The notes: generated from the letters alone by a model not told the origin. DNA of 34,183 nt from Acidobacteriota bacterium (GCA_003152095.1 PLZI01000036.1:210-34392); one strand, 5' to 3'. Shown: positions 1 to 34,183, numbered from the stretch's first letter. Made by a program: numbers and translations.

Positions 1-987
1 ATGATCGACGCCGGCCTGCCGCTCGTGCAGTGCCTCGAGATCCTCGGCGGCCAGCAGGACAGCCGCCTCTTCCAGAAGATCATCCTGGCCGTGCGGCAAG
101 ACGTCGAGGCGGGCTCCTCGCTCTCCGAGGCGATGCGCAAGCACCCGAAGGCTTTTGACGACCTCTTCGTGAACATGGTCGCCGCTGGCGAGGCGGGCGG
201 TATCCTCGACACGATTCTGCGCCGCCTCTCGACCTACATCGAAAAGGCCGTCAAGCTGGCAAGCCAGGTCAAGACGGCGCTCATCTATCCGGTCGCCGTC
301 CTCTCGGTCGCCGGCATCGTCGTCTTCATCATCCTGTGGAAGGTCATTCCAACCTTCGCCTCGCTGTTCGCGGCTCTCGGCGCCGAGCTGCCGCTTCCGA
401 CGCGCCTCGTCATCAAGGCATCGAACTTCGTGGCGAGCTACATCATCTTCATCGTCGCGGGATTCTTCGCGCTCGGTTACTTCCTGAAGCGCTACTACGC
501 AACGTACCGCGGGAGGCGCGTCATCGACGGCCTCGTCCTGAAGTCGCCGATCCTCGGCGACATCATGAAGAAGATCGCCGTCGCGCGCTTCTGCCGGACG
601 CTCGCGACGCTCGTTGCTTCGGGCGTGCCGATCCTCGACGGCCTCGAGATCACTGCCAAGACCGCGGGAAACGCGATCGTCGAAGACGCGATCATGGGGG
701 TGAGGAAGTCCGTCGAGGCCGGGCGCACCATCGCCGAGCCGCTCGGTGAAACGAAGGTCTTCCCGTCGATGGTCGTGCAGATGATCGGCGTCGGCGAGCA
801 GACGGGCGCCCTCGACGCGATGCTGAACAAGATCGCGGAGTTCTACGAGGAAGAGGTCGACAACGCGGTCACCGGCCTCATGAAGCTCATGGAGCCCGTG
901 ATGATCGCTATTCTCGGCGTCGTCATCGGGACGATCGTCGTCGCGATGTACATGCCGATGTTCGACCTGATCAGCAAGATCAACTAG
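1..987 (+). CDS. pilC: Type IV pilus inner-membrane platform protein PilC (5' partial)
   Basis: This is the polytopic inner-membrane platform protein of the type IV pilus / type II secretion (GspF) family, on which the PilB/PilT motors act. The 328 visible residues contain most of the first T2SSF domain, a membrane segment at about 95-120 followed by a second at about 147-166, then the second T2SSF domain starting near residue 193 with the family-typical run FCRTLATLVASGVPILDGLE. A final membrane segment lies near 293-320. Family members are about 400 residues, and the segment MIDAGLPLVQ at the window edge is normally internal, so the ATG at base 1 is almost certainly not the start and the N-terminus lies outside the window. 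The stop is TAG at 985-987. PilS and PilR follow, which supports a pilus locus. The identification is secure; PilC versus GspF rests on the neighbours. Confidence 0.93.
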   Translation: MIDAGLPLVQCLEILGGQQDSRLFQKIILAVRQDVEAGSSLSEAMRKHPKAFDDLFVNMVAAGEAGGILDTILRRLSTYIEKAVKLASQVKTALIYPVAVLSVAGIVVFIILWKVIPTFASLFAALGAELPLPTRLVIKASNFVASYIIFIVAGFFALGYFLKRYYATYRGRRVIDGLVLKSPILGDIMKKIAVARFCRTLATLVASGVPILDGLEITAKTAGNAIVEDAIMGVRKSVEAGRTIAEPLGETKVFPSMVVQMIGVGEQTGALDAMLNKIAEFYEEEVDNAVTGLMKLMEPVMIAILGVVIGTIVVAMYMPMFDLISKIN

Positions 988-998
988 CTGTCCCTGTT

Positions 999-1053
999 CG
1001 GGGGGATGCGACGTCCGTGGGCGCGCATCCTTCACCGGGTTCGCATCCCCCCG
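999..1053. terminator. Strong hairpin between pilC and pilS, probable terminator
   Basis: A perfect 13-bp inverted repeat (CGGGGGGATGCGA at 999-1011 and TCGCATCCCCCCG at 1041-1053) encloses a 29-nt loop starting 12 bases after the pilC stop. There is no T-tract after it, only a C-rich stretch, so it is either a factor-dependent or non-canonical terminator, or an RNA 3'-end stabiliser. It separates pilC from the proposed pilS promoter at 1071. Confidence 0.55.
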
Positions 1054-1070
1054 TGCCCCCCTTAACCCTC

Positions 1071-1076
1071 TAGAAT
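1071..1076 (+). promoter_or_regulatory. -10-like TAGAAT directly before pilS (leaderless promoter candidate)
   Basis: TAGAAT is followed by 6 bases and then the GTG start of pilS at 1083. This places a predicted +1 at the start codon. No Shine-Dalgarno sequence is visible and no clear -35 box is seen. The same arrangement recurs before other operon-leading genes in the window. Confidence 0.6.
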
Positions 1077-1082
1077 CGGCCA

Positions 1083-2774
1083 GTGAGTTCCTCACGCATG
1101 CGCGACTTCGAGCCGCTGCACTCGATGCTGCGGGCATTCGTCGTCCTGCGCGTGGTCTTCGTTTCGACATTGCTCCTGTCGGCGTTCCTCATCCAGATCA
1201 CGTTCTCGACGGTCCTACCACTCAACTTTATCTACTATCTGGCCGCGTTCGCGTACTCCATCTCCATCGTGGCGACCCTGTCGCTCGAGAGGATTCCCGC
1301 CGAGACGAATGCCGGGGTGCAGCTCCTCGGCGACCTCGCCGTCATTACGGGTCTCGTGTACGTTTCGGGGGGCCCCGACTCGAGCTTCACGTTCCTCTAC
1401 CTGAGCACCGTCACGGCGGGCTCCGTGCTTCTCGGTCGACAGGGCGGGCTGGCGACCGCGGGCCTCGCGGCGGTTTTTTACGCGGTCCTCGTCGACCTCA
1501 TGTTCTTCGACGTCGTGAAGCCGGTCGAGACGTCCACGCGGCCGCTCTGGAGCCTGCCGGCGCTTGTCGGAAACGTCGCGCTCAACGTCGCGGCGTTCGT
1601 CGCCACGGCGCTCCTCGTCTCCGTCGCGTCGGACAAGCTGCACGAGGCTCGCGCCGACGTCGAACGCCGCAAGACCGAGATCGCCCGTCTCCAGGCGCTT
1701 CACGGCTCGGTCCTGACGTCGATGTCCTCGGGCGTTCTCACGACAGACCTGGACGGACGCATCACGTACGCGAACCGGGCCGCGCAAGAGCTGCTCGGCA
1801 CGCCGTCCGTCGATCTCGTGGGCCGCCCGCTCCTCACCCTCGGACTCGTCGGCGAGACCGAATGGAACAGGATCGCGGCATCGGACTCCGAGATTTTCCG
1901 CCTCGAGAACGCACGGCAATCGGGAGAGGCGGAAGACTACTTCGGGATCTCGGTCACGGCGCTCCGGGACGGCTCGGACCACACGATCGGGCGCATCCTC
2001 ATTTTCCAGAACCTCACCGAGCTCAAGCGGCTCGAGGGTGAGGTGCGCCTCAAGGACAAGCTCGCGGCCGTGGGCGAGCTCGCGGCCGGAATCGCGCACG
2101 AGATCCGTAATCCTCTTGCCTCGATCTCCGGATCGGTTCAGGTGCTCAAGAACTCGTCCACGCCAGGGTCGCCAGAGCAACGGCTGATGGAAATCGTCGT
2201 CGCGGAGTCGCATCGCCTGTCCTCGATCCTGGAGGACTTCCTGAGGTACGTGCGCCCGAAGGAGCGCGCCGAGGAACCGGTCGACGCACCCTCGGCTCTC
2301 GACGATGTCCTGACGCTCCTGGCGCACGGAGACGAGGCCTCTTCCCGCCACCGCGTGGTACAGGACGTCCATCCGCGATCGGTCGTCGTGCAGGCCGACC
2401 CGGGCCAGCTCCGCCAGATCTTCTGGAACGTCGCGCGCAACGCCCTCGCGGCGATGCCCGGCGGCGGGACGCTCACGGTCTCGGCCCGCGTTCAGGGAGG
2501 CCACTGGAACGTCTCGTTCAAGGACGAGGGCCACGGCATGACGACCGGCGAGCGAGACCGCCTGTTCACGCCCTTTGCCCACAGTTTTCCCGGCGGCACC
2601 GGGCTCGGCCTCGCCATCGTCCACCGGATCGTCGAGGAGCACGGCGGGACGATCCGCGTCGACTCGGCAGTGGGGCGGGGCACGATCGTCTCCATCTCGC
2701 TTCCTCTCGCCGGTCCCGCGCGAGAAGCCGTGGTTCCGGCCGCGGTCGAGCACACTCCGACGGAGGTCTCATGA
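1083..2774 (+). CDS. pilS: Sensor histidine kinase PilS
   Basis: This is a membrane sensor kinase that phosphorylates PilR to control pilin transcription. Residues 1-185 are hydrophobic with about six membrane segments, as in PilS. A coiled linker and a PAS domain (about 205-310) follow, then the HisKA dimerisation helix with the phosphoacceptor His339 in GIAHEIRNPLAS. The HATPase domain has an N-box (NVARNALAAMP) and a G2 box (TGLGLAIVHRIVEEHGG, about 508-524). Length is 563 residues, normal for PilS. The GTG at 1083 was chosen because a TAGAAT box lies 6 bases upstream; an internal ATG at 1098 is the alternative. The gene overlaps pilR by 4 bases (ATGA). The kinase call is certain; the PilS name rests on the PilC and PilR neighbours and the polytopic N-terminus. 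Confidence 0.92.
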   Translation: MSSSRMRDFEPLHSMLRAFVVLRVVFVSTLLLSAFLIQITFSTVLPLNFIYYLAAFAYSISIVATLSLERIPAETNAGVQLLGDLAVITGLVYVSGGPDSSFTFLYLSTVTAGSVLLGRQGGLATAGLAAVFYAVLVDLMFFDVVKPVETSTRPLWSLPALVGNVALNVAAFVATALLVSVASDKLHEARADVERRKTEIARLQALHGSVLTSMSSGVLTTDLDGRITYANRAAQELLGTPSVDLVGRPLLTLGLVGETEWNRIAASDSEIFRLENARQSGEAEDYFGISVTALRDGSDHTIGRILIFQNLTELKRLEGEVRLKDKLAAVGELAAGIAHEIRNPLASISGSVQVLKNSSTPGSPEQRLMEIVVAESHRLSSILEDFLRYVRPKERAEEPVDAPSALDDVLTLLAHGDEASSRHRVVQDVHPRSVVVQADPGQLRQIFWNVARNALAAMPGGGTLTVSARVQGGHWNVSFKDEGHGMTTGERDRLFTPFAHSFPGGTGLGLAIVHRIVEEHGGTIRVDSAVGRGTIVSISLPLAGPAREAVVPAAVEHTPTEVS

Positions 2775-4228
2775 CGGCCGAAAACGGCCCCCATCTTCTC
2801 GTCATCGACGATGAAGCCAGCATCCGGGAGATGCTCACGATCCTCTTTCAGAAGGATGGCTACCGCGTGACCTCGGCGCGCGGATGCGTCGAAGGCCTCG
2901 CGGCGCTCGAGGCGATGTCTCCCGACCTCGTCATGACCGACCTGAAAATGCCCGACGGCAGCGGCCTCGACGTCCTCAAGAAGGTGCGCGAATCGAGCCG
3001 GGAAACCCCCGTCGTCATGATCACGGCGTACTCCTCCACGAAGACGGCGGTCGAAGCGCTCAAGGCCGGAGCGTACGACTACATCGCCAAGCCTTTCGAC
3101 GTCGAGGAGCTCAAGCTCGTGGTCGGGCGCGCGCTCGAGAGGAAGCGCCTCGTCGACGAGAACGTCGCGCTCAAGGAGCGAGCCGAAGGACATTCCGCGG
3201 CGGGCGTCGTGGGCATTTCGCGCAAGATGCGCGCGCTTTTCGACCTCATCGCGCGCATCGGCAGGACGACGTCGACCGTCCTCATCACGGGCGACTCGGG
3301 CACCGGAAAAGAGCTCGTGGCCCGCGCGATCCACCGGGCCTCTTCCCGCGCGGCCCACCCCTTCATCTCGATCAATTGCGGCGCCATGCCCGAGAACCTC
3401 CTCGAGTCGGAGCTTTTCGGCCACGAGCGCGGCGCGTTCACCGGCGCCGTGAAGGAGAAGAAGGGTCTCTTCCACGAGGCGGAGGGCGGGACGCTTTTCC
3501 TCGACGAGATCGGCGAGACCTCGGTCACGATGCAGGTGAAGCTTCTGCGCGCGCTCCAGGAGCGCGTCGTGCGGCGCGTCGGCGGCAACACGGAGGAGCC
3601 GATCGACGTCCGGATCATCTGCGCCACGAACAAGGACCTGCAGAAGAAAGTGGCTGACGGGACGTTCCGCGAGGATCTCTACTACCGCATAAACGTCATC
3701 CCCGTCTTGCTTCCGCCCCTCCGCGAACGCCGCGACGACATCCCGCACCTCGTGCGCCACTTCCTGAAGAAGGTATCCGAGGAACAGGGCATCGAAGAGA
3801 AGCGGATCACGACCGAGGCGCTGCGGCTCCTCGAGGCCTACGCCTGGCCCGGCAACGTGCGCGAGCTCGAGAACCTCATCGAGCGCACGATTGCGCTCGA
3901 GCCGTCGGACGTCATTACCACCGCCTCCCTCCCGGACACGTTCCTGCATCCGGCGGGCCTGCCGCCCGCGTCTTCCCTCGAGGGGTTCGACCTTCCCGCC
4001 GACGGCCTCGACCTCGAGGCCTACCTCGAATGGCTCGGCAAGCGGCTCATGCAGCAGGCGCTCGAGAGGACCATCGGCGTCCAGATCCGCGCCGCCGAGC
4101 TGCTCCGGATGTCGGAGCGCTCGTTCCGCTACTACGCGAAGAAATACGGCATCCGCCGCGAAGGCGAAGAGACGCAAGAGACGCCGGACGAGCACACCGC
4201 GTCGCCGTCGGCCGAGGAGGAGCCGTGA
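2771..4228 (+). CDS. pilR: Sigma-54-dependent response regulator PilR (NtrC family)
   Basis: This is the cytoplasmic transcription activator partner of PilS, acting on sigma-54 promoters. Domains in order: receiver (1-120) with acidic pocket D13/D14, phosphoacceptor D57 and the conserved Lys in YIAKPF; AAA+ ATPase with Walker A GDSGTGKE (about 174-181) and the sigma-54 contact loop GAFTGA (about 220); and a C-terminal Fis-type helix-turn-helix near 440-465 (LLRMSERSFRYYAKKYGI). The 485-residue length is typical. Its ATG overlaps the pilS stop, so the two are translationally coupled. A Glu/Ala/Ser-rich tail follows the HTH. No pilin gene or sigma-54 target promoter was found in the window, so the regulated genes must lie elsewhere. 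Confidence 0.94.
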   Translation: MTAENGPHLLVIDDEASIREMLTILFQKDGYRVTSARGCVEGLAALEAMSPDLVMTDLKMPDGSGLDVLKKVRESSRETPVVMITAYSSTKTAVEALKAGAYDYIAKPFDVEELKLVVGRALERKRLVDENVALKERAEGHSAAGVVGISRKMRALFDLIARIGRTTSTVLITGDSGTGKELVARAIHRASSRAAHPFISINCGAMPENLLESELFGHERGAFTGAVKEKKGLFHEAEGGTLFLDEIGETSVTMQVKLLRALQERVVRRVGGNTEEPIDVRIICATNKDLQKKVADGTFREDLYYRINVIPVLLPPLRERRDDIPHLVRHFLKKVSEEQGIEEKRITTEALRLLEAYAWPGNVRELENLIERTIALEPSDVITTASLPDTFLHPAGLPPASSLEGFDLPADGLDLEAYLEWLGKRLMQQALERTIGVQIRAAELLRMSERSFRYYAKKYGIRREGEETQETPDEHTASPSAEEEP

Positions 4229-4725
4229 TCCGTCGGCGCGCCGCCGCCGCCGTCGCAGCGCTTCTCGCCGCGGCCGCCTGCTCGCGTCCCGCGACCTCCC
4301 CCGGTGCCGCACCCGCTTCGGCGGCGCCGGCCACGCCATCCGGCCCGCGCGTCGTCCTGCCCTCGGGCGCGGCCGTGGCCGTGGAGGTCGCGGTCACGGA
4401 TCAGGAGCGTGCCCGGGGCCTCATGTTTCGCGAGTCGATGCCGAAGCAAGCTGGCATGGTCTTCCTCTTCGACGGCCTCGAGATCAGACCGTTCTGGATG
4501 AAGAACTGCCACTTCCCGCTCGACATGATCTACGCGACGAAGGACGGCACGGTCGTCGACGTCCTCAAGAACGTGCCGCCCTGCGCCCCCGACCCGGCGC
4601 CGTGCGAAAGTGTCACGCCGAAGGCGAAGGCCGACTCCATTCTCGAGGTGAACGCGGGCGTGGCCGACGCGCAAGGCGCCGTCCCCGGCGCGAAGCTGAA
4701 GTGGGTGGAGATCCCGGGCCGGTAA
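4225..4725 (+). CDS. DUF192 family lipoprotein
   Basis: This is a 166-residue protein with a short N-terminal hydrophobic stretch ending in a lipobox (LAAAAC, Cys19), then a Pro/Ala linker, then a DUF192 domain. The diagnostic segments are ARGLMFRESMP, MVFLFDG, FWMKNCHFPLDMIY and ILEVNAG. DUF192 is a small conserved beta-rich domain without an established enzymatic role. The start is GTG at 4225, which forms a GTGA overlap with the pilR stop and is preceded by GAGGAGG; the open frame extends further upstream to 4030, but that part is only the shadow of pilR. Two Cys in the PPCAPDPAPC segment could pair in the periplasm. Short inverted repeats follow at 4726-4758, before the convergent neighbour. 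Confidence 0.85.
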   Translation: MIRRRAAAAVAALLAAAACSRPATSPGAAPASAAPATPSGPRVVLPSGAAVAVEVAVTDQERARGLMFRESMPKQAGMVFLFDGLEIRPFWMKNCHFPLDMIYATKDGTVVDVLKNVPPCAPDPAPCESVTPKAKADSILEVNAGVADAQGAVPGAKLKWVEIPGR

Positions 4726-4759
4726 CGGGCTCGGAATCCCATCCCGCCGCCCGTGGGAC

Positions 4760-6580
4760 TCAACGCGCCGCGGCCGCTGCCGCGGCGGCCGGCGCCCCGG
4801 CGGCGCCCGGCACGAACCGGAAGAGGCCGCGGCCCATCGTCGCGAGGTAGAGGCCCGACGCGGTGCGCGGGTCGCCCGCCCAGCCCGCGACGACGAGGCC
4901 GGTCTCGGGCATCATGACGGCGATGCCGTCGTCGGCGTCGTCCTCGGATCGGAACACGAGGACCGAGTGCTCGGCCGAGAGCGCGACACCGACGGGCTCG
5001 GGGACGAAATGCGCCGGCGCGCGCGGGCGTCCGAAGCCGCCCGTCAGCAGCTTGCCGTCGGGCAGCGGCCGCCGGGCCCACTCGGCGCCGTCCCACCACA
5101 GCGTCAGGCCTTCGGTGTCGGCCGACCACGTCTTGAGACCGCCTTCCGGGAGGCGGGCGCGACGCACGTCCTCGACGCGCGACCTCAGGCTGCCGAGGCG
5201 CCGCCACGTGTTTCCGCCGTTCGTCGACTCGTAGACACCCGCGTTCGTCGCCGCGAGGAATCGCCCGTCACCGTCGGAAGCGAACGCGCGCGTTCCAACC
5301 GGGTGCACTTTCGTGAACGGCGCACCCGCGCGTGCGGCGCGGTAGATTCCGTCCGGCGCGCCCGCGAGGAGAGCGTCTCCCGCGGCCGCGAGGGAGAGCA
5401 CCGTCGCGGGAGGAGAAGCCGCGAGGCGCTCCACGTCTCCCGTCGCCGCCTCCACGGTCCACAGGCCGCCGCTCTTCCCGTCCGCGGCACGCGCCACGAC
5501 GACGCGTCCCGACGGGAGCAGTGCGACGGCCGAAACGCGCGCCTCGGAGAGGCCGCGGTTCGATTCGATCAGCGTGACGCCCCCGTCCTCGGACCGGAGG
5601 ACTCCGTCGGCCTCCGTGCCAACGAGGAGACGAGACGGGTCGTGCGGATCGAACACGAGCGCGTTCACGACGACGTCCGCCGAGATGCGCCGGAAGCTCT
5701 TTCCCCGGTCGCGGCTCTCGAAGAGCCCTCCGGTCGTGCCCGCGAGGATGCGGTTCGCGTCGCGCGGGTCCACGCGCACCGCCTGGGTGCGGCGGTCCGA
5801 GAGCCCCTCGCGGTAGCGCGTCCAGTTCGCGCCGCCGTCCGTCGTGCGGTAGACCCAGCCGCACGTCGCCGCCCAGAAGTCGTTCGGGTCGTCCGGCGAA
5901 AAGTCTATCGCGAAGATCTCGGTGTCCTCGACCATTCCGTTCGCGATCCGAACCCAGGTCCGGCCGCCGTCCAGGGACTGGAAGGGATGCCGGAACGATC
6001 CGCAGTAGAGGATGCCCGGACGGACGGGGTCGAAGGCGAGGAACGAGACTCCGCTGCCCGGGTCGAGCGGCGGCGCGGACGCGCGCCATTTTTCGCCGTC
6101 GTCTTCCGAGATCTCGACGCCCCAGTCCCCGCCGACGCTGACCGCCTTCCACCCGCGCCGCGACGCGACGGCCACAACGCGCGCTCCCGCGCGGTCCTCC
6201 CAACGCCGTACGACCTCGAAGGAGCGACCGAGGTCGGTCGACCGCGCGAGGAGGCCGCCCCGAACCACGCCCGTGAGGCCGGCCCAGACCGCTCCCGGCT
6301 GCACGGGATCTGGGGCAAGTGACGTCACCGCGTAGCCCGGAAAGGGGGTGCCGCCGGCCGGTGAGGTCCACGAATTGCCGCCGTCGCTGGAGCGGTAAAT
6401 ACCGCCCTGCGCCGTGCCCGCCCAGAAGACGCCCGGCAGGGCGGGGTCGGCGACGAGCGACTTCACTTCCGCCCCCGGCAGCGGATACCGATACCACGCG
6501 CCCGGCGCGCCGCGCGGCGCCCCCGCGAGCGGGAGCGACGCGAGGAGCGCGCACAGGGGGCCTGAAAGCCGGAAGCGCAT
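4760..6580 (-). CDS. Secreted Asp-box (BNR/sortilin-like) beta-propeller protein
   Basis: This 606-residue exported protein begins with a signal peptide (MRFRLSGPLCALLASLPLAG). It then carries at least eight Asp-box motifs of the form S/T-x-D-x-G-x-T/S-W: SSDGGNSW, STDLGRSF, SEDDGEKW, SLDGGRTW, TTDGGANW, SRDRGKSF, SEDGGVTL and STNGGNTW. Repeats such as DPVQPGAVWAGL and DPRDANRILAGT precede them. These are hallmarks of the photosystem-assembly/sortilin type multi-bladed propellers; no glycosidase active site is evident. It ends in an Ala-rich tail. The ATG at 6580 is preceded 5 bases upstream by TAAACT, and lacks a Shine-Dalgarno sequence; the frame is open further upstream to 6820, but that overlaps the FmdB gene. 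Function is unknown; a structural or protein-binding role outside the cytoplasm is inferred. Confidence 0.85.
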   Translation of the reverse strand: MRFRLSGPLCALLASLPLAGAPRGAPGAWYRYPLPGAEVKSLVADPALPGVFWAGTAQGGIYRSSDGGNSWTSPAGGTPFPGYAVTSLAPDPVQPGAVWAGLTGVVRGGLLARSTDLGRSFEVVRRWEDRAGARVVAVASRRGWKAVSVGGDWGVEISEDDGEKWRASAPPLDPGSGVSFLAFDPVRPGILYCGSFRHPFQSLDGGRTWVRIANGMVEDTEIFAIDFSPDDPNDFWAATCGWVYRTTDGGANWTRYREGLSDRRTQAVRVDPRDANRILAGTTGGLFESRDRGKSFRRISADVVVNALVFDPHDPSRLLVGTEADGVLRSEDGGVTLIESNRGLSEARVSAVALLPSGRVVVARAADGKSGGLWTVEAATGDVERLAASPPATVLSLAAAGDALLAGAPDGIYRAARAGAPFTKVHPVGTRAFASDGDGRFLAATNAGVYESTNGGNTWRRLGSLRSRVEDVRRARLPEGGLKTWSADTEGLTLWWDGAEWARRPLPDGKLLTGGFGRPRAPAHFVPEPVGVALSAEHSVLVFRSEDDADDGIAVMMPETGLVVAGWAGDPRTASGLYLATMGRGLFRFVPGAAGAPAAAAAAAAR

Positions 6581-6585
6581 GTGCA

Positions 6586-6591
6586 AGTTTA
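6586..6591 (-). promoter_or_regulatory. -10-like TAAACT before the Asp-box gene
   Basis: On the minus strand TAAACT is followed by 5 bases and the ATG at 6580, with no Shine-Dalgarno sequence between. It fits the leaderless pattern seen elsewhere. It lies 42 bases after the stop of the upstream FmdB gene, so readthrough from that operon is also possible. Confidence 0.4.
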
Positions 6592-6632
6592 GCGGGAAAG
6601 CGGTCCGCGCCTCGTATCCGGTGGCGGCTCGA

Positions 6633-7067
6633 CTATTTCCTTGGGATGTTTTTCTTAGAAGGTGAAGAAGGATGGGAACCGGGGGCCTCGTGCTTGGCGC
6701 CGGCTTCAGCCGCCGTGCTTGGGCCCGAGTCACTCTTCCCCTTCGAAGAATCCCTCTCTTTCGAAGAATCCTTGGAATCCTTTGCGCTCTGCCCCGCCGA
6801 ATCGCCTTTCGACTCGGCATCGCCCTCGCTTTTCACGTCGCCGCCGCCCTCCTTCACCTTCGAAGAGCTCTCGCCGTCCTTCGCTCCCGGCTTTCCGTAG
6901 TCCGTCGCGTAGAAGCCCGAACCCTTGAACTGGACTGCGGGAGACGAGAGAAGCTTCTTCAGCGCGCCACCACAGTGGGGGCAGATCGTCGGCGGCGGAT
7001 CGGAAAAACGCTGGATGACCTCCGTTCTCCGGTTGCACGCGGCGCACTGGTATTCGTAAAGAGCCAT
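6633..7067 (-). CDS. FmdB-type zinc-ribbon protein with Ser/Lys/Asp-rich tail
   Basis: Residues 1-60 form the small FmdB/CxxC-CxxC regulatory zinc ribbon: MALYEYQCAACNRR with C8 and C11, and CPHCGG with C29 and C32. These are followed by the family's hydrophobic/GSGFY segment (VQFKGSGFYATDY). After about residue 60 the protein has an extended low-complexity tail rich in Ser, Lys, Asp, Glu and Gly (repeats such as SKDSSKERDSSKGKSD), to a total of 144 residues. FmdB domains are found as small single-domain proteins of unclear function, sometimes called regulators of amide-utilisation genes. The start lies 4 bases after the DUF4388 stop, so the two are co-transcribed. The last codons contain one copy of the dispersed AT-rich 12-mer (6651-6662). 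Confidence 0.85.
   Translation of the reverse strand: MALYEYQCAACNRRTEVIQRFSDPPPTICPHCGGALKKLLSSPAVQFKGSGFYATDYGKPGAKDGESSSKVKEGGGDVKSEGDAESKGDSAGQSAKDSKDSSKERDSSKGKSDSGPSTAAEAGAKHEAPGSHPSSPSKKNIPRK
6651..6662 (-). repeat. Dispersed 12-mer CCTTCTAAGAAA, copy 1
   Basis: The minus-strand sequence CCTTCTAAGAAA sits in the last codons of the FmdB gene, encoding PSKK. It extends to an 18-base identity with the copy at 25672-25689 (TCTTCACCTTCTAAGAAA, here 6668 down to 6651). Confidence 0.7.
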
Positions 7068-7071
7068 TGGG

Positions 7072-7881
7072 TCAGCCCGCGGTGCCGCCGCCGTCCGCGG
7101 GAAAGGTGCCGGAACGGGTTTTCCACTGGATCTTCCGGATCCCGCTCGTGGGGGCTTCGCGGCGCGTCACGAGATGCAGCACCCAGAAAGCATAGACCAG
7201 CTTCGCATTCATCGAGACGTCGTCCGGGCCGGCGGTGATGAGATCGCGGAGCGTCCGCCGCCCGTCCACCAGCGAGAGAAGCTTCAGCTCGCCCTCGCCC
7301 CAGGCGACGCCGGAGGCCTCGGCCGGCACCTCGCCGCGCGCGAAGACGGTCCACGAAGGTCCGAGGCGCGAGACGACGCGGCGCGGATCGGGCAGCCGCC
7401 GGATGCCGTCGGCGATCGCCTGCGGCGTGGACATGTCCAGCTGAATGAGCTCGTCCGTCCGGAAGCGCCCCACCTCGAGCGTCACCACGCCCTTCTCCCA
7501 CGAGAAGACCGAGTGGAGGATGGCCTTCACCTGCTCGGTGACGATCTGGCGAAGCTGCTCGGGCGTGAGGACACCCATCTCGACGAGCAGCTCGCCGTGA
7601 CGCTTGCCCTCCGACGCGTGGATCCGATCGGCCGAGATGCGCAGCTCGCCGGACGTGATGAGCGCGCTCTGCTTCAGGAACGCTCCCAGCGAGTCGGCCA
7701 AGTCGGAAGATGTCGCGAAGATCACGTTCCCATCCATGAGGTAGATCTTCTTGACCACGTCGCCCGACGTGGCGGTGACGACGCCCGGGACGCGGTAATG
7801 GTGAATCGTCCTGAGGATCTCCGGAAGCGGCTCTTCCGCGAGGTCACCCGTGTACTGAAACCGGGATTCCGTCACGATCAC
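7072..7881 (-). CDS. DUF4388 (PATAN-like) domain protein
   Basis: This is a 269-residue cytoplasmic protein without signal peptide. The N-terminal 110 residues match the DUF4388/PATAN pattern (YTGDLAEEPLPEILRTIHHYRVPGVV, then KKIYLMDGNVIFATSS, SLGAFL). A helical segment follows (HGELLVEMGVLTPEQLRQIVTEQVKAIL) that is usual in these proteins. The C-terminal half has a winged-helix-like stretch (LSLVDGRRTLRDLITAGPDDVSMNAKLVYAFWVLHLV). PATAN-type domains accompany two-component and gliding or pilus signalling systems; no enzymatic role is known. The start is GTG, at 7881 or at 7875 (in frame); TAGAAT at 7890-7885 lies 3 or 9 bases upstream respectively, so 7875 may be the true start. It leads a minus-strand operon with the FmdB gene. 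Confidence 0.8.
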   Translation of the reverse strand: MIVTESRFQYTGDLAEEPLPEILRTIHHYRVPGVVTATSGDVVKKIYLMDGNVIFATSSDLADSLGAFLKQSALITSGELRISADRIHASEGKRHGELLVEMGVLTPEQLRQIVTEQVKAILHSVFSWEKGVVTLEVGRFRTDELIQLDMSTPQAIADGIRRLPDPRRVVSRLGPSWTVFARGEVPAEASGVAWGEGELKLLSLVDGRRTLRDLITAGPDDVSMNAKLVYAFWVLHLVTRREAPTSGIRKIQWKTRSGTFPADGGGTAG

Positions 7882-7884
7882 CCG

Positions 7885-7890
7885 ATTCTA
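7885..7890 (-). promoter_or_regulatory. -10-like TAGAAT before the DUF4388 gene
   Basis: The minus-strand TAGAAT lies 3 bases before GTG 7881 and 9 bases before the in-frame GTG 7875. It is back to back with the moeA TACGAT box at 7917, with only 26 bases between the two hexamers. Confidence 0.55.
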
Positions 7891-7916
7891 CTCACGGTGC
7901 CCCTTTGCCGCCTTGC

Positions 7917-7922
7917 TACGAT
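7917..7922 (+). promoter_or_regulatory. -10-like TACGAT before moeA
   Basis: TACGAT is followed by 6 bases and the GTG start at 7929. The intervening CCTCCC is not a Shine-Dalgarno sequence. This is the same geometry as the pilS promoter. Confidence 0.5.
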
Positions 7923-7928
7923 CCTCCC

Positions 7929-9140
7929 GTGCTCGCATTCGAGGAGGCCCTCGCGAACGTGCTCCGGGCCGTCACGCCGCTTACGGCCGTCGCGGTCGCG
8001 CTCGGCGAGGCCGCGGGCCGGGTCCTCGCCGAAGACATCGCGGCGGACATCTCCCTTCCGCCGTTCGACGCGACGGCGATGGACGGCTGGGCCGTGCGCG
8101 CGGCGGAGGTCGGCAAAACGCCCGCGCTCGTCGCCCGCGCGGGCGCCGCGGGCGCGGGCCGCGTGCCGGGCCCGCTTCCCATGGGCGCGGCGTGGAAGGT
8201 CATGACCGGCGCCCCGATGCCGCCCGGCAGCGATGCGGTCGTCCCCGTCGAGGACGCCGTCGAGATCGACGCGTCGACGGTGCGGCTCGACGTCGCACCG
8301 CATCCCGGGGCGCACGTCCGCCTCCTGGGAGAGGTCTTCCCGAAGGGTGCGCTTCTTCTCTCCGCCGGCCGGCGCCTCACGCCGGCGGACCTCGTCCTCG
8401 CCGCGGCGGCCGGGCGCGCGGTGCTGCGCGTGGCACGCCCGATCCGGGCCGCGGTGCTCGTGACCGGAGACGAGATCGTCGCGCCCGAGGCGACGCCCGG
8501 TCCCGCGCAGATCCGAAACACGAACGGGCCGCTCCTCGTCTCCGCGCTGCGCCGCGCGGGCGCGGAGGTCACGGACCTCGGCGTCGCGCGTGACACCCAG
8601 GAAGGCCTCGTGAGGACGCTCCGTGCCGCCCTGGAGCGCGGCGACGACGTCCTCCTGACGACGGGAGGCGTCTCCGCGGGCGACTACGACTACGTCGCCA
8701 CGGCGCTCACGGCCGCAGGCGCCTCAATCCGTTTTCACAAGGTCGCGATCCGCCCGGCCAAACCGATTCTCTTCGCCACGAAAGGGGCGACGCTCATCTT
8801 CGGCCTGCCGGGCAACCCGGTTTCGGCCGCCGTGGCGTTCGATTTCTTCGTGAGACCCGCGCTCCGGGCGGCGGCCGGGGTCCGGCCTCCGCTGCCTCCC
8901 GCGCTGCCAGCCCGCCTCACGGCATCCGTGAAGAACAAGGGGCCCCGTCTCGCCTTCCACCCGGCGTCGCTCTCCCTGCGCGACGGCGAGGAGATCGTCG
9001 AACCCATCGACACGAAAGGCAGTCACGACGTCCTCGCGCACGCGCGCGCGAATGCATTCCTCGAGCTTCCGCCCGCGTCGTCCTTCGCCGAGGGGGATCT
9101 CGTCTCGGTGCACCGCAGTTCGGCGGAAAGCACGTTTTGA
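7929..9140 (+). CDS. moeA: Molybdopterin molybdotransferase MoeA
   Basis: MoeA inserts molybdate into adenylylated molybdopterin, the last step of molybdenum cofactor synthesis, in the cytoplasm. The 403-residue product shows the family segments in order: FEEALANVL at the N-terminus, PPFDATAMDGWAVRA, MTGAPMPPGSDAVVPVED, VTGDEIV, the MoCF-domain nucleotide loop TTGGVSAGDYDYV, and FGLPGNPVSAAVAF before the C-terminal beta-barrel domain. The start GTG at 7929 matches the usual 'LxFEEAL' beginning and lies 6 bases after a TACGAT box; the frame is open to 7905, but the box would then be inside the gene. It overlaps the ketosynthase gene by 4 bases (TTGA). No other Moco genes lie in the window. Confidence 0.93.
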   Translation: MLAFEEALANVLRAVTPLTAVAVALGEAAGRVLAEDIAADISLPPFDATAMDGWAVRAAEVGKTPALVARAGAAGAGRVPGPLPMGAAWKVMTGAPMPPGSDAVVPVEDAVEIDASTVRLDVAPHPGAHVRLLGEVFPKGALLLSAGRRLTPADLVLAAAAGRAVLRVARPIRAAVLVTGDEIVAPEATPGPAQIRNTNGPLLVSALRRAGAEVTDLGVARDTQEGLVRTLRAALERGDDVLLTTGGVSAGDYDYVATALTAAGASIRFHKVAIRPAKPILFATKGATLIFGLPGNPVSAAVAFDFFVRPALRAAAGVRPPLPPALPARLTASVKNKGPRLAFHPASLSLRDGEEIVEPIDTKGSHDVLAHARANAFLELPPASSFAEGDLVSVHRSSAESTF

Positions 9141-10396
9141 AGGGCCGGCGCGTCGCCCTCACGGGCCTCGGCTGCCTCACGCCGATCGGTAACGGAGTCT
9201 CCGCGTTCACCGAGGGGCTTCGCGCCGGACGCTCCGGCGTCTCGCGCATCACGCTCTTCGACCCCGCCGCTCTCGACGTGACGATCGCGGCCGAGGTGAA
9301 GGGCTTCGACCCGGAATCCGCCCTTCCCGCGAAGGAGCTCCGGCACGTCGCGCGCGTCGTGCCGCTCTCCATCGCTGCGGCCGCGGAGGCGCTCGCCAGC
9401 GCCGGGATCGACACCGGCGCGCTTTCCCTCGAGGAGCGCCGCCGCATCGCGGTCGTCTTCGGCACGGGCGGCGGACCCGTGGAGTTCTTCGAGAAAATGT
9501 ACGGCCACTGGTACCGCGGCGACCTGAAAAAGGCCTCGGTCTACTCGATTCCGACCGGTACGATGGGAACACTTTCCTCCGAGATCTCGATGCGGTTCGG
9601 CCTCAAAGGCCGCTCACACGTGATCACCACGGGCTGCACGTCCTCGGCGGACGCCGTCGGCTACGCGGCGCGCCTCGTGGCATGGGCCGACGAGGACCTC
9701 GTCCTGACCGGAGGCGGCGACGCCGTCATCACCCCCGGCATCATGACCGGGTTCTCGCTCATGCAGATCCTCTCCACGGCCCGCCAAGGCGCACCTGCCA
9801 CCGCGAGCCGGCCCTTCGACGCCGGGCGCGACGGGTTCGTCCTCGGCGAGGGCGCTTGGATGTTCGTCCTCGAGCCGCTCGAACGGGCGCATGCGCGGGG
9901 TGCCCGCGTACTCGCCGAGGTCTGCGGCTACGGCACGACCTGCGACGCGTATCACCGCGTGCGCCTCGACGAATCCGGAGAGGAGCCCGCGCGCGCGATG
10001 CGCGAGGCGCTCGCCGACGCCGGCCTCTCCCCTTCGGACATCGGGTACGTGCAGTACCACGGCACTTCCACGCTCCTCAATGACCGCATCGAGACGCGTG
10101 CGACGAACATGGCGCTCGGCGAAGCCGCCGCCGGTATTCCGGGCAGCAGCGTGAAGAGCCAGATCGGGCACCCGCAGGGCGCGTCGGGAGCGGCCGGAAT
10201 CGCCGCGACGCTGCTCGGGATGCAGTGCGGTTTCCTTCCGCCCACGATCAACCTCGAGACGAAAGACCCCGAGTGCGACCTCGACTACGTCCCGAACGCC
10301 GCGCGAGAGGCCGAGGTCGAGTTCGCGCTCTGCAACGGGATCGCCTTCGGCTCCAAAAACTCCGCGCTCATCCTCCGCAACGGCCGGGCCCTCTGA
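9137..10396 (+). CDS. FabF-like beta-ketoacyl-ACP synthase (KAS II type)
   Basis: This is a condensing enzyme catalysing decarboxylative Claisen condensation of malonyl-ACP with an acyl primer. It is a thiolase fold of 419 residues with the full catalytic triad: nucleophile Cys167 (ITTGCTSSADAVG), His308 (QYHGTSTLLND) and His345 (SQIGHPQGASGAAG). A complete KAS II C-terminus follows (NGIAFGSKNSALIL). The start is TTG at 9137, overlapping the moeA stop; the N-terminal MKGRRVALTGLGCLTPIG matches the family start. No acyl carrier protein, ketoreductase or dehydratase is adjacent; instead a methyltransferase and a flavoprotein follow. A specialised ketosynthase making a small polyketide or modified fatty acid is therefore as likely as housekeeping FabF. 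Confidence 0.9.
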   Translation: MKGRRVALTGLGCLTPIGNGVSAFTEGLRAGRSGVSRITLFDPAALDVTIAAEVKGFDPESALPAKELRHVARVVPLSIAAAAEALASAGIDTGALSLEERRRIAVVFGTGGGPVEFFEKMYGHWYRGDLKKASVYSIPTGTMGTLSSEISMRFGLKGRSHVITTGCTSSADAVGYAARLVAWADEDLVLTGGGDAVITPGIMTGFSLMQILSTARQGAPATASRPFDAGRDGFVLGEGAWMFVLEPLERAHARGARVLAEVCGYGTTCDAYHRVRLDESGEEPARAMREALADAGLSPSDIGYVQYHGTSTLLNDRIETRATNMALGEAAAGIPGSSVKSQIGHPQGASGAAGIAATLLGMQCGFLPPTINLETKDPECDLDYVPNAAREAEVEFALCNGIAFGSKNSALILRNGRAL

Positions 10397-10401
10397 AAAC
10401 G

Positions 10402-11094
10402 ATGAGCTTCTGGGTTCCCCGGCGGCGTCCCGAACCGGAGCTCCTCGACGCCGACGGTGTCCCGGCTCACGAGGCCGAGGCGAGCCTCGCCGACATCGAA
10501 TGGGTGCACCGCCGGCTCGGCGGCCGCTCGCTCGTGCGCCGCCGCCTCATCCCGCTTCTCGCGACCCTCGGCGCTCCTGGAATCGGGCTCTCGATTCTCG
10601 ATCTGGGATGCGGCTCCGGGCACGTGGGGCGGGACCTCGTCGAGGAGGCGGCGGCTCATGGGATGCGCCTTCACCTCCTCGGCATCGACCGCAAGGTCTC
10701 GCACGCGCGGCTCGCCGCGCGGGGCTCCACGGTCGCAGGGGACGCGTTCCGCCTCCCCTTTCCGGATCGGAGCGTGAGCGTCGTCCTCTCGACGCTCTTC
10801 CTGCACCATTTCTCTCCCGGCGAAGCGGCGACTCTCCTCGCAGAGTCCCGCCGCGTGGCCGCATCGGCGATCGTGGTCCTCGACCTCACGCGGCACCGCC
10901 TCGCCCTCGCGGCGATCGGGGCGCTCGGTCCGATCGCCTTCCGGAGCGCGCTCTCGGTCGCCGACGGGAAGACCTCCGTCCGGCAGGCCTATACCCCCGA
11001 GGAGATTGCCGCGATCGCCGCGCCGGTGCTGCCGGGAGCGCGCGTGTCGAAAGCTGCGCGCTTCGTGTGGGAGCTCGTCTGGACCCGCCCCTGA
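10402..11094 (+). CDS. Class I SAM-dependent methyltransferase
   Basis: This is a 230-residue cytoplasmic methyltransferase. Motif I (ILDLGCGSGHVGRDL, about residues 64-78) binds SAM; GIDRK near 95 is the acidic post-beta2 site; DAFRLPFPDRSVSVVLSTLFLHHF contains motifs II and III of the UbiE/Methyltransf_11 type. The second half has a hydrophobic stretch (LALAAIGALGPIAFRSALS) and the family ending SKAARFVWELVWTRP. ATG 10402 was chosen, 5 bases after the ketosynthase stop; the open frame extends upstream to 10225 only as a shadow. Position between a ketosynthase and a flavoprotein suggests it methylates a lipid or polyketide product; the substrate cannot be read from the sequence. Confidence 0.85.
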   Translation: MSFWVPRRRPEPELLDADGVPAHEAEASLADIEWVHRRLGGRSLVRRRLIPLLATLGAPGIGLSILDLGCGSGHVGRDLVEEAAAHGMRLHLLGIDRKVSHARLAARGSTVAGDAFRLPFPDRSVSVVLSTLFLHHFSPGEAATLLAESRRVAASAIVVLDLTRHRLALAAIGALGPIAFRSALSVADGKTSVRQAYTPEEIAAIAAPVLPGARVSKAARFVWELVWTRP

Positions 11095-12209
11095 AGGACG
11101 ATTGCGACGTCGCGGTGATCGGCGGCAGCCTCGCGGGCTCCGCCGCGGCGTACGCCCTCGCGCGCAACGGAGCGCGCGTGATCGTCCTCGAGAAAGCGCG
11201 CTTTCCACGCGACAAGGTCTGCGGGTGCTTTCTCTCAAACGAGGCGCTCCCGGTTCTGGGCCGAATGGGATTGCGAGAAGAGCTTGGAAGGAATGCGGCG
11301 GAAACGATCACGCGCTTCCGGCTCGTCCGGCGCGACGGCATCGCCGTGGAGTCCCTGCTTCCGAAGCCCGCGATGTCGATTTCACGGAGCTGTCTGGATT
11401 CCCTCGCGGCCGCGGCCGCCGAGCGCGCGGGCGCCCGGATGCACTTCGGCACCACCGTCCTTTCCCTTGAAGGAGATCTCCAGGAAGGCTTTCGCATCAA
11501 GGGCCTCAATTGTGAGGTAGGCGCACGTGCGGTGTTAGGCGCATGGGGACGCTACAGTCCGCTGGACGGACGCCTCGGCCGCACGTTCATTCGAAGAAAA
11601 TCCTTCTTGTTCGGATTCGGAAAGATGCTCGTGGGAAGAAGTGAGCACCTCGCAGGGCGTGCCGTCCTGCATTTCTTTGACGGTGGATATGTGGGGCTCT
11701 CGCGCGTCGAGGGTGGTCACGTCAACCTCGCCGCGCTCGCAAATTCACATGTCGCGCAGTCCGCGCACCACGACTTTGATTCGCTGCTCGACCGGCTTTC
11801 GCGTGAAAGCCCGGCCTTAGCGGCCGATCTCGAAGCGTTGTCTCCGCTGACCGGACCCGTCCTCCTGTCCGAACCCGTTCATCTGGGCGCGCACGGCGCG
11901 CTCGCGGGAGACGTCCTCTGCGTGGGCGACGCCGCGGGCGTCATCGACCCGTACACCGGCACGGGGATGGCGCTCGCGCTGCTCTTCGGCGAGGCCGCGG
12001 CGGCGCCGGTCGCTGCGTTCCTCGCGGGGACTCTCGACGTCGACGGCCTCAAGCGTGCCCATCTTCGCCGCCACCGCGAGATCGCGGGCCGCCGCTTCTT
12101 CTTCTCGCGCCTCTTCCGCCCGTTCTTTTCCGGCGGTGTCGCCTCGCGCCTCATTCACCCCGCGGCGGCGCCCCTCGCGCGCTGGGCGGCGCGGGCCACG
12201 CGGGAGTGA
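11091..12209 (+). CDS. FAD-dependent oxidoreductase, geranylgeranyl-reductase-like
   Basis: This flavoprotein of about 372 residues has an N-terminal Rossmann loop (VAVIGGSLAGSAAAYALARNG) and VLEK FAD-ribose contact. It also has KVCGCFLSNEAL, close to the KVCGE motif of the geranylgeranyl reductase/FixC-like family, and the second FAD motif GDAAGVIDPYTGTGMALAL. The start is not settled: CTG at 11091 gives a 4-base overlap (CTGA) with the methyltransferase stop and a natural N-terminus, while GTG at 11067 is an alternative overlapping by 28 bases. The stretch about 11500-11830 looks less GC-rich than its surroundings. It probably hydroxylates or reduces the product of the preceding ketosynthase and methyltransferase. 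Its stop abuts the convergent DinB stop with no gap. Confidence 0.85.
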   Translation: MKDDCDVAVIGGSLAGSAAAYALARNGARVIVLEKARFPRDKVCGCFLSNEALPVLGRMGLREELGRNAAETITRFRLVRRDGIAVESLLPKPAMSISRSCLDSLAAAAAERAGARMHFGTTVLSLEGDLQEGFRIKGLNCEVGARAVLGAWGRYSPLDGRLGRTFIRRKSFLFGFGKMLVGRSEHLAGRAVLHFFDGGYVGLSRVEGGHVNLAALANSHVAQSAHHDFDSLLDRLSRESPALAADLEALSPLTGPVLLSEPVHLGAHGALAGDVLCVGDAAGVIDPYTGTGMALALLFGEAAAAPVAAFLAGTLDVDGLKRAHLRRHREIAGRRFFFSRLFRPFFSGGVASRLIHPAAAPLARWAARATRE

Positions 12210-12794
12210 TCAGCGCCGCTTCGCGGTTTTCCTTGGGGTCTTTGCGGGCTTTTTCGCCGCAGGCTTCCTCCCGACCTTCGGAAAGAGGCCGGTGCGGATC
12301 GTCTCCATCTGGGAAAGGTGAATGCGGTCGTGGCCCGCGTATGTCGTCACGAGGGACCAGATCGACTCTTCGCCCCGCTCGGCGTGAAGGCCGACGCGGT
12401 CCCAGGCGTCCTCGGGCAGACGCTCCAGGAGGCCGAGGTTCACGGCGCGCGCCATCGCGAAGTCGTCGGCGAGGTCGGCGGCTTTCGCGTTCATCGGGCC
12501 GAGGCGCTCGACGAAAGAGTCCTGGTCGTAGCCCGGGAGTTGCGGGCGATCGTGCGCCCCGATGAAACGATAGCGGCTTCCGAGGATGACCTCGCCATCG
12601 GCGAGGTGCGCGACGATCTCCTTGATGCACCACTTGCCCGGCGCGGGCTTCGTCTCGAGCTGCTTTTCCGTGAGGTGCCGCAGCAGCTTCCGGATGCGGT
12701 CCGGCGTCTCGGCCATCACGGCGAGAGGGTCGTCACCGCCGAGGGCGGCGAGGTAGCGCGAGGGCACGACGGGTCCGGGACTGCCAGCGGCCAT
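12210..12794 (-). CDS. DinB family protein
   Basis: This is a 194-residue four-helix-bundle protein of the DinB/YfiT superfamily, members of which bind a divalent metal through three His and act in thiol transfer or unknown reactions. Visible family features are GKWCIKEIVAHLADGEVILGSRYRFI with the first metal His, and the HDRIHLSQ motif near the C-terminus with two more His. A basic Lys/Ala/Pro-rich tail (KPAAKKPAKTPRKTAKRR) follows and may contact nucleic acid. ATG 12794 was chosen because GAGGAGA lies 7 bases upstream; the open frame upstream overlaps the neighbouring gene. It is separated by 10 bases from the preceding gene, so both are probably one transcript. Confidence 0.85.
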   Translation of the reverse strand: MAAGSPGPVVPSRYLAALGGDDPLAVMAETPDRIRKLLRHLTEKQLETKPAPGKWCIKEIVAHLADGEVILGSRYRFIGAHDRPQLPGYDQDSFVERLGPMNAKAADLADDFAMARAVNLGLLERLPEDAWDRVGLHAERGEESIWSLVTTYAGHDRIHLSQMETIRTGLFPKVGRKPAAKKPAKTPRKTAKRR

Positions 12795-12804
12795 GAGAGT
12801 CTCC

Positions 12805-13413
12805 TCAGCGGATCGCTTCGGCGATCCGCGCGGCTGATACCGGTTCTGGGCTTCGCAAACGGATCCTTCCGCCCGTCCGCCACGCGATCCAGCAAGGCGC
12901 CCTTTCGATGCCCGACTCCTTCGCCCACTCCCCCAGCGGATCGAAGACGACAGGCCGGCGGATGCCGCGGGCGCGCTTGACCGCATCCTTCACGGCTTCC
13001 TCGCCGAGCACGATAAAGCACTCGATGCCCTGCTGCTCGAGCTCGCCCGCGAGCGTGAGGGCGCCGGGAAGCGCATCGAGCGACGCCTTTCCGGCAGCCG
13101 GCGTCAGATAGACCGCCGCGCAGCCGGGCGGCGTGCAGTTGCGCAGGCTCGCCATCTCCGTGTTCGCCTCGTAGCCCGCGTATTTCTGGAGCCCTTGCGC
13201 ACCGATCTCCCCCTTCGGCCTCAGGTAGAGCCAGACCCCGACGGCGACGGCGCCGATGACGAGAAGGATCGAGGTTCCGGAGGGACCCATCGACACCTTG
13301 CGCTCGTGGGACCGGTCGCCCGGCGTGGTCGCGGTCTGCGCCATCGGATCGCCACCGGACGCCGGACCTGTGTTCGTCGGCCGCAGCGTGGGAGGAGGAG
13401 AAGCCGAGCCCAT
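12805..13413 (-). CDS. Membrane-anchored thioredoxin-fold-like protein (no CxxC)
   Basis: This 202-residue protein has a Pro/Thr-rich cytoplasmic N-terminus, one membrane segment at about residues 45-64 (TSILLVIGAVAVGVWLYL) and an exported C-terminal domain. The end of that domain (RPVVFDPLGEWAKESGIERAPCWIAWRTGGRIRLR) resembles the second half of TlpA/redoxin domains, where xPxxF/W-I precedes a GRI turn. Where TlpA has its CxxC the sequence reads YLTPAAGKAS, so the redox centre is missing; Cys residues occur instead in NCTPPGC and IECF. It may be a non-catalytic thioredoxin-like domain, or this resemblance may be superficial. ATG 13413 is preceded by TACAAT 9 bases upstream; an internal ATG at 13344 is possible. 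Confidence 0.6.
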   Translation of the reverse strand: MGSASPPPTLRPTNTGPASGGDPMAQTATTPGDRSHERKVSMGPSGTSILLVIGAVAVGVWLYLRPKGEIGAQGLQKYAGYEANTEMASLRNCTPPGCAAVYLTPAAGKASLDALPGALTLAGELEQQGIECFIVLGEEAVKDAVKRARGIRRPVVFDPLGEWAKESGIERAPCWIAWRTGGRIRLRSPEPVSAARIAEAIR

Positions 13414-13422
13414 GACCGGAAC

Positions 13423-13428
13423 ATTGTA
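13423..13428 (-). promoter_or_regulatory. -10-like TACAAT before the thioredoxin-like gene
   Basis: The minus-strand TACAAT lies 9 bases before ATG 13413, with no Shine-Dalgarno sequence between. It is the closest hexamer to the TATAAT consensus in the window. Confidence 0.5.
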
Positions 13429-13471
13429 GCGAAGCCAGCGTCGACGCTGCCGCGCGCGCCTCTTCGCGAGC

Positions 13472-13693
13472 TCAGGCCGCAGGCCCCTTCCGGATGGTCA
13501 CCGTGCCGGAATTCGATCGAATGATCAGCTTCGGGCCGCCCCCGTTCAGCTTTCCCTCGCCCGAGATCGAGCCGGGTCGGCGCGAGACCGTGATCTCCGA
13601 GAACTGCGAGATCACGGCATCGGTGTCGGGGTCCACCCCGGACACCCTTACGTCCACATCCACGCGGTAGTTGGCGGGAAGTGTGATCGTCAT
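13472..13693 (-). CDS. C-terminal DUF4097-like fragment (73 aa)
   Basis: The 73-residue product aligns over its full length with the last 70 residues of the intact DUF4097 protein encoded at 14381-15163. Both read T-L/F-PA near the start, then a SRR-x-G turn, then NGGGPK/R, a SNSG/TNKG turn and a final TIRK/SIRR strand. It lacks a signal peptide and the N-terminal two thirds of the domain, so it is either a remnant of a second DUF4097 gene or a free-standing small beta protein. It does have a good start: ATG 13693 preceded by GGAGGCGAC, 13 bases after the HEAT stop. Function is unknown. Confidence 0.6.
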   Translation of the reverse strand: MTITLPANYRVDVDVRVSGVDPDTDAVISQFSEITVSRRPGSISGEGKLNGGGPKLIIRSNSGTVTIRKGPAA

Positions 13694-13706
13694 GTCGCCT
13701 CCGCCA

Positions 13707-14006
13707 TCAGATTTCCATTTTCTTCAACGCAAGGGCCGCCTGACTGCGCACGTAGCCGTTCTCGCGATCATCCCCGGCCTTCTGCCGGAGCGTCTCGATG
13801 GTCGTCTGGTCTTTCAGCACGGTCGCGGCCTTTGCGAGCCCTTCCACCGCGAGGATTCGAACGGCGGGTTTCGTGTCCGTCTTGAGTGCTTTCGCGAGGG
13901 CGTCGCGGATCTCGGCCGTGGGCGGCATCTGCGCGAGCGCCTCGACGGCTTTCTTGCGAACACTTGGGTTCTTGTCCATCTCCAGCGTCCGCCGGAGCAG
14001 GCTCAC
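13707..14006 (-). pseudogene. HEAT-repeat (anti-sigma-like) protein remnant
   Basis: About 99 residues of HEAT-repeat helices can be read: LLRRTLEMDKNPSVRKKAVEAL, then ALKTDTKPAVRILAVEGLAKA, then YVRSQAALALKKMEI. In related clusters such repeats form the C-terminal part of a zinc-finger anti-sigma factor. Here the best ribosome site (GGAGGAGA, 6 bases before ATG 14067) starts a peptide MDCRDTLKVREL that resembles the beginning of a zf-HC2 anti-sigma factor but is in a different frame from the HEAT helices, and the rest of the zinc finger and any membrane segment are absent. GTG 14006 is the only in-frame start for the HEAT part. A deletion with frameshift between about 14010 and 14060 explains this best. 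Confidence 0.6.
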
Positions 14007-14045
14007 GATCTCCGGCGAGACGGGCGAGCGCGAGCTCGCGGACCT

Positions 14046-14348
14046 TCAGTGTGTCGCGGCAATCCATGGCGAGTCTCCTCCGGAGAAATGGGCCTTGAGT
14101 GTTTCCATGGCTCGGAAAATCCGTGTCTTCACCGCGCCTTCGCTGATGTTCAGCGTGCGGGCAATCTCGGCGTAAGGCATCCCGTGGTAGCGGGCGAGGA
14201 CGAGTGCCTCGCGCTGTTCGTCGGAGAGCTTCGCAAGAGCGCGCCTCACGGCGTTGCGCCTTTGGCGATCCACGAGCCGCTCGTCCACTGGGATTCCGGG
14301 CTCGGCCGCCTCGGCCACGGTGTCGAGCGCCACGCTCGGCCAGCGCAC
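14046..14348 (-). pseudogene. ECF sigma factor remnant, region 4 only
   Basis: The C-terminal 75 residues are a clear sigma-70 region 4 helix-turn-helix: RRALAKLSDEQREALVLARY, HGMPYAEIARTLNISEGAVK, TRIFRAMETLKAHF. Region 2, needed for core polymerase and -10 binding, is missing. Immediately upstream, at about 14348-14381, the sequence runs into the 3' end of the intact DUF4097 gene. The break falls in the linker between regions 2 and 4 (RRVRWPSVALDTVAEAAE). A GTG at 14348 with TAACCT 8 bases upstream could still start a 100-residue HTH protein, so residual expression is possible. The stop (14046-14048) lies about 20 bases inside the MDCRD start of the next reading frame, the usual sigma/anti-sigma coupling. 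Confidence 0.7.
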
Positions 14349-14380
14349 CCGACGGAAGGTTACGGTGCGACTTGGGGCGC

Positions 14381-15163
14381 TCAGCTCCGGCGGATGGAGA
14401 GCTTTCCTTTGTTCGTGGACAGCGTGACGCGCGGGCCGCCGCCGTTCACGGTCGCCGAGGAGCGCACTCCCGACCTGCGGGACGCCCGGACCGGTCCCGT
14501 GCCCTCGAAGTCGGAGACGATCTCGCCCTTGCGGCCGGCGTCCGCGCTCAGCTCGAACGCCGACTCGGCCGGGAATGTCAGGGTCACCTCGCCCTTGTAC
14601 GTCTCGGCGCGCACCTCTCCCGAGAGGCGCGCGAACCTCGCCCGCACCTCGCCCTTGTAGGTCTTCAGGTCCAGAGGGCCCGTGAGGCCGACGAGCGCGG
14701 CGCTCCCCTTGTACGTGTCGAGGGTGAGGCGCCCCGCGAAGTCCTTCACGTCCGTGTCGGATTTGTAGTCGTGGATCCTGAGCGCGGCCGCGCGCGGCAG
14801 GCTGACGCGATAGTGCACGAACGGGCGGCTCGTACAGACCGTGAAGAAACGCCAGCTGGCCTCGAGCCCGTCGTAGTCGGATTTGATCCGCACGCCCCTG
14901 CCGTCGGGCTCGATGACGACACGCGTCGCCGCCACCCATTCCTTCTGGTCCCGCTCCGACCCGCAACTGTCGTCCGGCACGATCCGCGCCTCGACGGCGA
15001 CTTCCGCGCGGTCCCAGGGGGTGACACGGATGCTGCCCTTGTACGTGTCGATCGTGACCCGGCCATCGGAGGCGAGAGGAAGCGTTTTCGAGACCGTGCG
15101 GTCGGCGAGGGCCGGAGGCGATGAAAGGAGGAAAGCCAGAGTCCCCAACAGGACGTGGTTCAT
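14381..15163 (-). CDS. DUF4097 beta-strand repeat protein (exported)
   Basis: This 260-residue protein has a signal peptide (MNHVLLGTLAFLLSSPPALA, cleavage about 20/21). It then has a repeating beta-strand pattern punctuated by YKG turns: DTYKGSIRV (40-48), DYKSDTDV (132), DTYKGSAAL (149), KTYKGEVRA (168), ETYKGEVTL (188) and TNKGKLSI (250). This is the DUF4097 'putative adhesin' solenoid. Two Cys (67 and 110) may form a disulfide. The start is ATG 15163, with GAGGTACC just upstream. In many bacteria DUF4097 genes follow an ECF sigma/anti-sigma pair; here only broken copies of those lie downstream. Role is probably cell-envelope associated; no ligand is known. Confidence 0.8.
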   Translation of the reverse strand: MNHVLLGTLAFLLSSPPALADRTVSKTLPLASDGRVTIDTYKGSIRVTPWDRAEVAVEARIVPDDSCGSERDQKEWVAATRVVIEPDGRGVRIKSDYDGLEASWRFFTVCTSRPFVHYRVSLPRAAALRIHDYKSDTDVKDFAGRLTLDTYKGSAALVGLTGPLDLKTYKGEVRARFARLSGEVRAETYKGEVTLTFPAESAFELSADAGRKGEIVSDFEGTGPVRASRRSGVRSSATVNGGGPRVTLSTNKGKLSIRRS

Positions 15164-15202
15164 GGAGGTACCTCTTCGGAATGAAACGTATTCGGCCGGG
15201 AA

Positions 15203-15233
15203 AAGTTCTGCCCGGAGGCCCGGGTGGCGGGCA
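15203..15233. other. Hairpin in the divergent DUF4097 / nitronate monooxygenase intergenic region
   Basis: A 7-bp inverted repeat (CTGCCCG and CGGGCAG) encloses a GC-rich loop in the 108-base region between two divergent genes. It may be an operator for a regulator of either gene or a 5'-UTR structure. No convincing promoter was found for either gene here; TACCGT near 15241 is the best plus-strand -10 candidate. Confidence 0.3.
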
Positions 15234-15271
15234 GAGTGATACCGTCCCACGCTGGGGCCGAGAGGAGCGCG

Positions 15272-16696
15272 ATGGAGCACCCGAAAATCATCCAGGGCGG
15301 AATGGGCGTGGGCGTTTCCGGCTGGACGCTCGCCCGTGCCGTCTCGTCCCTCGGGCAGCTTGGCGTCGTCTCGGGAACGGCGCTCGAGCTCGTTCTCGCG
15401 AGGCGCCTGCAGGACGGAGACCCCGGAGGGCACGTGCGCCGGGCGCTCGAGCGCTTCCCGTTCCCCCGCGCGGCCGCGCGCATCCTCAGCCGCTATTTTC
15501 TCGAGGGCGGCAAGGGTACGGACAAGCCCTACCGCCCCGTGCCGATGCATTCGAAAGACAGCCCCAAGGAGCTCCTCGAGTTGTGCGTCGCCAGCAACTT
15601 CGTGGAGGTCTTCCTCGCGCGGGAAGGCCACGGCGGACCCGTCGGAATCAACTTCCTCGAGAAGATCCAGTTCCCGGTCCTTCCCTCCCTGTACGGCGCG
15701 ATGCTGGCCGGCGTGGGCTACGTCCTGATGGGCGCGGGAATCCCGTTGAAGGTACCGGGCGTCCTCGACCTCTTCGTGAACCACGAGAGCGCAACCTATC
15801 CGTTGAGCGTCACGGGCGCGCGGGAAGGTGACGACACGGCGTTACGCTTCGACCCGCGCGACCTCCAAGAAGGCGAAGTGGGGTTGCCCCCGCTGAAGCG
15901 CCCATTGTTCCTCCCGATCATCTCGTCCTACACGCTCGCGCTGACGCTCGTCAGAAAGGCGAACGGGCGCGTCGACGGGTTCATCGTGGAGGGTCCGACG
16001 GCCGGAGGCCACAACGCACCGCCCCGGGGCCGGCCCCCGCTGTCCGCCACGGGCGAGCCCGTGTACGGTGAGAGGGACGCGGTGGATCTCGGAAAGCTCC
16101 GCGAGCTGGGCCTCCCGTTCTGGCTCGCGGGCGGGTACGGCTCGGCCGAGGGTTTGCGCAAGGCGCTCGCGGCCGGGGCTCAGGGTATCCAGGTCGGAAC
16201 CGCGTTCGCGTTCTGCAACGAGTCGGGCCTCGACGCGCGTTACAAGCAGCTCGTCCTCAAGCAGGCACTCGAGGGCACCGCGCGCGTCTTCACGGATCCG
16301 CTCGCCTCCCCGACCGGCTTCCCCTTCAAGGTTGCGCAGCTGGAAGGCAGCCTGTCGGTGGAAAAGGAGTACCTCGCGCGCACGCGCGTCTGCGACCTTG
16401 GTTACCTGCGCGAGTCCTACCGGCGAGAGGACGCGAGCATCGGCTATCGCTGCCCGTCCGAGCCCACCGCAGCCTGGGCCGCGAAGGGAGGGGCGACCGG
16501 TGACACGGAGGGGCGGCGGTGCCTATGCAACGCTCTCCTTGCGAACATCGGTCACCCCCAGATCCGGAGCGAAGGCCTCCAGGAGAAGCCGCTTCTCACC
16601 TCGGGCGACGACCTCGTCGAGATCGGCCGGTACTTGCCGGAGGGAGCGTCTTCATACACGGCGAAGGACGTCGTGACGAAGCTCCTCGGCGTCTGA
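15272..16696 (+). CDS. Nitronate monooxygenase / 2-nitropropane-dioxygenase-type FMN enzyme
   Basis: This is a 474-residue TIM-barrel flavoprotein. The N-terminal KIIQGGMGVGVSGWTLARAVS is the FMN-binding start of the NMO/FabK/PfaD family. VEGPTAGGHNAP carries the family's catalytic-type His, and GGYGSAEGLRKALAAGAQGIQVGTAFAF is the FMN-phosphate loop. It is longer than ordinary nitronate monooxygenases (about 320-380), with a Cys-bearing C-terminal extension (IGYRCPSEP, RRCLCNALLANIG), and may be closer to the PfaD-like subgroup. The start ATG 15272 has GAGAGGAG 5 bases upstream. Possible roles are oxidation of nitroalkanes (propionate-3-nitronate detoxification) or an enoyl-reductase-like step; no neighbour decides this. 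It is transcribed alone. Confidence 0.8.
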   Translation: MEHPKIIQGGMGVGVSGWTLARAVSSLGQLGVVSGTALELVLARRLQDGDPGGHVRRALERFPFPRAAARILSRYFLEGGKGTDKPYRPVPMHSKDSPKELLELCVASNFVEVFLAREGHGGPVGINFLEKIQFPVLPSLYGAMLAGVGYVLMGAGIPLKVPGVLDLFVNHESATYPLSVTGAREGDDTALRFDPRDLQEGEVGLPPLKRPLFLPIISSYTLALTLVRKANGRVDGFIVEGPTAGGHNAPPRGRPPLSATGEPVYGERDAVDLGKLRELGLPFWLAGGYGSAEGLRKALAAGAQGIQVGTAFAFCNESGLDARYKQLVLKQALEGTARVFTDPLASPTGFPFKVAQLEGSLSVEKEYLARTRVCDLGYLRESYRREDASIGYRCPSEPTAAWAAKGGATGDTEGRRCLCNALLANIGHPQIRSEGLQEKPLLTSGDDLVEIGRYLPEGASSYTAKDVVTKLLGV

Positions 16697-16697
16697 C

Positions 16698-16749
16698 GGC
16701 CGCTGGCGCGGCCACACGCATCCAGCCGGGGACGCGGCGGCAAGCCGCG
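16698..16749. terminator. Two hairpins between convergent genes, probable terminators
   Basis: GGCCGC/GCGGCC (16698-16703 and 16708-16713, 4-nt loop) and CGCGGC/GCCGCG (16733-16738 and 16744-16749, 5-nt loop) lie in the 54-base gap between the stops of the plus-strand monooxygenase and the minus-strand methyltransferase. Both lack T-tracts. Their position suggests one for each direction. Confidence 0.45.
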
Positions 16750-16750
16750 G

Positions 16751-17404
16751 TCATCGTCTGACGCCGAGCAGCATCCCGTCCGGCGTGGGAAGGCAGACCG
16801 TGTCGAAGTGCTCGCACGCTTCCTCGTGAAAACGGCGCATCGCGGCGGCCTCGGGCGAGTCCTCGAGCAGGCGGCCGAAAAAGAACGCGTTGTCGCCCAC
16901 GAGGAGACCGCCCGGCCGCGTGTTCTCAGCGGCCCAGCGGCCGTAGCCGTCGTAGTTGCCTTTGTCCGCGTCGATGAAGACGGCATCGAAGGGACCGAAA
17001 CGGACGAGGCGCGGCAGCACGTCAAGGCCGGAGCCCTCGTGAACGGTGATCTTGTCCGCGAGCCCCGCCGCCGCGATGTTCTCGCGAGCCACGCGCGCGT
17101 GCTTCGGGTCGAACTCCACGGTGTGGACGTGCCCGTCCGCGGGCAGCGCCCGCGCCGCTCGAATGGCCGAATACCCCGCGAGAGTGCCCACCTCGACGAC
17201 GTTTCGCGCGCCGGCGAGCCTGAGCAGCAGCTCCAGCGCCTTTCCCTCGGACGGCCCGAGCTGGATGGCCGGCATGCCGTGCGCCGACGGAGCGTCGAAA
17301 GCGTGCGCAAGCGCCGCGTCGTGCGGTGCGTGGAGGGCCGCGAGCCACTCGAGAAGCTCCGGCGTCGTGTAACGCAGGCCAGAGCGAGAGTCGGCGTCCG
17401 CCAT
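16751..17404 (-). CDS. O-methyltransferase (caffeoyl-CoA/catechol OMT family)
   Basis: This 217-residue soluble SAM-dependent O-methyltransferase belongs to the Methyltransf_3 family. Signature segments are GPSEGKALELLLRLAGARNVVEVGTLAGYSAIRAARALP (motif I) and HTVEFDPKHARVARENI (acidic ribose site). FGPFDAVFIDADKGNYDGY provides the metal-binding Asp residues, and GGLLVGDNAFFFGRLLED closes the fold. This family methylates vicinal hydroxyls with Mg2+ or Ca2+; the acceptor is unknown. ATG 17404 was chosen from the family's N-terminal length. It lies 20 bases downstream of the LD-carboxypeptidase gene and is probably the last gene of that operon. Confidence 0.88.
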   Translation of the reverse strand: MADADSRSGLRYTTPELLEWLAALHAPHDAALAHAFDAPSAHGMPAIQLGPSEGKALELLLRLAGARNVVEVGTLAGYSAIRAARALPADGHVHTVEFDPKHARVARENIAAAGLADKITVHEGSGLDVLPRLVRFGPFDAVFIDADKGNYDGYGRWAAENTRPGGLLVGDNAFFFGRLLEDSPEAAAMRRFHEEACEHFDTVCLPTPDGMLLGVRR

Positions 17405-17424
17405 GTCTGAACCTGCGCGAGCCG

Positions 17425-18516
17425 TTACCGGACCGCGGCCTCGAGAATCGAGAGCGTGCCGGCATCTCCGTCCAGCTCGGCCATGACGCCGAGCGGGAGC
17501 GTCGCCTTGTCGGGGACGTGTCCGAAGACGAGGTTCGCGACGACGGGAATGCCGAGCTTGCCGAGGCGGTCCTTGCAGACCTCCTGCCAGGTCCACGTCC
17601 CCATGCCCGCGAAGCTCGGCTTGTAGTCGCCCGGCGCGCAGTGCGCGAACTTCCCGAGAGCAACGCCGGCGAGACCCGAGAGCTTGCCGGTCAGGAGGAA
17701 CTGCGTGAGCCAGCGGTCGATGCGGTACGGGTCCTCGCCGACCTCTTCGAGGAAGAGGATGCGGCCCTTGAGCTCCGGTTCGAATGGCGTTCCGACGAGC
17801 GTCGAGAAGACGCTGATGTTGCCGCCCACGAGCCGGCCCTTGCCCTTGCCGGGCGCGAGCTTGTAGATCCAGTTCTCGCGGTCCACGAAGACCCCCTGCG
17901 GCGGGCCCTTTGGCGCCGGCGGCTCGGCGATGCGGCCCGCGGGCTTCGCCTCCATGAGGACCTTCTTGAACGACGCGAGCGTGTACTCCGTCTGCTGCTC
18001 GCCACCGATCGGGCCGTGGAAGGTCACGAGGCCCGTGAGGCGGTGGATCGCGTTCAGGAGCGCCGTGATGTCGCTGTACCCGCAGATGATCTTCGGGTTC
18101 TTCTTGATCGTCTCGTAGTCGAGGAGCGGAAGGATGCGCGAGGCGCCATACCCGCCGCGCAGGCAAAAGATCGCGTCGACGGAGGGGTCCGCGAAGGCGG
18201 CGTTGAGGTCGGACGCGCGGTGATCGTCCGGACCCGCGAGGTAGTACGTCGTCTCCCCCGCATGCGGGAAGAGCTTGGCCTTGAAGCCGAGCGCCTTCAC
18301 AATCTCGACCGCGATCTCGTTGTCGATGAGGCCCCAGCCAGGGGACGACGGAGCGACGAGCGCGACGGTCATCCCGGGCTGGAGCGCCTTCGGAAAAACG
18401 GGCTCGGGCGGCTTCTCGGCATACTTCTGGAGCGCGGCCTGCGCGGAAAGCGGGAAACCGGCGATGAGGGACGCGAACGAAACTTCCTCGAGAAACGTGC
18501 GTCGGCTGGTCGTCAT
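17425..18516 (-). CDS. LD-carboxypeptidase (peptidase S66 family)
   Basis: This 363-residue serine carboxypeptidase of the LdcA/MccF fold removes the terminal D-Ala from murein tetrapeptides during cell-wall recycling. The catalytic residues are visible: Ser148 in CGYSDITAL, Glu257 in ILFLEEVGEDPYRID and His333 in VFGHVPDK; the oxyanion segment CLRGGYGASRILPLLD is also present. The N-terminus TTSRRTFLEE followed by a hydrophobic stretch resembles a twin-arginine signal, so the enzyme is probably periplasmic, unlike the usual cytoplasmic LdcA. ATG 18516 lies 7 bases after a TAGAAT box that includes the upstream permease stop codon. It sits within 5 kb of NagZ- and NamZ-type genes on the other strand, which suits a murein-recycling role. 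Confidence 0.88.
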   Translation of the reverse strand: MTTSRRTFLEEVSFASLIAGFPLSAQAALQKYAEKPPEPVFPKALQPGMTVALVAPSSPGWGLIDNEIAVEIVKALGFKAKLFPHAGETTYYLAGPDDHRASDLNAAFADPSVDAIFCLRGGYGASRILPLLDYETIKKNPKIICGYSDITALLNAIHRLTGLVTFHGPIGGEQQTEYTLASFKKVLMEAKPAGRIAEPPAPKGPPQGVFVDRENWIYKLAPGKGKGRLVGGNISVFSTLVGTPFEPELKGRILFLEEVGEDPYRIDRWLTQFLLTGKLSGLAGVALGKFAHCAPGDYKPSFAGMGTWTWQEVCKDRLGKLGIPVVANLVFGHVPDKATLPLGVMAELDGDAGTLSILEAAVR

Positions 18517-18523
18517 GGGCCGG

Positions 18524-18529
18524 ATTCTA
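18524..18529 (-). promoter_or_regulatory. -10-like TAGAAT overlapping the permease stop codon
   Basis: The minus-strand TAGAAT lies 7 bases before the LD-carboxypeptidase ATG. Its first three bases are the TAG stop of the ZnuB-like permease gene, so an internal promoter may let the downstream two genes be transcribed without the metal-transport genes. Confidence 0.5.
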
Positions 18530-19366
18530 GGCCGCGGCGCTCCTCCACGGACCGGGCACGAACCGGCGGACCGTCGCTAGGATCAGCAACGCCGCCCCGA
18601 ACGTCGCGACGATCGCGGCTCCCGTCGGAAGGTCGAGCTTGAACGACAGCCACACGCCCACGGCCGACACGACGATGCCCATCGTCCAGCCGATCGCGAG
18701 GCGCACGCCGAGTCGCTCGGAGAAGAGCATCGCGGCGACGGAGGGCACGATGAGGAACGAGAAGACGAGGAGGACGCCCGCGATCGCGACCGAGCTCGTG
18801 ACCACGAACCCGAACGACGCGTAGAACAGGAAGTCCCAGAAGCGCACGTTCCAGCCGCGGCGGACGGCCTCGGCCTCGTTGCGAGAGATGAGGAGGAATC
18901 GCTCGCGAAAGACGAAATGAAAAGCGCCGACGAGCGCGTAGAGCACCGCCGTCTTGCCCAGCTCGGGCCACGAGACGGAGAGGATGTTCCCGACAAGCAT
19001 CTCTTTGAGGTGCTCCGTTTCGCGCGTCGCCTTCGACATGACGAGGACCGCGCAAGCGGCCGACACGGCGTACACGATCCCGATGATCGCCTCCTGCGGA
19101 ATGCGCGTCTTGTGATGGGTCTTCGTGAACGCGAAGATCGCGGCCCCGAGGAGCGTGAATCCGAGCGAGAACACGTACGAGGCGTCCGAGTGCATCTCGT
19201 ACCCCGCGAGGTACCCCACGGTCCCTCCAAGCGCGGCGATCTGCGCGAGCGAGAGGTCCACGAAGATGACGCCCCGCTCGACGACGTGGACTCCGAGGTA
19301 CGAGTGGATCCCGGTCAGGATCAGGCTCGCGACGAACGCGGGGAACAGGATCTCGAAGACGGTCAC
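18527..19366 (-). CDS. Metal ABC transporter permease (ZnuB/MntB family)
   Basis: This 279-residue integral membrane protein of the ABC-3 family has about eight hydrophobic segments. Family features are GVHVVERGVIFVDLSLAQIAALGGTVGYLAG near the N-terminus, IGIVYAVSAACAVLVMSK, and the coupling-region sequence VTSSVAIAGVLLVFSFLIVPSVAAMLFS. It would carry Zn2+ or Mn2+ inward, driven by a ZnuC-type ATPase. Its GTG start at 19366 overlaps the stop of the binding-protein gene (GTGA), so they are translationally coupled. No ATPase gene is present before or after it. It ends at TAG 18527-18529. Confidence 0.9.
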   Translation of the reverse strand: MTVFEILFPAFVASLILTGIHSYLGVHVVERGVIFVDLSLAQIAALGGTVGYLAGYEMHSDASYVFSLGFTLLGAAIFAFTKTHHKTRIPQEAIIGIVYAVSAACAVLVMSKATRETEHLKEMLVGNILSVSWPELGKTAVLYALVGAFHFVFRERFLLISRNEAEAVRRGWNVRFWDFLFYASFGFVVTSSVAIAGVLLVFSFLIVPSVAAMLFSERLGVRLAIGWTMGIVVSAVGVWLSFKLDLPTGAAIVATFGAALLILATVRRFVPGPWRSAAA

Positions 19367-20391
19367 TTTCTCTTCTCTAGCGCCGAGGCGATCTTCTCGA
19401 CGTCGACGTCGAAGAGCGAGAGGTAGTCCTTCGCCGCCGGCTCTCCGCCCACGGACGGCGGGATCACGACGACCGTCGCGCCCGTCTTCGAGGCGACGAA
19501 GTCGGGGTCCTTCTTGTCGAAGTAGACCTCCATGAGGATAAGCGGCACCTTCTGCGCGTTCATGAGGTTGATGATCTCGAGCTTGTGCTGCGGCGTCGGC
19601 GGAATGCCAGGCTTCGGCTCGAGGAACCCGACGACGTCGAGCGAGAACGCCTTCGCAAAGTTCGGCCACGAGCTGTGGTACGTCACGATCTTCGTGCCCT
19701 TGAAGGGCGCGAGGCGCGCCATCCACCGGGCCTCGGCCGCCGTCAGCTTCGCCTCGAAGTCCGCGAGGTTCTTGGCGTAGTCGGAGGCCCCCGCGGGGTC
19801 GAGCGCCGTGAGCTTTGCGGCGATCGCGCGGGCGATCACGCGGCCGTTGTTCGGGTCGAGCCAGAAGTGCGGGTTCCCGTATGGGTGGACGTCGCCCATC
19901 GCGCGCGTGACCAGCCCCGTGGGCCTGTCGAGAATGTCGCAGCCCACGGAGGCGTCGAGGTACCCGGCGCCGGTCGGCCGGATCTTTTCGTTCCGCGCCT
20001 GGTCGAGGAGCGGCGGGAGGTACCCGATCTCGAGCTCGAGGCCCGCGACGATGAGCATGTCCGCGTCGTGGAGCTTCAGGATGAAGGACGGCTTCGGCTC
20101 CACGAAGTGCGGGTCCTGATAGCCCTTCGCGATCGATTCCGCCTCGACACGGTCGCCCCCGATCGTCTGCGCGAGCGACGCGAAGTCGGAGAGCGTCGTG
20201 GCGACCTTGAGCTTCTTCGCCTCGACGGGAGTCGAGAGGAGAAGAAAAGAGAATGAGATGAGCAAGAGAAGGAAAGAGAAAAGAGAAGAATTTCTTAGAA
20301 GGTGCCCGGTCCGGCCTGCAATGCTGCGACTCGCGAGCGATGCCGGAGCGGCTGCGGGCAGCCCCCTTACCCTTCTAAGAAAAAACTCCAT
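19363..20391 (-). CDS. Metal ABC transporter substrate-binding protein (ZnuA-like)
   Basis: This is a periplasmic binding protein of the cluster A-I zinc/manganese family. Expected metal ligands occur as His in DPHFVEPKPSF, GNPHFWLDP and TYHSSWPNF; there is no His-rich loop, so Mn, Zn or Fe cannot be told apart. A very hydrophobic signal segment (SSLFSFLLLLISFSFLLLS, cleaved near TPVEA-KK) precedes the mature protein. The start is unclear: ATG 20391 (MEFFLRR) is used here, giving 342 residues, but about 30 residues encoded by the inverted-repeat segment 20291-20382 lie between it and the signal core. The frame also opens further to 20487 with another ATG (MKTKNED, about 20469). No start codon exists between the inverted repeat and the signal core. 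Confidence 0.88.
   Translation of the reverse strand: MEFFLRRVRGLPAAAPASLASRSIAGRTGHLLRNSSLFSFLLLLISFSFLLLSTPVEAKKLKVATTLSDFASLAQTIGGDRVEAESIAKGYQDPHFVEPKPSFILKLHDADMLIVAGLELEIGYLPPLLDQARNEKIRPTGAGYLDASVGCDILDRPTGLVTRAMGDVHPYGNPHFWLDPNNGRVIARAIAAKLTALDPAGASDYAKNLADFEAKLTAAEARWMARLAPFKGTKIVTYHSSWPNFAKAFSLDVVGFLEPKPGIPPTPQHKLEIINLMNAQKVPLILMEVYFDKKDPDFVASKTGATVVVIPPSVGGEPAAKDYLSLFDVDVEKIASALEKRK
20231..20290. repeat. Purine-rich (GA) tract in the signal-peptide region of the ZnuA gene
   Basis: About 60 bases of the plus strand are almost only A and G. On the coding (minus) strand this is a TTC/TCT/CTC run encoding the Ser/Phe/Leu signal core. It is compositionally unlike the rest of the window and directly adjoins the inverted repeat at 20291. 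Confidence 0.6.
20291..20382. repeat. 92-bp element bounded by perfect 12-bp inverted repeats
   Basis: TTTCTTAGAAGG (20291-20302) and its exact reverse complement CCTTCTAAGAAA (20371-20382) flank a 68-base GC-rich core. Further pairing inside is possible (GCCCG near 20304 with CGGGC near 20355). The same 12-mer occurs at 6651 and 25678. The element lies within the reading frame at the 5' end of the ZnuA gene and looks like an insertion between the start codon and the signal peptide. It encodes no protein of its own. A MITE-like or REP-like element is possible but unproven. Confidence 0.6.
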
Positions 20392-20488
20392 CTCCCCTGC
20401 CCCACTGTAGGTCGCGCGCTCCGTCGGCACATCAGCCCTATTAAGCAAATCTTCATTCTTCGTCTTCATTTCTTGTCTGCCTCTCATG

Positions 20489-21568
20489 TCAGAACGGGTG
20501 TGCGCCGTGTGCGCCGATGACGAACTGGAGCTGGACGAGGAGCTCGGTGGCCGTCACGGGACCGTCGAGCCGCTCGTAGCGGTTGCGGCGGAGCTGGGCG
20601 CGGAGCTGGGAGAACTCCGACGGCCAGACCGTCAGGATCGCCGAGTCGCCGCGGTCGTGGAGGGCGGCGTTGTCCGCGTGGTCCGACTCGTCGTGCCGGT
20701 AGCCGACGTACCAGCGCCGCCCGAGCTGGTATTGGCCGAGGAGGTACCAGCCTTCGGCGCGGACCGTGGCCCCGGCTGCCGTCTCCCGCTCGGAGTGCAT
20801 CCACTCGCCGCGCACGAGGACCGACTTGTAGAGGCCCTGCCGCAGCGGCTTCCACCGGAATGTCGCGTCGATCCCCGTGAGCGCCGTGTGAAAGCCGGGG
20901 CCCTCGAGATTGTTCGCGCGCGTCCACGACCCGCCGAGCTCGAGGTTCGCAGCCTCCGAGAGGTCGCGATACGCCTTGAGATGAAAGAGCGGCTCGACGT
21001 CGTTGCGGGTGTGCGCCTCGAAGAGGTTGGCCGAGGTTCCTTGGAAGAGCTGCGCGGTCGCCTCGAGGAAGATCTCGGACGGCATCGGGATCAGGCGCGA
21101 GACCGAGATCCCGGCGTCGTCGATCCCGTCGTCGCCGCCGAGGAGGTTCGTCATGACGAGCGGCGTGTCCGCGAAGAGGCGGACGTGGAGGTGCTCCGTG
21201 TTGACCTTGCCGAACGCGCCTTTGAGCTTCCCGACCTTCACGAGGAAGTCGCCCGGGACCGTGAGGAAGGTGATGTAGCCCTCCTCGATCCCGACGTCGC
21301 CGGTCTGGCTCCCGAACGTCACGAAGAAGTCCGCGCGGGCGTACGGGTCGATGATCGCCTGCAGGCCGATCTCGGACTCGCGGAGCTGGAGGCTCGGCTG
21401 GTTGTCGACGGCGTTGTGCCCTGCGATGCCGAGCGCGTTGCCGATGACGGAGATGTTGGGGTTGAAGACGTTCCCCGTCTGCGCGGTCTGCGCGGCAGCC
21501 GGACGGGCCGCCAGAAGAAAGGGAACGAGAAGAATGGCGGCGCCTCGCGCCGGTTTTCGGAAATTCAT
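20489..21568 (-). CDS. Outer-membrane porin-like beta-barrel protein
   Basis: This 359-residue protein has a signal peptide (MNFRKPARGAAILLVPFLLA, cleavage near AAAQ). The remainder is alternating amphipathic strands rich in aromatic residues (WYLLGQYQLGRRWYVGYRHDES, RWKPLRQGLYKSVLVRGEW). It ends in Phe (HGAHPF), as do outer-membrane barrels recognised by the Bam machinery. ATG 21568 has GAGGGAGG a few bases upstream. It lies about 65 bases after a small secreted CxxC protein and about 100 bases before the ZnuA-like gene. An outer-membrane route for the same metal is therefore plausible. The family cannot be named more precisely from the sequence alone. Confidence 0.75.
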   Translation of the reverse strand: MNFRKPARGAAILLVPFLLAARPAAAQTAQTGNVFNPNISVIGNALGIAGHNAVDNQPSLQLRESEIGLQAIIDPYARADFFVTFGSQTGDVGIEEGYITFLTVPGDFLVKVGKLKGAFGKVNTEHLHVRLFADTPLVMTNLLGGDDGIDDAGISVSRLIPMPSEIFLEATAQLFQGTSANLFEAHTRNDVEPLFHLKAYRDLSEAANLELGGSWTRANNLEGPGFHTALTGIDATFRWKPLRQGLYKSVLVRGEWMHSERETAAGATVRAEGWYLLGQYQLGRRWYVGYRHDESDHADNAALHDRGDSAILTVWPSEFSQLRAQLRRNRYERLDGPVTATELLVQLQFVIGAHGAHPF

Positions 21569-21633
21569 GGGCCTCCCTCGGGATCTAGGTTGACGGGAAG
21601 CCGGGAGCGCGAAACCCCCGGCCGCGACGACGT

Positions 21634-21966
21634 CTACGCGGCCGGGAACGGAGGCGAACGGGCGGGAAGCTCGGGAAGAATCGGGGCCGGCGACGTGCGA
21701 TCGGCCCGGGATTTCGGAAACGGGCGCGCGAGCGGCGGAGCGAGGAAGAGCGGCGCCGACGCGGGCGGCAGTAGGTTCGCGACCGCGCACGCGGCGCAGG
21801 GGTGGTCCTTCTCCGCGACGAACGGCGCGTGCGCCGGGTGGTCCGGCGCGAAAAGCTGCGTGCCCTGCGACAGCACCTCGAAGCCGTCGACATGGCCGAA
21901 CGCCCCGCCCAGCGCCAGCGGCGCGAGCATGGCGAGCACGGCGGCGCGGACGAGACGGCCCCTCAC
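21634..21966 (-). CDS. Small exported His/Cys protein, DUF2946-like (putative)
   Basis: This 110-residue protein has an N-terminal hydrophobic signal (RLVRAAVLAMLAPLALGGAFG). A His-containing stretch (APDHPAHAPFVAEKDHPCAACAVANLL) follows, with a CxxC next to two His, then a long Pro/Ala-rich tail. The His-plus-CxxC arrangement resembles small DUF2946-type envelope proteins and would suit metal binding. It heads the operon with the porin and metal transporter genes. The start is GTG 21966 with TAGACT 8 bases upstream and no Shine-Dalgarno sequence. Because the tail is low-complexity in a GC-rich genome, part of the frame could be non-coding; the signal peptide, motif and promoter together favour a real gene. 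Confidence 0.55.
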   Translation of the reverse strand: MRGRLVRAAVLAMLAPLALGGAFGHVDGFEVLSQGTQLFAPDHPAHAPFVAEKDHPCAACAVANLLPPASAPLFLAPPLARPFPKSRADRTSPAPILPELPARSPPFPAA

Positions 21967-21974
21967 GACGCGGA

Positions 21975-21980
21975 AGTCTA
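21975..21980 (-). promoter_or_regulatory. -10-like TAGACT before the CxxC-protein operon
   Basis: The minus-strand TAGACT lies 8 bases before GTG 21966 with no Shine-Dalgarno sequence. It overlaps the 3' end of the STAS gene. No Zur- or Mur-type palindrome was recognised nearby. Confidence 0.45.
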
Positions 21981-22346
21981 CGCTCCCGGCCCTTTCAGGC
22001 CTATTTCGCGGGCGTAGTGTCCGAGGGCCACGCGCTCCTCGTCGTAGACCTCGAAGACGGGGAGCAGATCGGCGAGGTGCAGGCTCTTGCGCACGCGCTC
22101 GTGCAGGTTCAGGAGCTTCAACTTCGCGCCGAACCGCTCGCAGATCCCGTGGCTCGCCACGAGCTCACCCGTGCCCGCGCTGTCGATGGCGGTCACCTCG
22201 GAGAGGTTGAGGAGGATCTTCTTCCACCCCTCGGCGAGGAGCTCGTTCACGACGTTGCGGAGAATCTCGTCGCCGACTCCCATGAGGAGCTTCCCCGAGA
22301 GGTCGACGATCACGACGTCGTTCGCTTTGCGGACTTCTACGTGCAT
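21978..22346 (-). CDS. STAS-domain protein (anti-sigma factor antagonist type)
   Basis: This is a 122-residue single STAS domain like SpoIIAA/RsbV, which binds an anti-sigma kinase and is released or blocked by phosphorylation of a conserved Ser. The core motif is intact: VTAIDSAGTGELVASH with Asp55 and Ser56. The N-terminal strand VVIVDLSGKLLMGVGDEI is also typical. No partner kinase or sigma factor is adjacent; the sigma remnant at 14046 is unrelated in type. The start ATG 22346 lies 8 bases after TACGAT, with no Shine-Dalgarno sequence; the open frame upstream is a shadow. It is divergent from lysA, with only 49 bases between the start codons. Confidence 0.88.
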   Translation of the reverse strand: MHVEVRKANDVVIVDLSGKLLMGVGDEILRNVVNELLAEGWKKILLNLSEVTAIDSAGTGELVASHGICERFGAKLKLLNLHERVRKSLHLADLLPVFEVYDEERVALGHYAREIGLKGPGA

Positions 22347-22354
22347 CAGGGCGA

Positions 22355-22360
22355 ATCGTA
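22355..22360 (-). promoter_or_regulatory. -10-like TACGAT before the STAS gene
   Basis: The minus-strand TACGAT lies 8 bases before ATG 22346. It is 20 bases from the opposing lysA hexamer at 22381-22386, forming a very compact divergent promoter pair. Confidence 0.45.
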
Positions 22361-22380
22361 CCGCGAAGCTCCGAAGCTGG

Positions 22381-22386
22381 CAGAAT
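22381..22386 (+). promoter_or_regulatory. -10-like CAGAAT before lysA
   Basis: CAGAAT is followed by 9 bases and ATG 22396, and is preceded by CTGG. It departs from TANNNT at the first base, so it is a weaker case than the others. No Shine-Dalgarno sequence is present. Confidence 0.4.
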
Positions 22387-22395
22387 CGCGGCCTC

Positions 22396-23706
22396 ATGCG
22401 CGATCCGACGCTCCACGAGGGCCTCCAGGCCCTGCGCGACGACCGCGCCTTCGATCCCGCCGCCGTCTCCGCCGTCGGCCGCCTCGCGTCGGAATTCGGC
22501 ACGCCGCTCTACGTCTACGACAAGGCGGCGATCACGGGCCGGTTCCGGACGTTCCGCGACGCCTTCGCGGCGCGCTTCCCGAAGCTGCGCGTCCACTACG
22601 CGCTCAAGGCGAATACGAACGGCGCGCTCGTGGCGCTTCTCCGCGCCGAGGGGGCCGCCGCCGAAGTCGTCTCGCTGGGCGAGATCCTCGCGGCGCTGAG
22701 GGCCGGATTCCGTGGCAACGAGATCCTCTTCACGAGCTCCTCGAAGGGGCCCGACGAGATCTCGAAGGCCGTCGAGATCGGCGCCGTCGTGAACGTGGAC
22801 TCGCGCGACGAGCTCGAGCAGGTCGCCGCGCTCGCGGAGGCCGCGGGCCGCAGAGCGCGGATCTCGTTCCGGATCAACCCGGGCGTCGACCCGCACACCC
22901 TCCATCACATCAACACGGGCATCGCCGAGTCGAAGTTCGGACTCCATCTCGACGGGGGCCTGGCGCGGGCCGCATACGCGCGCGCGCAGGAGCTTCCCTC
23001 GGTCGACATCGTGGGCGTGCATTGCCACCTCGGCTCGCAGATCACGGAAACCGACGGCTACGTCGTGACGGCCCGGAAGATGCTCGCCTTCGTGCGCGAG
23101 CTCGAGGAGGCCCTCGGAGTCCGTCTTCTTTTCGTGGATCTCGGCGGCGGCCTCGGCGTTCCCTACCACGACGGCGAAGCGGGCCTCGCTCCGGAAGCTC
23201 TGGCCGCCGCGCTCGAGCCGCTCTGGAAAGAGCTCACGAAGCGCCTCGGGTACGAGCTCGAGCTTTGGATGGAGCCCGGGCGCTTCTTCGTGGCGCCCTC
23301 TGGCTTCCTTCTGGCGCGCGTGAACTCCGTAAAGGAAACTCCGCTCAAGGTCTTCGTGAACGTGAACGCGGGCTCGAACACGCTCCTCCGCCCCGCGATG
23401 TACGGGGCTCACCACCGCGCGCGCGTCGTGGGCCGCACGGGAGCGCCCGAGACCCTCGACATCGCCGGCGACGTCTGCGAGACAGGCGACATCCTCGCCG
23501 CCGAGCGCCGGCTCCCCCGGCCCGAAGCCGGCGACTTCGTCGTCTTCCTCGACGCGGGCGCTTACGGCTTCTCGATGGCGTCGACGTACAACGCCCGGCC
23601 GCTTCCAGCCGAGGTTCTCGTCGACGGCGACACGGCCGCGCTCATCCGCCGGCGCGGCACGGTCGAGGATCTCTTCCGGGACGAGGTCCTTCCCCCCTCG
23701 AGGTGA
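22396..23706 (+). CDS. lysA: Diaminopimelate decarboxylase
   Basis: This PLP enzyme converts meso-diaminopimelate to L-lysine, the last step of lysine synthesis. The 436-residue product has the PLP lysine Lys71 in HYALKANTNG, the HCHLGSQI motif, the phosphate-binding/substrate loop EPGRFFVAPSG, and the catalytic Cys in GDVCETGDILA. The C-terminal DAGAYGFSMASTYNARPLPAEVLVDG segment completes the set. The ATG at 22396 lies 9 bases after a CAGAAT box. Only 5 bases separate its stop from the NagZ lipoprotein gene, so it is the first gene of the murein-hydrolase operon. Meso-DAP freed from murein peptides would be a direct substrate for LysA if it reaches the cytoplasm. Confidence 0.95.
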   Translation: MRDPTLHEGLQALRDDRAFDPAAVSAVGRLASEFGTPLYVYDKAAITGRFRTFRDAFAARFPKLRVHYALKANTNGALVALLRAEGAAAEVVSLGEILAALRAGFRGNEILFTSSSKGPDEISKAVEIGAVVNVDSRDELEQVAALAEAAGRRARISFRINPGVDPHTLHHINTGIAESKFGLHLDGGLARAAYARAQELPSVDIVGVHCHLGSQITETDGYVVTARKMLAFVRELEEALGVRLLFVDLGGGLGVPYHDGEAGLAPEALAAALEPLWKELTKRLGYELELWMEPGRFFVAPSGFLLARVNSVKETPLKVFVNVNAGSNTLLRPAMYGAHHRARVVGRTGAPETLDIAGDVCETGDILAAERRLPRPEAGDFVVFLDAGAYGFSMASTYNARPLPAEVLVDGDTAALIRRRGTVEDLFRDEVLPPSR

Positions 23707-23711
23707 CGCTC

Positions 23712-25556
23712 ATGCTCAAAACCGTCCGGCTGCTCGCGGTCCTCGCTTCGGCGGCGCTGCTCGCGTCCTGCGCGGGAGGCAACCCGTTCCCGCCCGTGAC
23801 GATCGACTTCAGCCAGCTCGCACCGGACCTTCCGCACGACGTCTCGATGCCCCTCGACGAAAAGATCGGCCAGCTCTTCGTCGTGCCGGCGCGCGGCGTC
23901 TACATGAGCGAAGACTCGAAGGACTTCCAGACGCTGCGCCACCACGTCGTCGACAATCGCGTCGGCGGCGTGATCCTGTTCCGCTCGAACGTGTATGAGG
24001 CCGCCGTCCTCGTCGGGAAGCTTCAGGAAGCCGCGAAGGTGCCGCTCCTCGTCTCGGCCGACCTCGAGGCGGGCCTCGGGATGCGCTTCGACGACGTGAC
24101 GTACGGTCCCTGGGCGATGGCGATCGCCGCGACCGGCGACCCGGCGCTGGCCGAGAAGCGCGCGTTCGCCACGGCCCGCGAGGCCCGGGCGATCGGCATC
24201 GCGCAGGTCTTCGCGCCCGTCGCGGACGTGAACGTGAACCCCGACAATCCCGTCATCAACGTGCGGAGCTTCGGCGAGGACCCGGACCAAGTCTCTCGCT
24301 ATGTCGTGGCCACGGTGAAGGGCCTGCAGGACGGCGGCGTCCTCGCGACACCCAAGCACTTCCCCGGGCACGGGGACACGGCCGTGGACTCTCACCTGTC
24401 GCTGCCCATCCTCCCGGTCACGAGGGCGCGGCTCGAGTCCGTCGAGCTCGTGCCCTTCCGCAGCGCCGTGAAGGCCGGGGCGGGTTCCGTCATGGTGGCG
24501 CACCTCTCGGTCCCCGCGCTCGACGACACCCCCGCGCCGCCGCTGCCGAACGCGAAAGGCGAAGCCGGCGCGAACGGCGTCCCGGAGCTGGAAACGAAGG
24601 GCACGATGCCGACGACGCTCTCCGGCCCCACCGTGACGGGCCTCCTCCGCAAGGAGCTGGGCTTCACGGGCCTCGTCGTGACCGACGCCATGACGATGGG
24701 CGGCATCACGTCGCATTTCACGGCCGGCGAGGCCGCTGTACGCGCGATTCTCGCGGGGTCGGATCAGGTCCTCATGTCGGCCGATACGGACGCCGCGATC
24801 GCCGCCGTGCGTGAAGCGGTGAGGTCGGGCCGGATCACCGAGGCGCGTCTCGACGAGTCGGTGAAGCGAATCCTCGACTGCAAGAAGAAGCTGAAGCTCG
24901 ACGAGAATCGGATCCCCTTCGTGGCGCGCCTCGCGAAGATCGTCGACACGCTGCCCATCCAGGCGCTCGAAGCCGAGATCGCGCGCCGCTCACTCACGCT
25001 CGTGCGCGAGCAACCGGGCGCGCTGCCGCTCCAAAAGGCCGCGAAGCTGCTTTCTTTCGTCGTCGCCGACGAGGCCTCGCTGAACGGCCCCACGGGCCCG
25101 CTCGCGGCGGAGCTCAAGGCGCGCGTCCCGTCCGTGAAGACCGTGCGACTCGACCCCCGCTCGACACCCGAGGAGACGAAGGCCGCCGTCGACGCCGCGA
25201 GAGACGCCGACGTGGTCCTCGTGTCGCTCTTCGTGAGAACGCGTTCGGGGCAAGGGAAGATCAGCGTGCCCGAGGCGGGCCGAAACGCGCTCGCGCAAGT
25301 CCTCGCGCTCGGCAAACCCGTCGTGACCGTTTCCTTTGGAAGCCCGTATCTCCTGCGCGATTTCCCCGACCTCCCGACCTATCTCTGCGCCTGGGGCGGA
25401 CAGGATGTCGCGCAGACGGCCGCCGTTCAGGCGCTGTTCGGCGAGGCGGCGATCGGCGGCAAGCTCCCGATCACGATCCCCGGCCTCGCGAAGCGCGGGG
25501 ACGGCATCGCAAAGGCGGCGTCCGCAGAACCCCCTTCCAACACGAAGACCCGTTGA
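23712..25556 (+). CDS. nagZ: Beta-N-acetylglucosaminidase NagZ-type GH3 lipoprotein
   Basis: This is a 614-residue glycoside hydrolase family 3 enzyme that removes non-reducing GlcNAc from muropeptides. An N-terminal lipobox (LLASC, Cys20) marks it as a lipoprotein, as in Bacillus subtilis NagZ and unlike cytoplasmic enterobacterial NagZ. The NagZ signature is intact: KHFPGHGDTAVDSH at 215-228, with the catalytic His/Asp dyad, and the nucleophile Asp325 in VVTDAMTMGGI. The C-terminal GH3 second domain (about 395-610) contains VVLVSLFVRTRSGQGKISV and ITIPG. An extra Pro/Gly/Glu-rich insert lies at about 272-300. ATG 23712 follows the lysA stop by 5 bases; the frame is open far upstream only as a shadow of lysA. 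The name is from motif and context. Confidence 0.9.
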   Translation: MLKTVRLLAVLASAALLASCAGGNPFPPVTIDFSQLAPDLPHDVSMPLDEKIGQLFVVPARGVYMSEDSKDFQTLRHHVVDNRVGGVILFRSNVYEAAVLVGKLQEAAKVPLLVSADLEAGLGMRFDDVTYGPWAMAIAATGDPALAEKRAFATAREARAIGIAQVFAPVADVNVNPDNPVINVRSFGEDPDQVSRYVVATVKGLQDGGVLATPKHFPGHGDTAVDSHLSLPILPVTRARLESVELVPFRSAVKAGAGSVMVAHLSVPALDDTPAPPLPNAKGEAGANGVPELETKGTMPTTLSGPTVTGLLRKELGFTGLVVTDAMTMGGITSHFTAGEAAVRAILAGSDQVLMSADTDAAIAAVREAVRSGRITEARLDESVKRILDCKKKLKLDENRIPFVARLAKIVDTLPIQALEAEIARRSLTLVREQPGALPLQKAAKLLSFVVADEASLNGPTGPLAAELKARVPSVKTVRLDPRSTPEETKAAVDAARDADVVLVSLFVRTRSGQGKISVPEAGRNALAQVLALGKPVVTVSFGSPYLLRDFPDLPTYLCAWGGQDVAQTAAVQALFGEAAIGGKLPITIPGLAKRGDGIAKAASAEPPSNTKTR

Positions 25557-25563
25557 GGTGAAA

Positions 25564-27423
25564 ATGAAAGAAACGACGAAAAAACTGCTTAGAAAAGGGA
25601 TCGGGAGGCCGGCGGCGTGCCTCGCCCTCGCGTCGCTGATCGCAGTCGCCGCTCTGGCCCAACCGACGCCCTCTTCACCTTCTAAGAAATCTTCGTCCTC
25701 GTCCGATGTCGACGAGGCGCGGGCGCTCTTCGAGAAGAACATCGCCGCCATCCAGCGCCGCGACCGCGTGGCGTACCTCTCCTGCTACCTCGACTCGGAG
25801 AGCCTCGTGCGCACGTCGCCCGGCGGGCTGGTCCTTGGCTTCGCGGAGTTCGAAAAGCAGGCCGGTACGAGGTGGCCGGACACGCTCGAGGCCGACGACC
25901 TCGCGCTCGTGCCCGTGCGCGACGGGCTCGTTTACGCGACGTATCGCTACCGCGTACGGTACGGCGGGGACGAGCACGCGGGCCTCTCCGAGCGGCTCTT
26001 CGTGAAAACGCCGAAGGGCTGGAGGATCACGATGACCTCCGCCTTCGACGCCCCTCCCGGCACGCCCCCACCGCCGCGCGCCTTCACGGGCGCGACGCTT
26101 CTCGACGGCACCGGCGCGCCGCCCGTGAAGGACGCCGTCGTCCTCGTGCGGAGTGGAAAGATCGAATGCGCGGGTACCCGCGCGGCCTGCCCTGTCCCTT
26201 CCGGCGTCGACGTGACCGACCTCAGCGGCGCCTTCCTCGCACCCGGCCTCATCGACGCGCACGTCCACTTCGCGCAGACGGGCTGGGCCGACGGCCGGCC
26301 CGACGCATTCGACGTGCGCGCGAAGCACCCGTACGAGGACGTCCAGAAGGAGTTGCGCGGCCATCCCGACCGCTTTTTTCGCTCGTACGTCTGCTCCGGC
26401 GTCACGAGCGTCTTCGACGTGGGCGGGTACGCGTGGTCGCTGGACCTCCCGGCGCGCGCGGAGAACGACACGCTCGCGCCCCGCGTCCGCGCCGCAGGGC
26501 CGCTCCTCTCCACGATCGACTTCTGGCTCAACCTCCCCGCCGAGCGCCAGTTCATCTTTCTCAAGGACGAAGAGGCCGCGAAGACGGGCGTCGCGTACCT
26601 CGCGTCGCGCGGTGCGCAGGCGGTCAAGGTCTGGTACATCGTGACGGCGGACCGTCCCGTCGAGGCGTCCGAGGCGGCCGTCCTCGCGGCGGGCGCCGAG
26701 GCGAAGAAGAAGGGCTTGCCGCTCATCGTCCACGCCACCGGCCTCGCGGAGGCGAAGGTCGCCCTCCGGGCCGGGGCGTCGCTCCTCGTCCACGGCGTCA
26801 TGGACAAGCCGGTCGATGACGAGTTCCTCAGCCTCGCGAAGAAGAGCGGGGCGATCTACAACCCGACGCTCGTCGTGATCGAGGGCTACGTCGCGATCGC
26901 GAAGGCCGCCGCCGCGGGCACGGCCACGCCGTTCGACGACCCGAACGGTTGTGTGGACCCGTCGACGCGTGCCCGCCTGGCGGCCACTCCGGAGATCGAG
27001 GCGGCGAGCGTCGCGTCGAAGGTGCGCGACCGCGAGGTCCGCACGGCCGAGCGCAAGGCTCTCGGCCTCGCGAACCTCAAGCGCGTGCGCGACGCCGGCA
27101 TTCCGATCGCCATGGGCACCGACGCGGGCAACCCGGGCACGCTCCATGGCCCCTCCGTGTACGCCGAAATGGAAGCCATGCAGGCTGCGGGATTGACGCC
27201 CATGGAGGTCCTCGTGGCCTCGACGAGGGGGGGCAGCCGCGCGCTCTCCCGCGAGAAGGAGATCGGCACCGTGGAGAAGGGCAAGCTCGCCGACCTCGTC
27301 GTCTTCGCGAAAGACCCCCTGGCCGACATCGCGAACGCCCGTACCGTCAAAGGCGTCGTGCGCGGCGGCGTCTACCGCACGGGCGACGAGCTGCGCGCCA
27401 TCGTCGCCGCGGAAGGCAAATGA
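25564..27423 (+). CDS. Exported amidohydrolase with N-terminal NTF2/SnoaL-like domain
   Basis: This 619-residue protein has a signal peptide (1-32) and a Ser/Lys linker (SSPSKKSSSSS, 37-47). An NTF2-like (DUF4440 type) domain follows at about 48-162 (ARALFEKNIAAIQRRDRVAYLSCY, then FVKTPKGWRITM). The rest is an imidazolonepropionase-like amidohydrolase. Its metal ligands are visible: His233 and His235 in GLIDAHVHF, Lys355 in AVKVWYI, His390 in IVHATG, His410 in LVHGVMD and Asp520 in MGTDAGNPG. Such enzymes hydrolyse dipeptides, N-acyl amino acids or similar amides. Lying between NagZ and AmiE-NamZ genes, it may cleave murein-derived peptides; that is inference. ATG 25564 is 7 bases after the nagZ stop, with GAGG just upstream. 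A copy of the dispersed 12-mer is in the linker. Confidence 0.87.
   Translation: MKETTKKLLRKGIGRPAACLALASLIAVAALAQPTPSSPSKKSSSSSDVDEARALFEKNIAAIQRRDRVAYLSCYLDSESLVRTSPGGLVLGFAEFEKQAGTRWPDTLEADDLALVPVRDGLVYATYRYRVRYGGDEHAGLSERLFVKTPKGWRITMTSAFDAPPGTPPPPRAFTGATLLDGTGAPPVKDAVVLVRSGKIECAGTRAACPVPSGVDVTDLSGAFLAPGLIDAHVHFAQTGWADGRPDAFDVRAKHPYEDVQKELRGHPDRFFRSYVCSGVTSVFDVGGYAWSLDLPARAENDTLAPRVRAAGPLLSTIDFWLNLPAERQFIFLKDEEAAKTGVAYLASRGAQAVKVWYIVTADRPVEASEAAVLAAGAEAKKKGLPLIVHATGLAEAKVALRAGASLLVHGVMDKPVDDEFLSLAKKSGAIYNPTLVVIEGYVAIAKAAAAGTATPFDDPNGCVDPSTRARLAATPEIEAASVASKVRDREVRTAERKALGLANLKRVRDAGIPIAMGTDAGNPGTLHGPSVYAEMEAMQAAGLTPMEVLVASTRGGSRALSREKEIGTVEKGKLADLVVFAKDPLADIANARTVKGVVRGGVYRTGDELRAIVAAEGK
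25678..25689 (+). repeat. Dispersed 12-mer CCTTCTAAGAAA, copy 4
   Basis: CCTTCTAAGAAA here encodes PSKK in the linker after the signal peptide of the amidohydrolase. It extends to 18 identical bases with the copy at 6651-6668. A degenerate inverted partner (CTTAGAA, 25588-25594) lies 84 bases upstream, echoing the spacing of the pair at 20291-20382. Confidence 0.65.
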
Positions 27424-29831
27424 TCTCGCTGCTTCTGGCACTCGCGGCCGCTCCGCCGTCCGCGTCTGGGATGTCGGCCGACCGCCTGAATCGCATCGAT
27501 TCGGTCGTCGAAGAGTCGATCCGGAACAAGGAGTGTCCCGGCGCCGTCGTCGTGGTGGGCCGGCACGGAAAAGTCGTCTTCGAAAAAGCGTATGGCAACC
27601 GCGCCGTCGTCCCGTCCGTCGAGCCGATGACGCTGGACACTATCTTCGACCTTGCGTCGCTCACGAAGGTCGTGGCGACGACGACGAGCGTGATGACGCT
27701 CGTCGAGAGCGGAAGGATCCGGCTCCAGGATCGCGTCGCGAAGCTCATCCCCGAGTTCGTCTCAGGCGGGGGTGAGAGGGATCAGGTCACGATCGAAGAG
27801 CTGCTCACGCACCGGGCGGGCCTGGCCGCTGACGACCCGATGGCTCTCTATTTCGGAACCGCGCAGGAGATCTTTGAAAGGAAATACAGGCAGCCTCTCG
27901 TTGCGGCTCCTGGGTCTCGTTTCCTGTATTCGGATGTGGGGTTCGAGGTGCTCGGCGAGGTCGTGCGCCGCGTCTCGTCTCTTCCACTCGAAGAATTCGC
28001 GCGTCAGCGCGTCTTCGCGCCTCTCGGGATGAACGAGACCGAGTTTCGACCCGGTGGAATCGGAAGGTTGCCCCTGTCCCGCATCGCGCCCACCGAGAGG
28101 ATCAACGGGCAAATCCGCCGCGGCGAGGTGCACGACCCGCGCGCGTACGCCCTCGGCGGCGTCGCGGGCCACGCGGGTCTCTTCGCGACGGCGGACGACC
28201 TTGCGAAGTTCTGCGCGGCGATGCTGAAAGGTGGCGGCGGGGTTCTGTCGCCGGCGGGCGTCGCGTCCACGATGCGGCCGCGCTTTTTCGGCGACGGGAA
28301 CCTGCGCGGCCTCGGCTGGGACGTCGGGACCGGCTTCTCCTCGAACCGTGGCGACCTCTTCCCGCTCGGGTCCGTCGGACACACGGGCTGGACAGGGACT
28401 TCGATGTGGCTCGACCCCGCGACGGACACCTTCGTGATCCTCCTGACGAACCGCAACCATCCCGACGAGTCTGGCAATGTCATCCCTCTCCGCGGAAAGG
28501 TCGCGACGATCGTCGCGTCCGCGATCACGGACGTGAAGCCCGAAGAGGTTCGAATGGCTTCGGAATGGACCGCGCTGCTCGCGGCGGTTGGTTCCACGCG
28601 GCCGGGCCCGAAGAGCACGGGCGCGCCTTCGGCGCGTGCTTCGAGTGGAAGAGAGGCTGCGGCTGCGCCGGCGCGCGTCGTGGGGCAGGTCCGGCCCGGC
28701 GTCGACCTACTCGAAGAATCTTCTTTCAAGGCGCTCGCGGGAATGCGAGTTGCCCTCCTGACGAACCACACCGGCCTCACGCGCGATGGTCGCTCCACGA
28801 TCGACGTGCTCAATTCTCCAAAGGCGCGTGCAGCGGGTGTGACTCTTTCGAAGCTCTTTTCCCCCGAGCACGGGATCCGCGGGGCGCTGGACGAGAGGGT
28901 CTCCGACTCCGTCGACGAGAAGACGGGCCTTCCCGTGCGGTCGCTCTACGGCGACACGCCGGAGTCGCGCCGGCCGTCGGCTGGCGATCTCGCGGGCATC
29001 GACGCGGTTGTCGTCGATCTGCAGGACGCGGGCTGCCGCTTCTACACGTATCTCGCGTCGATGGGCTACGTGCTCGAGGAGGCCGCAAAAGCGCACGTGA
29101 AGGTCTTCGTTCTCGACCGCCCGAACCCGATCCGCGCGGACGTGGTCGAGGGTCCCCCGGCAGACGACGACGCACTCTCCTTCGTCGCGTACCACGCCGT
29201 CCCGATTCGCACGGGGATGACGATCGGCGAGCTCGCGACGCTCTACGACGCCGAAAAGAAGATCGGTGCGGACCTGACCGTCGTGAAGATGACGGGCTAT
29301 GCGCGCGACCTCTGGTACGACGAGACGGGTCTCATCTGGGTGGATCCGTCGCCGAACCTCCGCTCCGTCACGGAGGCGGCGCTCTATCCGGGAATCGGGA
29401 TCCTCGAGACGACGAACGTCTCCGTCGGGCGCGGCACCGACTCCCCCTTCGAGGTCTTCGGCGCGCCGTGGATGGACGGCCCGCGCGTCGCGGCCACGCT
29501 GAACGCCCGCGGCATCGCCGGCGTGCGCTTCACGCCGATCCGCTTCAAGCCGGCGTCGTCCGTCTTCGAGGATGAGATCTGCTCCGGCGTGAGGATCACG
29601 CTCGTCGGCCGGCAGGCGCTGAACGCCGTCGCCCTCGGCCTCCATGTCGCGACCGCGCTTCGCGACCTGCACCCGAAGGAGTGGAACGCCGAGAAGCTGA
29701 ACCGCCTCCTCGTGAGCCGCGCCGCTCTCGCCCGCTTTCAACGCGGAGAGACGGCCGGCGAGATCACGGGTGCCTGGGCGGCGGGGACGATGGAGTTCGA
29801 GAAGAGGCGGGCGGCGTACCTCCTGTACTGA
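27420..29831 (+). CDS. AmiE-type serine amidase fused to NamZ-type (DUF1343, GH171) exo-muramidase
   Basis: This 803-residue two-enzyme protein has a probable short signal peptide (MISLLLALAAAPPSASG). Residues 20-380 are a class C beta-lactamase-like serine hydrolase with the nucleophile motif S80-L-T-K83, Tyr170 in YSD, and HTG at 321-323. This family includes the murein amidase AmiE (YbbE). A Pro/Ala/Ser-rich linker (about 390-425) leads to a full-length DUF1343 domain (about 426-803): RVALLTNHTGLTRDGRST, LFSPEHGIRG, VVDLQDAGCRFYTYLASM, VFVLDRPNPI, NVSVGRGTDSPFEVFGAPW. DUF1343 is NamZ (YbbC), which removes MurNAc exolytically. The ATGA overlap with the amidohydrolase gene shows coupling. 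The predicted activities come from the families, not measurement. Confidence 0.9.
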   Translation: MISLLLALAAAPPSASGMSADRLNRIDSVVEESIRNKECPGAVVVVGRHGKVVFEKAYGNRAVVPSVEPMTLDTIFDLASLTKVVATTTSVMTLVESGRIRLQDRVAKLIPEFVSGGGERDQVTIEELLTHRAGLAADDPMALYFGTAQEIFERKYRQPLVAAPGSRFLYSDVGFEVLGEVVRRVSSLPLEEFARQRVFAPLGMNETEFRPGGIGRLPLSRIAPTERINGQIRRGEVHDPRAYALGGVAGHAGLFATADDLAKFCAAMLKGGGGVLSPAGVASTMRPRFFGDGNLRGLGWDVGTGFSSNRGDLFPLGSVGHTGWTGTSMWLDPATDTFVILLTNRNHPDESGNVIPLRGKVATIVASAITDVKPEEVRMASEWTALLAAVGSTRPGPKSTGAPSARASSGREAAAAPARVVGQVRPGVDLLEESSFKALAGMRVALLTNHTGLTRDGRSTIDVLNSPKARAAGVTLSKLFSPEHGIRGALDERVSDSVDEKTGLPVRSLYGDTPESRRPSAGDLAGIDAVVVDLQDAGCRFYTYLASMGYVLEEAAKAHVKVFVLDRPNPIRADVVEGPPADDDALSFVAYHAVPIRTGMTIGELATLYDAEKKIGADLTVVKMTGYARDLWYDETGLIWVDPSPNLRSVTEAALYPGIGILETTNVSVGRGTDSPFEVFGAPWMDGPRVAATLNARGIAGVRFTPIRFKPASSVFEDEICSGVRITLVGRQALNAVALGLHVATALRDLHPKEWNAEKLNRLLVSRAALARFQRGETAGEITGAWAAGTMEFEKRRAAYLLY

Positions 29832-29840
29832 TTCCGCGCG

Positions 29841-30839
29841 TCAGCGGGCCGGGAGCCTCTTCTTCTCGATCTTCACGAGTACCGTGTACTCAGGGTCGAC
29901 GAGCTGGATGATCGGAGCCTTCGCGTTCTGCGAGACGAACTGGTAGGCATCGAGCTCCGTCAGGCCCGTCGCCTCGCGCACCCAGCCCACCATCGCCTTG
30001 AACGCGACGCGGGCGGCGTCCTCGAGCGGGCGGCCGGAGCCCACGAACATGACCTCGTCCGCGTTCTCTATCTTCGGCACCGGGGTGAGCCGGCCTTTCA
30101 CGAGGTCCACGATCAGCTCGACGTTCATCGCGCCTTCGATGGCCGCACCCATGATCTCGCCGTCGCCCATCGCGAAGTGCCCGTCGCCGAACGACACGAG
30201 CCCGCCCGGGACGTTGACGCCGAGGGAGACCGTGTTGCCCGCCCTCACCTCCGGGCAGTCCATGTTGCCGCCGAAATTCCCCGGTACGATCGTCGTGCGT
30301 GCCTCGCCGCCCGCCGGCGCGACGCCGAGACAGCCGAGGAACGGCGTGAGCGGCACCTCCCACGCGAGCTTTCCGTCGCCCGACGTCGTGCGCGCGAGAT
30401 CCTTCTTCGCGTCCACCTCGTAGCGCCAGGTCGTCTCCGGAAAGTCCGGCCCGAGGATCGCCGTGCGGTCGGTGCCGACGAGCGCGCCGAAGCCCGGGGA
30501 GAACGCGGACACCGCCCACGAGCGCGCGGGCTCGAGCTTCAGGATGCGGATCGCGAGCGTGTCGCCCGGCTCGGCGCCTTCGACGTAGAACGGCCCCGTC
30601 TGCGGGTTGTCGTGCCCGGGAGCCATCACCTTCGACGGCAGGTCCGCGCGCGTCTTCACGGCGCCGTCGAAGCAGTCCTCCGTCCACGTCACGATCCGTG
30701 TGCCGGGCCGGATGCGCTGAAGAGGCTTCGCGCCCCCAAACGTATACGTGAGCTCCTCATGCTTCGGCACCCAGCGGAGGACCGATGGTGCGGAGGGAGG
30801 CGGCGCGGCGACCTGGAGGAGAAGCGCGGCGAGAATCAT
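29841..30839 (-). CDS. Acetamidase/formamidase family protein (exported)
   Basis: This 332-residue amide hydrolase of the FmdA_AmdA family begins with a signal-like stretch (MILAALLLQVAAPPPSAPS). Family segments include TWTEDCFDGAVKTRADLP, NPQTGPFYVEGAEPGDTLAIRILKL, VVPGNFGGNMDCPEVRAGNTVSLGVNVPGG (with the IVPGNFGGNMD core) and FGDGHFAMGDGEIMGAAIE, which bears the conserved His/Asp/Glu metal-site residues. It hydrolyses small amides to ammonia and carboxylate; the substrate is not known. ATG 30839 lies 7 bases after TAGGTT without a Shine-Dalgarno sequence. It converges on the AmiE-NamZ gene with 9 bases between stops. It is divergent from an amidase pseudogene, so amide metabolism may once have been shared here. 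Confidence 0.85.
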   Translation of the reverse strand: MILAALLLQVAAPPPSAPSVLRWVPKHEELTYTFGGAKPLQRIRPGTRIVTWTEDCFDGAVKTRADLPSKVMAPGHDNPQTGPFYVEGAEPGDTLAIRILKLEPARSWAVSAFSPGFGALVGTDRTAILGPDFPETTWRYEVDAKKDLARTTSGDGKLAWEVPLTPFLGCLGVAPAGGEARTTIVPGNFGGNMDCPEVRAGNTVSLGVNVPGGLVSFGDGHFAMGDGEIMGAAIEGAMNVELIVDLVKGRLTPVPKIENADEVMFVGSGRPLEDAARVAFKAMVGWVREATGLTELDAYQFVSQNAKAPIIQLVDPEYTVLVKIEKKRLPAR

Positions 30840-30846
30840 GGCCCGG

Positions 30847-30852
30847 AACCTA
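30847..30852 (-). promoter_or_regulatory. -10-like TAGGTT before the acetamidase gene
   Basis: The minus-strand TAGGTT lies 7 bases before ATG 30839 and is preceded by TGA, giving an extended -10-like context. It is the weakest of the TANNNT cases. Confidence 0.35.
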
Positions 30853-30885
30853 TCAGGCTCCGGCGCGCGCCGCGCCGAATCAAGA

Positions 30886-30891
30886 TAGATT
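30886..30891 (+). promoter_or_regulatory. -10-like TAGATT before a 3-codon minicistron and the amidase pseudogene
   Basis: TAGATT is followed by 6 bases and then ATG AAA CTC TGA (30898-30909), after which GGAGG (30911-30915) precedes the ATG at 30922. The surrounding 30878-30905 is notably AT-rich. The promoter appears intact although the gene behind it is broken. Confidence 0.45.
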
Positions 30892-30921
30892 AAACACATG
30901 AAACTCTGACGGAGGCGACAA

Positions 30922-31467
30922 ATGTCCGATCCGACCCTTTCGCCCTCGCGCCGCCTCTTCGCGAAGAGGCTCGTGCTCGCGGCGGCCGCGCCCGCCCTCG
31001 CGGGAGCCACCGCCGCCCTCGGACAGACCGCACCCTCGCCGTCTCCCGCGCCCACGCCCGTTCCCACGCCCACCCCAACGCCCGAAGCCCCCTCCTCGGC
31101 CGCGGAGGCGCTGACGGAAGTCGCGCGCATCCGACCGTCGTGACGAAACTCCGCGAGGCGGGCGCGGTCCTCATCGGGAAGCTTGCGATGGTCGAGCTCG
31201 CGGGCGGCATGGGATACAACAACGCGGACTCTTCGTTCACCGGGCCCGGGCGCACACCCTGGAACACGGACTTCTGGTCGGGCGGCTCTTCCTCGGGACC
31301 CGGCGCCGCCACGGCCCGCGCTCTCCGTTCCGAACGGCTTCGGCGAGAACGGCCTGCCCACGGCGCTCCAGTTCACGGGTCGCGCGTTCTCGGACGAGAC
31401 GCTCGTGGCGCTCGGGGCCGCCTATCAGCCCCGCACGGAGTGGCACCTTAAGAGGCCGGTTGTGTGA
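30922..31467 (+). pseudogene. Amidase (amidase-signature family) pseudogene with two internal deletions
   Basis: Three pieces of an exported amidase can be read in different frames. 30922-31143 gives a twin-arginine-like N-terminus (SPSRRLFAKRLVLAAAAPAL) and Pro/Thr linker, ending in a stop. 31140-31320 gives TVVTKLREAGAVLIGKLAMVELAGG, then FWSGGSSSGPGAATAR, the Gly/Ser-rich amidase signature. About 31320-31467 gives PALSVPNGFGENGLPTALQFTGRAFSDETLVALGAAYQ, the usual C-terminal end. Family proteins are about 450-550 residues, and only about 180 remain. The segment before the first catalytic region and most of the central fold are missing at about 31135 and 31320. GGAGGCGAC precedes the ATG. 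Either the gene decayed or the assembly lost two stretches. Confidence 0.75.
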
Positions 31468-31505
31468 GCAAGATCCATTACCATGACCGAAGGAGAGTTG
31501 AAGAG

Positions 31506-32087
31506 ATGAAGTCCACCATTCGAATCGCCGGTCTCGCTATTGTCCTGGCCGCCCTTGCGGCGTCCCCTGCCGTTGCCGGCGACGCGTTCAGCCTCGACCT
31601 CGGCGTCCACGGCGGCGTCCTGAACAGCAGGGACGGCAAGACCGGTCTCTTCGTCGGCGGCGCCCAGGTGCGCCTGCATCTGATCTGGCTCCTCGCGGCC
31701 GAGCTGCGTGGCTCCACCTACTCGGACTCGTACAACGTGTCGTCGTTCGGCAGCGTCGACGTCAAGAACACTCCGGTGCAGCTCTCGGCCATGCTGTATC
31801 TCCTGAAGTACCCGGGCTTCGGCCTCTACGTCCTCGGAGGAGGCACCTACAACGCCCTGAGGCTGGAAGGGAGCGGGAACGTCTCGGGCTCGGTCCATGA
31901 GAACAAGTGGGCCACGCACGCCGGAGCCGGCCTCGACATCAGGCTCTCGAAGTCGTTCATCCTGAACGTGGACGGACGCTACGTCTTCCTCAATGTCGAT
32001 CCGACGAACCTCCCCCCCGCCAGCTCCGGCGCCTACAAGGGCGACTACTGGACCGGAACGCTCGGACTCGACTGGAAGATTTTCTGA
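31506..32087 (+). CDS. Small outer-membrane beta-barrel protein
   Basis: This 193-residue protein has a signal peptide (MKSTIRIAGLAIVLAALAASPAVAG). About eight amphipathic strands follow, with alternating hydrophobic residues and Gly (FSLDLGVHGGVLN, GLFVGGAQVRLHL, GLYVLGGGTYNALRL, WATHAGAGLDIRLSKSFILNVDGRYVFLNV). It ends in GLDWKIF with the C-terminal Phe typical of outer-membrane barrels. Size and pattern fit the OmpA/OmpX-like OMP_b-brl group. ATG 31506 has GGAGAG 9 bases upstream; an upstream in-frame GTG at 31464 overlaps the amidase remnant and is unlikely. A structural or adhesion role is probable; nothing in the sequence names a ligand. Confidence 0.8.
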   Translation: MKSTIRIAGLAIVLAALAASPAVAGDAFSLDLGVHGGVLNSRDGKTGLFVGGAQVRLHLIWLLAAELRGSTYSDSYNVSSFGSVDVKNTPVQLSAMLYLLKYPGFGLYVLGGGTYNALRLEGSGNVSGSVHENKWATHAGAGLDIRLSKSFILNVDGRYVFLNVDPTNLPPASSGAYKGDYWTGTLGLDWKIF

Positions 32088-32097
32088 CGGCCCAACC

Positions 32098-32331
32098 GTG
32101 ATCGCCTGGCTCGTCAAACTTCCGTGGCTCGTCGTGATCGCGGCGGTCCTGACACTCGGCCTCGCGCCGTTCAACCCTCCCCACGTGTGGGAGAAGCTCG
32201 TGCTCCTGTCCCGCGGCCAGCTCACACGGCCGGTCGACTGGCTCGATTTTCTGCTGCATGGGTCCGTGTGGCTGGTTCTCGTCGCCAAAGTCGTGGCGCA
32301 TCTGCTCCAAAAGCCGGACGCAGTCGCGTAG
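32098..32331 (+). CDS. Small two-helix membrane protein (conserved 'LTRP-x-D' type)
   Basis: This 77-residue protein has a first membrane helix (WLVKLPWLVVIAAVLTLGLAPF), a conserved loop (PPHVWEKLVLLSRGQLTRPVDWLDFLLHG) and a second helix (SVWLVLVAKVVAHLL). I recall similar small proteins with the pattern GLAPF-x-P-H-x-x-EK-L followed by LTxPxDxxDxxxH, often labelled 'RND transporter' in databases although far too short to be one; this memory was not checked. The GTG start at 32098 is 10 bases after the barrel-protein stop. A possible alternative is translation only from the second helix, but the loop conservation argues for the full frame. It stands 7 bases before the MFS gene. Confidence 0.7.
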   Translation: MIAWLVKLPWLVVIAAVLTLGLAPFNPPHVWEKLVLLSRGQLTRPVDWLDFLLHGSVWLVLVAKVVAHLLQKPDAVA

Positions 32332-32338
32332 CGCGTTC

Positions 32339-33613
32339 ATGCGCACCTTTGCCTCCGTCCGCCTGCGCATCTGGGGCGTGCTCGCGCTCGTGTACGTCGT
32401 CTCGTACTTCCATCGCATCGCGCCCGCCGTCCTCGCGAAGGACCTCATGGCGAGCTTCGCGGCGACGGGCGTCGAGGTCGCGACGATGGCGGCGCTGTAC
32501 CTCTACGCGTTCGCCGCGATGCAGTTCGTCGTGGGCGCCGCCGTGGACGCGTGGGGGCCGCGGCGCGCCGTCACGGCGGGCGCGCTGATGATGGCGGCGG
32601 GCGGAGCGGTTTTCGCGGCCGCGCGCGCCCTGCCCGTCGCGTACGGAGCGCGCGTCGCCGTGGGCATGGGCGCTTCCGTCGTGTTCATCGGAATGCTCAA
32701 GCAGGTGGGCGCGTGGTGGAGGCCGGACGAGTTCGGCACGTGGTCGGGCCTCACGCAGGTGGCCGGAAATCTCGGCGGGCTCCTCGCGGCGGCGCCGCTG
32801 GCGCTCCTCGTCGCCGCCCTCGGCTGGCGCGCGACATTCGGCGGCGTGGCCTTGCTGTCGCTCGTCCTCGCGGGCCTCTGCCTCGCCCTCGTGCGAGACC
32901 GGCCCGAGGACGCGGGCTTTCTGCCACCCGTGCCGCGCGGAGCGGTCCCCCGCGTCTCGGTGGCGGAGGGGTATCGCACCGTGTTTGGCAACCGGAAGAC
33001 GTGGCCCATGTTCTTCGTCTTCTTCTGCCAGTATGGGACGTATCTCTCCTTCTCCGGCCTCTGGGCGGTCCCGTGGATGCGTGACGTCTACGGAATGACG
33101 GCGAAAGAATCCGCGGAAATCGTGTCCCTCGTCGGCATCGGCATCGTCCTCGGCGCACCGGCGGCCGGCTTCCTCTCCGACAAGGTCTTCCGGTCGCGAC
33201 GAGTCCCCTATGTCTTGTTCACGCTCGTCTACACGGCTGTCTGGGCCTGCATCTGCGTTCCTTCCGCCGGGCCGCCCCGCGCCTTGCTCGGGCCGCTCTG
33301 CTTCCTCCTGGGCCTCGCGGCGAGCTGCTTCACGCTCACGTGGGCCCTCGCGCGCGAGGTGAATCCGCCGCGCTTCAGCGGCATCGCGACGGCCACGGTG
33401 AACGCCGGGGGCTTCCTTGGCGCGGCGGTGACGCAGAGCGTCCTCGGCCGCATCCTCGACGCGCACTGGCTCGGCGTCCTCGAGCACGGCGCGCGCCGCT
33501 ATCCCGTCGCGGGCTATCGCGCCGCGTTCCTCACGAACCTCGTCATGCTCGGCGTCGCATGCGTCCTCACGCTCGCGGTCACGGAGACGTTCGGAAAGCA
33601 CGCGCCGGACTGA
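32339..33613 (+). CDS. Major facilitator superfamily transporter
   Basis: This 424-residue inner-membrane protein has about 12 membrane segments in two six-helix halves. The MFS loop 2-3 motif is recognisable as DAWGPRRAVTAGAL, and the second-half counterpart as FLSDKVFRSRRVPYV. The first helix reads GVLALVYVVSYFHRIAPAVLAKDL, a start seen in the anion:cation symporter and nitrate/hexuronate-like MFS groups. The central loop (about 190-215, LVRDRPEDAGFLPPVP) is short. The transported compound cannot be assigned. ATG 32339 is 7 bases after the small membrane protein stop; no strong Shine-Dalgarno sequence is present, so translation may be coupled to the gene before it. Confidence 0.9.
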   Translation: MRTFASVRLRIWGVLALVYVVSYFHRIAPAVLAKDLMASFAATGVEVATMAALYLYAFAAMQFVVGAAVDAWGPRRAVTAGALMMAAGGAVFAAARALPVAYGARVAVGMGASVVFIGMLKQVGAWWRPDEFGTWSGLTQVAGNLGGLLAAAPLALLVAALGWRATFGGVALLSLVLAGLCLALVRDRPEDAGFLPPVPRGAVPRVSVAEGYRTVFGNRKTWPMFFVFFCQYGTYLSFSGLWAVPWMRDVYGMTAKESAEIVSLVGIGIVLGAPAAGFLSDKVFRSRRVPYVLFTLVYTAVWACICVPSAGPPRALLGPLCFLLGLAASCFTLTWALAREVNPPRFSGIATATVNAGGFLGAAVTQSVLGRILDAHWLGVLEHGARRYPVAGYRAAFLTNLVMLGVACVLTLAVTETFGKHAPD

Positions 33614-33635
33614 GTCAATCGCGGTCTTCTGCCCC

Positions 33636-33641
33636 TAGAAT
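33636..33641 (+). promoter_or_regulatory. -10-like TAGAAT before the PIG-L gene
   Basis: TAGAAT is followed by 6 bases and ATG 33648, with no Shine-Dalgarno sequence. The geometry is identical to that of pilS at 1071-1083. Confidence 0.6.
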
Positions 33642-33647
33642 CCCCGC

Positions 33648-34183
33648 ATGACGCGACGCCCCCTTTCCCGCCGTCCGGCGGCTGTCCTCCTCGTTCTCGC
33701 GCTCCTCGCGGCGTTCGCGGCTTTCGCCGCTTCGGCAACCGACGCGCCCGTGCTGCTCGCCGCCGCTCCCACCGAGACGCCGGACGCCGCCGAGATCCGG
33801 CTCGCGCTCGCGAAGCTGAACGTCGTGGGCGGCGTCCTGTACGTCGCGGCGCACCCCGACGACGAGAACACCGCGTTTCTCGCCTGGGCCTCCCGCGAGA
33901 AGCTCGTGGACGCCGGCTACCTGTCGATGACGCGCGGTGACGGAGGCCAGAACCTCATCGGCACCGAGTCGGGCGAGCTCATGGGCGTGCTGCGCACGCA
34001 GGAGCTTCTCGCCGCGCGCCGCCTGGACGGCGCCAAACAGTTCTTTTCGCGCGCGATCGACTTCGGCTACTCGAAGAGCCCAGACGAGACGCTCGCGATC
34101 TGGGGCAAGGAACAGATCCTCGCTGATACCGTACGGGTCATTCGCACGTTCCGGCCGGACGTGATCGTCACGCGCTTCCCGAC
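33648..34183 (+). CDS. PIG-L family deacetylase (3' partial)
   Basis: This is the beginning of a zinc-dependent N-acetyl-sugar deacetylase of the PIG-L/LmbE family; the window ends inside it. The 178 visible residues include a signal peptide (RRPAAVLLVLALLAAFAAFAAS) and the metal-binding motif AHPDDEN at about residues 72-78. These are followed by SMTRGDGGQNLIGTESGELMGVLRTQELLAARRLDG, characteristic of the long exported PIG-L group of bacteria. FRPDVIVTRFP near the edge is the next conserved strand. The start ATG 33648 lies 6 bases after TAGAAT. Substrates could be GlcNAc-containing glycans, which would suit a strain breaking down murein, but that link is speculative. Confidence 0.9.
   Translation, partial: MTRRPLSRRPAAVLLVLALLAAFAAFAASATDAPVLLAAAPTETPDAAEIRLALAKLNVVGGVLYVAAHPDDENTAFLAWASREKLVDAGYLSMTRGDGGQNLIGTESGELMGVLRTQELLAARRLDGAKQFFSRAIDFGYSKSPDETLAIWGKEQILADTVRVIRTFRPDVIVTRFP

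Follow-up and report, generated by a model that had tools for sequence, protein, structure and literature searches.

The locus at 22396-29831 raises the question of whether an Acidobacteriota bacterium salvages murein with an enzyme in which an amidase and a muramidase are joined in one chain, and whether such an enzyme is peculiar to this genome. The best-known examples of murein salvage come from Firmicutes, enterobacteria and Tannerella. The sequence-only reading of the window (the whole stretch of DNA analysed, 34,183 nucleotides) had described a co-directional run of lysA, a gene for a NagZ-type GH3 lipoprotein, a gene for an exported amidohydrolase and a gene for an 803-residue fusion of a serine amidase with a DUF1343/NamZ domain.

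The four-gene run and its fusion protein

The run was found as described, and the junctions read from the DNA confirmed its tight spacing: 5 bases separate the lysA stop from the GH3 ATG, 7 bases separate GH3 from the amidohydrolase gene, and the amidohydrolase and fusion genes share a 4-base ATGA overlap (-4). The LD-carboxypeptidase reported from a nearby opposite-strand operon was also identified, with both the N- and C-terminal Peptidase_S66 domains (Table 1). An MFS gene lies downstream of the run (32258-33613), and a search for an AmpG match to it in NCBIfam found none.

Table 1. Genes and protein domains of the proposed murein-salvage locus and its opposite-strand neighbour.
Feature	Position	Strand	Evidence
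lysA, meso-diaminopimelate decarboxylase, first gene of the run	22396..23706	+	TIGR01048, 443 bits (cut-off 298)
NagZ-type two-domain GH3 beta-N-acetylglucosaminidase, lipoprotein	23712..25556	+	PF00933 + PF01915
Exported amidohydrolase with an extra N-terminal part	25564..27423	+	PF01979, 91 bits
Fusion gene, 803 aa: AmiE-like domain, linker, complete NamZ	27420..29831	+	PF00144 + PF07075 + PF20732
Fusion, AmiE-like amidase domain, residues 27-353	27498..28478	+	PF00144, 237 bits
Fusion, NamZ_N (Rossmann-like), residues 444-650; PEHG (E483), DLQD and LDRPNP motifs	28749..29369	+	PF07075, 246 bits (cut-off 26.9)
Fusion, NamZ_C, residues 655-803	29382..29828	+	PF20732, 146 bits (cut-off 25)
LD-carboxypeptidase (peptidase S66), Tat-like N-terminus MTTSRRTFLEEV	17425..18516	-	PF02016 + PF17676

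Domain searches of the 803-residue product bore out the claimed architecture, and the two NamZ (GH171) domains were both full length and well over their cut-offs. The N-terminal half combines PF00144 with the SxxK, YxN/D and HTG motifs of AmiE, present as SLTK (S80, K83), YSD (Y170, D172) and HTG (H321, G323), and these six residues were invariant in an alignment of 99-102 fusions. In the NamZ half, E483, H484, G485, D533, R540, D566, R567, E604 and R671 were invariant among 103 aligned fusions, so the residues of the NamZ active cleft are kept; E483 is the PEHG glutamate, which we take to be catalytic, and the PEHG of the fusion is also matched in 4k05 and 4jja. Since the motif residues of both halves are invariant in about 100 fusions, the protein appears, on the evidence of its sequence, to hold two functional enzymes, which supports a bifunctional AmiE-like/NamZ protein.

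The best PDB sequence matches of the fusion were 4k05 and 4jja (DUF1343) and class C/EstB-like esterases. In the predicted structure the C-terminal half matched 4k05 with a TM-score of 0.90 on the target, and the linker was disordered, with the lowest confidence around residues 375-421. With its low pTM (0.52), the model does not show how the two active sites are placed with respect to each other. Export of the fusion is likely but not proved, since the signal at its N-terminus, MISLLLALAAAPPSASG, is short and non-basic; a lipobox-like motif was found in 29 of 96 fusions and a signal-like N-terminus in many others.

The assignment of the GH3 protein as a NagZ-type lipoprotein also held. It matched the Pfam GH3 N and GH3 C models with 286 and 56 bits, carries the lipobox LLASC at its N-terminus, and could be aligned along its entire length with B. 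subtilis NagZ/YbbD (3bmx; query 13-600, 6e-70). In this alignment both the Asp-His dyad motif (KHFPGHGDTxVDSH) and the nucleophile motif (VTDAM) were retained.

Distribution and age of the fusion

The fusion is not peculiar to this genome: it occurs in at least seven phyla. Congeneric copies shared 76-81% identity (near full length) and 86% (a copy cut by a contig end), ruling out chance or an assembly artefact. All 101 genomes of the same class (own genome included) had matches, with both halves in one stretch in at least 26. The scan of named genomes gave at least 590 matching stretches, and the 80 that were kept all matched both halves; they come from Acidobacteriota, Planctomycetota, Verrucomicrobiota, Nitrospirota, Rokubacteria, Myxococcota and Pseudomonadota, so rarity of the fusion was ruled out. 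Plasmids of Burkholderia and Cupriavidus also carry it, annotated as 'exo-beta-N-acetylmuramidase NamZ domain-containing protein' or 'serine hydrolase'. The fusions of the first six phyla and of Burkholderiaceae have the same architecture and motifs at 39-86% identity; nothing essential differs from the fusion described here, and the neighbours vary. The fusion is a common variant of a recycling pathway that is already known, rather than an isolated case. No paper describing an AmiE-NamZ fusion was found in a literature search whose reach did not include the founding NamZ paper, and we do not claim the fusion as unreported.

In a tree of 127 NamZ domains, all 104 fused ones fell inside one group of 107 (SH-aLRT 99), separate from the NamZ proteins that stand alone in these genomes, among them the second NamZ of the own genome. 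Of the three non-fused members of this group, two look unfused owing to a contig end or a frame shift, and the third (G008) has lost its amidase part. In this domain, two genomes of the same class are identical to Acidobacteriota records (L107, L127), and the window is placed in Acidobacteriota on this basis. Because the fused domains form one supported group, the fusion is old and was probably made once, and a recent fusion in the own genome was ruled out.

Conservation of the gene neighbourhood

Gene order was conserved in part. The exact four-gene order was not kept even in the genus, where G002 carries the fusion on a different contig amid other genes, whereas the adjacency of GH3 and fusion and that of LysA and LD-carboxypeptidase were kept in the family. 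The lysA-GH3 pair is kept in both G001 and G002, of the same genus. An LD-carboxypeptidase gene divergent from lysA was found in G004, with the fusion directly after lysA; in G006, with a few other genes, GH3 and the fusion after lysA; and in G007, with GH3 after lysA. In G008 the order is LD-carboxypeptidase, SSS symporter, GH3 and NamZ, and in G012 and G013 GH3 is followed by the fusion. Overall, GH3 adjoins the fusion in G006, G012, G013, G038, L067 and L145, and LysA adjoins the fusion or GH3 in G001, G002 and G004. The proposed link of the LD-carboxypeptidase to the locus was strengthened, as four members of the family keep its gene next to LysA, GH3 or the fusion. The exact run is thus peculiar to this genome, and a loose order (an LdcA-like gene divergent from lysA, then NagZ and the fusion) is kept in the family.

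The amidohydrolase had been put forward as a new part of the pathway. Its metal-site pattern is HxH, Lys, His, His, Asp, and its nearest solved relatives are molinate hydrolase, Cc2672 and Xaa-Pro dipeptidase; the structure prediction was too poor for use (pLDDT 49.5). Close homologues were present in five of 19 genomes, own genome included, and among these 19 genomes none lay beside a fusion other than at the own locus. A role as a new pathway enzyme is unsupported by this survey, and the amidohydrolase is a lineage-specific neighbour missing from most of the family, without support for a murein role, and probably not a conserved part of the system.

The chances are about even that LysA and the amidohydrolase are both chance neighbours, and that the murein module is limited to NagZ and the fusion, along with the nearby LD-carboxypeptidase. 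Besides the scattered occurrence of the amidohydrolase, which in G018 and G015 is not close to murein genes, this explanation is favoured by LysA, which was not found near the fusion in the neighbourhoods of relatives outside the family. The lysA of the run is also the genome's only LysA above the family cut-off (a weaker paralogue lies at C169), so it is most likely a normal biosynthetic gene, although it may use salvaged diaminopimelate. Chance fits less well with the place of LysA in the family, where it stays between the LD-carboxypeptidase and GH3 or the fusion in G004, G006 and G007 and precedes GH3 in G001 and G002, or with G001, where the amidohydrolase gene is on the same contig as LysA-GH3.

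In further relatives, other pathway genes were found beside the fusion. A Pyrinomonadaceae MAG (L145) has MurK-MurQ-SSS-GH3-fusion in a single run, L067 has MurQ-SSS-GH3-fusion, and L080 has SSS-MurQ-fusion-GH3-epimerase. GH3-SSS-fusion stands in tight order in L045 and L046, the latter with SSS-GH3-SSS-fusion and overlapping ends, and MurK, MurQ and SSS lie beside the fusion in L095 and L104 (Planctomycetota). Among the 80 named loci, with flanks of at most 5 kb, MurK or MurQ was present in at least 13, SSS in at least 21 and one or more pathway genes in at least 28, all lower bounds since single queries were used. Since the MurNAc importer MurT of T. forsythia has been placed in the sodium symporter superfamily (PMC5790795), the SSS gene is a reasonable candidate importer.

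A search for MurQ and NagA elsewhere in the own genome found both at G000:C20 (L063 8376-11199), where genes for a BadF-type kinase (PF01869, 115 bits), MurQ (PRK05441, 346 bits, cut-off 168; just under the equivalog cut-off of TIGR00274) and NagA (TIGR00221, 198 bits, under the cut-off of 226) are joined by 4-base overlaps. The kinase, MurQ and NagA of a MurK-MurQ-NagA salvage route are all present in the genome. A gene for a NagX/MurT-like membrane protein adjoins them, and 3 kb beyond lies a gene for an enolase-family protein closest to the N-acetyl-D-Glu racemase DgcA and L-Ala-D/L-Glu epimerases. We do not name NagX as the MurNAc importer, since a published analysis argues that NagX is a glucosamine acetyltransferase, not a transporter, and notes that NagX and TfMurT are distantly related (PMC9007349). 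At G000:C56 lies an SSS homologue of 43% identity. No AnmK, the enzyme of the anhydro-MurNAc recycling route, was found in the own genome by a search that was positive in five of 14 control genomes.

The proposed salvage pathway and its alternatives

We propose that the locus probably encodes the part of a murein (MurNAc) salvage pathway that works outside the cytoplasm, in which the fused amidase-muramidase is exo-acting after NagZ. The domains, the motifs, the kinase-MurQ-NagA genes in the genome and the pathway genes beside the fusion in relatives are all consistent with the murein-salvage role first read from the window. In B. subtilis, NagZ acts before AmiE, which works on the exposed MurNAc-peptide, and NamZ then acts on the peptide-free MurNAc. 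We infer all the enzymatic activities, their location and the import, and the order of steps by analogy with B. subtilis. On a murein chain, NagZ would remove the non-reducing GlcNAc, the fusion would take the peptide off the newly exposed MurNAc with its beta-lactamase-fold domain, and the NamZ domain of the same polypeptide would free the peptide-stripped MurNAc, the cycle then repeating along the chain. The amidase and the muramidase may be joined because both would act on the same MurNAc residue. The free sugars would be imported, with the sodium symporter or the NagX/MurT-like protein as candidates, after which the BadF/MurK-like kinase would phosphorylate them, MurQ would remove the lactyl group and NagA the acetyl group. 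The LD-carboxypeptidase would trim the freed peptides, and diaminopimelate would perhaps be used by LysA.

Two known systems resemble the proposed pathway. The murQ-murR-murP-amiE-nagZ-namZ (ybbC) cluster of B. subtilis, in which amiE, nagZ and ybbC (namZ) lie beside murQRP (PMC5061867), shares the exported AmiE-like, NagZ and NamZ enzymes and the downstream MurQ. In contrast to that cluster, the amidase and NamZ are fused here, a kinase, MurQ and NagA replace the PTS transporter MurP, the outer enzymes and the cytosolic genes sit apart in the genome, and LysA and the LD-carboxypeptidase are neighbours. The murT-murK-murQ operon of Tannerella forsythia is likewise non-PTS (transporter, kinase and MurQ) and without AnmK (PMC5790795, PMC7670621), whereas NagA is present here, and NagZ and the fused amidase-muramidase are kept with the kinase and MurQ genes in relatives of this genome.

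A broader and more tentative proposal, possible but short of what we would expect to hold, is that a self-contained, non-PTS operon type, MurK-MurQ-sodium symporter-NagZ-(AmiE::NamZ), occurs widely among Acidobacteriota and Planctomycetota. Its symporter would be dedicated to the import of MurNAc (or MurNAc/GlcNAc), and the ancient fusion would pass the exposed MurNAc between its active sites, giving processive digestion of the chain.

The system might instead digest foreign murein (necromass or prey) and not the cell's own wall, which we consider somewhat improbable. Its enzymes are predicted to be exo-acting, exported and often lipoproteins, and haloarchaea, which to our knowledge are without murein, carry the same enzymes on plasmids with a peptidoglycan-recognition protein and AnmK; in B. 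subtilis, however, the same genes serve self-recycling (PMC5061867). The content of the window favours neither source of murein.

It is unlikely that the N-terminal domain is another serine hydrolase of this fold (a D,D-carboxypeptidase, a stem D-aminopeptidase or an EstG-like esterase), which would link peptide trimming or de-esterification to muramidase action in one protein. In favour of this reading, the nearest NCBIfam model of this half was PBP4B (165 bits, under the cut-off of 385), its nearest folds in the fold search were EstG, family VIII esterases and class C enzymes, and the serine beta-lactamase fold is also used by esterases and carboxypeptidases. Against it, the fusion is often adjoined by NagZ, MurQ and MurK, and in the comparable cluster of B. 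subtilis the amidase is AmiE; moreover, B. subtilis NamZ requires peptide-free MurNAc, which would be exposed by an amidase step alone.

The data point to an old and common version of murein salvage in soil and water phyla (Acidobacteriota, Planctomycetota and Verrucomicrobiota), in which two exo-enzymes are fused and a sodium symporter is the likely importer. The most useful lead is this symporter as a candidate MurNAc/GlcNAc importer. If the proposal is true, the fused enzyme would suit a test of whether linking successive steps speeds chain disassembly, and such bacteria would convert bacterial necromass to amino sugars without a PTS.

Symporters within the fusion runs

Sodium:solute symporter genes were found in the NagZ-fusion run of four loci (L045, L046, L067 and L145), where they abut or overlap the adjoining genes. 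These symporters are candidate importers of MurNAc/GlcNAc.

Genes beside the fusion and the amidohydrolase

In the congener G003 an MFS transporter gene follows the fusion by about 90 bases and is 93% identical to that of the window, where an acetamidase/formamidase-family gene on the minus strand separates the two. A PIG-L (Mca-like) deacetylase-family gene with an exported product was also observed; a stretch of N that marks an assembly scaffold gap interrupts it.

Immediately 5' of the amidohydrolase gene, two congeners carry a repeat-protein gene which is absent from the window, and the L053 product contains a CSLREAI motif. The extra N-terminal part of the amidohydrolase (approximately residues 50-160) had no Pfam match at 0.001, and by eye and predicted secondary structure it looks NTF2/SnoaL-like.

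Coordinates of the features
Feature	Locus	Position
Symporter in run	L046	12394-17419
Symporter in run	L045	5742-7547
Symporter in run	L145	
Symporter in run	L067	
Fusion, MFS gene	L052 (G003)	904-3955
Acetamidase/formamidase-family gene (minus), MFS gene	window	29841-33613
MFS gene	window	32258-33613
PIG-L gene	window	33648-34183
PIG-L gene	L034	3858-6307
Repeat-protein gene	L053	585-2810
Repeat-protein gene	L055	3091-3831
Amidohydrolase N-terminal part	window	25711-26043
Stand-alone NamZ	L033 (G000:C163)	9801-10907
Haloarchaeal gene group	L065 (NZ_CP100002.1)	2506-14604

Other NamZ genes

The second, stand-alone NamZ of the window's own genome branches separately from the fusion in the NamZ tree and is adjoined by neither AmiE nor GH3. 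In three Planctomycetota loci (L095, L104 and L125) the fusion is immediately followed by a second, stand-alone NamZ gene.

On a Halorussus vallis plasmid, genes for anmK, a peptidoglycan-recognition protein, an AmiE-like serine hydrolase, NamZ, NagZ and GH18 are grouped, and comparable serine hydrolase/DUF1343 pairs were observed on further Halorussus and Haladaptatus plasmids. Haloarchaeal cells have no murein, and this plasmid gene set looks like that of archaea scavenging bacterial walls.
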